From Periplaneta americana (lineage: Eukaryota > Arthropoda > Insecta > Blattodea > Blattidae): a stretch of 64,000 bases of DNA. Location: the NCBI RefSeq assembly GCF_040183065.1, contig NC_091119.1, positions 102,559,274 through 102,623,273 on the forward strand, read 5' to 3'. Every line of letters begins with the position of its first letter. Positions within the stretch are counted from its first letter, which is position 1. Below the pieces are notes generated by a model. That model was not told where the DNA came from. It saw only the letters and a list, made by a program, of their open reading frames with translations, and made no database searches. Below, piece by piece: positions 1 through 64,000 of this stretch. Both the position numbers and the translations under genes were made by a program.

Positions 1-1689
1 TAATCAACCTTCGTCTTTGTGAACATAGGCCAGCAGGCATTGATAATAATTGCTATCGATATGATGGCTAGATACGAGATCGCAAACGTGTTAAAATCTA
101 CTGGGGATATTTTATATTTTCACATTACATGTTATGAGTGTCAGCTGAGATAAGAATATTGTAATTGTCGTGACATATTGTTATTAGGTCTCTTGCGCAT
201 ATGGGTCATGACACTGAAATGTGACGTAACAATGGCAAGCTGTAGGAAGGGAACGTAATATATTACAATAAAGTTTATTAATATCTTTACATGGGAAGTG
301 CCTGACTGCGAAACTCGGCAACTTAGATTTGAATTCAGGGTTGTGCGATCGTTCTGGTCAGACAATGAATTCAAGAACTGCACAACCTATCTTAAAATAT
401 CTCAATCTATTTTAATATCTTCATTTTTTCAGCTAATTAGAACTTATAACCAATCAGTGACAGATGTCGCTGGATCAGTTAAATCAGATCTGCAGGACAC
501 AATTGTTAAGGGAAGGAGATGGTAAAGGTATAGAGAATTAAATAAATGTTTTAAAATACACTTAGATGTGACGTGAAAAATATATTAGATACATAAAATT
601 TACACTGTCACACGTTAAAAGTGTTAAAATTGTATTATATTAGATACAATTTAATAAGCATTTATGTCCTCCACAACTGCTGTGACGTCATTTTTAAAGC
701 TTTGCTGCACAGGGTTATTAAATTTAACTAAACCTTGATCACAATTTCCCGTAACTTTAATTTTTTTATTTATTCCATACAAAATTCTCTAACACAGTTT
801 AAACACAAAAATTGAACAGTATATCATCTGTATTTCTTCCTTACGAGTTTAAAAACAATGTACGTGCAATGAACTTCAACTCCCCTGTTCATGGCAAACC
901 AGATGAAGAAGTTGTTGAGAGCAACACAGCCTTATGTGCACTCCCTGCCGATTACACAGCGTTGCACGATCTCGTAATTAATTAATTTCAAAACGCACAT
1001 TTTGTTGAAAACTATTCAAAATACAGCAAAATGCTATTTGACTTTATTTGTTGCTCTTTACTAAAGGAATCATCCACCAGAATTAATGACATTGCTTACG
1101 GCTCACCCTGTACAAAATACTTTCGTTGAAGAGAAGACAAAAGTTCTCATAAAATAGGCTGACCAAATTCCATATAAGTACCGATTTAAAGATTAGTGAA
1201 AAAATGCTGTGAAATTGGATCAGAACTGTAAAAATTAGGTGAAATGCTCTCATAGTCGGCCTAACGTACTAGAGATTTAATTTAATTTTAATTGGTATTA
1301 CTTTTAACCGAATGAACAATTCGTCAACAGACTACCATTTTGTACGTAATATTTTCTGTAATGACTTCTATCTCTCGTTTACTAACCCGCAGTGAAAAAT
1401 AATCCCTATAATAAATTCTTCGAAGAACTTAGCAGTAATGCAAATTATAAAATATTCTGAACGTAAAGTTATAATCATAGCTGAAAAACAACAATAAATA
1501 CCTACCACTGAACTATCCAGTACATTCATAATTCTACTGAAATGCTAATACAACGCTTACAAATAACAAAACGAAATTCTGAAACAAGTGAATGCACTCA
1601 CCAAAGGTGCGAGTCTGGCATCACCTGAAACAGAAGAGCAGCGGTTGCAGTTACCAAGGCAATGTAAGAAATAGACAATACAATATATA
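1..1689. other. AT-rich stretch without recognised genes
   Basis: Only short ORFs (80 codons or fewer) with no recognisable motif are present. No terminal repeats, tRNA-like boxes or coding-like composition were seen. Probably old intergenic or intronic sequence. Confidence 0.5.
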
Positions 1690-1985
1690 GATTTTTTTAT
1701 CTAATGTCACCAGGTTGTCTTATGACATTTCTGGTCTTCTCTCGTGGCAGTGGCTTAAATGTAACCCACATCTGAGGTTGGGGCGCCCCGATGACATGAT
1801 GTGATGATCGTGATTATGTGGCGCCAAGAGGGGTCTTAAATCTAAACTTAACCTAAATTCCAGATAATAGAAGAACAAAGGAATAATTCCCTTTAAGGAA
1901 ACATTCCTCTGCTCTAACCGGGAATCGAACCCGGGAGCTCATGAACTACAGCTAGAAGCTCTGACCACTGGACCATGAGGCTGGG
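1690..1985 (-). repeat. tRNA-derived SINE (type E), minus strand
   Basis: Read on the minus strand, a tRNA-like head starts near 1980. It has an A-box-like GGTCCAGTGGTCAGAGC and a B box GGTTCGATTCC, followed by a body containing GGCGCCACATAATCACG and an A/T-rich end near 1690. The strong A and B boxes with a non-tRNA body are typical of Pol III SINEs. No clean target-site duplication was identified. Confidence 0.7.
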
Positions 1986-3060
1986 CTGTAGGAAATTTAA
2001 TGAATGTTGTAAATTTTAATATTTCAACAGATCTCGCAATTCAGGAAAGCGGAATTGGATTATGGATGAAAATTGTATTGTTTATTTTTTTATCAATATA
2101 ATATTCCGGTTTCCCTGTTTAAAATGGTATATCACATATGACTTTACTCAAATTTTACCCATTTTAATTTTTCGATTTTCTGAGTAGGGGTGTCCAAGTA
2201 TTAATTTTAACATTCATTCTTATAAAAAAATGCAAATTTTGGATGGATTTCTTTTTTTTTTTTTTCAATTAAATCTTTGACTTTTCCTCTTTAAAATGGT
2301 ATATCACATTTATACTAAAATTATATCAATGTTAACTTTTCGTTTTTCTCGTGAGAAGGCGTGGAATATGTATATATGTCTTATTTTAACGTTCTTTCAA
2401 TGTATCTTTCAAAATGGCCGAGATATAAAAATTTTAGTGAATTACTGCATCCTGGTATTTCTTTTTTTAATTTGGACCGCAAATAAGTTTTTTTAACCAA
2501 CCTCGAATTTGAATTTTTTGCAACAATGATATTTTATACTTACAATAAATGAAAAACATGCATCAATTAACAAAAGTTAAAAAAGAAAATACCAACCTCT
2601 TCACTTAAAGACAAAAGGAAAAAAGGAATGACGAAAGAAAGAAATTACTGAAAGATAGAAACGAACACGCATTTTGTGACAGGGTGTGGAGACGAGCCAG
2701 CGTCTGGCGACCAGCTGGTATGTCCACATCGATGAGCGACCTGCTTGTTGGCGTGCACTGGTTGAGCAGAGAAAGAAAATTCTATAGTTTAATAAAATAA
2801 TAAAATAACTCGTAATGAAATAAATGAATAACTGCTTTAGTAGGCCTGATTGTTATCATTATTACTTTAATGACGTCATAATTTTTATATTTTATTATAT
2901 AATCAACAAACAATTAGAATTTTGTTTTTATATCATAGATTATAATTTGTTATTAAAGTTTTTATTTTGTATAAATTAATCATTGTGGACTTTCTTTTTC
3001 TACTGTTCTTTATTATTATTCAATTTATTACTTAGCACATCGCCATCTATCATGAAAACA
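1986..3060. other. AT-rich spacer with a two-copy diverged repeat
   Basis: A motif TTTAAAATGGTATATCACAT occurs at about 2117 and again at about 2290, each followed by similar T-rich sequence, giving a diverged tandem pair with a period near 172 bp. No gene is visible in the remainder. Confidence 0.45.
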
Positions 3061-3067
3061 TCACATC

Positions 3068-3480
3068 AACAACAAACTTAAATTGGCCTACTCAAGACTC
3101 ACTAAATTATATCCGCTCCTCAACAAGAAATCATCTCTAAAGCTACAAAATTGCATGCTACTTTACACATCTCTATTATGACCTCTACTGCTTTATGCCT
3201 GTCCTGTCTGGGGAGGAGCTGCAATAAGTGAAATTAAACACATCCAGTCCTTTCAAAATAAAGTCCTACGAATTTCACTCAATTCTCCTTGGTTTGTCCG
3301 TACACAGAGAAACTGGTATTGACACAATCAATCAGTTTAGTATTCACAAGCTAAGAAGTTCTATAACAACCTAGAAAATGTTCCAGGCGCCATCCACTAC
3401 TCTCTCGGAAGGAAGTCCACATTTCCCACGAGAATCAATAGCCGACTTCCAATGGACCTCATATTATAATCAAAATTTAT
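3068..3480 (+). mobile_element. Jockey/CR1-like LINE ORF2 C-terminal fragment
   Basis: Translation gives a segment reading LNKKSSLKLQNCMLLYTSLL, then RPLLLYACPVWGGAA, then IQSFQNKVLRISLNSPWFV. This layout (a transcript-wide 'LLYxxPVWG' block followed by 'IQxxQNKxLR') is characteristic of the region after the reverse transcriptase in Jockey/CR1-type non-LTR retrotransposons. Only this piece is present and the frame breaks after the PWFV segment, so it is a dead 5'-truncated copy. The exact clade cannot be assigned from this fragment. Confidence 0.7.
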
Positions 3481-3730
3481 CATCACACCAACCTATGTAT
3501 ATAATTATTTATTAACAATTATTTTTGTTCATTGAGGAGCCCAGTCTAGGCTGCCCTCAATTCAGTGTCATGTATTGTATTTATATTTTATTTAGAAATG
3601 ATCTGAATAGCGCTAAAAGCGCTGATCGATCAATAAATTATTTTAAAAAAAATATTACTGTTTTGCTTCGTGTCTCTGTGCTGGACTTTTATTGGTCAAA
3701 TAATTAAATATGTAAATAAACTATTAAAAT

Positions 3731-3868
3731 TTCGGAATATGTATGATAAGACTTTCTTGTGTTAAATTTTAACGTACCTTGTTTACATGTTTCGACCTAT
3801 TTATGGGTCATCTTCAGAACTGGTCGTTAAAATTTAACACAGGAAAGTATTATCATACATATTCCGAA
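3731..3868. mobile_element. Foldback (long inverted-repeat) element
   Basis: Two 44-nt arms, 3731-3774 and 3825-3868, are reverse complements at 42 of 44 positions and flank a 50-nt loop. The loop contains ACATGTTTCGACC followed by GGGTCATCTTCAGAAC, which itself folds through GACC/GGTC. The structure fits a small foldback or MITE-like element, or the termini of a larger deleted element. No family is assigned. Confidence 0.65.
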
Positions 3869-4200
3869 GTGATACAGTGTTAAAAGTTGTGTAATCAAGA
3901 TGTATACTAAAATTTATTTAAAATCATCCGTCCTCAAGTGAGGTTGACCATTGAGATACGGAATTACAAATATGTAAAAATAAAGGGAAGTGAAACGAGT
4001 AAAATAATTATTCCATTTGTATATTAAAATAAAAATTTATGTGATGACATATAAATGATAGTGCAGAATTTGAAGACAGGCCTTCAGAATTTCCATCACA
4101 ATCTTCTGAACCTCATAAAAAGGAATTTTAAAGGATTTAAGGATATTACATATAAATTTTGGTAAACAACCCATCGGTCCAAATAGTAAGTCTGTAACAT
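3869..4200. other. Unassigned AT-rich sequence
   Basis: No ORF, terminal repeat or tRNA-like box could be supported here. Confidence 0.4.
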
Positions 4201-4294
4201 CCCAGTTATAAACAAACAGATGAGTAAATAAATAAATAAATAAACAAATAAATAAATACGTAAATAAATAAATAATTATATAACTAAATAAATA

Positions 4295-4357
<63 letters not shown>
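4201..4357. repeat. Compound microsatellite (AAAT)n then (ATT)n
   Basis: An imperfect AAAT-type tract at about 4208-4290 passes into an uninterrupted ATT tract at about 4291-4357. The minus-strand ORF across it encodes a poly-isoleucine run and is only the translated repeat. Confidence 0.9.
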
Positions 4358-5251
4358 GACATGTGTAATTTTCATTTTCTTTCCATTCACGTTCTGTTTG
4401 TCTTCTTACCCAGACTCAAACCCATCATAGATTAACACAAAGCTTTACTTACATACCAGTAAACTGTCAGTAACAGTTGACAGTCATTTTACTGGTTATG
4501 ATTACTTTTCTGTATTTTGAGACATTCTTGGCACATAAATCGTAATTTTTACACTACGAAATCCGCAGGTTTATAACATCTGCAGAATGAAAAAAGATTC
4601 CTCAATGTCTGGAAAGTTCCTTGCAATGAAATTCCTATTGTAGGAACAGTACATAAATCAGCATTGTTAAAAATGTTTCGTAGTAAGTACGTATGAAAGT
4701 AACCTATTGTTGTAGCTTCAGAAATATGAGAAAACCACGATAACATGAATTTAACAATTGAAGACCTAGCAACAATATAAGTAGATATTGTTTGCAAGAT
4801 TGAAGATTTATGACGTTGCCATGGACACCAAGTCTCACCATTGAATTAATCGAATTCGCAGCCATGCATGGTGGCATTTTAATGCAGATGGACGCACACA
4901 TTTTGAATTTCTAATATAGAAAAGTTTTTAAACTCTGATATCTTTCATCGGAATACGAAAGCTGACATTACTCATGAAAGAGTTACAAGTTCACCTTTAA
5001 GGACCTTACGTAAGAACAGAAATTTAAGTTCATGTCGTCTAGCATATAAGCTTCGACAATGAATCACATTTTAGCTCATAGCTACTGTATATACTCGGAG
5101 TTATCAGGCACAAATCTACAGATGCACATTCAAGTTTCGATGGCTTTAATAGACTGTATAATATAGTATTAAAAGTGAAACAGGCGTAGAAACAAAATAA
5201 GTTTTGACCATATTATTCCTAACTTTCTTATTGCACGACTAATTTATATAC
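4358..5251. other. No recognised feature
   Basis: Short minus-strand ORFs of 82 and 65 codons lie here, but neither shows a recognisable domain or a supporting start context. Confidence 0.4.
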
Positions 5252-5253
5252 TA

Positions 5254-5485
5254 CAGAGTGTAACAAAAGTTTCTGTAACAGTATGTTAAAATTATTCTCT
5301 TGTTCATTTCCATTTTCTCAGGAACCGTGACCAAATTTTATGGTGTAGGAGTTGGTACTACTTGATTGTGGTGTGATGCAATCCTTTATTTTTATTTTGG
5401 CTGAAAATATCATATTTACCATCAAATATTTGAAAAAAAAAAAAAACTGAAATTTCACTGTACCAGAAACTTTTGTTACTCTCTG
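5254..5485. mobile_element. MITE with TA target duplication (Tc1/mariner-like)
   Basis: The ends read CAGAGTGTAACAAAAGTTTC and, inverted, CAGAGAGTAACAAAAGTTTC, with similarity continuing for about 29 nt. TA dinucleotides flank both ends (5252-5253 and 5486-5487). Inside there is an A-run but no coding capacity. A ~230-bp non-coding unit with TIRs and TA flanks is the usual form of a Tc1/mariner-derived MITE. Confidence 0.75.
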
Positions 5486-5679
5486 TATATTATGTAACCA
5501 GTGTGACTGTCCATGAGTATTCTTTACGTACTTTACGCAATCCGTTCTGTTTATTAGAACATTATTCAGACAATAATAAAATTTTGGTGAAGAAGTTTTT
5601 TCGAAAAGTTAATTAGGCCTACAATAGTTTTGGGGACGTTAATTTTCATACCAGTATCTTCCGGCCATTTTGCGATTGT

Positions 5680-5683
<4 letters not shown>

Positions 5684-5732
<49 letters not shown>
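5684..5732. repeat. (AAT)n microsatellite
   Basis: An uninterrupted AAT tract. The ORF through it encodes poly-isoleucine and is not a gene. Confidence 0.9.
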
Positions 5733-5735
<3 letters not shown>

Positions 5736-5854
5736 AATTGCTCGATGTCGGTTTCTTTTCTTGCACAAGTTAAAGGACTATCATTGGTAATGTCCAATTA
5801 AAATATGAAATGAAATGTTATAAAATGAAATGAAATAAATAGGTACGTGGCGTC

Positions 5855-6090
5855 ACAGCAGATGGAAGGCCAAGATCCAACAACGTACTGCTGACCTCTA
5901 GTTCAAGTGCCTCAGTAGGACTGAACGATTGTTCAGCAGTTACACTTGGGTTACGAAACCGGAATTCGCTACTCATTGTAGCTCCCCATATTCATCACGG
6001 TGTTAAGTGGGCACCGATCCATTACATCGTTACGTCATTCGGCATTTCTAGTCGAAGGCATGGCGCCTTAGATCACGCGGGTACGAGGAG
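5855..6090 (-). repeat. Degraded SINE (type D), partial
   Basis: Shares with the copy at 10505-10840 the stretch reading TTCGCTAC followed by CGTAGCTCCCCA-like sequence and a GTGGGCACC motif, in the same minus orientation. The tRNA-like head is not recognisable, so this is a partial, older copy. Confidence 0.5.
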
Positions 6091-6142
6091 CGATAAATGA
6101 AAGAAAAACAAGCAGAAACAACAATCTCATTAAGAACTTACC

Positions 6143-6368
6143 TTTTGTGCAGCTTCGGATCCAACGCTGCTTCTTTGGCCACCACTGAACGCACAACACG
6201 CGTCCGTCCTTGTACGACAATTGAATACTTACTATAAGCGCTTTCATGTTTATGCACCGCGAGTGTTAAATCCTTGATACTGTTAAGCGATATAAAATCC
6301 AGACCAAAATTAAATAAGAAATATTGGTCAAGGTAGAGTATCCAACGGCCACTGAACGAATACTGCAT
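6143..6368 (-). CDS. Candidate first coding exon (hypothetical)
   Basis: On the minus strand an ATG at 6368 opens a 76-codon frame that runs into a consensus 5' splice site: the exon would end ...CACAAAAG followed by GTAAGT. The translated C-terminal half (TRVVRSVVAKEAALDPKLHK) is mixed and charged and looks more protein-like than the surrounding AT-rich frames, while the N-terminal half is hydrophobic and aromatic. I do not recognise a family. No downstream acceptor or second exon was identified. It may be a real 5' exon or a chance ORF ending at a chance donor. Confidence 0.22.
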
Positions 6369-6543
6369 ACGTTTATCACTGCCAATATAGCGCTATAAAC
6401 CAATTTTCAATACTTTTATCACAACCAGAAGACTGAGGACGAGAAGGAAAACTCAAATAAAACCACTTCAAGTCGGGCTGATCACCCACTCGAAGGTTAG
6501 AGCGATTCAAAGAAACAATAATAGCCTCGGATCGGACAGACTA

Positions 6544-6587
<44 letters not shown>

Positions 6588-7624
6588 ACTTGCTCGATGT
6601 CAGTTTCTTTTCTTGCACAAGCCTAGGTTTTAATACACTAACATTATCTATTTGTAATATAATATTTCAGTTTCATAAACCTAAATTTCAAACGCGTGTC
6701 CCTAAAATAGAACGAAACACAGATTCACACGACACTGGACAACATGATGTCGTACCACTTTCGATATGTTGTCAAATACATTTAATTTAAATTCAGAGAA
6801 TTAAAACTCCCGTACAAAATTAACAATTTTATCGAACTGAAGCTATTCGTATCCACAGTACGCGTGAAATATTTTCTGTTTCCACACAATATGGCGCACA
6901 TTCAAACCGGATTAAAATGTCTTCCGAACACGAGATAAGCGACGACTGCTTAGCACACAAAAAATGAACGCTACTGACGCTATTAGTTGTTCACTTGTTT
7001 ATGTTATGTTATTGTAAACTGTGACGTATTTTAGTAGCTGTGAAGCGTTCTGTTTCTTTTTAAAGCAGTAATGAAATATTTTTAATCAATTAACATTATA
7101 TTGGAGCAACAGTAATAACACGTATTTATATATAGGCTACATACGAGGAACTAAATCTGTATTTCGTCTTATGATATTCAACTGTTCTATCATCGGGCTT
7201 CTTGGGGGGGGGGGAAAGGAAGTCCATACGCAAAAATATATTCGAGAATCATAACATGGCGGATGAAAGCTAATTTCTTATCTTAACTTTATCAGATATT
7301 GATTGAAATTTAGATTCTTCAGATTCGTGTTTTATATTTTTCGGTGTTACAAATTATTTTGCAGGTGAATCTGTTTTTACAGCTGTGCAAAAATTATATA
7401 ACAAATATTTGTTGTGTAAACAGTGTTGTGTTTAAAGGACAAAATAAGGTCATACCAAGAAGGAAGACATCTTTGGGACTGAGCGTTCACCAATATGGAG
7501 TTATGGTAAGTGTATTTATTAAAATTAATTTCCAGTGTTTTAAACTTACCTTTTCTTTGAAAAATTTCAGGGTTTCTTCGAAGGATCCATTCAAGCGTTC
7601 ACCGCTGTAAGTTACCTGGTTGTT
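6369..7624. other. No recognised gene; (AAT)n at 6544-6585
   Basis: Contains a short AAT microsatellite near 6544-6585, followed by 13 bases (CTTGCTCGATGTC) that also follow the AAT tract at 5684-5732. That suggests an old duplicated repeat. A G9 run lies near 7205. Small ORFs here have no recognisable domain. Confidence 0.45.
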
Positions 7625-7860
7625 GCATTGTATTCCATAGATCTTACATTGGCAATGAAGCTTTAAGATGTGGAACAAGTCAACATTTTATAAGATTACA
7701 AATTACAATTTTACAATTTTTTTAATTTTTTTTAGCGAGATGTGATATGAGGTGAGATCGAAAATTCTCTAAAATATTACCTGACATTTGCCTTATGGTT
7801 GGGGAAAATCTCGGAAAAACCCAACCTGGTAATGAGACCAAACGGGGGATCAATCAGATA
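7625..7860 (-). repeat. SINE (type B) body, minus strand, headless
   Basis: Read on the minus strand, it has the body motifs CCCAACC...GAGATTTTCCCCAACC and AGGCAAATGTCAGG, then a T/A-rich linker, then a 3' segment containing GTTCCACATCTTAAAGC and ATGTAAGATCTATGGAAT. The same order occurs in the plus copy at 8887-9387. The tRNA-like head is missing or degraded. Confidence 0.65.
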
Positions 7861-8339
7861 TACTAAGGCCGTGTCTCAAAGCTACATTTTCAGCTGAAGT
7901 GAACTAGATTGTTGACTAAATAGCCGGATGTGACGTCAGAAAGTTATGATCCAAAGCTACATAGTGCATAGCAATCAAGTCCGTAGTAGCTAGTCAATGA
8001 AAATGCTTGCTTGATTGATGACTTGTTCACTAAATAAACATGGATACCTCATCAGCAATTGGGGTTATGATATCTGAAAAATGCGTTGGAAGTGAAATAA
8101 TGTAAATATAATATAGAATAACACGTTAACTTTGAACACTGGCATTGTTAGTACCTTCTGTACAATGTTTTAAACATTACTGTAATATTATCACAGTCTA
8201 CTATATACAGTCACGAAGCTTGAGTTTTGAGGGTGCTAGAAACAATAGACTGTGACGGTACTATTTTGCATTGCCTGTAATGAGGCGATATGAGCGATCC
8301 TAGTGGTGAGCAACTATCTAATGTTTGCATATTTACTAC

Positions 8340-8880
8340 GTATTCATATGAATTGTATAGCTTAACGAAAATAAGTTTGTAAATTGAACTAATTTGATTG
8401 TATATGTTTGTATAGTTTGGCTGATGAATTGTATATGTTCTTAAATGATTACTAGTCAGTGTAGCTCTACTGATGAATTGTATACAGACCTACTGTAAAT
8501 TGAATGGTAATATGTATAGCTCAACTGATGAATTGTTTATGATTATAAATTGAATTAATCTACTTGATATTAATTGCACAAATTTGTATAGCTTAATGAA
8601 AGTATGCTACTTTGTATTGTATATATTTGTATAGATTTGGCCGATGAATTGTATATGCTTTAAATTGAATAGTAATCTATATAGCTCTACTGATAAATTG
8701 TTTGTTTGTAATTTGAAGTAGTTTGCATGATATGTATTATCAATTTCTGTATATCACAACTGGTTGAATTGTTTATGCCTTAAATTTAATTAAATTGTTT
8801 TGTATTATAATATAGCTCAACTTATGAATGATCGTTTGCGTTTGTAAATTTAATAATCTGATTGGCTATGTATTGTATAC
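8340..8880. repeat. Degenerate minisatellite
   Basis: At least six diverged copies of a unit containing TATAGCTCAACTGATGAATT followed by GTATATG...TTAAATTGAAT recur with irregular spacing of roughly 60-130 bp. Each copy is strongly mutated, so this is an old array. Confidence 0.6.
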
Positions 8881-8886
8881 TTTTAG

Positions 8887-9387
8887 TAGAGCCATCGATG
8901 TTGGTCAGTCGACAGACTCGCTAGGCTGCTGATCCGGAGCTGCGTTCGGGCTTGGGTTGGACCCCCCTTTGGACTTTGGTTTCTTCGGAGGTTTTCCCCA
9001 GCCGTGGGACTGAAGCCGGATGGTCTATGGCGAGTCCTTGACATCAACCCCTTTGATTTGATTACCCCCTTTGATTTGATTACCTGGTTGGGTTTTTCCG
9101 AGGTTTCCCCCACCGAAAAGACAAATGCCGGGTAATATTTTGGCGAATCCTCGGACCTCATCTCATCTCACTACATCTCGCCAAAATGTAAAAAAAAATG
9201 TAAAAAAATGTAAAAAAATTGTACAAAATTGTAAAAATTGTAGAAAATTACTAAATTGTAAAACTATAAAAATTTGTAAAAATTGTAATTGTAATATTGT
9301 AAAATGTTGACATGTTCCACATCTTAAAGCTTCATTGCTCATGTAAGATCTATGGAATAAAATAAATGAATGAATGAATGAATGAAT
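8887..9387 (+). repeat. tRNA-derived SINE (type B), plus strand
   Basis: A tRNA-like head (GTTGGTCAGTCGACAGACTC, degraded B box near 8955) is followed by the body ACCTGGTTGGGTTTTTCCG and ACATCTCGCC. Next comes a (TGTAAAA)n-like linker at 9186-9300, then a 3' segment with GTTCCACATCTTAAAGC and ATGTAAGATCTATGGAAT, then an (AATG)n tail. A short internal direct duplication (TTTGATTTGATTACC) is present near 9048-9085. Confidence 0.7.
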
Positions 9388-9654
9388 TGAGCTTCGCGAC
9401 TGTATATACTAGACTGTGATATTATATTAAGCCCTTATCTTTTCCATATAACTCGTAATGAAATTGCATTAGGACACTGCCTTCTTAATTTAGTGCTGCA
9501 CTGTGATGTCATGGTTTCTAGAAAAATAGTCAATGAAGAAGGCCATGTTTCAAGCATACATGTCCAAAGCTCCCTAGTGTGTAGTTTACAAGTCACCTAG
9601 TTGCTAGCCACTAGTGTGTAGTATGGACTTGAGCTTTGAGACACAGCCTTAATG

Positions 9655-9775
9655 CTGGTAACTATCGGCAGTGGACCCCGGATTCATTTCGCCGGCATCA
9701 TCGCCTTCATTTCATTCAGACTCTAGATAACCATCGCAGTTGATAAAGTGTCATAAAATAAATAAATGAAAACCA
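9655..9775 (+). repeat. SINE (type A) 3' part
   Basis: Contains GTGGACCCCGGATTCATTTC, then CATCGCCTTCATTTCATTCA, and ends GTGTCATAAAATAAATAAAT. This matches the body and tail of the type A copy at 57048-57310. The tRNA-like head is absent. Confidence 0.7.
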
Positions 9776-9849
9776 TTTCAATCGCATTTCTCTTGCGTTA
9801 ATCGCTTTAATAGTGTTATAAAACAAGTTTAGAATGCTACACTACTTTT

Positions 9850-10086
9850 ATTGCGTTATTTTACGACGCTGTATCAACATCTCACGTTATTTAGCGTCTG
9901 AATGAGATGAAGGTGATAATGCCGGTGAAATGAGTCCGGGGTCCAGCAGCGACCATTTGCTCATATGCAGTTGAGGAAAAATCCCGGACAAAACCTCAAC
10001 CAGATAATTTGCCCCGACCGGGATTAGAATCCGGGCCACCTGGTTTCGCGGTCAGACGCGCTAACCGTTACTCCACTGGCGTGGAC
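9850..10086 (-). repeat. tRNA-derived SINE (type A), minus strand
   Basis: On the minus strand it runs from GTCCACGCCAGTGGAGTAAC through the A-box-like GTTAGCGCGTCTGACC and a B-box-like GGATTCTAATCCCGG to a body ending in GACGCTAAATAACGTGAGAT and TACAGCGTCGTAAAATAACG. Near full length. Imperfect GCTAC/TACT strings flank it but no exact target duplication is claimed. Confidence 0.8.
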
Positions 10087-10504
10087 GCTATACTATGAGT
10101 CAATGTATAGAAACAAGCGAACTGCAAAAGACCACAGAAAAAATTAGGACATGTCGACGGTCCTTAGGAAGAACATTGTAACCGACATTTTGAAGAATTT
10201 GAGTTTTAATCGTAGAGCTGAAGGTTTCATAACAGACCATCTGTGGAATAAACATGAATAAGATCGGCTGGATATTTGGGCAGTAATCGCGCAATATTGA
10301 AATATTGTAACCAACATTCATACATTTTATACGTAGAATAGTATTGTATCTACTTAAGAATTGTCGACTGCCTCCTTTCGCAATAATGTCCCGTTAAAAC
10401 TATTGTAAGCGACACAGTTACCATTGTCTTCTCTGAATGAATAATTGAATCAGTGTATGTAATTTAAAAGTATTGTATCTGCATTTTGCAACAACATGCA
10501 GATC
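10087..10504. other. No recognised feature
   Basis: A 73-codon minus-strand ORF is present without recognisable motifs. No repeats were identified. Confidence 0.4.
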
Positions 10505-10840
10505 TATAATAATCCGAGGCACGACAGCCCATGAAGGACCATGACCAACGAGACCAGCCGACTGCTGGCCTCACGTCCACATGCCGAAGGAGATTTGGAC
10601 GATCATCCAACCGGAATGCAGGTACCGTGTGGTTAACACGATGATCCCCCAGCCGTTATATCTGGCTTTCATAACCAGAGTTCGCTACCTATCGTAGCTC
10701 CCCAAGTGCATCACGATGCTGGGTGGGCACCAGTTCTATACACTGGCCGAAATTTCATGAGAAAATTTCTTCCCCCATGGGGATTCGAACCAGCGCGCAT
10801 TCCGTAACGTGAGTCCTAGGCAGGATGTTTGCGAAGGAGG
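10505..10840 (-). repeat. tRNA-derived SINE (type D), minus strand; site of the LINE-associated duplication
   Basis: On the minus strand the order is CCTGCCTAGGACTCACGTTA, B box GGTTCGAATCCCC, a body with TTTCTCATGAAATTTCGGCC and GGTGCCCACCCAGCATCGTG, and an end with GGCTGTCGTGCCTCGGATTA. The head-proximal part (10805 onward) is included in the 1,671-bp duplicated block. The left boundary of that duplication therefore lies inside this SINE's tRNA-like region, just upstream (on this strand) of the B box. Confidence 0.7.
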
Positions 10841-12475
10841 TTATCTATAAAAATGCAGAAGAGATATTTCTGGCAAGTTTGATTTTGCTATATTTTGTTG
10901 TTACTTACTACATAGTGTGTTTTGAAAACTTTAGCTTAAGAATGAAATATCCAAATTCACATTCATAACTAAAAATAGAGAAGTTCTCCTTGCACCAACA
11001 ATATAGGACGTCCATAGATTCTATATAATCCAGCATATGGTCCGTGTGGCTCTGGTTTGTTACAATATTAAGGCACGGTTATTACAAACCTATCTAAAGT
11101 TTACTTGTATTCTAGATTTGTTAGTAACTGCAAGCTTGCACCTCAGTCTTGACATTTTATTTTGAACCTCAGTTAGCTCTGTAATGGTTTTAAGTTATAA
11201 TTAAATATATTCTTATAAATGAGTTCTATATTTTAAAATAAATTTTAAATGAGAAAGGTGAGTTTTTAACTTCTTCTCCACCATCTGAAATTTCCAGAGT
11301 AGCCTATTGTAAAACATTTTCCATACTTGGGTCTGAGGGCGAATATTTCGATCTGCTATCAGTGTGACGAAATATTCCTGGCATTTATCACGGCAGTGAT
11401 TAATAACGTTCAATTCAGTGGCATTGTAAAACAAATTACTATACTTTTTGTAAATATTTATGTACATTCCTGTTTGTAGTCATGTAGTTACAATTCTGTC
11501 AAGTGTAAACTGTGACATTATCGCTCCTTTCACAAGCAATACTATGGTATGTCACATAGGACAAGGTTCTTACCGGGAATTTATTTTAACTTTCTAATAA
11601 CAATACGCATATAAGGAATGATTTCAGAGAATGTGTTATCACTACAATGGAGTAAAACATCAATTTCAATTATAGTAATGCAAAGAAAAAAGGCCTAATG
11701 AAAAATCCTGATTTTTCACAGCCATCCGAAGTTGTTTTTAATTCTACTGCAAAAGTTCATTTTGTCAGTTACAATGTTCTTCCTTGGGACCGTCGATGTG
11801 CCACTTTTGCTCTCATCACCTTGAAGAGAAATCTGTAACTACAAATTGTGTTGTATCCAACGCTACATGATTAAAAAATCAAACGTATTTTAGAACTTCA
11901 TTTCCACATTTGTCGAATCTTCAAGAAGATAATGAGAGCAAGACTGGCACAAATCCTAACTTGTTCTGTGCCTAAAACTAAATGTTTCCATTGTTATAAA
12001 CACATGAAAATGTGACAGAATTGAACTAAAAAAGCCTAAATAAACCAAACATAACCGGTCACTGATCCTGGATCTTACTAACTCGCTTTCCATAAAAAAC
12101 AGTACAGTGCAAGACTCGCTTTCTGTGAAGAAGCTGATGCAAGGCATTGCAAAAGCTTTAACAAACCTAACCTAACCTGTCACTCATTCCAGCCCATACG
12201 GAAACCGCGCTGTAAGGCATGCCATAAATAAAACTAACCTGTCACCAATCCTGCACCTTACAAAAATTCGCCTTCTATAAAGAAACGGTACATGCAATAC
12301 ATAACCAAAAGACCGAACAAACCTAACCTCACCTGATATTCGACCTTACGAAAACTCTCTCCATTTATCATCATGAAGTAATGCAACACAAATCAGACGT
12401 GTGTGCTGCGTAGCGAGATGAAAGTTGAAATATATATTTTTTAATTTACGTTTTAATGATGCCTTGGCGGATACA
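10805..12475. repeat. Left copy of 1,671-bp direct repeat flanking the LINE
   Basis: Starts TAACGTGAGTCC and ends GGCGGATACA. The same block recurs at 17787-19457 with a constant offset of 6,982 at both ends, so there is no net indel. I found no mismatch in the segments compared by eye, and the chance ORFs in the two copies translate identically. It immediately abuts the 5' end of the LINE. Interpreted as a very long target-site duplication. It does not look like an LTR: the ends are not TG...CA and the interior is a poly-A LINE. Confidence 0.9.
11955..12345. repeat. Irregular repeats with AACCTAACCTGTCAC motif
   Basis: Four related starts, each with some form of ACCTGTCACT followed by ATCCTG and a CTTAC, occur near 12050, 12166, 12232 and 12320 with spacing of about 65-120 bp. 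Short AACCTAACCT strings resemble the insect telomeric motif, but only two units occur in a row. The block is repeated in the right-hand duplicate at about 18937-19327. Confidence 0.45.
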
Positions 12476-12602
12476 GTCTAGCTCTGACAGCCATCGCAGT
12501 AGGACGTGTCCAGCAGCGCGTTGGGTCTGAGCAGGCAAGCAGCTAACATTGAGTGGTTGTTGTTTATTTCTGTGTGTGTTCATATACGCATAATAAGTTA
12601 AC

Positions 12603-13895
12603 ATGGCAACAAAAGTTATTCGGCAGCATACAATCAAAGCAACATTTAACAAGGATCAGCAACGTCCGAGTGCTATGGAAATTCATCAATGGATAGCAGA
12701 CGAGTTAAATGTACAAGAAGACGACCTACAAACAATTCAACTTGTAAGTAAACAACATGCTGTTTATTTGAAATTTAAAACGTCTACAGTGTATGAGAAT
12801 TACCTGCAACGTTACGAAGGGTCATCAACCTTAACCTTACAGAGTGGAGACAGAGTTGACGTTACGCTTTCCCCAGCGGAAGAAGAAAGTACTGTCGTAA
12901 GAGTGTTAAATATCCCCCCCGAGGTGCCCAATGAACGATTACATAACGTTTTCCAAAATTATGGGAAAGTAAAACAAATAGATAGTGAAAGATGGTCGTC
13001 GCGATATCGATTTCATGTAGATACCGGAATAAGGCTAGTTAATATAGTCATTGACAAACCGATCCCATCCACCATTGTAGTAGCTACATACGAGGCGTAT
13101 GTGACGTATCCAGGCCAGGAACAATCATGCTTCATCTGTGGCGGATTATCCCATCTGCGGAATACATGTCCTAACAGAAACTTAAAAGCGAAAATCACTG
13201 TTGCCCCTAGAACTGTCTTCACTATGAGTGATTTGTTTAAAAATGCCGAATCGACGTCGAGATCAACAGTTGCACCCAGAAGTCATTCTAGTCAACAAAA
13301 GGAGAGTGAAGCTTCCGATAACCTTAATGAGAATGATGACGTCATATCACGTCCATCGGACATTATGGAGACGGAACACCAAATTGACAAACACAAGCAG
13401 TCTAGAGGGGACGGAGTTAATGGGTCAACGACTGAACAACATCGTGACCATGAAGAGGCAGAGCAAAATCCGGGGACGACACCTCTTCCGGTGAATTCTG
13501 AAACTGATTCTGCAGATGAAATTGAGGGAACCCGTGTAGAACAAAAGTCAGGAGACGGCGCGCGTCTTCAATCTGAGCTGACTTCTGTGTGCGATAACAA
13601 ACGTAAGACATCAAGTAACACGTCAACTGTTAAGAATGACTTACAAGGCGGTAGTACATCATCTTCATTGGAGAAGCAATCTAGTACACATATACCTACA
13701 CAACTTGAAGCGGACCAGACATGGAATGAGATGATGGACGCAGACGACACCAGCCACAGGTCAACTTCTGCTACTCAACACAAGGACATAGCCGCGCAGA
13801 AGACAAGCAAAGGAGGCAACAGAGCGGGTAGGTTACACCCATATAAGCATGAAGGCAGCAAGTTGGGGTTTCCTCCTCTGCGAGTAACAGATTAA
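12603..13895 (+). CDS. LINE ORF1 protein, CCHC zinc knuckle (430 aa)
   Basis: ORF1 of the LINE, expected to bind element RNA and assist target-primed reverse transcription. Residues about 95-190 contain a block reading VLNIPPEVPNERLHNVF, then GIRLVNIVI, an RRM-like arrangement seen in ORF1 proteins of this group. It is followed by the knuckle CFICGGLSHLRNTC (C-X2-C-X4-H-X4-C) near residue 180. The C-terminal half is hydrophilic, Ser/Thr/Glu/Gln-rich and probably disordered. The ATG at 12603 lies in a good context (AACATGGCA) and is the first in frame downstream of the leader. No stop or frameshift interrupts it. ORF2 follows after 52 nt. Known from the family: ORF1 is a nucleic-acid chaperone. 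Inferred: function in this copy. Confidence 0.88.
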   Translation: MATKVIRQHTIKATFNKDQQRPSAMEIHQWIADELNVQEDDLQTIQLVSKQHAVYLKFKTSTVYENYLQRYEGSSTLTLQSGDRVDVTLSPAEEESTVVRVLNIPPEVPNERLHNVFQNYGKVKQIDSERWSSRYRFHVDTGIRLVNIVIDKPIPSTIVVATYEAYVTYPGQEQSCFICGGLSHLRNTCPNRNLKAKITVAPRTVFTMSDLFKNAESTSRSTVAPRSHSSQQKESEASDNLNENDDVISRPSDIMETEHQIDKHKQSRGDGVNGSTTEQHRDHEEAEQNPGTTPLPVNSETDSADEIEGTRVEQKSGDGARLQSELTSVCDNKRKTSSNTSTVKNDLQGGSTSSSLEKQSSTHIPTQLEADQTWNEMMDADDTSHRSTSATQHKDIAAQKTSKGGNRAGRLHPYKHEGSKLGFPPLRVTD

Positions 13896-13947
13896 TATCT
13901 TTCACTTGTTATTATATTGACATACCTAAGATAAATGCTTATTCAGT

Positions 13948-16900
13948 TTGACACATTTAATCATGTCTCATTTCAATCCATTCTGGTTTAAGAAAGCTCA
14001 CTCCTTTGGATTATTAAACATATTTTTCCTTTCTTTAATCCCTTTCTATATTTATTTCTCGTTCATGACGGATGTCATTAATATTCTTACCTTAAATGTC
14101 AATAATATCTCCTCTCCCCGTAAAATTAAGTTATTATCACAGTGTCTTCGCAATATGGACATCCAGATTGGCTTACTGCAGGAGGTCGGGACTTCGAACC
14201 TTCACAGCATATTTGGTTATAATATAGAATCCAACATTCTAACCGATGAGAGAGGAACAGCTGTAGTGATTCAAGATCACATTCCATATACAGACGTAAT
14301 TAAACTTCCCGATGGAAGGGGAATAGCACTCCGAGTAGATAATATCCATATTGTGAATGTGTATGCCCCCTCAGGCTCTCAGAAACGACGTGAACGTCAG
14401 AAGTTTTTTACGACTGATATAACACCGCTTTTAGCACGTAAAAATGAACAATTAGTATTAGGAGGAGATTTTAACTGTGTATTACACGCCTCCGACACTT
14501 CCGGAGAATATCATCCTTGCCCGGAACTCCAAAATATAATCGATGGTCTAAAACTATTGGATTCATGGAAATTACAGACACGCCGAAATTCCCTTTACAC
14601 ATATAAAAGTCATAATTGCGCTTCAAGGTTAGATAGAATATATATGACACAGAACCTGAAGTCCAATCTTCGAGGTACAGACATATGCCCGGTCGCTTTC
14701 TCTGATCATTGTGGTTATATAATAACCCTACGAATTCCACGTCTACCCACTCCATTTGGCAGAGGAATATGGAAGCTTAACACAAGCATATTGAAGGAAG
14801 AGGATTTCAAAGAGGATTTGGAACACAAGTGGAGAATATATCAACGCCAGAAGTCGAGGTATCCAAATATTTTAGAATGGTGGGTCAATACGAAACAAAA
14901 ATTAGGAAAATGGATGAAATACTATAGCATTCTTCGACAACAGGAAATAAAAGGACAAGAAGAATATTTGTATGGATTACTGAGGGACATATATGATTCG
15001 TCTTCAACAGAACCTCGATTAACCACTTTACTGAAAAAAGTTAAAGCAAGTATCCTCAAAATTCAACATGATCGAGATAGAGGTACACAAATACGAGCCC
15101 GGTCCAACAGTATGTCAGGGGAGTCAACTTCCATGTATGATGTCATTCGAGAGACGAAGAGGGGGAAAAGAAAATATATTAACATGATTACTACTGCTGA
15201 TGGAATAATACACACAGCACAACCATCAATACGTTCTGTTTTGTACGAGTATTACAAGAATCTATATACCGAACCAGTTGCTGCGCCAAGTATCAATATA
15301 CAAGCCAGTCAGAATAACCCGCCATCAGCTACACTCACAACGCCTTTAACAACACAAAATATATTGGCAGCTATTAAAGCTAGTCCATTGAATAAGTCAC
15401 CAGGAGCGGATGGAATTCCAGTCGAGTTCTACATTGCGTTTTGGAGTATAATCGAGAGGGAAATGGTAGAAATAATGAACGCCCTTATGACATCTCCTGT
15501 TATTCCCAGTGATATTTGTTTGGGAATAATGGTACTCATACCCAAGATTGCTTGCCCGAAGACAGCTCTAGACTACCGTCCCATTACTCTCCTGAACAGC
15601 GATTACAAGATATTTATGAGGTGTATGAAGACACGTTTGAGTACAATTTTTCCACATGTAATAGGACCTCATCAGCAATGTTTAGTGGCTGGCCGAAATA
15701 TTCTCAATGCTACATGTGCAATTCGTGATAGCATCAGTGTCGCAAAACAAAATAAACAAAATCATATGCTTATTTCCCTTGATTTTGACCATGCATTTGA
15801 TAGAGTACGTCATAATTATCTACTACAACGAATGATGGAGTTAAACATAGACCCAGCTTTTATAGCTTGCCTACGCAATATAATGGCTGTTAGTAATTCA
15901 AAACTGTTAGTAAACGGACATCTTACACAAGCCTTCCCTGTGGAAAGATCAGTGCGGCAAGGTTGCCCTCTGTCTATGCATCTCTTTGCTCTCACTTTGG
16001 ATCCTCTGTTACAGAATATTTCTTGTATTTACCCTATGAATACAGACACTATTATTCGAGCTTATGCCGATGATGTCACTATAGTTGCAGTTGATGCTAC
16101 CATATTGCCAAGAATGTATCAATGTATACAACAGTATAGTCGAGAAACGGGAGCTCAATTAAATGAAAAGAAAACGAAGGCTATGTACATCGGAAAAGAA
16201 GACAAGATTCCACTTCCTAGTTGGCTCAGCATTCACTCGTCCATTAAAATCCTAGGCGTCACTTTCTTCAACGATCTTAGTCAAACAATACGATATAACT
16301 GGAATTCGGTCACTAATGCTGTTCGTCACGTCTTGTCTGCACAAAAATTTCGATTCGCTGATTTGGTGAAGAGAGCGCAATATATCAATACATATGCTTT
16401 GTCGAAAGCTTGGTATATGGCGCAAATTTTACCCATTCCAAGTCTAATTGGTAAGAAATTGCGTTCTGCTACAGGGTGGTTTTTGTGGAACCGACATATC
16501 TTGCGAGTACCAAGAGATCAGTTAACCCTGGCAAAATCTCAAGGAGGCTTAGGAGTTTTTGACCCTTACACTAAAGCACTCAGTCTGTTCGTCTACCGGA
16601 ATCTTCTTCACGTCCAAGGACAGGGAGATGACTTCTCCTTCACATTCTTCTCTAAATGGGTCTCCATAACCAAGTTAGAGAATCCACCGGATTTACGAGG
16701 TCTGCCAAGTCATGCACCACAAATACGCACTTTCAAACAGGAAATCAGTTATATACCACAAAATATCCTAAATTCTGTCACGGCCAAACATATTTATAAG
16801 TATATGAATAGAAGTTTGCCAGCTCCTAAAATTGTGTGCCGTTTTCCTGTGTATAATTGGAAACGGATCTGGAAGAATATACGAAACAGTGTTTTGACCT

Positions 16901-17223
16901 TTAAACAGCAAGACCTATGGTTTCGAGTGGTCAATGATATTTTTCCAACTAACAGTAAATTATACCATATCAAATTAGCCCGGACATCACTCTGCCCCTA
17001 TTGTCAAGAAGAGGACAATCTTCAACATCGCTTTCTTGAGTGCCCGAGGACTAAACAATATTGGGAAACTACAATTCAGGATATTAGTGACATCGCGCAT
17101 ATCCCTGTGACATACATAGATTTAAACTTTATACTCAAGCCAAGTTTTTATTATAAACCCAAGACAACACAGGCAGCTATTGTGAAGCGATTAGCACTTT
17201 GTATGGAAACAATATTGGATTAA
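13948..17223 (+). CDS. LINE ORF2: APE endonuclease + reverse transcriptase (up to 1,091 aa)
   Basis: The endonuclease is at residues ~48-275, with LNVNN, LLQEVG (catalytic Glu), VNVYAP, GGDFN, RLDRI and SDH motifs all present. The reverse transcriptase spans ~450-790. Motifs there include KSPGADGIPVEFY, DYRPITLLNSDYKI, SLDFDHAFDRV (motif A aspartates), SVRQGCPLS, and AYADD with the catalytic Asp pair near 708-709. A C-terminal knuckle CPYCQEEDNLQHRFLEC (C-X2-C-X7-H-X4-C) lies near 1017-1033. The frame opens at 13948, but 39 hydrophobic residues precede a second Met at 14065, immediately before the endonuclease. Translation may well start there, giving 1,052 aa. No key residue appears missing, so the protein could be active. 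Confidence 0.92.
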   Translation: MTHLIMSHFNPFWFKKAHSFGLLNIFFLSLIPFYIYFSFMTDVINILTLNVNNISSPRKIKLLSQCLRNMDIQIGLLQEVGTSNLHSIFGYNIESNILTDERGTAVVIQDHIPYTDVIKLPDGRGIALRVDNIHIVNVYAPSGSQKRRERQKFFTTDITPLLARKNEQLVLGGDFNCVLHASDTSGEYHPCPELQNIIDGLKLLDSWKLQTRRNSLYTYKSHNCASRLDRIYMTQNLKSNLRGTDICPVAFSDHCGYIITLRIPRLPTPFGRGIWKLNTSILKEEDFKEDLEHKWRIYQRQKSRYPNILEWWVNTKQKLGKWMKYYSILRQQEIKGQEEYLYGLLRDIYDSSSTEPRLTTLLKKVKASILKIQHDRDRGTQIRARSNSMSGESTSMYDVIRETKRGKRKYINMITTADGIIHTAQPSIRSVLYEYYKNLYTEPVAAPSINIQASQNNPPSATLTTPLTTQNILAAIKASPLNKSPGADGIPVEFYIAFWSIIEREMVEIMNALMTSPVIPSDICLGIMVLIPKIACPKTALDYRPITLLNSDYKIFMRCMKTRLSTIFPHVIGPHQQCLVAGRNILNATCAIRDSISVAKQNKQNHMLISLDFDHAFDRVRHNYLLQRMMELNIDPAFIACLRNIMAVSNSKLLVNGHLTQAFPVERSVRQGCPLSMHLFALTLDPLLQNISCIYPMNTDTIIRAYADDVTIVAVDATILPRMYQCIQQYSRETGAQLNEKKTKAMYIGKEDKIPLPSWLSIHSSIKILGVTFFNDLSQTIRYNWNSVTNAVRHVLSAQKFRFADLVKRAQYINTYALSKAWYMAQILPIPSLIGKKLRSATGWFLWNRHILRVPRDQLTLAKSQGGLGVFDPYTKALSLFVYRNLLHVQGQGDDFSFTFFSKWVSITKLENPPDLRGLPSHAPQIRTFKQEISYIPQNILNSVTAKHIYKYMNRSLPAPKIVCRFPVYNWKRIWKNIRNSVLTFKQQDLWFRVVNDIFPTNSKLYHIKLARTSLCPYCQEEDNLQHRFLECPRTKQYWETTIQDISDIAHIPVTYIDLNFILKPSFYYKPKTTQAAIVKRLALCMETILD

Positions 17224-17786
17224 AATGTTAAAGCAATGTCCACACATTTATATGGAAATAATGTAATAAAAATATCAATTCATAAAATTGTAGTATGTAG
17301 GAAAGGTTTCATTTTCTTTATCAGTGCAATAATTGTTGTTGTTTGACTGATAATATGATCACTGAATATATTTTGGGGGTATATTATTGTTATTATTCTT
17401 ATGATTATTATAATTATTTCTTATTTTTAACAAGTACTTAAGATTCTTTAACTTTTTGAGACTTATTTTTTGTACTTAATTATGTGATAACTAATAACAT
17501 TAAGCAGAGGAATTGAAATACTTTTGAACTGAACGTTAAAGTAATGCATATATCCTTAAAATGTCACAATGTTCTTTTTGTATGTAGGAGTATAATAATT
17601 CTATCATGTGTACAGAAATATTTGCTTTTGTTGTACTAGGAAAATCTCACTCAGATTATTCAACATTCATATGGGACCATTATTTTATTAAGTATTGTCT
17701 GTTTGAAATGTTTTGTTATTGCTATAGTTGTATATAATTTTGTGTTGCAATAAAAAAAAAAAAAAAAAAAAGTAAAAAAAAAAAAA
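17224..17786 (+). other. LINE 3' UTR and poly-A tail
   Basis: AT-rich non-coding sequence ending with AATAAA (17749-17754), a run of about 20 A, a GT interruption, and a second A run that joins directly to TAACGTGAG, the start of the right-hand repeat. The polyadenylated end abutting duplicated target DNA is the signature of target-primed reverse transcription. Confidence 0.85.
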
Positions 17787-19457
17787 TAACGTGAGTCCTA
17801 GGCAGGATGTTTGCGAAGGAGGTTATCTATAAAAATGCAGAAGAGATATTTCTGGCAAGTTTGATTTTGCTATATTTTGTTGTTACTTACTACATAGTGT
17901 GTTTTGAAAACTTTAGCTTAAGAATGAAATATCCAAATTCACATTCATAACTAAAAATAGAGAAGTTCTCCTTGCACCAACAATATAGGACGTCCATAGA
18001 TTCTATATAATCCAGCATATGGTCCGTGTGGCTCTGGTTTGTTACAATATTAAGGCACGGTTATTACAAACCTATCTAAAGTTTACTTGTATTCTAGATT
18101 TGTTAGTAACTGCAAGCTTGCACCTCAGTCTTGACATTTTATTTTGAACCTCAGTTAGCTCTGTAATGGTTTTAAGTTATAATTAAATATATTCTTATAA
18201 ATGAGTTCTATATTTTAAAATAAATTTTAAATGAGAAAGGTGAGTTTTTAACTTCTTCTCCACCATCTGAAATTTCCAGAGTAGCCTATTGTAAAACATT
18301 TTCCATACTTGGGTCTGAGGGCGAATATTTCGATCTGCTATCAGTGTGACGAAATATTCCTGGCATTTATCACGGCAGTGATTAATAACGTTCAATTCAG
18401 TGGCATTGTAAAACAAATTACTATACTTTTTGTAAATATTTATGTACATTCCTGTTTGTAGTCATGTAGTTACAATTCTGTCAAGTGTAAACTGTGACAT
18501 TATCGCTCCTTTCACAAGCAATACTATGGTATGTCACATAGGACAAGGTTCTTACCGGGAATTTATTTTAACTTTCTAATAACAATACGCATATAAGGAA
18601 TGATTTCAGAGAATGTGTTATCACTACAATGGAGTAAAACATCAATTTCAATTATAGTAATGCAAAGAAAAAAGGCCTAATGAAAAATCCTGATTTTTCA
18701 CAGCCATCCGAAGTTGTTTTTAATTCTACTGCAAAAGTTCATTTTGTCAGTTACAATGTTCTTCCTTGGGACCGTCGATGTGCCACTTTTGCTCTCATCA
18801 CCTTGAAGAGAAATCTGTAACTACAAATTGTGTTGTATCCAACGCTACATGATTAAAAAATCAAACGTATTTTAGAACTTCATTTCCACATTTGTCGAAT
18901 CTTCAAGAAGATAATGAGAGCAAGACTGGCACAAATCCTAACTTGTTCTGTGCCTAAAACTAAATGTTTCCATTGTTATAAACACATGAAAATGTGACAG
19001 AATTGAACTAAAAAAGCCTAAATAAACCAAACATAACCGGTCACTGATCCTGGATCTTACTAACTCGCTTTCCATAAAAAACAGTACAGTGCAAGACTCG
19101 CTTTCTGTGAAGAAGCTGATGCAAGGCATTGCAAAAGCTTTAACAAACCTAACCTAACCTGTCACTCATTCCAGCCCATACGGAAACCGCGCTGTAAGGC
19201 ATGCCATAAATAAAACTAACCTGTCACCAATCCTGCACCTTACAAAAATTCGCCTTCTATAAAGAAACGGTACATGCAATACATAACCAAAAGACCGAAC
19301 AAACCTAACCTCACCTGATATTCGACCTTACGAAAACTCTCTCCATTTATCATCATGAAGTAATGCAACACAAATCAGACGTGTGTGCTGCGTAGCGAGA
19401 TGAAAGTTGAAATATATATTTTTTAATTTACGTTTTAATGATGCCTTGGCGGATACA
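17787..19457. repeat. Right copy of 1,671-bp direct repeat flanking the LINE
   Basis: Matches 10805-12475 over its whole length, as far as checked. It begins directly after the LINE poly-A tail and ends at GGATACA, after which unique sequence (ACTCTGGTCAC) continues. The pre-insertion site is therefore inferred as SINE D followed by one copy of this block followed by 19458 onward. Confidence 0.9.
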
Positions 19458-19860
19458 ACACTCTGGTCACTTTCAAGAGATGGTGAAGGCGTCTGGAAGC
19501 CAGTACAGCAGGCTCCAACGTAAACTCTGATAAATAAACGCATCGGCGTACAAGCCAAACAAATTTCTGCTGCAGACCTCGACATCCAGTACAAGTTCTG
19601 AAAACATCCTACCTGCTACAAGCCCTACTACAAGCCTGTTGTTCTTCTTCTTTAAAAACTTCTTATCCAACCACTACAAGTCTAACTAATGCAAGGATAA
19701 AAAATTACACAACTTGAGTCATTTCGATCACATCACCCTCTATCTAAAACATTAAATTTATGTACTAATGTTAACGTAAAAAGGACATATGTGCAAAAAC
19801 TGCTTGTGTTCTGTGACCTGGTGGAGTGCAACAGCATGCTTTATGGCTTTAACTCATAAA
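19458..19860. other. No recognised feature
   Basis: Unique-looking sequence to the right of the duplication. Minus-strand ORFs of 65-88 codons cross the duplication edge and show no recognisable domain. Confidence 0.4.
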
Positions 19861-20568
19861 TAAGTAGACAGGTAGACAGCCAGATTATTAATAATTAAAT
19901 TAACAATTTAATAAGTAAACAATAATTAATAGATTAATAAAATTAAATAATTGAAATAAATAGATAATTACAGTATAAATGATTGACTGATAGAATAAAT
20001 AAATAGATAAATAAATAATAAGTTCATAAAATTTAATAAATTTAAATAAATAACAATAGATACATATAGTTAAATAATTGAATGAATGAATAAATAAATA
20101 TACCTGAATAAATAAATAAAGAAATAAATAATTATAAATGATTGAGTGAATGAATGCATGAATAAATAAATAAATAAATATAAAGAAATAAATAATTATA
20201 AATGAATGAATAAATAAATAAATATACATGAATAAATAGGCTAAATAAATAAATAAAGAATTATATATGATTTAGTGAATGAATGCATGGAAAAATATAT
20301 AAAGAAATAAATAATTAAAAATGAATAAATAAATAAATAAAATAAATATACATAAATAAATAGGCTAAATAAATAAATAAATAATTATAAATGATTGAGT
20401 GAATGAATGCATAAATAAATAAATATAAAGAAATTAATAATTATAAATGGTTGAAAGAATGAATGAATAAATAAATAATTAGGTTAATAAATAATTATAA
20501 ATGATTGAATGAATAAACAAATAAGTAATTGTAAAAGATTGAAAGAATAAAAAATAAATAAAACTGAA

Positions 20569-20603
<35 letters not shown>

Positions 20604-20640
20604 GTAAATAAATAAATAAATGAACCAGTAAATAAACTAG
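19861..20640. repeat. TAAA-rich satellite with ~125-bp higher-order period
   Basis: An almost pure AAAT/AATG/AATA tract of about 780 bp. Landmark strings TTGAGTGAATGAATGCAT (about 20143 and 20395) and TTTAGTGAATGAATGCAT (about 20271), with AATAGGCTAAATAAAT in between, show a higher-order repeat of about 123-130 bp. A perfect TAAA run lies near 20572-20602. Confidence 0.8.
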
Positions 20641-21644
20641 ATTAATAGGAGTAAATACATCTCTGTAAAAATAAATGAATTATACTGTACACAAATTAAT
20701 ATTCAAATGTATTTATTTCTAAATACATAGAAATAAGAAATAACTCTTCATCAATAATTACAGATTAATTTTAGTTAGGTTCTGATCATTTGGCCAAATA
20801 ATTAAACCATGAATTCTGCAACTGAAAATAAAGTCGTAATATTATGCTGCAGCTCTGAATGAGAAAAAGGTATTCTTCTGAATAATTATGTAAAATATGT
20901 CTCTTACCTCTTGAGGATTATTGTAAAGAAGTAAGTAGCAAGTTACGTTCAGGGAGTTTGAAACGTATGCAGAGCAAATTTTGAAATTGGTAGGAGGGGC
21001 AATGATTTTTTCAAAATAAAATCTAAATTTAAAAAGGAGAAGTAAATTTCCTATAATTTTGGATCATATGAGATGAAACTTTCTACAAAGGCTATTTAGG
21101 CCTATAAGCAGCATGATATATGTGCAAATGTTCAAGTATATAGCTCAACCGTTAAGAAAATTGCAGTGTATCCTTAAATTCTTCATAGTTTTTGTACTTT
21201 GATTTATTCTAATTTTAATGTTTTCCAAATTGAACAAATAATATACATTATTAGAATATTGTCATAAAAATCGTCTGAAATATAAAGAAGAATAACACGT
21301 TTATCCCACCAAAAGAAATCTGTCACGACCTTGAGCTGAAGCTAAATATTACACAACTGCTGGACTAAATCATATTCAAAGTTACAGGCCAAGGTTATAC
21401 AACTCTATTTTGATAATAAATCCTGAACAAGGTTGTCTTCAGTTTAATAACTTTTAGAAAAAATTAAACAAATTCTTTACTATTCATGTCCCTTTTCTTC
21501 TTTTCTTTTCTTAATTCCAACTCATATTCTGTTCTTGACTGATTCTCTAATCTTATCTTCGTAGTTATCCCCGTTTTGTAACAACTGTATTGGTTTTGTA
21601 ATTTTATTGAATCTTTGTTATGTTCTTAGTACCTACAAAATAGG
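20641..21644. other. No recognised feature
   Basis: AT-rich, no ORF of note, and no clear terminal repeats. Confidence 0.4.
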
Positions 21645-21795
21645 TCTTACCGAGTGACTTCGGACAGACGGTAGCGTTTGTGACTCGCATTAAGGAGGTC
21701 CCGGGTTCAAATCCCGTAACTGGCCAATCTGAGTGGGTTTTTTTAGGGTTTCCCTCAGTCACAAAGGCAAATGCCGAATGGAAAATTTATATACC
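21645..21795 (+). repeat. tRNA-derived SINE (type B-like), plus strand
   Basis: A tRNA-like head with GAGTGACTTCGGACAGACGG in A-box position and B box GGTTCAAATCCC near 21702. A body follows with GGGTTTTTTTAGGGTTTCCC and CAAAGGCAAATGCCGAATGG, related to type B copies. The 3' limit is uncertain. Confidence 0.65.
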
Positions 21796-22195
21796 ATGAT
21801 TCATCACCAATATCATGAACATTAATTCAAACCTGAAATTAGTTACATAAACAGTACGTATAAAAACAAAGTTACTTATCTATAGCAACCGCCCCGAACA
21901 CGAGCTTGCTCAAAGGGGTGTGCGCTATGTCATCAATAATATGTACGTACAGTATTTATTTTGTATTTAATATAGCAATTTTTATTTACAAGAGCTTCCT
22001 CAAATCATACGCTGCCATTGGACAAAGCATGCAAAACAAAAAAGGAACAAGCAAACAGACAATGAAAGATAACGTAATTCAATTTAAATCATTTTAATAT
22101 CTACTTATATTACTTTAAAGTAAAAGCCTTATTTATATATAAGGCTGAAACTTATGTACAAATCAACATCAAGACAATAAAAAAAGAGTCATCTT
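21796..22195. other. No recognised feature
   Basis: Contains a 63-codon plus-strand ORF without recognisable motif. No repeats could be supported. Confidence 0.35.
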
Positions 22196-22203
22196 GATTA
22201 TAC

Positions 22204-22381
22204 CACAGTCTATTGTATACAGCCACCAAGCTCAATACGTAGGGAATGCATCCATAGATAGTTGCTAACCACTAGGATCGCTACTATCGCCTCATTACAG
22301 ACAATGCGAAGTAGTACCGGCACAGTCTATTGTTCCTAGTATCCTCAACAACTCAAGCTTCGTGACTGTATATTCTAGACT
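22204..22381. mobile_element. hAT-like MITE, 8-bp target duplication
   Basis: Inverted ends CACAGTCTATTGTATACAG and (inverted right end) AGTCTAGAATATACAGTCAC are flanked by the 8-bp direct repeat GATTATAC at 22196-22203 and 22382-22389. The length (178 bp), lack of coding and 8-bp duplication indicate a hAT-type MITE. The same family occurs at 8192-9418 (expanded) and 34719-34905. Confidence 0.78.
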
Positions 22382-22389
22382 GATTATAC

Positions 22390-23164
22390 TGCTATGTTCA
22401 CCCATTTTGATTTAGCGAGTTTGTGTGTCATACTTTTGTTTTATGTTTTAGTCTCAGCGTGCAATTTTACTCTGTCAGATCTGTTTGCGTTGTGTTCTTC
22501 ACAAATAACAACACATAAAGTCAATATCAAGAGCACATAATAATATACGTGTGCAGTAAAATTCCTATTTTGAAGATTTTAAGCAAAAAAATTTCAGGTT
22601 ATGACATGCTTATCTTTGCTTTGTCATGTCTGATAGCTGTCAGATCTGTTACTCCATCTCATGTCTGTTACATTATTCAACCCGCAAACTCGGGCACAAA
22701 AGAACAGCAATATACCGACTGCGCCACCCAGAATGACTCCTTTTTTTACTATTAGTCTCTTACAGATGATAGAAGAAATGATAGGAAGTGGAAAGTGTTG
22801 GTGGAATGAAAGAGGTAAATGGTACGCCGAGAAATACTGTGCAATGTGTATTTTTTTCCACCACAAATTCCATCCAGACCGGAACAGGATAGAAGGCCAG
22901 CACGTAGTACTGTAGCCACAGACGCGGCATGTGAAGTCTGTGGGTGGAGATCACATAAACTAATATACAGTGACAAATGAAAGCAATTTCTTTCAATAAT
23001 ATTCATGTTTAAAAAATTGAAGATGAAATCTGGATTTACACTAAAGCTCCTAATGTCGTAGTTCACCTGCAGCATCTGGCATTATTCTTCAACAGTGAAA
23101 TAATAATAATCATATTACGAGGATAAAATACAACAGCAACAACACAGTTAATTACTTTCAATAC
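22390..23164. other. Degraded tRNA-like fragments, otherwise unassigned
   Basis: Near 22680-22735 the minus strand reads GTGGCGCAGTCGGTATA...CCGAGTTTGCGGGTTGAATA, a decayed tRNA-like head. Near 22850-22900 a segment with CACAAATTCCATCCAGACCG resembles SINE body sequence. Both are too diverged to delimit. Confidence 0.35.
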
Positions 23165-24229
23165 AATTTTCAACTCTCTGTCATCCATCAGATTTTAGAC
23201 ACAAGTATAGTAATTACAGCCAATAACTCCAACACATTCCAATCTTCAACAGAGGAAATTCTCTTCAAAATATGTGACTGGTTCTCAGTCAATAAATTAG
23301 TATTAAATTGTAACAAAACTAACATAATTCAATTTAAATCCTGTCCAAATTCAACGTCGCAAATTTCTAGCGCAATAATTAATAATAGATCCCTATTAGA
23401 AACAACAACAACCAAATTTCTTGGCTTAAAAATCGATAATGTGTTAAATTGGAAAAATCATATTAAAGAAATTACCCCCAAACTAAATTCAGCTTGTTTA
23501 GCTATTAGATCTATGCAAAAGATAGTAAATATCAATACCTTAAAAACAATATACTTTGCATACTCCCACTCGGTAATGAGTTTTGGAATAATATTCTGGG
23601 GAAATTCCACAGATAGTAACAATATATTCCTACTACAAAAAAGAGGAATTAGAATAATAGTAGGTGCCAAATCTAGGGAATCGTGTAGGACTATTTTAAA
23701 AAAACTACAAATAATGCCCATGGCTTGTCAGTATATCTTTTCATTAATAGTCTTCCTCGTATGTAATCGTGAAAACTTTGTAACTAATTCAACAGTTCAT
23801 AGCATAAATACACGTCAGAAAAATGACTTTCATACTCCATCGGCAAGTCTATCGTGCTATTAAAAAGGAGTGCGTTATATGGCAGTAAAAATTTGTAATA
23901 GCCTCCCTATCGATATAAAAAATGAAACTCAAAACATAAAATTATTTAGGGCCAAATTAAAGAAGTACCTAATTTCTCACGCCTTCTATTCTGTAGGTGA
24001 ATTCATGACATTCAATAACACTTCATGAAATTGATACTAAAACTTTATGTTGTAGTAGTAGACTATATTGTAAATCTCGTCTGTATGTATTCCATCTAGA
24101 CTGTGACTATAAATTAAGATTTTATAATAGTATTAAGTTTTTTGACTTGTTCCATATTCTAGCTGTAAGCATGTATGAATACCATGGAATGTTAATAAAT
24201 ACAATACAATACAATACAATACAATACAA
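23165..24229 (+). mobile_element. 5'-truncated CR1/Jockey-like LINE 3' end
   Basis: Translation across about 23200-23860 reads WFSVNKLVLNCNKTNIIQFK, KFLGLKIDNVLNWKNHI, MSFGIIFWGNS and LLQKRGIRIIVGA. This is the end of the reverse transcriptase and the following region of non-LTR retrotransposons. It continues with frame slippage to AVKICNSLPIDIKN and LFRAKLKKYLI near 23880-23990. The copy ends in a 3' UTR containing GACTTGTTCCATATTC and ATGGAATGTTAATAAATACA followed by a (TACAA)n tail (to 24229). It is 5' truncated and has at least one break, so it is inactive. Confidence 0.8.
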
Positions 24230-24280
24230 TCCTGCCCTTATACACTGTGCTAATATTCTGGGCATTAAACACAATCGCAA

Positions 24281-24282
<2 letters not shown>

Positions 24283-24371
<89 letters not shown>
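24283..24371. repeat. (ATT)n microsatellite
   Basis: A long ATT tract with one interruption. The poly-tyrosine ORF across it is an artefact of the repeat. Confidence 0.9.
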
Positions 24372-24372
<1 letters not shown>

Positions 24373-24927
24373 CAGTGTTATTACTAACAAGGTTGCATTA
24401 CATTTTGGCATTTCCCTGTTCCTAGCCTTCAGAATTCACATAAATGTTTCAACATCGCTTTGCACTGTCCCATACAGCCATGTCGTCTACAAAGCATAGG
24501 CTATCTGCTACTCAGCCTGTGGCACGGCCTATAATAACAATGAAAAGCAAGCCACGATTTTTTCTTCGACTATGCATTATCTTACGTCGTGAACATCAAT
24601 ATGCAAAGACAATTTATGGCATTCTCAACCGTAGCCTTCAGCAGATTTTCTCAACTCTATGTTGCAAGGATAAACCACGGGTCACCTGCGACGAGCGTCA
24701 ACACTACGTCTTTCCTTCATCTAAGACAACACGTGACATTAGGGCGGCATAAACATCCTAGCGCAGTGAGATCTGAAAGTTAGCGAATTCCATTCCAGCG
24801 GCGTGCACCGCGACTAGCCCTGAGAATAAAGCAACTTAATTAAAAACAATATTTTGTACATTCTTACTACAGATTTGACCCTTAAGACGCATGTAGCATT
24901 CGACAATACACATATCTTAAAAAAACT
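24372..24927. other. No recognised gene
   Basis: A 102-codon plus-strand ORF (24444-24752) lies here. It has an arginine-, lysine- and histidine-rich composition but no recognisable domain, and its context is repeat-derived, so I do not call it a gene. Confidence 0.35.
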
Positions 24928-25118
24928 AGTCCACACCTGTGGAGTAACGGTTAGTGCGTCTGGCCGCGAAACCAGGTGGACCGGGTTCGATTCTCGGTCG
25001 GGGCAAGTTACCTGGTTGAGGGTTTTTCCGGAGTTTTCCCTCAACCCAATATGAGCAAATACTGCGTAACTTTCGGTGCTGGACCCGGACTCATTTCACC
25101 AGCATTATCACCAGACAT
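24928..25118 (+). repeat. tRNA-derived SINE (type A), plus strand, 3'-truncated
   Basis: The head GTCCACACCTGTGGAGTAAC with A-box-like GTTAGTGCGTCTGGCC and B box GGTTCGATTCTCGG is followed by GGGGCAAGTTACCTGGTTG and the body CGGTGCTGGACCCGGACTC. The match stops near 25118 (ATTATCACCAG), before the usual TAAATAACC tail. Confidence 0.78.
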
Positions 25119-25599
25119 CGAGATTTTGGACCCGATAGAACAAGTTTACTAAGTCCATACTATAGGCAGCTTTGTCACTGTGTTTGAGATGGATGGGAGT
25201 CGGCAGAAGGAGAGGCATGTGTACATGAAACCCAGTTCAGTCCAGTCTGCTGGTGCTGTACAGTGACGTTCCAAAGAAAGACAACTAATTTGTCAAACAT
25301 TAAAATAAAATGATTGTAAGAGGAGAAAAATTCTGTAGGACCAAAAAAAAAAAAATCTATACGTAGATTAAAACACAAACCTATAATACGAAATTTTCAA
25401 AATAAATTAATATGCATTTCTTTTCGGCTTCTTCCATAAGCACATGTGCAATACTTACTCAACTTATAATGTACAATCCATGATATCCCCACAATATAGC
25501 CTATACAATATATTTACAATATAATGTAATGAGAATTTATGTTCTGTTCAACTTGTTTATTTTCCAGCTTTATCTTCCAGAATACATTTGAACTGTTAC
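25119..25599. other. No recognised feature
   Basis: AT-rich with a short A run near 25343. No supported feature. Confidence 0.35.
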
Positions 25600-26502
25600 A
25601 ATGTACTACAACACACATTCTCAAGGTCTCAAAACTAATTTTTCTTCGGTTGTCGGTTGACAAAATTTGTATTGGGAGACGCTCCGCTCTACATGACATG
25701 ATGTAATGGGTGCAAAACGATAAAACACTAAATCATTGAAATCTGTCTTCGCTACCCCAGCAGTGTCCGCAGACTTCTTCCCTGCTAGCATGTCTTTTAT
25801 GTCACATAATATGGCATATCCACTGTTTTTACACAAAACTGGGCTTAATTTCTGTTTAACACGATTACTAGCTGGTGTAGCGGATGCTTGATGAATTACT
25901 TTCGTTATGTCCTCAATTAATTTTAGAGTTTCAGCAGACGAATAATTGACGTTTTCTATAACCTCACTGGTTACTAGAATTTTTTTTTCCTGAACTGTCA
26001 GTCACGAGGGTTCCGACTATGACATTTACTATACACCTGCCAGCTGAATCAGTGGCTTCATCTATCGACACCCAGATTTTATTATTTGCAGTTTGTTGTC
26101 TAATGTTACTTAATGTTCTATCATATCACTTTCTCAAGTAAGTCTGCCGAAACGTAGAGTCAGTAGGGACTATTCTCTTGGTATATTTTTCCATGAAAGC
26201 TTTGAAATTAGGATTATTTACTTTATTAAATGACATGTTTACAGCCACCATCATTTCACATTGATCTAGGAAGAACTCGGATTCTTTATTTATACGTTAG
26301 TCTGCCACAGCTGGAATTTCTTCTGTGTTAAGAGACAAAATGTTTATATGTGAAATGTGTTTTTGGGAGTTACAATGGGTCCCAATGTATCGTTTTTGTC
26401 TCCCCTTAGTCTGACATGACACAATTTAATGTAACTTCAAAATAATCACTTCCGAACTCCTGCACAAATAACTGCGTCTTAGAGTATTTCACTTTTGGCA
26501 TA
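25600..26502 (-). mobile_element. CGGBP1-like hAT transposase remnant
   Basis: On the minus strand a start MPKVKYSKTQLFVQEFG lies at about 26502. It is followed by a segment KIWVSIDEATDSAGRCIVN (the first DDE-type acidic block of CGGBP1-like hAT transposases) near 26080 and a C-terminal FAPITSCHVERSVSQYK (hAT dimerisation-type motif) near 25680. From family knowledge, such CGG-triplet-binding-protein-1-like proteins derive from hAT transposons. The reading frame is interrupted at several places between these blocks, and terminal repeats were not found. It is a plain DNA transposon relic. Confidence 0.7.
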
Positions 26503-26769
26503 CTTACTGTTAATTATATTCTTCCACTAATCAGATAGTTAACCACATGCACACATCGAAACTAGACTGCTATCTCCTGTCCTCTCTTCTGACAACGTGA
26601 ACTAGGCGTACGGGACTGTTTTTATTATCAGAACAGTACCTGCCTTATGAGTATGACTGAGTAAATAAAGCACATGGGACGACAGACAGGCCGCTACCAT
26701 CACTGCCCCTCCCACTGTCGTCCTGTTTTGCAACTTGAAACCGCACTGTTTTCGTCTATCGGGTCTAAA

Positions 26770-26855
26770 GTCTCTAAGCCTGATTATCACCTTCATATCA
26801 TTCAGACGCTAAATAACCTAAGATGTTGATAAAGCGTTGTAAAATAACATAAAAA
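26770..26855 (+). repeat. SINE (type A) 3' end
   Basis: Contains GATTATCACCTTCATATCAT, then GACGCTAAATAACCTAAGAT and GCGTTGTAAAATAACATAAA. This is the conserved 3' end of type A SINEs without head or body. Confidence 0.75.
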
Positions 26856-27240
26856 GAAACTATTCAATGAATAGCACATAAAATATTATTGCATGACTGT
26901 TATTCAGTCGCATGGGAAAACGCAATTACTAGATAACGCCGCACTCTAGCCAGTACTTGGGGCATCACTTCACAACAGTGCGTACAGTATAGTACGTAGA
27001 GACAGCAAAATGATCTGTGAAACAAGGGACAGTGAAACCGTTTTCGATCCTTCATTTTCCAACAGTATAAAAGATGGCTCTGTCTGTCTCCCTCAGTCTT
27101 TCTACTCTTCCTTACATTTATGTCAGCAACGAAAAAAAAAGTGTACTGAAAGTATTGAAGTATTACAGTAGCAGTCTGAACATCAGAAGACAAGGAGGAA
27201 GTGACTTCGCTGTTAAATTGTGACCATTAAATTTAATGCC
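26856..27240. other. No recognised feature
   Basis: A 97-codon minus-strand ORF without recognisable motif. No terminal repeats. Confidence 0.35.
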
Positions 27241-27241
27241 A

Positions 27242-27299
27242 GGCAGCGGCGTAGCTCAGGCATTAGCGCGTTTGTCTCGATTCGGGCGTGGGTTCGATC
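27242..27299 (+). repeat. SINE (type B) head, left part, interrupted by P-like element
   Basis: A tRNA-like head GCAGCGGCGTAGCTCAGGCA (A box) up to the B box GGTTCGATC. It is interrupted exactly there by the inserted element and continues at 29496 with the rest of the B box and the body. Confidence 0.8.
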
Positions 27300-27574
27300 C
27301 GTTGCTTACGAGATTACACAAGCTGGCGCATAGCACGATCGAGAGTAGGTCTCTGTGAGTCATGACAATTTCTGCCGCTAGGTTCGCCTCGCTGCCCTAA
27401 GAAATGATGAATAGTACCATTACAAGCATTGTGTATCGTGAAAATAGTTCGATTAATTGTGCAGTACTGATTGAGTACGAATATTATAAATATGCCAAGC
27501 ATATTACAGTGTTATTTTAAGTTTGTTCAGCTAAGTTATATTCGAAAATTGGCAGTTATCCGTCACAATTCTAA

Positions 27575-28120
27575 TTACTTTAAATCCAATATCTTCCACT
27601 TCTTTAAGGCTTCCATAGTCAATTTTGCCAACTCATCTCCGGTTAAATTGTGTGTAAAATAAAATGACTCTGGTATTCTGTGCTTTGTAGACAGACCCTT
27701 GAACAGAATGCACAGCAATTTATTGGCCAGCTTATTTTCAATCCCAATAGCATTTTTCTCAGTGTCTGTCATTCCTATCAACATATCCAAATTTCTGTCA
27801 TACATCAATTTCGGTTTAATACTCATTTCGTCAATAATGAGAGATCCAACTTTTTCATTTTCATGCTCCAAGGACTTTTCCTCTGCAATTAGCCGAGCCT
27901 TTATCAAAGAGGTGACACCTGTTTCTCCTTTTGAGTGACCAATATAAGTTTTTAATGCCTTTTGATGGGGTAAGTGTAAAATACCCAAGTTTCTTAGTAA
28001 TCTATAGCCGGTAGATGACCTGTTAGATAGCAATATGCAGATTTTCAGTGTGTTTTCATGAAATTTACACTTTTGTTTTCCGAAAGCCTGAATTTGTTCA
28101 GTCAAAAAGCTTGCCTTCAA
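27575..28120 (-). pseudogene. P-element transposase core fragment (181 codons)
   Basis: The minus-strand frame contains GYRLLRNLGILHLPHQKALK (the P/THAP9-type 'tyr-leu-arg...leu-pro' block). Next is GSLIIDEMSIKPKLMYDRNL, where the Asp of DEMSI is the first catalytic acidic residue in P-element and THAP9 transposases, and then KHRIPESFYFTHNLTGDELA. The usual length of the family is far greater (roughly 700-900 residues); the insertion domain and later acidic residues are absent, because the element ends about 275 bp downstream. The frame is linked upstream to the 28240-28566 segment only across a break, so it is a pseudogene of a plain DNA transposon. Confidence 0.8.
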
Positions 28121-28239
28121 ACTACCTTTTTTAGCAGCTTCTTTTATTTTGGTAAGTTGCTTTTCAATTCCTTGTTCTTCCTTCTCGTTTTGTTTCTGTA
28201 AACTCCAGAGCTTGCTTTTTAAATTACATATTGTCTGTC

Positions 28240-28566
28240 TTAGTTTTCCAATAAGCTGATTTTGTTTCTGAATTGTCCTATTATTTTTTTACGTTGTAAT
28301 GTAATGGCTTTGGGAATTTTTTTACTTTCAATTGAGCACTGTGTGGCTATAGTTTTTTTATGTGCTTCATAGATTTCTTCAATTGAAACATTTGCTTCAT
28401 TGAAAGCTGATGTACTATGTTCAACATTGGGTTTATTTTTCTTAGCAGGATGGATGTTATTTACCACTTCTGTTATCCTTCTTTTGTTGCGTCTACTTAT
28501 GTTTGAAAAATTTTGTTTATGTTTTGGAAAATCATCAAAGACGGATGGTACCAAATTAGGAAGCAA
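28240..28566 (-). pseudogene. P-like transposase linker segment
   Basis: The frame begins LLPNLVPSVFDDFPKHKQ, as expected just after a THAP domain ('...LxPxAVPTIF'-type junction). It continues through a basic stretch RRNKRRITEVVNNIHPAKK and a Lys-rich, probably helical region QRKKIIGQFRNKISLLEN. In related proteins this region is a coiled coil or leucine-zipper dimerisation segment. It is separated from the THAP exon by a one-base frame change near 28570. Confidence 0.65.
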
Positions 28567-28574
28567 ACGTTTTA

Positions 28575-28795
28575 TGTTGTGCTAATGCTAAAATCAGCTT
28601 CTTTGAAATGTCTGCTGCAGACACGCGATTTCTTGTTTGGCGTCCAAAGAGTCCTTGGTTTGTCCCCTTCGCGAGAAATGGCTACACACTACTTCTTTCT
28701 TAGTCCTTCATCTTGTGGAAAACAATGAAACGAAAAATCACATTCTTTATTCTGGTTCGATTTGCACAATGGCACACAGCAGTAAACCAAATTAC
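28575..28795 (-). pseudogene. THAP zinc-finger exon of the P-like transposase
   Basis: Minus-strand translation reads CCVPLCKSNQNKECDFSFHC, FPQDEGLRKK, then a stop, then CVAISREGDKPRTLWTPNKK and SRVCSRHFKEADF. The C-X2-4-C...C-X2-H zinc ligands and the FHxFPxDE motif of THAP domains are all visible. The in-frame TAG stands where the family has its invariant Trp (TGG), a single-base nonsense change. The domain binds the transposon subterminal DNA in related P elements. Confidence 0.78.
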
Positions 28796-29460
28796 AGGCT
28801 AACTTCCTAATTTAATAAATGCTAATTCAAAATATATTTACACGCACTAAAATACTACAGCGTTTACTATTACTATGCTCAATAGATTAATCAGTAGGCC
28901 TATAGAAATGTTTTCACCACTGCAAGAAAAAATCGCGCAATAATTATACTTCTCAGTTATTGTGACGTTCGTATTTTTTTTAAAGAGAGGGAAAAGTTAG
29001 GCCTTCTTGCAAATGCTTAATTATGAATTCAAGGAAATTAAAGATAATGCAGTACCTTAATTAGTTGCAATATCTTATTTAATAACAATATTAATAATAT
29101 TAGGTGAAAAGGGTAGGCTATAGTGCGTATATGTAAGATGTCAAGTTAATTTATTTCCGGAAATGTTTGGTGTATGAATTGAACTACAGAGCAGACAGTC
29201 CCTCAGTTTATATGTAATATGTTTTAATATCAAGAATGACAGCCTTTTATTGTAATATAATTGAGGAGTAGAAGTTTGCAAATTACGTCTATTGTCCGTA
29301 AAATATTGTACGAAGCATTTAATAAGCAATGGTGAGTCCTTTAAATGTCCCAAATGTCAATGTCTTTTAAGTGTTCTGCTATGAATATTTAGGGCAGAAC
29401 AGCGCTCCAAGCGGCGGAATTGGCATTACGAGGGAACCACTTCAGACTCGTTTTTAAAGC
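28796..29460. other. Non-coding subterminal part of the P-like element
   Basis: AT-rich DNA between the THAP exon and the right TIR. The 29400-29460 portion is weakly inverted-similar to 27335-27400 (GCGGCGGAATT versus GCGGCAGAAATT), which fits subterminal transposase-binding sequence. No further ORF was recognised. Confidence 0.5.
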
Positions 29461-29495
29461 GCTATGCGCCAGCTTGTGTAATCTCGTAAGCAACG

Positions 29496-29660
29496 GTTCG
29501 ATCCCAGCATTGGACCGATTACCTCGTTCGGCTTTTTCCTCCAACCGTAAGGCGAATTTCGGTGATCCTCGGCCTCACACCATTTCGCCAGCACCAAGTC
29601 CATCGACGACAAATAACCCAGTAGTTTATACACCGTCGTTAAACAACCAAATAAAAAATG
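29496..29660 (+). repeat. SINE (type B) remainder, right of the P-like element
   Basis: Resumes with GTTCGATCCCAGC (B box), then ATTACCTCGTTCGGCTTTTT, CCGTAAGGCGAATTTCGG, and an end with CCGTCGTTAAACAACCAAAT. Together with 27242-27299 it makes a contiguous SINE once the insertion and one copy of the 8-bp duplication are removed. Confidence 0.8.
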
Positions 29661-30360
29661 AATAGGCTATTGCACATTCGAAAAGCATTGTAACGAAAAC
29701 TAAAAATGAATTTTAATTTTAAATGAAACTCAAAATGTAGACTCCCCCAATAGTGTATTTCTAAACAAAAAAGTTCCCTGGCTCTGGAATTTAGGTTTTA
29801 GGTAGTAGGCCTACCTACAGGCAGTAGTTGTCTTCGTCGTCGACTTCATTATCAACATCGTCAGCATAATTATAACAATAACTATCACCACCACCATAAA
29901 TTTCCCAGGAATACCTGTGAAATATCAGACGGAAATGCACGGGTTCAAATTTATATAAAGTGGCAGTTCACATTACTATGAAACTATTTAGATATGAATA
30001 AAACATTACTTTTTAATATAACTGCAAAATCTAACGTTAATATGAAATTCCGAAAAGTGTCCTGGCGCTGCCCTACCTTGAAAAATAGTACCTTGGCGCC
30101 GTCAGAGCTCGCTACAACTGAAATATATCCCAGCTCTCTGCTATCAGTATTCACTCTGTTTTAAGTTAATTTTCTTATGTTTTATTGTTTTATCATAACT
30201 ATCGATTCAACTATGTTACAATTTATTTTTCTTAATTTTTATTTTTGTACTATTTAAACATTTTATTGAAATCTCGGAAATAAACTATATTTCTGTAAAC
30301 ACTCAGCAACTTACCAAATAGACGTTATCAATAATAAATACGATGAAACTTGAATATGTG
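29661..30360. other. No recognised feature
   Basis: AT-rich with no supported ORF, tRNA-like box or terminal repeat. Confidence 0.35.
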
Positions 30361-30399
30361 TAAGCACCAACGTGCCACATGAAAAATAAGAAGCTTGAC

Positions 30400-31320
30400 A
30401 AATCGTACCGGGAAATATGTACCGCGACAATTTGTCCCAAGAATGTAATTTATACCGCGACAATTCGTCCCACGACAAATTGTTCCAAGAATATTTCGTC
30501 CCGAATCTACGACGTACCTCGATATATTGTCCCAAGGCGAAAATTTAAAACAAGATCAAAATTCGTTGTACAAACTGGTTAAGAATCATGGAACCTCCAC
30601 ATCTTACCGTATCTCAGAAGGGCAAAACCAAATTAATTTGGAAAGGATATTTGTACACCAAGCATAGGGAAGGAAGAGAGAAACAGGATGGAGATGTGAA
30701 AGAAGAGGAGAATGTTCTGCTAAGTTCATTAGAAGTGGAGTCACATCAAGGTCTAAAAGAAAGTGATCGTACGCATGCTCCTGATTGGGGCAAGTGCAGA
30801 GCAATCGAAGTTTTAGCAGAGATCGAAGAGTCAGCGCAGTCATCCAACGAAGCAACATCTTCAGTAGTGAATCGTTCAGTCAGCGCGGTGTCCAGTGAGC
30901 CGCACTTAAAACTTCCAAAAAAATCAACGATAAATCGTTTGGTGCAAAGGTTCGTAAAGAAAATTTACCTTCCGATCCTAAATCCCTGGACGATTTGGAA
31001 ATCATACCAGAACGTTTCCAAATTGATAAGGATGGCAGACCGTGGTTCCTCTCTTTCAATGCGGACAGTAAACTGACGATATCTGTGACTAACTGGCACA
31101 AACGTGGGATTAAAACATGTTGTGGCGAATACTTGGCAACGATATGTCACGGTACAAGTCTTGTAGCGGTATCAAAAAGCGTTTTGACAAATAGTTTGGG
31201 ACGAATTGTCGGGGTACGATTCTTCCGGGACGCATAGTCGTAGATTCTGAAAAATATCCTTTAATCACTATCCATGAAAATAATAACCAATGAAAGGCGC
31301 TGTGTGACGATTCTTCCGCC
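30400..31320 (+). mobile_element. FLYWCH/MULE-like DNA transposon remnant
   Basis: A coding remnant (30588-31100) lies between clusters of the motif GCGACAATTYGTCCC. Plus-orientation copies are at about 30420-30540 and inverted copies at about 31185-31235, and GAATCTACGAC occurs near 30514 and inverted near 31232. Inverted subterminal motif clusters around a FLYWCH N-terminus suggest a Mutator-like element that has lost its catalytic core. The exact termini were not delimited. Confidence 0.5.
30588..31076 (+). pseudogene. FLYWCH-type N-terminal fragment of a MULE-like protein
   Basis: The frame reads LTVSQKGKTKLIWKGYLYTK, HREGREKQDGDVK, then HAPDWGKCRAIEVLAEIEES and NRLVQRF. The GYLYxxxREGREK segment is the first part of a FLYWCH zinc finger; the W-C-C-H continuation is not clearly preserved. 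A one-base shift downstream gives DLPSDPKSLDDLEIIPERFQ and DKDGRPWF, which in related insect proteins is the link to a MULE transposase domain. That domain is absent. The fragment is broken and the family call rests on recall of motif order. Confidence 0.5.
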
Positions 31321-31483
31321 CAAATTATTTCGTTTCTTAAATAGGAAAAATTCCTACAGCATACACAGAGCCACGCGATAACAAAGTTCGGACATATTAG
31401 GCCGCCTTTCTAACTCTGCCGACCTATGAAGAGTATATCCACTGCTGGAACAGGCCCGCGAATTACACGGAACTGGTGTGCTT

Positions 31484-31528
<45 letters not shown>

Positions 31529-31597
31529 GTAATAATAATAATAATAGTAATAATAATAACAATAATAATAATAATAATAGTAATAATAATAATAATA

Positions 31598-31639
<42 letters not shown>

Positions 31640-31641
31640 GT
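31484..31641. repeat. (AAT)n microsatellite with AGT interruptions
   Basis: About 150 bp of AAT units with scattered AGT and AAC variants. It produces poly-Asn, poly-Ile and poly-Leu ORFs in different frames, none of them genes. Confidence 0.9.
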
Positions 31642-31995
31642 AATAGAGTATGAGTGAACATTAATATAGTACACAGTGTGCAAACAATATAGCCTATAGT
31701 ATAAATTGTAATCAAGAATACATGCTAATAAATTTACAGTTACATAAGGAAAGATGCACCTCACATCAGCTAATAATGTCTCGTGTAGAAGCATTAGGCC
31801 CACATAAATCAGAATGTCACACAGTGTGGTGATCAGCACAGAAAAATACTGGTCCGTGTGGTTTACTTGAGCTAGGGATTTCAGACATTAGTATCAGTAG
31901 GTCTAATAATGACAAGAAATCAGGCCTACTTCAGTTTATCCTGACGACGTATATGTGGCAAAAGATGATAGTGATGCTATTTCTGACGATTCTAC
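31642..31995. other. No recognised feature
   Basis: No ORF or repeat could be supported apart from the flanking microsatellites. Confidence 0.35.
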
Positions 31996-32041
31996 AAGAT
32001 CATCATCATCGTCATCATCATCATCATCATCATCATCATCA
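31996..32041. repeat. (ATC)n microsatellite
   Basis: A short TCA/ATC tract next to the 3' end of the LINE fragment on the minus strand, possibly that LINE's simple-sequence tail. Confidence 0.8.
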
Positions 32042-32880
32042 ACTTTCAGGTTTAGGCCTTCAGACCTGTTCCGTCCTCAGGGAATATCGTCAGTCCATCT
32101 TGTTCTTGGGCGTCCAACATCTCTACGTCCTTTGGGCTTATAATTTAGCATTATTTTGGGAAGTCGCGTTTCATCCTTTCTAATTATGTGGTCGTGCCAA
32201 TTTCTCTTCTGTTGTTCATGTTAAATATGTTCAGCTCTGTTCTGATATCAGTGTTTTTTCTGTGGTCTAGGAGGGTAGTCCCTGCAACCGCTCTTAGGAA
32301 TTTCATTTCCGAAGTCTCTATTTTCCTCTTATCTTTCCTATTTAAGATCCAATTTTCGCATCCATACATTAGGACTGGTGTGGCTACTACTTTATAAAGT
32401 TTCAGTTGCGTTTCTTTTGTAGTTTTCTGTCGTAAGTGTCTCCTGATGATTCCGCATATTCTCCCAAATTTCTTAACTTTCATATTTATATCTTCGTTTT
32501 GGTTATATGTCACATTAGAACCTAAATATTGGAAGTTGGATACTTGTTGGATTATTTTATTATTTATAATAATTTTGCATCTAAGTGCATTTTTCCCTAT
32601 AAAGGCCATTGATTTGTCTTCGTAGTAGATATATTCAAGTTATATTCTGTCATTATGTTCTGTAGTTTGAAGGATGCTATTTGTAGTCCATCTTCTGTTT
32701 CTTCTATGATAGCCTGACCATCAGCGAATAAAATTGTGTTTAAAACTGTATTTCCTAGTTTTATACCCCCCGTTCTCTTAATGGCCTCGTCAATATATAT
32801 ACCGTTCTAAAAAGTGCTGGAGACATCGGGCAGCCTTGTTTAACACCTTGGTTCACTTCAGCTGTTGTGCCTATTCCATG
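32042..32880 (-). mobile_element. RTE-like LINE reverse transcriptase fragment, minus strand
   Basis: The minus-strand reading starts near 32850 with GVKQGCPMSPALF (RT motif), continues through TILFADGQAIIEETEDGLQI (the YADD-region, here ADG), and then the 141-codon frame 32609-32184 containing VSNFQYLGSNVTYNQNEDIN and LYKVVATPVLMYGCENWILN. This is the classic order of the RTE/CR1-like LINE RT and thumb region. It is 5' truncated, with at least two frame changes, and Asp to Gly in the catalytic pair (ADDQ-type to ADGQ). The tail points left, towards the ATC microsatellite. Confidence 0.78.
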
Positions 32881-33005
32881 GGATTCTACAAGATGGATAA
32901 TAAAATTAATCCCTTCGCGATCACGTTACCAAATAAAATTACGTTATTAAAAATTTTTAAATTTCACGCAGGTAATAAATTTATTTTCCGAGGTATAATT
33001 AATTA

Positions 33006-33170
33006 CGAAAGCCAGCTATAACGGCTAGGGGATCATCGTACTAACGACACGATACCTCATTCTGGTTGGATGATCGTCCACCTCTGCTTCGGCATGTGGA
33101 CGTGAGGCCAGCAGCCGGCTGGTCGGTCATGGCTCTTCATGGGCTGTCGTGCCTCGGATCATTATTGTAA
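33006..33170 (+). repeat. SINE (type D) 3' half, plus strand
   Basis: Contains AGCTATAACGGCTAGGGGAT, TTGGATGATCGTCCACCTCT, CTTCGGCATGTGGACGTGAG and GGGCTGTCGTGCCTCGGATC. It is the reverse complement of the corresponding part of the copy at 10505-10840. The head is missing. Confidence 0.72.
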
Positions 33171-33845
33171 TTAAGTAAAAGTTTGTTCTGTGAAACTGCC
33201 GTTGACTGAGGGAGCAAAAGCTTGCTGCCTTGCACATCTTATAAATGCCGAACACTATGAATCGCGTTAGAAATACACAGCTAAATTAAATTTAAAACTA
33301 GGCTCAAAATAATTCTACCTCCATCAACACAAAATAAGAATAGCTGTGACAGAACACCAATACTACCACAGTAACGATGATTCGATTCTTCCGTACGAAA
33401 CAGCTGGTTATCATGTGCTAACGTGAAAAAGTCGCGACTTGTCAGCATGGACTCTGTTTGGGTGGCTGGTTTCAGCGGTTGCCATGGTGACGTCTTGAAG
33501 CCGCTTAACTGCCAATACCTTCTGTAGACTGTATGTATGAAAACCTGGTATTCATAAAAACTTTAGGTTTACAACGTGCATCGAAACACTTGCCTACCGT
33601 CAAATGAACGCCGGACACTTAGGCTCGAGAGCAGTCCTACTTCTCTACGGACATATGGCAGCCTGAATGGAGCTTTATTAAGGGTAACTATCTCATAACA
33701 AACACTCAAGCACCAAATCTAAGTGAAAATGTTCTGCATAATGAGTATAAAACACTAACCAAAAGATATAATTATATATTTAAATAGGCCATCCCGCTTT
33801 TGTAAATAATTAATTAATAGACAGGTCAATAGCCAATTGAAAACT
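33171..33845. other. No recognised feature
   Basis: No supported ORF or repeat. Confidence 0.35.
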
Positions 33846-33849
33846 GTGA

Positions 33850-34293
33850 GTAGGCCCAGTATAGGATGAAGATAAATGCAAATAAGACGAAGACCATGGT
33901 CAAAGGAAGAACAATAAAGAAGTTAATCTTGCATTTTCTAAATGAGACAGTCAGTAGAGCAAATGGACAGCTTCAAATACTTGGGATGTATTAAGCCTAT
34001 AAGCTGTGTTGGAAAGAGTGGGTGAAGAAAGAATGATGCTGAAACTGATCAGGAAGAGTAAAAGGAAATGGTTGTGACACTGGCTGAGAAGAAATTGCCT
34101 ACTGAAGGAGCACTGAAAGGAGTGGTGAACAGAAGAAGAGTTCGGTGCAGAAGAAGATATCAGATAATAGAAAACATTAAGATACATGGATCATATGAGG
34201 AGACAAAGAGGAAGGCAGAAATAGGAGAGATTGGAAAAATCTGGGTTTGCAGTGAAAGACCTGCCCTTGGGCACAACACTAAATGAATGAAAC
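33850..34293 (+). mobile_element. LINE 3' end with large internal deletion (family X)
   Basis: The left part translates as MKINANKTKTMVKGR (compare the copy at the window end), and GQLQILGM follows. It then jumps directly to VGKSG*RKNDAEtype sequence that matches the C-terminal end of ORF2 in the copies at 44640 and 47472 (VSEERMMLKLIRK, ETKRKAE). The copy closes with AGACCTGCCCTTGGGCACAA and an AATGA tail. About the middle of the RT-distal region is deleted. Confidence 0.65.
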
Positions 34294-34718
34294 AGTTCAA
34301 TATGAAATAAACCTTGCATTTCGAGGTATGACGCCTAGTACTGTTGAACGAAATACTTCACTACGACTGGTTAAACTCTGATGAACCAGTTTTGATGGTA
34401 AGAATAAACAATCAATATTTTTTCACGATACATAATGAAGAGGAATTTCGAATAACTATTGCATTATAGGCTATTTTACAACTGGAATGTTAACTATAAA
34501 CACGAGTATAGGCCAAAACCACGAAAGTTATAATAAACTCGTTTGAATTAATGAGTAACTTTAAAAAATGTAACAAGATGAAAGCTGGTACAAAATAGGC
34601 CTAATTTTATTATGGCTCCTCTATTTTCATGACCGAAGAAGATTCCATCATAACTTATCTGAGAAAGCCAAATTGGAAAAATAAACTGGCCAATTAACTG
34701 GTACTCCACAATACCGCA
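34294..34718. other. No recognised feature
   Basis: No supported ORF or repeat. Confidence 0.35.
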
Positions 34719-34905
34719 GTCTAGTGCATAGTCATGAAGCGTAACACGTAGGAAATACGCATCCAATTACAGTTGAAATTTATTTGCTAGCCATTAGGAT
34801 CGCTACTATCGCACAGTCTATTGTTCCTACTACTCTCAGTTGCTAACCGCTTGGAGAATTGTACCGCCAGAAATGCAAAAAATCACCTCAAGCTTCGTGA
34901 CTATT
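34719..34905. mobile_element. Degraded hAT-like MITE copy
   Basis: Shares AGGATCGCTACTATCG, CACAGTCTATTGTTCCTA and CTCAAGCTTCGTGACT with the copy at 22204-22381, in the same order, with internal rearrangement. No clear target duplication. Confidence 0.55.
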
Positions 34906-36060
34906 ATCATCTCTTACAGAAACGCAAAACGAAAGTTCTTAAACACTACATTGTGTGGTATGACATTCCGAATATAGTTCCCAGGCAACAACTGTATGCA
35001 CCCAATGTAGTCCTACTTATCTTTGGTTCAGGAAATAACCCTATCATACCGCGTTGCATTTTACCATACATACACAAGCACACGTAGACATGTCTCCATG
35101 CATAAAAACTAGAACTAGTATAAGATCGCAGGTAAATAAATTAAAGGAATATATTATATCCCGGCAATGGTAAAATGCAGCGGTCCCTGCTTAGGGCGTT
35201 ATTGCACGCATGCCAGTACAACGGGATTCAAAAGGACTGCCATACCCTTCATTGAACTTCAAACCGCTCTATTTTTCAACGATTGTATTACATGCAAAGT
35301 AATGCAATACATGATACTGAAACTAACTTTACCATTCTACAATGTCATAGTTTTAAATTATCAACGGAAAATTTTAAGAAAATTCATTTTCAGAAAAAGT
35401 CAAAATAAAATATAGTCTACAATAAAATGTGTATCTAACCTTCCAACCCGCGAAGACATTCTCAGGCCGTTCATTTATCCGTATGCCCAATATCCAACAC
35501 AAAAATTAATCCGCGCACACAACACTTCACTGCCGCGAACTGCACATCTGCGATTCTCCCTCGAAATTAAAATAAGGGGCGTTCGGTGTAACATCATTCA
35601 GAAGCACCAATAGTGTCACGCTTCTAATAAAATAATAAAATATCACTGCGCTGCACTAAGAAAATTCATATGAAGTAAATTAGTATAATTAGCACAGTGA
35701 ATTCCATTTATGTATGTTCCTATTCCTTTATTTATTCAAACATCCAAACAGTAGAAGGAGTGCAACGATATGGCCAACTTAGTATATTGGAAACAACTCA
35801 GATAATGAAGTAAATTTTCATTACATTAATTTTATAAGTTTAAAACTAAATTGCTCCAACGTCAAATAAACTTCTCAATTCAATGCGTAATAAAACACAA
35901 GCTACCCAACATGAGTTTCCGTGTCAAAGAAATACTTTAATGGAACTATTGCATTCAATGGGGTTTAAATATAAAATTCATGGATCTCAACCAGCAGCAA
36001 TGGAATCATTACGAATACGGATGTGGCGGTCTTCGTATTTACGGAATATAGAGTAACAGT
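34906..36060. other. No recognised feature
   Basis: Short ORFs of 74-88 codons without recognisable motifs. AT-rich. Confidence 0.35.
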
Positions 36061-36062
36061 AG

Positions 36063-36401
36063 ATGTCATTAAAACGTGAAAATAACATTCCCTTGCCCTC
36101 GCCAGTCCCAACAACAAAGTTACATCTGCTACAAGAGATAAAACGTAGCCATTACAGAAAAAAGATGTATGTAATTGACGAACTATCATCGAAATACGGC
36201 CATGTTGTACTACGACTGCCCCCCCACCCTACTATTGCCATAGAATTCGTTTGGTCGGAACTGAAGAGAAATGTCCGGTCAGAAAATGGATTGGGAAACA
36301 AATCTGTTCAAGAAGTACGCGATTTGATAGTAAATGTGATGGATGACATTAATAATATAAAGCATTGGGTAAAGTATATCGAACATGTAAAGACAAAATA
36401 A
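36063..36401 (+). pseudogene. DDE-type transposase C-terminal fragment (Tc1/IS630-like)
   Basis: The 112-codon frame contains YVIDELSSKYGHVVLRLPPH followed by PTIAIEFVWSELKRNVRSEN and KSVQEVRDL. The pattern 'GHxVLRLPPxHxxxNPIExxWsxlKxxV' is the end of the DDE_3 domain in insect IS630/Tc1-like transposases. Here the usual Asn-Pro-Ile-Glu catalytic block reads Ala-Ile-Glu-Phe, so it is altered. The rest of the transposase is absent. Plain DNA transposon relic. Confidence 0.65.
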
Positions 36402-37767
36402 AGTGATTATCGCTCCTTAGAAGCTAGCTTGGAATCTTGTGTAATTGACTCAACGCACTCAAATTGGAGGTGTTCGTGTTTTATTTCTGTATTTACAAGA
36501 CTCACACGAAGGTTCACTTCAGTCTTCAGAAGGGAGAGATGGCAATGCAGCGTTGTTTACATGGAACCTGTTCGGAGTCGCGAGCCTGCTTGCTCCCTGC
36601 GGTAAGTGTGTCCAATCGCAGGTTCCAACTGGCTCTCATTTGAGCGGACGTACTATAAGTAGTACATTTATATGCTATTTAATTTAACTTTCAAGGCTAC
36701 AACTATGAACGTTTAATTCTATGTATTTATTCGTTCAAATCGAGCTTAAATAATACAAATCTTTCTTATCGCTAAGTGTCTGCCGTTGTGGCAACCTGGA
36801 TAGCGCATGTGCTATCTTGTCTTGTGATTGTTCTGCGATATCTCAACGGTGGTGGCCCTGCGTCACGCCGATACCGTTTTCAGGAAGGTCCGAATTTGTG
36901 AATCTACCCGCAGTGGTGTGTAAGTCGGATAAAAGGGAGGTTTAGCAGAATAAGGAATAAATTTATATAAGTGAAGATATTCCGCGAATTGCGATAGGCG
37001 ACCTCTTTACACCAAATCACGACAGCAGGACTGCGGGTAGACTGAAAGGTGAAAACTCACCTGTCTGTCAGTCTTGTTTCAGTGCAGAATGCAATTATGG
37101 GACAATATTATGCATGGTACGCGAAGCAAAATTCTTGTAGTTTAAATATTATGATATATCAGTATTGTTACGTACAGTGTAGCCTATAAAGTAACTAATA
37201 TAATATAAGTAACTATAAAATAAATATGACCTGGGCCGTCTTTAAGCCGTTTGGACCAATTTGTCTGAATTGGGCCCCACACCTATGGAGGTCTCGCACC
37301 TAAGAATAATGATTTTTATTTTCAGGACCAATCTATGGAAATTTAAATTATGGTTTAGGCTATTTAACAGAGATCTGCATCGGACGTTTTCACTCGAGCG
37401 CCAAGTAGTTCATAGCATAATCCGATAGGTAGCGCATATGCATGATGCGTAAAATTGTCACGACCGATAAATCCTCGAACGGTATAACCCGAGCGTTAGA
37501 CATTCGTTCTTGTTACAGTGATGAACTGTGTAATAACATCATAGATGTTTATCATTTCAAAACTTTGCCGTGTTTAACTAACCTCTCCATAGTACAACTA
37601 CAAAACTTGCTTTAAAATATAATATTAATGTTGTAGGTAAATGTTTTTTTCCCCCACACAGGAGTGATTTTGTTTTTGCCACATCTGATAAATGTTATTG
37701 GATGTAAATGTAATTATTATAAACGGAGAACACAATCACGATAATGCAAGAACCGTATCAAATTTTC

Positions 37768-37840
<73 letters not shown>

Positions 37841-38049
37841 CTCTAATAATTAGTGTATCAATCTTTCCGTCTGTAACAGTTGTGCAGCATGATTATTCGC
37901 TATGTTATATTTTCTGTAACGTTATCTCTGTACTAATATTGTTATTAATCTACTGCTATATCAATAATATTTTGTAAAACGTTTCTACATTGTCGCAGTA
38001 GGCCTATATAGGCGGAACAGTATGTATGGACCTGTCATATTATAAAATG
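36402..38049. other. No recognised gene; (AAT)n at about 37770-37840
   Basis: Contains a long uninterrupted AAT microsatellite near 37770-37840. The rest has no supported ORF or terminal repeat. Confidence 0.45.
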
Positions 38050-38276
38050 TTAAATCTTATGTCTTATTTAACGACGCTCGCAGCTGCAGATGTTATATCA
38101 GCGTCGCCGGATGTGCCGGAATTTTGTCCCGCAGAAGTTCTTTTACATGCCAGTAAATCTACTGACATAAGCCTGTCGCAATTAAGCACACTTAAATGCC
38201 ATTGACCTGGCCCGGGATCGAACCCGCAACCTTGGGCATAGAAGGCCAGCGCTATACCAACTCGCCAACCAGGTCG
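38050..38276 (-). repeat. tRNA-derived SINE (type C), minus strand
   Basis: On the minus strand the order is GTCGACCTGGTTGGCGAGTT, A box TTGGTATAGCGCTGG, B box GGTTCGATCCCGGG, then a body with GCTTATGTCAGTAGATTTAC, GGGACAAAATTCCGGCACAT and an end CGAGCGTCGTTAAATAAGAC. Full length in layout; same family as 38620-38820 and 58330-58558. Confidence 0.82.
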
Positions 38277-38619
38277 ACATCATATTATATATGTGGTAAA
38301 TCAAATATTGAATAATTTAATTAGAAACAATAACTGTATATCGAAGTTTTTCATACTATTTTATTTATAACTTCATGTTCCTGTTTTGGTACGTTGCATT
38401 GACTGTTGCCATAAACGCAGAAAATAAAGCCTTATTTTTACCGTGTAAGCAAAACATATGTTTATCTTATCTGTCGCCTTCCATACAAGATAAGACATGC
38501 CGGTGAGATGACCTTGTATTGTGCTTCTATTTATTACGAGCGTATCACGACCGATCGTATCTCACTCGAGGGTCGACACTCGACTGAGTTCAAGCGAGCG
38601 ATTTAACTCCAATGCAGCA

Positions 38620-38822
38620 CTCTGCTATTTAGCGACGCTCGCAACTGCAGAGGTTATATCAGCGTCGCCGATGTGCTGGAATTTTGTCCCGCATGCCAGT
38701 AAATCTACTGACATGAGCCTGTTGCATTTAAACACACTTAAACGCCATCGACCTGGGCGGGATCGAAACCCCAACCTCGAGCACAGAAGCCAGCGCTATC
38801 CCGCTACGCCACCCAGGCCAAT
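38620..38822 (-). repeat. tRNA-derived SINE (type C), minus strand, older copy
   Basis: Same order of blocks as the copy at 38050-38276, with several substitutions and small deletions (for example, the CAGAAGTTCTTTTA part is missing). It abuts the 3' end of a LINE on the same strand. Confidence 0.78.
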
Positions 38823-38975
38823 GCAATCTATGTATGTATTTATTCAGACTACAAATGGGTATATACCCGGTGGCAGTGGTAACTAATTACACTTAATAAT
38901 GGCAATTAATAATAAACACAACTAATAAAAAACATTAATAATTAATAATAATGATAAATAATAATAATAATATTA

Positions 38976-39044
<69 letters not shown>

Positions 39045-40030
39045 ACAAGGAGCATCCTAAATTAAATGAATCATGATCACTTAAAATAACATTTAAAGTA
39101 AATCTAATTGTATCTTAAAACCTAAGTTCGAACTAAGACCAACGTGTATAATAGGTTCATACCTGCACAAGTACCTTTTGGCACCACTTATTTCACTGTC
39201 AACTCACTCACTGCACTGATTCTATCCTGATTTCACTAACACTTAAAAAGCATTTCACTGTTAAAATACTTTGCACAGCCACTATGAACTATAGAACTTC
39301 ACTGACACAAACACACTTCACTTACACAATGGACTTCACTGACACAACACACTTCCTCACTGACACAACATTTCAATAACAAAATATCAATTACACCCTT
39401 TAAATAGTGTGTATAATATACTACCGTCTATTAGTAAAGTCCTTAAGCCAATTTTTGAATAAGTACATTTTTGGTTATTGGTAAAGCCTTTAGTAAGTCT
39501 GCAGGTAAACCATTCCAGTCCCTGATAGTACGATACTCCGTCCTCTGTCTTCTTTCCCTCAATTTATATGAGTGATCGTTCCTCGAAGAGTAATTTGACG
39601 GCTGAAACCTATTTCTTATTTCTCTCCAGGCAGGCTCACCTCTGTATGTTTTGAACAGTGCGCATAATCGAATTCTCGTTCTCCGATCCGTGAGTGTGTC
39701 CCATTTTAATGGTGAATTATTACGACAACACTTGAGAGCTCGTTTTTTTTAATCTTTTCCGGTGTCTTAATATGTTCTAATCTGTAAGGATCCCAACATG
39801 CAGCACCATATTCCATTACTGGACGAACTAGTGACTTATATGCAATCTCTTTCGATTTATCAGAGCCTTTTCTTAGTACCCTCATCACAAAGTGTAACGC
39901 CCTCCATTCCTTTCCCGCTGTGTCAGTAACGTGTTCCCCCCAGCCGAGATCGGATCTATGGATACTATAGGAAAATGCGTAGCAGATCTGGAAGTGACAA
40001 TGAGAGATGTGAGAGCACAACAGACACAAG
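38823..40030 (-). mobile_element. 5'-truncated CR1/Jockey-like LINE, minus strand
   Basis: The minus-strand frame 40029-39706 includes HRSDLGWGEHVTDTAGKEWR, ALHFVMRVLRKGS and YKSLVRPVMEYGAACWDPYR, the post-RT region typical of arthropod CR1/Jockey-like LINEs. The coding remnant continues to about 39430 with TRIRLCALFKTYRGEPAWRE and DWNGLPADLL in shifted frames. A 3' UTR with repeated CACTTCACTGACACAA-type sequence (39230-39380) and an (ATT)n tract follows. It ends near 38830 with an AATAAATACATACATAG tail. Confidence 0.72.
38936..39042. repeat. AAT-to-ATT switching microsatellite
   Basis: Imperfect AAT units change to a long pure ATT tract near 38975, making the two halves complementary. Confidence 0.85.
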
Positions 40031-40377
40031 AGTAAGTGAATACCATAAAGTTGCTAATTTAAATGGTTACAGGCTTGTGGAGTAAGGTACTGAAGACAAT
40101 TCTTCCAGCAGAAATTAAAGCCCGCATGAAAATACTTGAGTTTCTCGCTTGCAATAGGATCTGGTACTAAATTTCCAAATGTTTTCACTCCCCTTCGGAT
40201 CTTTCTGACAAACCTAGTGATTGTTGCGTCAGAAGAAATGCTTTTCCAAGCTTAAATAGATCAAAACGTATTTGCCATCAAAGAAAAGAACCACAATCCA
40301 ACAAATGTATCATTGTGATATATCGTATTATTGAGCAAAATTATTAATAAAGAAAAGTTATAAATATACAATATTAA

Positions 40378-40447
<70 letters not shown>

Positions 40448-41130
40448 TAAACTTAGTAAAAATAAATTTTGGTGCTAAATTTGAAAAATTCAAACCGTGA
40501 TACATAGTTGTCCAAGAACAGCAACGGATTTCTTCAGACTAGTAACTGGACGTAAGTCTTTGGCAGCGTATCTCTTCAGAATTGGGATTCATGCTGTACT
40601 TCACCAAAAAGTGTTCTATGTAGGGAAGAAGATTTAACTATGAACTTACATTACAGCACATTCTAAACTGCACAACTCTCAACATTTCACAAAATAAAAG
40701 TTGATAATAAAATCGGAGATTTTTACTGACATATTTGAAAAGTAATGAAGAAAATCCAATGTTACGAATATTTGAATAAAATTATTTGAGATCAATAATG
40801 CAGCAAGAAGGTTTGAACAGTTTGATAATTTCATTGTGCCCATTGGATATTAAATTACCTGGAACTTGTTAAACTCAGACAAAATCCTAAACATCTTTGT
40901 AGGGTAAAAAGCAAGAAAGACAACTTTTCCACGTTAAAGCCCTGATCATACATACAGAGTGTAAGGGGCATGAGTTCCGTCCTTTTCACAGTCGTCGGGG
41001 ACGGTCTACAGCAGTCTTGCGATGGATACTAATAATTGCGGGCGAGAGCTATTTTCTGCCCGCTGCGAGCGCGCGGAGCTCTTTTACTTGTAAACATTGC
41101 TAAAGGATGTACAGATATTAGAACATAGCG
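40031..41130. other. No recognised gene; (AAT)n at 40380-40445
   Basis: An AAT microsatellite lies at about 40380-40445. Otherwise no supported ORF. A GC-richer patch at 40970-41090 (CGGGCGAGAGC, GCGAGCGCGCGGAGCTC) precedes the BED-finger remnant and may be transposon terminal sequence. Confidence 0.4.
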
Positions 41131-41134
41131 CATC

Positions 41135-41365
41135 ATGACGGAACGGAAGCGCTTGAAGCTTTCAAGGAAGAGTGGAAGATACAATAATTATGCTTCGAAC
41201 ATGGTGATAAAGTCCAATGTTTGTTGTGCAAAAAAAAAATATATATCATTTGCAAAAAAAGCAACATAAAACGGCATTATGAGACGCAACATGAAAAAAA
41301 ATATAGGCATTATTCAGGAGAAGAGAGAGATAAATTCATTTCGGAATTGACATCGAAGGTAAATT
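41135..41365 (+). pseudogene. hAT/ZBED-type zinc-finger N-terminal fragment
   Basis: A start MTERKRLKLSRKSGRY lies at about 41136. With one frame change it continues FEHGDKVQCLLCKKKIYHLQ, then YETQHEKKYRHYSGEERDKF and ISELTSK. The CxxC...HxxxxH spacing with a following 'RHYxTxH' block is that of BED-like fingers in GTF2IRD2/ZBED-type hAT transposases. The frame ends at a GGTAAAT that could be a splice donor. The catalytic region is absent here. Confidence 0.55.
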
Positions 41366-41434
41366 AATTTACATTTGGGACAGTAGATAGTATCTAGATT
41401 CCTTTTATTTCTTTATTTTAAATGTATTGTTGAT

Positions 41435-41689
41435 TTTTATTTTAGTAGGTTATTTTACGACGCTTTATCAACATCTTAGGTTATTTAGCGTCTGAATGAG
41501 ATGAAGGTGATAATGCCGATGAAATGAGTCCGGAGTCCAGCACCGAAAGTTACGCAGCATTTGCTCATATTGGGTTGAGGGAAAACCCCGGAAAAACCTC
41601 AAGCACGTAACTTGCCCCGACTGGGAATCTAATCCGGGCCACCTGGTTTCGCGGCCAGACGCGCTAGCCGTTACTCCACAGGTGTGGAC
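41435..41689 (-). repeat. tRNA-derived SINE (type A), minus strand, with 12-bp TSD
   Basis: The minus strand reads GTCCACACCTGTGGAGTAAC, GGCTAGCGCGTCTGGCC, GGTTTTTCCGGGGTTTTCCC and GACGCTAAATAACCTAAGAT, ending in GCGTCGTAAAATAACCT. The direct repeat TGTATTGTTGAT flanks it at 41423-41434 and 41690-41701, a typical SINE target-site duplication. Confidence 0.88.
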
Positions 41690-42061
41690 TGTATTGTTGA
41701 TGTTTTATTTATTGCTTGTTTCTGGATATTTACTTTTATTAGACTACGTGTTTCTTTAATTTAGAAATAATATTTTATCTTTGATTGCACTTTAACTTAT
41801 ACTATTACTAAGCTCAAAATGCTAATTCACTTTCATTCCAATAACTATTTTCAGGATTTTTAGCAAATATGAACGAAAAAACATTTTGAAAACTTTGATG
41901 CAAGGAGCTTTTTTATTAACGTCAATATAAAATATACTTTAAAATATAATTTCAAAACTATTAGACCTAATTGCACCAAATTTTGTACAGACGATATTAT
42001 CATAGATCTGTTTATATAGTTTAAATTTCACAAATTTTGGCCGAAATTGTGGAAGTTTTAA

Positions 42062-42286
42062 TTTTTTATTTTATATTATTGGGTTATTTTACGACGCTCT
42101 ATCAACATCTAGATTATTTAGCGTCTGAATAAAATGAAGGTGATAATGCCAGCATTTGATCGTATTGGGTTGAGGGAAAACCCCGGAAAAAAACCTCAAC
42201 CAGGTTACTTGCCCCGACCGTGATTCGAACCCGAGCTACCTGGTTTCGCGGTCAGACGCGCTGACCGTTACTCCACAGGTGTGGAC
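42062..42286 (-). repeat. tRNA-derived SINE (type A), minus strand, with 12-bp TSD
   Basis: Same family and orientation as 41435-41689, with a short internal deletion that removes the GGTGCTGGACCCCGGA part. The direct repeat TGGAAGTTTTAA flanks it at 42050-42061 and 42287-42298. Confidence 0.88.
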
Positions 42287-42298
42287 TGGAAGTTTTAA

Positions 42299-42704
42299 AA
42301 GTCATACATATCCCCTGAAATGACTGACTCCAAAAATTACGAAAGCTCTCAATATCTTAATTCAATCAATTTCTTTTCCTCGTGTTACGTGCATCTCACA
42401 AATCACTCTAAGAAAACTCATTACATAATCACGACTGGAGAGTAAGGACTACATATTCACAATCACATAATCAATATACTCTATTTCAATCCATATTGCC
42501 ATTATTATTTTTTAACAAATAATCAAAAGTAATTAGTGATCACACACGTGGAGCAGGTAGACCCCATTAGTTTCTCCTAACCAATGAAGTGAATTATTTA
42601 CATAATAATTAATTGCTTTTAAAAAGAAAATGGTTTACATACAATTAACTTTTCCTAGTTCACTTTTTGTTCCTAAAAACACTTCCCTTTGCGATTTGTT
42701 TATA
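42299..42704. other. No recognised feature
   Basis: No supported ORF or repeat. Confidence 0.35.
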
Positions 42705-42839
42705 TATGTACAGCTGTCAAAAAAAAAAAAATGTGGCCGCACTCGTGAACAGCGAATATTTTCAAAGTCCACTTCGGGTCGCGGCGATGTTACAAGATGC
42801 ATGTGCTTGTACAAGCAGTTCCGGAACTATGGAAGTGTT

Positions 42840-42912
42840 CCATATCTGCTCCTCGCAGACCAGCGGTAGAGTGCTTGTTTAATGATTCAAAGGTTGTGGG
42901 TTCGCGCCTTCT
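42840..42912 (+). repeat. tRNA-like segment in element A
   Basis: GCAGACCAGCGGTAGAGTGC resembles an A box region and GGTTGTGGGTTCGCGCC a degraded B box. The equivalent in copy B is at about 45815-45885 (GTAGACCAGCGGTAGAGTGC). It is probably a captured SINE head rather than a tRNA gene. Confidence 0.5.
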
Positions 42913-43094
42913 TCAAGTTTTCATTTTATTTTTTAATCGTTCTTTAGCGATGTAAATGATATTCAAATTATCATTTATATCCAGTTATCGTTCTTAATGG
43001 ATATCACGTTATTTATATTTTGTTATCGTTCTTTAGGGATATGAATAAAATTCAAGTCATCATTTGTATTCTGTTATCGTTTTATAACGATATG

Positions 43095-43097
<3 letters not shown>

Positions 43098-43157
<60 letters not shown>

Positions 43158-43197
43158 TATAATAATAATAATTATAATAATAATAATAATAATAATA

Positions 43198-43230
<33 letters not shown>
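43098..43230. repeat. AAT-to-ATT self-complementary microsatellite
   Basis: A long AAT tract with ATT switches ends in a pure ATT tract, making a potential AT-only cruciform. In copy B the equivalent position (46060-46078) has only a few units, so the tract expanded in copy A or contracted in B. Confidence 0.88.
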
Positions 43231-44240
43231 GTATCTCCAGCGGGGGTTAGCCCTATTTTACATATGTATGTTAGGGCTATAGTTTTATACATAAAACAGA
43301 TAAGCATAAAGAGAAATGGAAAAGAAAATTAAATTAGCTTACGCGATGTAAACAAAACATAAACAATCCGTAAATTAGGCATTGCGATTGCAAAACAAAT
43401 ATCAGTTATCAATTTGAAACATACAAAAACATTAACAACACACATACGTAACATTTCTATAACAAAAATATGCAGCTTTCCGTACTATACATCATAAATT
43501 AATACACAATAGTCACACAAACACAATCAAACTATAATTACGACATTGCGATGACATCAAGTATCCCATAACTGACTCACATACATAACAAATCAAGCAT
43601 CCGTTGCAACACATACACTTCAACATAGTAACCACACTTTTAAAAGTTACAAATTTGGCTCCAAGAAGAATAAATAGGACACTGTTACTAATTACTATTC
43701 TTCTACAATTACTTAAATACATCTGTAATAAATCTGTGAAATTCCGATATGAATGATATTCACGTTTTTTATATTGTTATCGTTCTTTAGCGATATAAAT
43801 AATATTCAAGTTATCATTTACCCTATATTCTGTTCTCCTTCATGAGCATTATAAAATAATATTCAACTTATTTATATTGTTATTGTTCTTTCGCAATATA
43901 AATAATCTGTATTTTATGTAGGTAATTATTATAACACAAATAAACATCTTTCTTTGTAAAATAGGTTACTTTATTTAGATAATTAAACACGTATTATATA
44001 ATATATTATATTAATTAAACAAACCGATATTTATCATTTATATTCTATTATCGTTCTTTAGTGATACGGTATAAATAATATTCAAGTTATTTATATTGTA
44101 ATCGTTCTTTAGCGATATAAATAACATAAATTTAATATTAGGTTTGGAAAAATCCAGTTGCATAATACTGCTATTAGTTTTTCTTTTTGTATTATTACAT
44201 TATACTATCTTGAACCACAATAAAATGAAAAGGAGTAACG

Positions 44241-44305
44241 AGGAATTGAACCTGAGATGTTGACATCTAAATTCCGACGTTCGTCCGCTGAGCTACGAGG
44301 GCAAA
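44241..44305 (-). repeat. tRNA-like segment in element A, minus strand
   Basis: On the minus strand GCCCTCGTAGCTCAGCGGAC (A box) and AGGTTCAATTCCTCG (B box) are correctly spaced. The anticodon region (GTCGGAATTTAGATG) is not a clean stem-loop. Equivalent to 47087-47150 in copy B. Called tRNA-like, not a tRNA gene. Confidence 0.55.
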
Positions 44306-44639
44306 AGTGTGCAAACATTTTCGGAAAAATTGGCCCAATCACACTCTAAGATTTTCTGATGATTCGTAGAAGCTAGTCCAGGATGCGGGGGGCAAAGGCT
44401 AATTGAGATTTCCCGATCTCTGATAGGGTCAAACATCCTGATAGAATTAATATTTAACCCTTGCCGTGACTTTCGGTGAAGTCCGGAGGGCCCAATTAGT
44501 CAAATCCACTCTCCTCATCTCCACGCTTGGGCCCCCTGGAATTTAATAAGATGCGAAAGAGATAGTGGTGTGCGGCAAGCAACGGGATGTTACCGCATTT
44601 AGGCCTATCCTTCCCAAGAAAAACTGCAAACATGAACAA

Positions 44640-45076
44640 AGGAAGCTTTAAATAGAAGAAGAAGCATCTTCTGCGGACCTCTGGAAAAAGAACTAAGGAA
44701 GAGACTAGTGAAGTGCTTTGTGTGGAGTGTGGCATTGTATGGGGAAGGAACATGGACATTACGACGAAATGAAGAGAAACGAATTGAAGCATTTGAAATG
44801 TGGATGTGGAGAAGAACGGTGCGTGTGAAGTGGACAGATACAATAAGAAATAAAATTGTGTTTGAAAAAGTGAGTGAAGAAAGAATGATGCTGAAACTGA
44901 TTAGAAAGATAAAAAGTAACTGGTTGGGTCTCTGGTTGAAAAGAATAATAGACGACATTAGGATATGTGGATCATATGCGGAGACTAAGAGGAAGGCAGA
45001 AAATAGGAAAGATTGGAGATTGCTGGGTTTGCAATGAAAGACCTGCCCATGGACAGAACACTTATGTATGTATGTT
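44640..45076 (+). mobile_element. LINE 3' end (family X) inside element A
   Basis: The open frame across 44708-45037 reads CFVWSVALYGEGTWTLRRNE, KRIEAFEMWMWRRTVRVKWT, VFEKVSEERMMLKLIRK and ETKRKAENRKDWRLLGLQ, the C-terminus of an RTE/CR1-like LINE ORF2 ('SVALYGSETWTLRK...EAFEMWCWRR'). It ends with a short 3' UTR GACCTGCCCATGGACAGAAC and a (TATG)n tail. It is 5' truncated. Its presence in both tandem units means it inserted before the unit duplicated. Confidence 0.78.
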
Positions 45077-45478
45077 CAGAATGCCTGGAATATCGTGTCT
45101 AAAAGCAGTCGCTATTTGCATAGACTAGTCAATTCCATGCCCACTCGACTGCAAGATGATCGAGATAAGAGGAAGATAGACTAAATATTGAATTATGGCT
45201 TTTTGTTTTGTTTTTTGAACGCTTAATTGTTTGAATGTTTTAAGGCCGACGCCAGTAAATTTGTTTTGTGTATGCCACGAAAGATATTTTTGTTGAGAAT
45301 AAAATCTTTTTTCTTTCCATTTGCAGCCACAATATCATAATGATAAAGTCATGGCATAATATATTAATGAACCTGATGTTAATTACTAAAACAATCGTAA
45401 AAGAGAAAGGAGCCATTATGTATAGTTTGTCTCTCTCAAAAACAGAACAAAAAAGAACATAAAAAGCACGTGGTTGTA

Positions 45479-45545
45479 GTCGAACGCAGGACCTCATGAA
45501 TAAGAGGCCTGAACGCTACCATTATGCTATCGATAACACACAGAA
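45479..45545 (-). repeat. tRNA-like segment near right end of element A, minus strand
   Basis: The minus strand reads TAGCATAATGGTAGCGTTCA (A box) and CTGCGTTCGACTAC (weak B box). The equivalent in copy B is at about 48310-48375. Probably a degraded SINE head. Confidence 0.4.
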
Positions 45546-45681
45546 TACTTCAATTATAACTGTAGATATCAGGCAACGTGGTCCAACAACATGTAACATC
45601 GCCTGTCTCCGAATTGTAGCGAAGATACCCGAAGGGAACTTTGTTCCAGGAGAGCGGCCACTTTTTCTTTTGACAGCTGTA

Positions 45682-48532
45682 CAGTTATAAAAAAAAAGTG
45701 GCCGCACTCGTGAACAGCGAATATTTTCAAAGTGCACTTCGGGTCGCGGTGATGTTACACGATGCATGTGCTTGTACAAGCAGTTCCGGAACTATGAAAG
45801 TGTTCCACATCTGCGCCTCGTAGACCAGCGGTAGAGTGCTTGTTTAATGATTCAAAGGTTGTGGGTTCGGGCCTTCTTCAAGTTTTCATTTTATTTTTAA
45901 TCGTTCTTTAGCGATGTAAATGATATTCAAATTATCATTTATATCCAGTTATGGTTCTTCGTCGATATCACGTTATTTATATTTTGTTATCGTTCTTTAG
46001 AGATATGAATAAAATTCAAGTCATCATTTGTATTCTGTTATCGTTTTATAACGATATGAATAATAATAATTATTATTGTATCTCCAATGGGGGTTAGCCC
46101 TATTTTACATATGTATGTTAGGGCTATAGTTTTATACACAAAAAAGATAAGCATAAAGAGAAATGGAAAAGAAAATTAAATTATCTTACGCGATGTAAAC
46201 AAACATAAACAATCCGTAAATTAGGCATTGCGATTGCAAAACAAATATCAGTTATCAATATGAAACATACAAAAACATTACCAACACACATACGTAACAC
46301 TTCTATAACACAAATATGCAGCTTTCCGTACCATACATCATAAATTAATACGCAATAGTCACACAAACACAATCAAACTATAATTACGACATTGCGACGA
46401 CATCAAGCATCCCATAACTGACTCACATACATAACAAATCAAGCATCCGTTACAATACATACACTTCAACATAGTAACCACACTTTTAAAAGTTACAAAT
46501 TTGGCTCCAAGAAGAATAAATAGGACACTGTTACTAATTACTATTCTTCCACAATTTCTTAAATACATCTGTAATAAATCTGTGAAATTCCGATATGAAT
46601 AATATTCACGTTTTTTATATTGTTATCGTTCTATAGCGATATAAATAATATTTAAGTTATCATTTATATTCTGTTTTCCTTCATTAGCATTATAAAATAA
46701 TATTCAAGTTATTTATATTGTTATTGTTCTTTCGCAATATAAATAATCTGTATTTTATGTAAGTAATTATTATAACACAAATAACCATTTTTCTTTGAAA
46801 AATAGGTTATTTTATTTAGATAATTGAATACGTATTATATAATATCTTATATTAATTAAACAAACCGATATTTATCATTTATATTCTATTATCGTTCTTT
46901 AGTGATACTGTATAAATAATATTCAAGTTATTTATATTGTAATCGTTCTTTAGCGATATAAATAACAAATTTAATATTAGGTTTGGAAAAATCCAGTTGC
47001 ATAATACTGCTATTAGTTTTTCTTTTTGTATTATTACATTATACTATCTTCAAACCACAATAAAATGAAAAGGAGTAACGAGGAATTGAACCTGAGACGT
47101 TGACATCTAAATTCCGACGTTCGTCCGCTGAGCTACGAGGGCAAAAGTGTGCAAACATTTTCGGAAAAATTGGCCCAATCACACTCTAAGATTTTCTGAT
47201 GATTCGTAGAAGCTAGTCCAGGATGCGTGGGGCAAAGGCTAATTGGGATTTCCCGGTCTCTGATCGGGTCAAACATCCCGATAGAACTAATGTTTAAACC
47301 TTGCCGCGACTTTCGGTGAAGTCCGGAGGGCCCAATTAGTCAAATCCACTCTCCTCATCTCCACGCTTGGGCCCCCTAGAATTTAATAAGATGCGAAAGA
47401 GATAGTGGTGTGTGGAAAGCAACGGGATGTTACCGCATTTAGGCCTATCCTTCCCAAGAAAAAACTGCAAACATGAACAAAGGAAGCTTTTAATAGAAGA
47501 AGAAGGATCTTCTGCGGACCTCTGGAAAAAGAACTAAGGAAGAGACTAGTGAAGTGCTTTGTGTGGAGTGTGTCATTGTATGGGGAAGGAACCTGGACAT
47601 TACGACGAAATGAAGAGAAACGAATTGAAGCATTTGAAACGTGGATGTGGAGAAGAACGTTGCGTGTGATGTGGACAGACAGAATAAGAAATAAAATTGT
47701 GTTTGAAAAAGTGAGTGAAGAAAGAATGATGCTGAAACTGATTAGAAAGAGAAAAAGGAATTGGTTGGGTCTCTGGTTGAAAAGAATAATAGACGACATT
47801 AGGATATATGCATCATATGCTGAGACTAAGAGAAAGGCAGGAAATAGGAAAGATTGGAGATTGCTGGATTTGCAATGAAAGACCTGCCCATGGGCAGAAC
47901 ACTTATGTATGTATGTTCAGAATGCCTGAAATATCGGGTCTAAGAACAGTCGCTATTTGCAAAGACTAGTCGATTCTATGCCCACTCGACTGCAAGATGA
48001 TCGAGATAAGAGGAAGATAGACTAAATATTGAATTATGGCTTTTTGTTTTGTTTTTTGAACGCTTAATTGTTTGAATGTTCTAATGCCGACGCCAGTAAA
48101 TTTGTTTTGTTTATGCCATGAAAGATATTTTTATTGAGAATAAAATCTTTTTTCTTTCCATTTGCACCCACAATATCATAATGATAAAGTCATGGCATAA
48201 TATATTAATGAACCTGATGTTAATTACTAAAATAATCGTAAAAGAGAAAGGAGCCATTATGTATAGTTTATCTCTCTCAAAAACAGAACAAAAAAGAACA
48301 TAAAAAGCACGAGGTTATAGTCGAACGCAGGATCTCAGGAATAAGAGGCTGGAACGCTACCATTACGCTATCGAATAACACATAGAATTCTTCAATTATG
48401 ACTGTAGATATCAGGCAACGTGGTCCAACAACATGTAACATCGTCTGTCTCAGAATTGTAGCGAAGATACCCGAAGGGAACTTTGTTTCAGGAGAGCGGC
48501 TACTTTTTCTTTTGACAGCTGTACATGTATAT
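45682..48532. mobile_element. Long-TIR non-autonomous element, copy B (~2.85 kb)
   Basis: Colinear with copy A from GTGGCCGCACTCGTGAA (about 45702) to the terminal GACAGCTGTACA (about 48533), with only scattered substitutions and small indels apart from the collapsed AAT tract. It starts directly at the end of copy A, sharing the CAGCTGTACA end. Its own left terminus has a changed sequence (GTTATAAAAAAAAA instead of GCTGTCAAAA). A head-to-tail arrangement with one shared terminus suggests tandem duplication, or insertion of one copy at the edge of the other. Confidence 0.7.
47472..47912 (+). mobile_element. LINE 3' end (family X) inside element B
   Basis: Counterpart of 44640-45076: the frame 47549-47878 has the same blocks with a few replacements (ETWMWRRTLRVMWTDRIRNK). 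It ends with GACCTGCCCATGGGCAGAAC and a (TATG)n tail. Confidence 0.78.
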
Positions 48533-48539
48533 TAAATAA

Positions 48540-49147
48540 CTTAGTAATTAGCCCTGTTACATAGCCAGAAATTTAGTAACGCAAGTTATTGTAATAATTG
48601 CTGCCTTTATTCGCTGCATGTGCATGTACATCCCTGATGTCTACGTTACGACGCCAATAAGTGGATGCGCTATGCGCTCGTGATCAAGGTCGAGCTCTTC
48701 TACCGTGATTGGGAGCTAATATCGTCTCATCCCTGGTCTACACGATCAAAAAATGTCCATGCAACATTGGGTCAAAACGTGATAGATTTCCCAGAAAAAA
48801 ATATTTATTTTGTTATTTTTTGCGTTATACTGCTTATATCATTAGTAAAAATACGAAAAGAATTACATCAGTAGGTATATCTAGCAAAGAGTTAATATTA
48901 GATTATATAAATATTTGGATGTTCTATTACGTTTTCGTAAAATTAAATAAAATGCATGCTTAAATTTGTTAATATTCTGGCGTGAGAGACGTAGCAACGT
49001 TCAGCAGGCAGTAATCTACACAGACGTAAGTACGAGTCAACTGAGTTTAATTACCCTCTCCATAGCTATACTGCAGAGCGGATGGCAGTTCAGTACAGGT
49101 TATTCGATAAGCAACTTACAATGTCATTCACAGTTTAGGAATATCAT
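48540..49147. other. No recognised feature
   Basis: Short ORFs without recognisable motif. No repeats supported. Confidence 0.35.
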
Positions 49148-49375
49148 ATGTTAGGCCTATTAATTTATGGAGAAAGTCGTCGTAATTCAAGTGAGGCAAG
49201 AAGCATGTACCGTCAAAGTTTTCCTCAAAGAAGGTTACCTAATGAGCGAACTTTTGTAGCAGTTTCTCAGCGATTATTAGAATCTAGAAGTCTCGTACCC
49301 CGTTTCGACAATCACACAACCAGAAATTTAAAAAAAAAAATGATACTGCTTTACGGAAGCGGGAGAGAATAAAAT
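49148..49375 (+). pseudogene. DUF4817/mariner-type helix-turn-helix fragment
   Basis: The 74-codon frame reads IYGESRRNSSEARSMYRQSF, PQRRLPNERTFVAVSQRLLE and SRSLVPRF. This matches the N-terminal helix-turn-helix block (DUF4817-like: 'YGExxxNxxxAxxLYxxRxPxRRxPxxxxFxxxxxRLxExGSL') of a common insect mariner-type transposase. The catalytic part does not follow; the frame ends in an A-rich stretch. Confidence 0.62.
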
Positions 49376-50190
49376 GTTGCATTAGAAAAAAGCTCGTGTG
49401 ATTTTCTGCAGAAAACCATTATTGTTTATTCTTTAGATGTACAATTAAAAATGGAGCAATATTGTTACATAAAATGTAAATTTACCACAATGTTCTATTA
49501 ATGAGATTGAAAGTTTGTATTTGCTGCTCGTTTTATGTAAACAACAGTATTGTCATGGTCGCTCCTGCATTAAAACAGAGCATAGGAGCTATTCCATCTC
49601 AAATCGACCAAAATATAGAGAAAATTGACCTTGCAATTTTAAATACAATGAAACTTTTTCTGTCTGTAGACAACTCTGATACAATGCTTTGTGAAAAGTT
49701 ATAGGCATCAGAACTTCAGTGTTTAAATTTAAAATATTTAACTTTATCGTATTTTCATAAAATTAGCAAATTTACACTGTTGTAGCTCCGAAACCCTTTC
49801 ACCCAATGACCAAAATCATGCTTTATTTTGATACTGAGAAATTAAAGTTTGCATTGACATATAAACAGTTTTTCTTACTTTTTGTGGAAGTGGAGAAATT
49901 TAGATTATTCTTCATTAAGACGCCTTTGCCCAGCAAAAAATATTTTAAATAGTATATGGTTAGATTTCTCATTGAAAGTACAAATAAACACATTTTTTTA
50001 CTGGTGGAGCGTTGATAAGAAAGTATTATATCAAATAAAGAAAACAAATCGTATACGCGTGAACTAGCCAGCTGACTGTGAGGCGGGAGCTAGCTGAGGC
50101 AAGCATGGCCAGGAGACATACAGGAGAAGTGTCGTCTAGCAGCGCATGGCTGTGCTAGCTATATCACAGGTTTTCATAAACATAGGAGTA
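49376..50190. other. No recognised gene
   Basis: AT-rich with small ORFs. The 50060-50165 part (CTAGCCAGCTGACTGTGAGG, GCTAGCTATATCACAGG) is GC-richer and may be terminal sequence of the element to its right, but this could not be confirmed. Confidence 0.35.
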
Positions 50191-50199
50191 AAATGACAA

Positions 50200-51300
50200 A
50201 AGAAAGAAGACTGCATCCAAACATTTACTCACCAAATGTTATTTCTTGCAGTGGACGTCCACACCCCCTTCTACAGAAGAATATGTTTTTGTCACAAGTT
50301 TTGACTTCGAGACAGGAATGCAGGCATGTGTCGGCAAAGTCCCTTGTACTGTGCGTGGGCATTCGAATCTCGACACCAGCTCTTTAGCCTCCCTTGCATA
50401 ATCCTCTTAGCTGACGTAGCAGAATGTTATTGTGGTCAAATTCGCTGCTGCCCACTGAAATAATTCCAACGGAGTGGTGATTTGGTTGTAAATTGGACGT
50501 TGGAGACTGGTTCTGGCTGCCTATCGTTTTATTCCGTCACACGATCCCTTTCCATGAGAAGTAGCAAAGAAGTGCCATTCTGCCTTTATGCCAAACTCTT
50601 CTTCATGGTAGCGCAGATTGATGAAGTTCTTTCTGTTTTTATATTGAGAAGGAGCACCATCACTGAAATAGAATATTTTCTCACCTTGTCGTAAGCTTAC
50701 TTCTGTTTTAAAAAATTAATTGCTTTCGAAAGAGGTGGACTGCAACAGTATCATGTTTCAGGCAATCGGAAATAACTACAAAATAGTCACATTTCTCAGT
50801 GTCGATGTTCATATGATAAACAACAAACGGATGTACCGTTGCCTGATTGTTGTTCCAATGGAAACCAGGTACTTCATCTTGAATAATGAAAGCTTAATTT
50901 TCAGAGAAGTCTAGTGTCACTAGAAATTCCCAATGCTTTACATTAATTTTTATTTCTTTATAAAACATTCTTTGTTGCCTCGCAATAAATGAATGTTCTT
51001 TGAGTGCCTCTAACTTCCTAACTTTCCAATTAATACATTTATAAATTCATCTGTAGGCTTTTCCAGGCTTTCTAATGTTTTGTCTGTAGCTACCCACTGT
51101 CTACATAAAATTGAGTCTATCAAAGCTTCAACAAAAACAGACAGTGATTGTTTCTAAATCTAATGTTCCGGGACACTCAGCACACTTATCAAATAACATG
51201 ACGATTGTGGTGGACTGCAAATGATTCTTAGCAGGATTTTATAGGTAGGCCTATTTCTCCACTTTTGGTTATCTCTCTGAGTGTTGTATCGTCTATCATT
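50200..51300 (-). mobile_element. Degenerate unassigned transposase-like ORF
   Basis: Minus-strand blocks, in shifting frames from right to left, read DKCAECPGT, HWEFLVTLDFSEN, NNNQATVHPFVVYHMN, VVISDCLKHDTVAVHLF, FSDGAPSQYKNRKNF (one frame change included), EFGIKAEWHFFATSHGKGSC and TSLQRPIYNQITTPLELFQW. I recognise this order from uncharacterised insect proteins but cannot name a family. The acidic residues in TLDFSEN and FSDGAPSQYKN could be catalytic by analogy with DDE enzymes; that is inference. Several breaks are present. Confidence 0.5.
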
Positions 51301-51574
51301 CTGCTTCTCAGTCCACTTTTTCCTTCCCCTCAAGCCCAAGGAGGTTTCACGAGATACCGAATGACCTATAAGTACAGCCCTGTTAGTTGTGTTGCCTGAA
51401 GTACTGTAATGCTTCGGGAAAGCAGATTTACAGTCTAAACCCCTGATGAGTCGGCAACTTCTCTGCTTTTGGTGTGCAGCGGAACGATCTAGTCTAAAGA
51501 CGAAAGCTTCGAATCACGGCATATGGAAAAACGTAGGCTAAAAAAACAAAGCTATTTATTTTTGTGATTCCGCC
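51301..51574. other. No recognised feature
   Basis: No supported ORF or repeat. May be the upstream part of the element at 50200-51300. Confidence 0.3.
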
Positions 51575-51765
51575 GACTTAGCTCTGTGATAACGCATTTG
51601 CCTCCAGACTAGCCGGCGCGGGTTCCATTTCCGGCGGGTCAGAAATTTTCCTCTAAAATTTGTACCTCGGGACTAGGGGAGGTGACGGCGTACAACTTTT
51701 TACCATTAGACCAGTCGTCGGCAAAACGTTAACGTAGGTGATGTCATATGAAACGCAGCCCGCCT
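51575..51765 (+). repeat. tRNA-derived SINE (type F), plus strand
   Basis: A head CCGACTTAGCTCTGTGATAA (A box) and GGTTCCATTTCCGG (degraded B box) is followed by a body AATTTGTACCTCGGGACTAG, GGTGACGGCGTACAAC. The 3' limit is uncertain. Confidence 0.6.
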
Positions 51766-52815
51766 TGCAAGACAAGCTGTGGTAGAAAGCAGTAGGCTGG
51801 GGTTAGGAGAGGACTGAACCTCGGCCGTATAGTCTGGAAATAATTAACCGAACTACGGTGAAATCTGGTTCTCCATCATAAGTTGCAATTTGTAATTGCT
51901 CAAATGAATGTGGATCCGTCAACCGGAAGCGCGCATTACATTTTAACGGGTTTCATTTTTTAAAAAATTGCTCACATATATATTTATGTTGAGTCGAACA
52001 TTGAAATAAGCCGCAAAATGATCTGAGGAGTATATATTTTGAATTGTAGTGACTTTTCGGGAAATTTTTTAATCTGAGAAATTTTCCTCTCATTTAGGCT
52101 TCTTTGCAAAGTTTCAAAATTTTATAATAACAAAACACTATATTCGGCAACGCTCTTCCTTAATCAGTATTAATATTATGGAAAAGTACAAGTGACAATG
52201 GAGTTTTGTACAATGCATCTTTATGGTGATAATATGAAACCCTTTAAGTAGTTTAGAACATAAACGTATTAAATTTTCTTCCTGTGCATAAGAAAATAAT
52301 TTCTCTTCCCATTCTTCTACAATTATTAGTTTTGATGCACTCTTTACGTTTAATGGTTTTGAAACAGACATGCTGATCGCCAGTTACAACTGCTTGTCTA
52401 TCCTGGAACTGTCTGACATAAACTGCACTAGACTGTGCACCAATAAGCCTGGCTTAAATCCACAGCGCATACGACGAGAAGGCTACGGGGCGTTAAGTCT
52501 GGAGGCCTTGGTGCTATTCGACAGGAGTAGGCTACGTGCCGGTACCAGTTTTCCCTTCTCCCTTCCTGATCTTCGTCACCATCATCACTCATTCCCTACA
52601 CTGCACTTCCATGAACACTTACATTACACACTCATTCTAGTACACAACATAACTCTCCACAGTTACACATCATGCACAGCGTGGCCCGCCGAAGTGGTGT
52701 ACAATTTGAAAATTGATCACAGTCCTGCCATCTATGCGCATTATGTGAAACCTGAATCACGCAAGTGAAGTGGGTAGGCATTGGATACACATATATTTCG
52801 TTGTTGTGTACCTTT
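51766..52815. other. No convincing gene
   Basis: A 132-codon plus-strand ORF (52370-52768) crosses here. Its His/Thr-rich stretch comes from a CATCATC/ACACAC-like tract (52570-52660), so I treat it as repeat-derived rather than a gene. Confidence 0.4.
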
Positions 52816-52817
52816 TT

Positions 52818-53815
52818 ATTTACACAATATGTTTAAAATAACTACCCTGGTGTTTTGCACAAAGCACTAAATGCCTCATAACGTTTTCTTGCACTCTCGA
52901 CAGCATGTAGGAAGAGATATTTTCACTTGCCTCCCTAATTCTTACAATATTATCCCTGTTCTCGAGTAGAGTTCCGTAAATATTATAACCCATTAAGCCC
53001 CACAAAAAGAAATTCATGGACGTGAAATCCGGCGATCTTGGTGTCCACTCATGCAAAGGAATGTTAAGACCAATCCACCGACAATGTTAGTCTATTTAAA
53101 AAGTTTGAATTGGTGGTCTTGTTCCGTGTGCTGAATGACCATCGAGTTGGAAGATAATATTAGCTCATATATTAGCCTAAGAGAAACATCATCGAGTAAC
53201 ACACACAAATGCTGGATCAGAAGGGTCGAATATACTGCGCCGTTGCTGTTTTCATCGATGAAATAGACCCAATAATCTGGTCGTTTATGATAGCTATCGT
53301 AACAGTGATGATAAAGCGGCCTTGAATGTGCACCTACAATACTTCCTACTGTGTGGATTGGCGTCTGCGCTGTGGTGTTCGTTGCGACGGTTGATAATTC
53401 TCTCACTTCCGATTGTGCACTCATCTGTCCATAAAATTTGTCTTAAGGAGTTTTGATCGTCAATATCTATCTAAAAGATAAGAAAACTAAATAATGTAAT
53501 GCCAAAAAATGCCATATTGTAATTGTGGTAATGATTTGGAATCCAACCTGCTTCACAAACCACTCGCAAAATTCTTCGTGATGGCGGTCATAGTCACTAG
53601 GTTCTAGCCTGAGTTGTGTGTCGCTTAAAAGGATCCCGTTTAAGAATTCTATGGACCATCATGTGATTCAGATGCAAGTTCCGGGCCACAGATCTCGTAC
53701 TGGTGTGATTTTCTGCTGCTAAACCTCTTTACCTCTTTGTCGGACATGTCATGGATGCGTTCATATTGCTGTCTCTGTTGACGTACTCTCTAAATCGGCT
53801 CTGGCTTGCTGTCGC
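52818..53815 (-). mobile_element. mariner-type transposase remnant, minus strand
   Basis: From right to left on the minus strand: TSTRSVARNLHLNHMMVHRI (helix-turn-helix), an FCEWFVK-like block near 53560, ILFQLDGHSAHGTRPPIQTF (second acidic motif, usually QQDGAPxH), WIGLNIPLHEWTPRSPDFTS, and MNFFLWGLMGYNIYGTLLEN followed by MLSRVQENVMRHLVLCAKHQ. The series 'PRSPDLTPxDFFLWG' defines this insect mariner/IS630 subgroup. Many stops and shifts interrupt it. TIRs were not found. It is probably the same broad group as the N-terminal fragment at 49148. Confidence 0.75.
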
Positions 53816-54358
53816 CTTTTCGGATATTATTACTTATAAAGGCAGCTGCATGTCTCTAATTTCGTCCACTTGCCACAATGTCCATTAACTCGTCCGTACT
53901 ACTGTATATCGTTCTCGCTCCATTAAATCACAAAACTCACTTTACAAATAATGCTACGAACAGATCTGATACTAGTGTAACTGCGAGCGAAGTAATAGCA
54001 TCAACAAATCCCCTGCCCGAAGAAGTATGAATCTGCAAGTTTAGACTCAATGCTTTTCCTATTATTTTAGGCAACCCAAGTTCCTGAGCTGTTACACATC
54101 TATGTTTGTAATGCCTACTTGTTCCTGACATGCAGTCATATTTTATGTTTTGAATTAAAATTAACATTTTTTAAGAACTTCTTATGTCTTAATTTTTTGG
54201 CCATCAATGTGTAACCCGCAAAGTACTTCAACGACTTATTTTCCTGGCCGCAGTTCCACGTTCTTGATCCTGCCCGCTCTCACTCTGTAATGCCTATTTC
54301 CTATCTAATCTGCGTCATGTTTTATAAAATCAATTAAATACGTTTAGTCTGTTTTCAA
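53816..54358. other. No recognised feature
   Basis: A 76-codon minus-strand ORF without recognisable motif. Otherwise nothing supported. Confidence 0.35.
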
Positions 54359-54359
54359 T

Positions 54360-54560
54360 TGGCGGCCGGGTAGCTCATTTGGTAGAGCAGCTGACTACGG
54401 ACTAGAAGGTCCGGGGTTCGATCCCGTGTGGTGACGGGACTTTTTCTCTTTGCAAACTTTCAGAACGGCCCCGAGGTTCACTCAGCCTCCTATAAAATTG
54501 AGTACCGGGTCTTTCCCGGGTAAAAGGCGCACAGTGTGTAGTTTCAAGCAGCCAGCAGGC
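54360..54560 (+). repeat. tRNA-derived SINE (type F-like), plus strand
   Basis: A well-preserved tRNA-like head GGTAGCTCATTTGGTAGAGC (A box) with an anticodon-arm-like GACTACGGACTAGAAGGTC and B box GGGTTCGATCCCG. It then passes into a body with AACGGCCCCGAGGTTCACTC and ACCGGGTCTTTCCCGGGTAA. The body and the lack of a 3' acceptor stem mark it as a SINE, not a tRNA gene. Confidence 0.7.
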
Positions 54561-56100
54561 CAAAAATCAATTTTCACACCCTATCTTTAATGCTAAACTC
54601 TTATATAGACGTGTTTATAACTCCAAAGTATACTATCCAAGTGTAGACAGAAGATGCTTACATCTGGTGGGGACCCTCACAGCAGAGCGAAGGTTGCAAG
54701 TCTGCGATAAGATCGTTTACGCTACAAGGCAGGCGCGCAGTTTGTGTTTGGATGCTGCAAAGTGGTGAAGTTGGTACAGAGTGCGGATATATTATAAGAT
54801 GTATGTACTTTCATATAACCTGATTTTCGTGACAAAAATTATTATCTTATTTCTAGAATAAGTGTCTGGATAAACATGTGCAAAGAGTTTGAGTTTTACC
54901 TTATCATATGACTTCGAGTTGACTTTTAAAAGGTGTAGCCCTCTATCACCTCGATAAAATTTTGTAGAAAAATAACTTAATTTTTTATGGAAAAACATGT
55001 CTTGACTACACTTTTGAATTATAAAAAAGATTATTGAGTGTCATGTTTATTCATTTTATACCAAAATTATTTAATTTTAGCACAACTGCGCTATCAAACT
55101 GAAAACAATCATGATTTGTAGAACATGGAACAAGGGTGGCCATATCATGTGCACATGTTCCTGATATGGCCACTAGGCAGACTTTTGGAATTTGGGACTT
55201 TTTGGACAATTAAAGCTATTTTTATGGGGAAAGGAAATTGTTTTAAGAAAGTCCATTAGACTGAGAACGAGTAAGAAAAAAGTGGTTTACATTTTTCAAA
55301 ATGGCGGCTAGAAAAATTCTCAAACCTTAGCATGGCTATATCAGGGACACCTACCTTATAAATTATGTTGGGTCTTATTTTAGGGTTTTCCAGCTGCTGT
55401 TGAAGCTTTAGAATTATCTGATGCACAACTCTGTACTCGACACTAATAAGAAATATTGTTCACAATCTGAATCGTGCTGAAGATTGAATTGTGAAACGCA
55501 AAACCGAAAACGACCTCATCATCTCGTAAATTAACGAACCGTACACTTACAATGATTATTAATTCATCACTAGTTTAGAAATATGACTTCAAATTATATA
55601 ACTAATCAACACAAAATAAAAAGTATGTAATGATCTGAGTTATTTCTCTTGAATCAACTGTACTGCTGCTAGCATCGCTGTCTAACATAGCCTATATAGC
55701 AGAGTGAGCGGATAGGAATACTTTTTCCTATCCCTATTTATAGCTGTATATAACTAACACATTGATAGTAATCCCTGGTGCGACAGCCCATGAGGCTACT
55801 TGTCTACCAAAAGCGTATTTGCTAGGCGTACCAAAAGACCACCAAACCAAACATAAACCTGTCACTGATCTCTTCTTTTCTTCTTTAGATATTGTCAGCA
55901 CTGCTACACTCATTTCAAAAGCCCTCTGTTTGATATCTCTCTTAATTGAAACTGATAACATGTAAAGAATTGACATTTATGTCTCTGCAAGGCATAATGA
56001 GATGTAATTTTTATACTTTTAGAGCGAGATTTCAAAGTTTGAACGACTGTTTAACATCGTAATATTGTTTCATAACAACGGATTAGAGAGAAAATAGAAA
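54561..56100. other. No recognised gene
   Basis: Includes a 12-bp perfect inverted repeat GTGGCCATATCA/TGATATGGCCAC at 55136-55147 and 55162-55173 around a 14-nt loop, and a type D-like scrap GCGACAGCCCATGAGG near 55780. No ORF with recognisable domain. Confidence 0.4.
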
Positions 56101-56727
56101 CAGTCATGTATTTTTTTGCCGAAATAAAGTACCATCTGGATGCACCACATTTCTAGGGTTGCCACTAGCCTGTGTTTGACCAGCCCGGTGAAGCTCAACA
56201 TAAGGCGGTTGACTGTTATCAACCCCTCGAAGGCTTTGTTTGTGGCCGGCCGGTAATTTTATCAAATGAGTTTGAGAATATGTGATAAGAGTTTTTATTA
56301 AATAGGCTGTTAATGATTTCTCTATTTCGTGCAACCTTTAAGTCAGAGCAGCAAAAGATAAAGGAATCTGGAAGTATTTTTCACTTTTACTTCATGGTTC
56401 CACACCAAAAGTAGAAGAAATGTCAAGTGTTAGATGACAATCAGGTCTCTAAGTGGATGAAGATATATTCTGCTGTGACCTGTGCTCATTAAATGAAGTG
56501 GTTTCTTCCTTCGTGAATGATGAACATTTGACAAGTTTTGCGATACGGTGTATTTTCAGGGTAAAGATGCCTTTGATAAATCTCCACAATAAGAATCGTA
56601 GTTCAACACGTGTTCGTGTATTTAGTATCATGAATAACATATTAATGTACGAAAAGTCTAACAACCAGTTCAATTTAAAAATGAAGCAAACAGGACAACC
56701 CGGGCAACGCCGGGTGCCTTCAGCTAG
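56100..56727 (+). mobile_element. Helitron-like 3' end
   Basis: The segment ends with a GC hairpin ACCCGGGCAACGCCGGGT (56698-56715) followed 8 nt later by CTAG at 56724-56727 and a T. That is the hallmark Helitron terminus (hairpin, short spacer, CTRR, insertion before T). The 5' limit is unknown; 56100 is only where similar-looking repetitive sequence (GCCACTAGCCTGTGTTTGAC, AACCCCTCGAAGG) begins. No Rep/helicase ORF is visible, so this is non-autonomous or truncated. Confidence 0.5.
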
Positions 56728-56729
56728 TT

Positions 56730-57040
56730 TAATAATAATTACAAGATAAGTTTTTAAATTGTCGCACATAAAACATTATCACCTATAAGCATATACTCTA
56801 TAGTCTCAATCCGTAAACCAACTGCACAGCGGCGTGCGGACAGAATGTGAGCGGTGAACTGCCGGTGCTGGATCCAGCATAAACAGCTCTCCTGCATAGT
56901 CAAGAAACGAAAAGTGCTAGATATGTGCATTCCTGTGAACTCGAGCGGTCAATCAATGCGGAACCCGCCTCAATTGTACGAGATGTTATAGCTTCGTGTG
57001 TTTTTATATAAAGTCGTTCTTAATCTTTACAAAATTACTA
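56730..57040. other. No recognised feature
   Basis: No supported ORF or repeat. Confidence 0.3.
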
Positions 57041-57047
57041 AATCAGG

Positions 57048-57310
57048 TCCACACCTGTGGAGTAACGGTCAGCGCGTCTGGCAGCGAAACCAGGTGGCCC
57101 GGGTGCGAATCCCGGTCGGGGCAAGTTACATGGTTGAGATATTTTCCGGGATTTTCCCTCAACTTAATACGAGCAAATGCTCGGTAACTTTCGGTGCTGG
57201 ACCCCGGACTCATTTTCACCGGCATTATCACCTTCATTTCATTCAGTCGCTAAATAACCTAGATGTTGATACAGCGTCGTAAAATAACCCAATAAAATAA
57301 AAAAAAACCT
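57048..57310 (+). repeat. tRNA-derived SINE (type A), plus strand, full length
   Basis: GTCCACACCTGTGGAGTAAC head, A-box-like GGTCAGCGCGTCTGGCAGC, B-box-like GGGTGCGAATCCCGG, a body with TTTCGGTGCTGGACCCCGGA and CACCTTCATTTCATTCAGTC, a tail AGATGTTGATACAGCGTCGT and AAAATAACCCAATAAAATAA. AATCAGG repeats at 57041-57047 and 57311-57317 are a probable target duplication. This is the best reference copy of type A in the window. Confidence 0.88.
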
Positions 57311-57317
57311 AATCAGG

Positions 57318-58317
57318 ATCATTTGAAATAGATGTGTACTAATTATTACATTTATTTTTACATTTGGAATGAAGTACTATACATAAAAATGATATTAAAC
57401 ATTGGATAAAGCCAACTGAAATGTTAGCATGTAATGTTCCCTTGTGATTTTTTACGCAGACGTCCAATTCGTAAGAGCAAATGTTTTCAGAAAAAAGCTA
57501 AGACAGCCCAGCCACTATCCTTCACAGAGGGGTGGGGGAATCGGGAAGGGACGCAACCAAACGGACACAGACCTGCCAAAATATGATTCCATAATGAAGG
57601 GTTATTATTTGATGTAATCCAAACAAAAAAGTTTAATAGAATTTTGCTCGTCTTTGCTTAATTTTCGAGATAAAAACTGTTTTATAGGAAACATTTCATA
57701 GCGTGTTTTGAAAAAGAAATTGATTTAATTCCGAATACGCTGAGTCAATTTAAGAGAGCAGTTACTATGATAGCAAATGATTGAAAGAAAGAAATTTATT
57801 TTTCTTTAGATATGCAGAAACGATGGCGGGCTTATGCTAGGGCGGCAATGAACCTGCGGGTTCCTTAAAAGCCATTTGTAAGTAACTAAGATATACAGAA
57901 ATTTGATCCGAACAAATGTACGAGTAACATTGTAAAATTCCTTTGCAGAACATCAGTAAATTGCAGGATTCACTGTTCTTGAAGCATTAGGCCTATCTTG
58001 ATCCACTTTTTTACTTACAAAATGAACAACGAATGTCTTCAATAACGATAGAACAGTCACAGTACTACCAACAGAGCATTACAATACAAATCGTTAGATA
58101 TATTTCGATTGTAATTATCAATCGAGTGTCATAGGTAAATCATGGTTTCTTTTTTTCCAAACGGGCCACAGTCTAGGACTGACGTCCATTTGTAACAGAA
58201 CAACATTTCTATACCCACATTTCACATATACAGTAACTATCAACTGGACTGAAGTTATTTTGTTGTAAAATGATGCACCGACTCCTAAACTGCCGATTCC
58301 AACAGAAAACTTGTTTT
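57318..58317. other. No recognised feature
   Basis: No supported ORF or repeat. Confidence 0.35.
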
Positions 58318-58329
58318 TCGAAAAGATGG

Positions 58330-58558
58330 AAAAATGTTATGTTTTATTTAACGACGCTCGCAACTGCAGAGGTTATATCAGCGTCGCCGGATGTGCCGGA
58401 ATTTTGTCCCGCAGGAGTTCTTTTACATGCCAGTAAATCTACTGACATGAGCCTGTCGCATTTAAGCACACTTAAATGTCATCGACCTGGCCCGGGATCG
58501 AACCCGCAACCGTGGGCCTAGAAGGCCAGCGCTATACCAACTTGCCAACCAGGTCGAC
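58330..58558 (-). repeat. tRNA-derived SINE (type C), minus strand, with 12-bp TSD
   Basis: Minus-strand order GTCGACCTGGTTGGCAAGTT, TTGGTATAGCGCTGGCC, GGTTCGATCCCGGGCC, AGTAGATTTACTGGCATGTA, GGGACAAAATTCCGGCACAT and a CGTTAAATAAAACATAAC end. The direct repeat TCGAAAAGATGG at 58318-58329 and 58559-58570 is a clean target duplication. It lies just downstream of the donor site of the candidate gene at 58635-59117. Confidence 0.9.
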
Positions 58559-58634
58559 TCGAAAAGATGGACTGAAGCCCTTTTGGAAAGAGGATTGAAT
58601 CACAAACAGGGCCTTGCACTTACCGGATTAACTT

Positions 58635-59117
58635 TCACGCATGCCGAACAGCGGCCAGCAGCCTTTCGGGGCTCCTCTTCCGCTGGGGTTGAGGTGCAGG
58701 TGGAGGTTCTTCTCCGAGGATTTCCTCTAGAGGATCGGCAAATGTTACGTGCTTTTTGTCATCTTCCTCAACCGTTGGTCCCTCATCCGTGGCGTCTTCC
58801 ATGCCTGCATTCTCCGGTTCTATTGCCTTGTCTCCCAAGTCAGCACTTCCCGGTTCTATTGTCTTGTCTTCTGCGCCGTCACTCTTGGGTGCACTTGGTT
58901 TGTCTCTCGTGCTAGCACTCCCAGGTTTCTTTTTCTTGGCTTTCGTGGCACTAGATTTTTGACCACTAGTACCTGGGGTGCCTTTTCCATCCTGACCCTG
59001 TTTTAGAATATAGAGTGTTGTCATATCCCGGAAGAGCGGTTTTTCTTTGCAGTTGTTGTAGAGCATGCAAGTCCCAACTGCAGCCCCTCCGCTGGCCGCC
59101 AGTTTACTGACGGTCAT
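58635..59117 (-). CDS. Hypothetical host protein, 160 aa, with KHVTF motif
   Basis: A complete minus-strand frame from ATG 59117 to TGA 58635. An in-frame TAG lies 21 nt upstream, so this Met is the first possible start. The composition is unlike the neighbouring AT-rich repeats: it is GC-richer and codon-like. The N-terminus (LAASGGAAVGTCMLYNN) is small and apolar, and might be a weak membrane segment. The middle is Lys/Ser/Ala-rich and probably disordered (AKKKKPGSAS), then acidic with near-repeats (DKTIEPGSADLGDKAIEPEN). Residues 122-126 read KHVTF, matching the RVxF-type docking consensus for protein phosphatase 1. A consensus splice donor (GGTAAGT) begins at 58623 on this strand, 12 nt after the stop, so the transcript may continue into a 3' UTR intron. 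No family recognised; function unknown. Confidence 0.45.
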   Translation of the reverse strand: MTVSKLAASGGAAVGTCMLYNNCKEKPLFRDMTTLYILKQGQDGKGTPGTSGQKSSATKAKKKKPGSASTRDKPSAPKSDGAEDKTIEPGSADLGDKAIEPENAGMEDATDEGPTVEEDDKKHVTFADPLEEILGEEPPPAPQPQRKRSPERLLAAVRHA

Positions 59118-60128
59118 GCATTGGTAAAGATTTCGCTAATGTACTTAAAATAAACTTGGCGCCCCACATCTTTCTGTGTTATGATTTGAGGAACGTCTCC
59201 AGGCAACGCACCGCATAGGCTCTGTTGTGAATGCATTATTGATTAAGCACATCGCAGCCAAAACAATAGGTTTGTTTCCAGCAAGCAATTCAGAACGCCT
59301 TCCGAACTTCTTTTGCGCCAGTTGTGTACGGTGTCAGAACTAATTCAGAATTTTACGTTGTTGGAACGTTTCTTGAACTGTTCTTTCACGGCCTTCGGAG
59401 TTTCTTCTCATTTTAAAATTATATTCATCTTCCGAAAATCATTTGTCATAAACTATATCACTATCACCTTCCAAATCACTCATGATCGACCAATTTCACT
59501 CGTTCTAAAGCACGTTGGAACAGGGATCTGGGAGTTCAGATCGGTTCTAGTCTTGTAGGGCTACTGCGCATGAGCAGGCAGTGCTGGAACAAACCTCTTG
59601 AGATGAGTCCGTTGTCACTCACTAGTTGAATGTTTTGTCTGTCAATTACCTTAAACAGAAGGATTCTTCTCTGCAGTGGCGGATTGATCACAGCATAAAT
59701 GTAGTCAATAGATAGAGCCGCAAGTTTCGGGGGAAGCAAGTGGCCGTAGCATAAGGCGAGTTCCGAAATAGCACAAAAAGTTCGAAGTTGAAGTAGTTTT
59801 CAACGTTGTAACACAAACCATGCTCTTTTTAACTCTCGAATTTCCGCGACACAAACATTACGTTACAAGTTTTAAGCTCGGCAATTTACTGCTGAACTAT
59901 GGGGGGTGGAAATTTGCACGTTATATGGCAAATTCATCTTTTATAAGGCGTTCGCCTGCCTTGCATTGACAATATATAGCATTTTGTGAACATGGTGGTG
60001 CAAAATAAAACGCATGACCTCGATTAATTAGTGTTCAAACGAATTACCAAAGCCTCTCTCGTCCGTACTCGCCATTTCAATATATTTTATTGCAAATTTA
60101 TCCAATCGAGAAAAGTAAATAATACAAC
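59118..60128. other. Upstream of the hypothetical gene; no recognised repeat
   Basis: Mixed-composition sequence, somewhat richer in CpG than the surroundings in 59500-59760. It could hold the 5' UTR or promoter of the minus-strand ORF, but no specific element can be pointed to. Confidence 0.3.
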
Positions 60129-60140
60129 ACCAGAAGCTTA
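60129..60140. repeat. Left target-site duplication of the multimeric element
   Basis: ACCAGAAGCTTA, repeated exactly at 62283-62294. Confidence 0.85.
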
Positions 60141-60171
60141 TGAGAGAGAGATGGAACGGAGAAAAATTCTC

Positions 60172-60242
60172 TCCGGCGCCGGGATTTGAACCCGGGTTTT
60201 CAGCTCTCCGTGCTGATGCTTTAACCACTAAGCCACGCCGGA
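60172..60242 (-). repeat. tRNA-like cloverleaf 1 (minus)
   Basis: Identical to the plus-strand cloverleaf at 60966-61036, inverted. Confidence 0.8.
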
Positions 60243-60553
60243 TACAATCCCGACACCGTTGAGAATCGTCTCAGATTAAGCTCCATCTCTTGGGTTCCCT
60301 CTAGTGGCCGCCCTCTGCACTACGTCATAGATGTCTATGCACGCAGGACCGAAGTCCATACATGTGTAGAGGTGCACTCAGATAAGTGACTGGTTGGCCG
60401 GGGTCCGACGGTATGGGCGCCGTCTTTAAATCACAAAGTGATTTATTACGCATATCATATTTATTTTGATGTACCGAAGTACATATGATATTTCCATGCA
60501 GATATTCTGCTTTCTCAGATGATGAGAGAGAGATGGAACGGAGAAAAATTCTC

Positions 60554-60624
60554 TCCGGCGCCGGGATTTGAACCCGGGTTTTCAGCTCTCCGTGCTGATG
60601 CTTTAACCACTAAGCCACGCCGGA
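60554..60624 (-). repeat. tRNA-like cloverleaf 2 (minus)
   Basis: 382 bp from cloverleaf 1, same orientation and sequence. Confidence 0.8.
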
Positions 60625-60965
60625 TACAATCCCGACACCGTTGAGAATCGTCTCAGATTAAGCTCCGTTCCATCTCTCTCTCTCATCATCTGAGAAAGCA
60701 GAATATCTGCATGGAAATATCATATGTACTTCGGTACACCAAAATAAATATGATATGCGTAATAAATCACTTTGTGATTTAAAGACGGCGCCCATACCGT
60801 CGGACCCCGGCCAACCAGTCACTCATCTGAGTGCACCTCTACACATGTATGGACTTCGGTCCTGCGTGCATAGACATCTATGACGTAGTGCAGAGGGCGG
60901 CCACTAGAGGGAACCCAAGAGATGGAGCTTAATCTGAGACGATTCTCAACGGTGTCGGGATTGTA

Positions 60966-61036
60966 TCCGGCGTGGCTTAGTGGTTAAAGCATCAGCACGG
61001 AGAGCTGAAAACCCGGGTTCAAATCCCGGCGCCGGA
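60966..61036 (+). repeat. tRNA-like cloverleaf 3 (plus), type copy
   Basis: 71 nt that fold with perfect stems: acceptor TCCGGCG/CGCCGGA (7 bp), D stem GCTT/AAGC, anticodon stem TCAGC/GCTGA (5 bp) with loop ACGGAGA, and T stem CCGGG/CCCGG (5 bp) with loop TTCAAAT. The A box TGGCTTAGTGG and B box GGTTCAAATCC match the Pol III consensus. Against a functional tRNA: position 33 is C rather than U, no CCA or normal leader context is present, and it is embedded in a repeat. A T5 run 13 nt downstream could terminate Pol III. Confidence 0.82.
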
Positions 61037-61347
61037 GAGAATTTTTCTCCGTTCCATCTCTCTCTCATCATCTGAGAAAGCAGAATATCTGCATGGAAAT
61101 ATCATATGTACTTCGGTACATCAAAATAAATATGATATGCGTAATAAATCACTTTGTGATTTAAAGACGGCGCCCATACCGTCGGACCCCGGCCAACCAG
61201 TCACTCATCTGAGTGCACCTCTACACATGTATGGACTTCGGTCCTGCGTGCATAGACATCTATGACGTAGTGCAGAGGGCGGCCACTAGAGGGAACCCAA
61301 GAGATGGAGCTTAATCTGAGACGATTCTCAACGGTGTCGGGATTGTA

Positions 61348-61418
61348 TCCGGCGTGGCTTAGTGGTTAAAGCATCAGCACGGAGAGCTGAAAACCCGGGT
61401 TCAAATCCCGGCGCCGGA
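61348..61418 (+). repeat. tRNA-like cloverleaf 4 (plus)
   Basis: Same as 60966-61036, offset 382 bp. Confidence 0.8.
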
Positions 61419-61729
61419 GAGAATTTTTCTCCGTTCCATCTCTCTCTCATCATCTGAGAAAGCAGAATATCTGCATGGAAATATCATATGTACTTCGGTA
61501 CATCAAAATAAATATGATATGCGTAATAAATCACTTTGTGATTTAAAGACGGCGCCCATACCGTCGGACCCCGGCCAACCAGTCACTCATCTGAGTGCAC
61601 CTCTACACATGTATGGACTTCGGTCCTGCGTGCATAGACATCTATGACGTAGTGCAGAGGGCGGCCACTAGAGGGAACCCAAGAGATGGAGCTTAATCTG
61701 AGACGATTCTCAACGGTGTCGGGATTGTA

Positions 61730-61800
61730 TCCGGCGTGGCTTAGTGGTTAAAGCATCAGCACGGAGAGCTGAAAACCCGGGTTCAAATCCCGGCGCCGGA
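61730..61800 (+). repeat. tRNA-like cloverleaf 5 (plus)
   Basis: Same as 60966-61036, offset 764 bp. Confidence 0.8.
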
Positions 61801-62111
61801 GAGAATTTTTCTCCGTTCCATCTCTCTCTCATCATCTGAGAAAGCAGAATATCTGCATGGAAATATCATATGTACTTCGGTACATCAAAATAAATATGAT
61901 ATGCGTAATAAATCACTTTGTGATTTAAAGACGGCGCCCATACCGTCGGACCCCGGCCAACCAGTCACTCATCTGAGTGCACCTCTACACATGTATGGAC
62001 TTCGGTCCTGCGTGCATAGACATCTATGACGTAGTGCAGAGGGCGGCCACTAGAGGGAACCCAAGAGATGGAGCTTAATCTGAGACGATCCTCAACGGTG
62101 TCGGGATTGTA

Positions 62112-62182
62112 TCCGGCGTGGCTTAGTGGTTAAATCATCAGCACGGAGAGCTGAAAACCCGGGTTCAAATCCCGGCGCCGGA
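62112..62182 (+). repeat. tRNA-like cloverleaf 6 (plus)
   Basis: Same as the others except TTAAATCATC for TTAAAGCATC in the D arm, which weakens the D stem. Confidence 0.8.
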
Positions 62183-62282
62183 GAGAATTTTTCTCCGTTC
62201 CATCTCTCTCTCATCATCTGAGAAAGCAGAATATCTGCATGGAAATATCATATGTACTTCGGTACATCAAAATAAAAAATAA

Positions 62283-62294
62283 ACCAGAAGCTTA
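62283..62294. repeat. Right target-site duplication of the multimeric element
   Basis: ACCAGAAGCTTA, exact match to 60129-60140. Confidence 0.85.
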
Positions 62295-62349
62295 GCTTAA
62301 ATTTTCTTTTCTTCAGTTCATTACTTTAAAATAATTTATTGTTGCTCAT

Positions 62350-62611
62350 TAATTTTTTATTTTTATTTGGTAATTTAACGCCGCTGTATCAACTTTAAGG
62401 TTATTTAGCATCGATGGAATTGATGACAGCGAGATGATATTTGGCGAGATGAGGGCGAGGATTCACCATAGATTACCTGACATTCGCCTTACGGTTGGAG
62501 AAAACCTCGGAAAACCCAACCAGGTAAACAGCCCAAGCGGGGATCGAACCCGCGCCCGAGCACAACTCCAGATCGACAGTGTCTTAGCCGACTGAGCTAC
62601 GTCGGTGGCTC
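62350..62611 (-). repeat. tRNA-derived SINE (type B head, A-like tail), minus strand
   Basis: The minus strand reads GCCACCGACGTAGCTCAGTC (A box), GCGGGTTCGATCCCCGC (B box), GTTTACCTGGTTGGGTTTTC and GTAAGGCGAATGTCAGGTAA. It then takes the TAAATAACCTTAAAGTTGAT and ACAGCGGCGTTAAATTACC tail that type A copies also have. Full length; the shared tail suggests types A and B are related or modular. Confidence 0.82.
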
Positions 62612-63804
62612 ACTCATTATTAATTTACTAGTATTTAGTATTTTTTAATTTATAAGAACGCATACTGAATAGAGCATAAAACATAACATGCATGATGCGC
62701 GACTTCTTTAGTGCGACGGGTTATGCTCACCCTCACTGCTTCTGTCCACGTCGATTTATCTTGCAAGTACTGATTTGTTCATTACGTTTAATTATTTCTG
62801 TGGGGAATTTGGCTCTTAAGAGATGGGATGGATGGAAATTTGGTATTTTTTTTGTCCAAAATCACATTTTTTTTGGTAGAAAATGAAGCTGTGGTGCCTA
62901 CTTTACACTTTGACGAGATTTTAGAGCCTTACGACGGCTTTCTCATGAATTACGCCCTCTGTAAGTATAAAACATATAGAAATTTAAGTAATTTTTTCGC
63001 ACTTTTTCAGCCCACGTCTCTGCATTCACATTGCTAAGGAATCCACAAATGTTATGCTACAAGTTAGAAAATTTTACTGCATGTTCTTTAACATATTCTT
63101 ATCAAAGATATGTTAGCATTAAAAAAAAAGAAAATAATTTTAATAAAAAAAAATAAAACGCGTGCTTACAGTCTAATCTGTTAATATTAACCGGAGTGCT
63201 GTAGTTAATAAATATAGATTGTGCAAGGCACTGGTGTGGTTATAGACAGTCGTGTGGTTTACACACTAAGTGAAGCGCATTCTACGTGTCAAAAATGAGT
63301 GCTGACCTGGGGATGGATAAACATTCCAGACCGTGCCTTCTACGCCGTAGATTCTACTTGTTACTGACCATAAACCCTTGACCTGGAGACGTGCAAATTG
63401 ATTCCAGTTAGAAAATTCTGAGATGGCGTCTTCTATTAGAAGCATATCAGTACGATGTACCGGACATCGTTTTGTTTTTACTAACATTTTTAATATTAAC
63501 CTGGCTGCTGTATGCCTTTGGATTAACGGTTGAGAACCAGACAGACCGGAGTTTGATGATAACTTACTAGTACAAAATACAAACAAATACAAATACTAGG
63601 TATAGGAGGGAAGAAAAGTAGTGCATCCATTTATGTAAACTGGAAACTATTACGATTTTGAGTTTGATAGTTTTAGTTGGGATTTTATTTAATCAAAAAA
63701 CAGTACAGTATTAACAATAAATGTTTTTACTCACTAACTGAACTATCCAGGCGGACGTATTCATTATGCAATATATAGCAGCCTATACTGTCTACAGCAC
63801 ATTG
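62612..63804. other. No recognised gene
   Basis: A 108-codon minus-strand ORF (63266-63592) is the longest frame. It has no motif I recognise and is embedded in AT-rich, repeat-like sequence. Confidence 0.35.
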
Positions 63805-64000
63805 GCATACAATGTGGCATTGTTAGCAGAAGAGGAGATGATAATAAGTAAGGGATATGCTACTAGAGCTAAATGACAGCTGTGAGCAGTATGGGATGAA
63901 GATAAATGCCAACAAGACGAAGACCATGGTCATAGGAAGAAAAGTAAAGAATGTAAAGTTGCGAATTCCAAATGAGGCAGTAGAGCAAGTGGACAACTTC
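63805..64000 (+). mobile_element. LINE (family X) reverse transcriptase fragment, cut by window end
   Basis: With one frame change it translates as ALLAEEEMI, then LLELNDSCEQYGMKINANKT, KTMVIGRKVKNVKLRIPNEA and VEQVDNF. That is the segment after the YADD box of an RTE/CR1-like RT ('LNxxCxxYGMKINxxKTKxMxIGRK'). It is the same family as 33850-34293, whose left part aligns with it, and it continues beyond the window. Confidence 0.75.

Follow-up and report, generated by a model that had tools for sequence, protein, structure and literature searches.

A young LINE in Periplaneta americana flanked by identical 1.67-kb repeats: a probable long target-site duplication from a single integration event

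In the standard model of LINE integration, as described in PMC2666801, the DNA between the two cuts becomes duplicated when the second strand is cut downstream of the nick in the first. The locus described here raises the question of whether one such event can account for both a LINE and a direct repeat of about 1.67 kb enclosing it. The locus lies in a window of 64,000 nucleotides of the Periplaneta americana genome (contig NC_091119.1, positions 102,559,274 to 102,623,273, forward strand), for which the original prediction, made from the sequence itself, had proposed that the same 1,671-bp block stands on both sides of a LINE and was duplicated when the LINE inserted. Base-by-base comparison of the left copy of the duplicated target block (10805-12475; 1,671 bp) with the right copy (17787-19457) revealed 0 mismatches, clustered or otherwise, with 1,671 of 1,671 positions equal at a constant offset of 6,982; the match could not be extended by even one base at either end. 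The predicted identity of the two blocks was thereby confirmed, and its exact 1.67-kb length ruled out a chance repeat. The entire block-LINE-block structure occupies 8,653 bp.

The junctions were found to be as sharp as predicted: the poly-A tail abuts the first base of the right block, and the 5' end of the LINE abuts the last base of the left block. A small refinement of the length followed from comparison with other full-length members of the same family, here called sister copies. Since an A immediately precedes the sequence GTCTAGC in 18/21 of them, the A at 12475 may be part of the LINE instead of the block. The T at 17787, for its part, could belong to the tail and agree with the block by chance, so that the real duplication may be 1,669-1,671 bp long.

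The LINE body (12476-17751, plus strand) is full length, with the same 5' end as its sisters, and belongs to a young family. Its first open reading frame, ORF1 (12603-13895, plus strand; 430 aa), had no match when compared with Pfam, and a CCHC-like Cys/His stretch was noted in it by eye; relative to 11 sisters it has lost 15 bases at one place and 9 at another, both multiples of three and neither deletion shared. ORF2 (13948-17223, plus strand; 1,091 aa, TTG start) encodes an AP-type endonuclease (PF03372, E 1.7e-11), a reverse transcriptase (PF00078, E 1.1e-35), and a C-terminal zf-RVT domain (PF13966, E 6.7e-8). The poly-A tail (17752-17786, plus strand) measures 35 nt, reads A20-GT-A13, and is joined straight to the right block. 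A 3' A-run was present in 21/21 full-length sisters, and the family has no long terminal repeats. With an endonuclease and a reverse transcriptase together in ORF2, the element is an APE-type LINE, that is, a non-LTR retrotransposon. A search of the sequences of solved structures gave human L1 ORF2p entries as top matches, whereas protein relatives of ORF2 showed at most 37% identity among the best 120 of 358, one of them being named 'Transposon TX1 uncharacterized 149 kDa protein' (Frankliniella fusca, 29% identity). Because of these matches, the element may be described as L1/Tx1-like, its putative Tx1 affinity being suggested by that one named match.

The state of the locus before insertion could be read from its relatives. 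The window sits within a recent multi-copy segmental-duplication family, the source of the LINE-free comparison sites: probes 1501-3500, 33001-35000, and 55001-57000 each matched contigs C20, C15, C13, and others, with long matches at 95-99% identity. Outside the window, the block was found in at least 11 full copies and in one further copy on C19 that is split by other DNA between its two junctions (lower bounds, with 40 of 397 candidates scored), and all 11 full-length copies listed are single. The left flank (10745-10804) ends at the putative 3'-side nick, here called x (10804/10805), and the right flank (19458-19517) begins at the putative 5'-side cut, y (19457/19458). Base-by-base reading of both junctions gave the order left flank, block, and right flank, with no LINE, in 12/12 relatives; at y, the end of the block runs into the right flank with no LINE in 15/15 relatives, three of which were read at y only. 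The left flank also contains a tRNA-like B-box sequence on the minus strand, noted by eye.

The nearest relative, C20:116001-156000, is collinear with window positions 1-37850 at about 98.4% identity (long pieces 98.3-98.8%) and has one block at the position of the block-LINE-block structure. Its identity was the highest or joint highest for the probes, yet every probe matched many further places; be it the second haplotype or a paralogue, C20 shows the LINE-free arrangement. More distant copies were also informative. With a probe across x, at least 20 further dispersed and more diverged copies crossed x unbroken over at least 706 of 848 bases (40 of 8,099 candidates scored), and with a probe across y, 16/16 long matches besides the window's own two crossed y unbroken (40 of 228 scored). 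The passage of other genomic copies through both x and y ruled out that the ends of the block are repeat boundaries, and the presence of the block within longer ordinary DNA in relatives ruled out an LTR retrotransposon with 1.67-kb LTRs. Because the 12/12 relatives, and C20 in particular, hold a single block and no LINE, the ancestral state appears to be one block, with the duplication having arrived together with the LINE. The locus thus combines direct repeats that abut the 5' end and the tail of a LINE with a pre-insertion site holding one copy of the repeat, as a long target duplication should.

The ages of the insertion and the duplication were compared through substitutions. In an alignment of 12 copies, the focal LINE has 4 private substitutions over about 5.27 kb; its 11 sisters have 3-15 each and differ from one another by 20 on average, and by this measure the LINE is young. 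Were all 4 substitutions to postdate the insertion, the blocks should differ at about 2.5 positions, and the probability of finding no difference would be about 0.08 by arithmetic; for this reason the two ages are compatible. The closest block elsewhere, on C20, differs at 17 positions (98.98% identity), as against 0 differences between the two blocks of the window, so that the duplication is a local one and postdates the divergence from C20. An insertion and a duplication that are both recent and local argue against recombination between diverged paralogues. Taken together, the single block in every relative read at both junctions, the 0 versus 17 differences, and the few private substitutions uphold the predicted target duplication by one insertion, and we consider it probable that the LINE and its flanking repeats of about 1.67 kb came from one integration event.

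Recombination would enter the history in another way if the LINE had inserted twice independently, at x and at y, in two alleles or paralogues, and the two insertions had later been joined within the LINE, whether through recombination or during assembly. LINE copies that are 98-99% alike could in principle undergo exchange, and y lies closer than x to the site preferred by the family. The nearest sister of the focal LINE also changes between its halves, from L013, L015, and L017 in the first (3 differences) to L010 in the second (5 differences), although only 13 informative two-state sites were available in the 12 aligned copies and similar changes occur in other sisters as well. The focal LINE and L010 alone have four derived states in common, over alignment columns 2545-5102, and within these columns no switch of ancestry was seen. 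The focal copy has zero informative sites in its 5' half, where a switch could escape detection; to this extent the half is uninformative on chimerism, and this counts against the single-event reading. A joining of two insertions would further require a LINE at x, where 12/12 relatives have none, and at y, where 15/15 have none; it would leave the insertion at y without a target duplication of its own, and it would have to produce identical blocks from paralogues that differ at 17 or more block sites. We regard it as quite improbable.

An assembly artefact within the segmental duplication seems equally improbable. The structure is known here from the genome assembly alone, and a recent multi-copy duplication is a hard region to assemble, which is a second point against a single event. 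The assembly, very probably the one described in PMC12774602, was built from PacBio HiFi and Hi-C data, however, with 90.6 Gb in over 6.6 million HiFi reads; the mean HiFi read of about 13.7 kb, calculated from these totals, exceeds the 8.65-kb structure. Moreover, the novel junction of the locus, poly-A|TAACGTG, was supplied by no other copy inspected.

Sister copies served as controls for what this family ordinarily does on integration. The search scored 28 of 272 candidates, of which 22, including the focal copy, were full length (positions 1 or 3 to 5276, 98-100% identity); the 21 full-length sisters had both flanks analysed, with 6 incomplete or more diverged copies and an older subfamily set aside. 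They resemble the focal copy in being 98-99% identical to it, full length, and equal at both the 5' and 3' ends, but they differ from it at their target sites. Short target duplications of 3-7 bp were assigned in 18/21 sisters, 17 by script and one by eye (L011, 6 bp), and none was assigned in the remaining three (L010, a copy at 76.49 Mb on C13, and a copy at 159.85 Mb on C5). An exact-match search of the flanks identified a long flanking repeat in 0/21 sisters. The search reached 4.5 kb into the right flank in 8 sisters, 2.5 kb in 10, and 1.5 kb in 3, and where the end of a left flank recurred exactly in the right flank, it did so over 10 bp at most. Duplications of at least 5 bp occurred in 14/21 true flank pairs versus 16/420 mismatched control pairs. 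Matches of 3-4 bp occurred in 120/420 mismatched pairs, and because of this the 3-4 bp duplications of three sisters may be due to chance. The duplication of L014 is ambiguous, as its word resembles one found in the tails of other sisters.

With a duplication about 300 times as long as is usual in its family, the focal copy is an outlier; in the survey of same-family copies that had been proposed with the original prediction, it stood alone. Three other accounts of the repeats were rejected on the same comparison. A role of the 1.67-kb block as an LTR of the element was ruled out by the lack of any long flanking repeat in the 21 sisters, a target-specific element by flanks that differ among sisters, and a family-wide habit of long duplications by their absence from the 21 full-length sisters scored.

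The sisters also bear on the possibility that the block was first duplicated in tandem and the LINE inserted later, exactly at the seam. Tandem duplications are common in general. In this case, the insertion would have had to strike the seam to the base and to leave no short duplication, unlike 18/21 sisters, and the full-length copies of the block listed outside the window are all single; such a history is very unlikely.

The preferred reading, a single integration, was then considered in terms of mechanism. Target-primed reverse transcription fits the locus because the LINE is full length and ends in poly-A. One integration of a full-length LINE RNA would account for the inserted element and the repeat alike: a bottom-strand cut at x would prime reverse transcription of the poly-A tail, and the new copy would then be joined by its 5' end to the 3' end of the top strand at y, about 1,670 bp downstream in place of the usual few base pairs. 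Filling in the two 1.67-kb single-stranded arms would leave a copy of the target on each side, as a very long target-site duplication. We infer in what order the cuts were made, that the endonuclease encoded by the LINE acted at x, and that both cuts lay on one DNA molecule instead of on sister chromatids.

A further constraint came from the sites at which the family inserts. In the 18 sisters with an assignable site, the first nick favoured a top-strand sequence close to YC|A; 17/18 of these sites start with A, a base that is in part built into the preference since the poly-A tail blurs the start of the duplication. Against a model built from all 18, including L012 (which starts with G), site x (CCG|TAA) scored -3.16, under every sister (L012 -2.63, next lowest -0.01); with L012 kept in the model, this result is weaker but holds. 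Moving x by one base (T|AACG), which would require that the T following the tail matches by chance, gave -1.55. Site y (GATAC|AACAC) scored -0.13, inside the range of the sisters, and ranked among the best 12% of positions in the window, a match that is not significant. These scores are weak evidence that the 3' junction arose elsewhere than at a typical endonuclease site of this LINE. The poor fit of x counts against the single-event reading, as does the lack of any sister, among those surveyed, with even a moderately long duplication.

Because x fits the family preference badly, a variant with a broken DNA end stays alive. In a LINE-bridged tandem duplication between sister chromatids, a cDNA started at x on one chromatid would be attached to its sister where that was broken at y. 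This route predicts identical sequence in the order flank-block-LINE-block-flank, and PMC7058536 has already proposed it for a tumour in which L1 bridges a tandem duplication of 22.6 Mb; an off-consensus x beside a more family-like y would suit a pre-existing break. It also requires a second break in addition to the nick, the match at y is not significant when taken alone, and 1.67 kb falls within the printed range of plain long target duplications. Bridging of this kind is a possible but rather unlikely origin. More tentatively still, the LINE, integrating in a normal animal's germ line, may have captured a DNA end lying at a distance of 1.67 kb, probably that of a broken replication fork or sister chromatid, and so have left a tandem duplication that can be inherited and has the LINE at the seam. 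The original prediction had offered both a distant second cut and a LINE-bridged duplication; both fit the locus, and its sequence favours neither. We hold a single integration event to be likely, and within it we lean towards a second cut far along the same molecule.

Long LINE duplications have precedents in print, and the novelty implied by the original prediction was overstated, given that duplications of more than 1 kb are described for cultured cells in PMC5223499 and PMC2666801. In excision-repair-deficient human cells, duplications of more than 100 bp accompanied 4/7, 21/23, and 22/28 new L1 inserts, 18 of these duplications exceeding 1 kb, and in HeLa cells such events were never above 10% (PMC5223499). 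Those inserts resemble the focal case in having a LINE flanked by a duplication of more than 1 kb and mostly keeping long A tails, with a distant second nick as the cause proposed in PMC5223499; they differ in coming from an engineered human L1 in mutant cultured cells, whereas the focal copy is a natural one of another LINE in an insect genome. In wild-type chicken DT40 cells, 1/25 inserts of the zebrafish element ZfL2-2 had a 1,228-bp duplication, and the alterations in the other 24/25 were of 20 bp or less (PMC2666801). This is likewise one outlier among short duplications, although it arose in a retrotransposition assay in cultured cells and involved an L2, not the focal type of LINE. The tumour duplication of PMC7058536 also has LINE sequence at its seam, but it is somatic, spans 22.6 Mb, and contains a small piece of L1, compared with 1.67 kb and a full-length element in the window. 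PMC2912911 describes the collection of target duplications of 5-30 bp only, and PMC12350158 and PMC12016303 give typical duplication lengths. A literature search of openly licensed papers found no natural germline LINE duplication of more than 1 kb.

The focal locus exemplifies, in nature, an outcome that is known but rare. The long LINE duplications found in print come from cultured cells, mostly repair-deficient ones (PMC5223499, PMC2666801); to these is added a natural, full-length insect case resolved to the base, with a dozen LINE-free sites and 21 sister controls. If confirmed by reads, it would mean that this outcome can pass through the germ line. Further cases could be sought as repeats of 0.1-10 kb anchored at the ends of LINEs, which surveys restricted to 5-30 bp, such as that described in PMC2912911, would miss. 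If such events recur, LINEs whose target duplications are usually tiny would be a regular source of kilobase-sized local duplications in insects, partly erased by recombination between the repeats.

The window between positions 1501 and 57000 was found to lie within a large, recent segmental-duplication family, with probe matches across the contigs of the searched genome assembly (G000) giving long alignments of 95-99%. Relatives of this stretch were located on contigs C13, C15, C17, C19, C20, C22, and C28; many of the family's copies sat on C15, in the 140-181 Mb interval, or on C19, C20, C22, and C28. At the place matching window position ~23330, the C20 copy carried ~0.8 kb of additional sequence, bases that the window lacked, and a stretch related to the tandem array at 60663-62276 (382-bp unit, 4.2 copies, 99% alike) was found there.

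On the side of the left-flank/block junction (10804/10805), the target was located inside an older dispersed repeat: an 848-base probe of 10505-11352 matched at least 17 copies of greater divergence (89-94%), spread over many chromosomes, along probe bases 1-848 or 2-848. In the C19 relative, ~21 kb of other DNA interrupted the 1,671-bp block close to block base 1094 (G000:C19:129673-152423), and the two pieces overlapped by 6 bases, an overlap resembling a target duplication made by a different mobile element. Short CCTAACCTAACC-like stretches were seen by eye in both block copies (12160-12335 and 19142-19317), apparently resembling AACCTAACCT, the telomere unit reported for Periplaneta americana in PMC12774602.

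In five sister copies of the LINE (L010, L012, L013, L016, and L017), the tail read A(n)TTCTTACG A(n), the poly-A being interrupted by TTCTTACG, a non-A word that these copies share; in L014 the word was present but not followed by an A run. LINE copies that keep the 5' end and stop short of the 3' end are unusual. Three such copies occurred among 28 scored from 272 candidates, on C8 (G000:C8:21352060-21357197), C14 (G000:C14:15054924-15059864), and C7 (G000:C7:70765687-70770035), matching query positions 1-5114, 1-4917, and 1-4325, respectively. Premature polyadenylation is one possible origin of these three, and later interruption is another.

Base-by-base reading of the relatives revealed a 17-bp indel at 19468-19484, ten bases right of the block/right-flank junction (19457/19458), common to the C3, C20, and C16 copies and the C17 copy at 13.02 Mb, and absent in the 11 other relatives read. 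On this sequence comparison, the indel would mark a subgroup of the segmental-duplication family.
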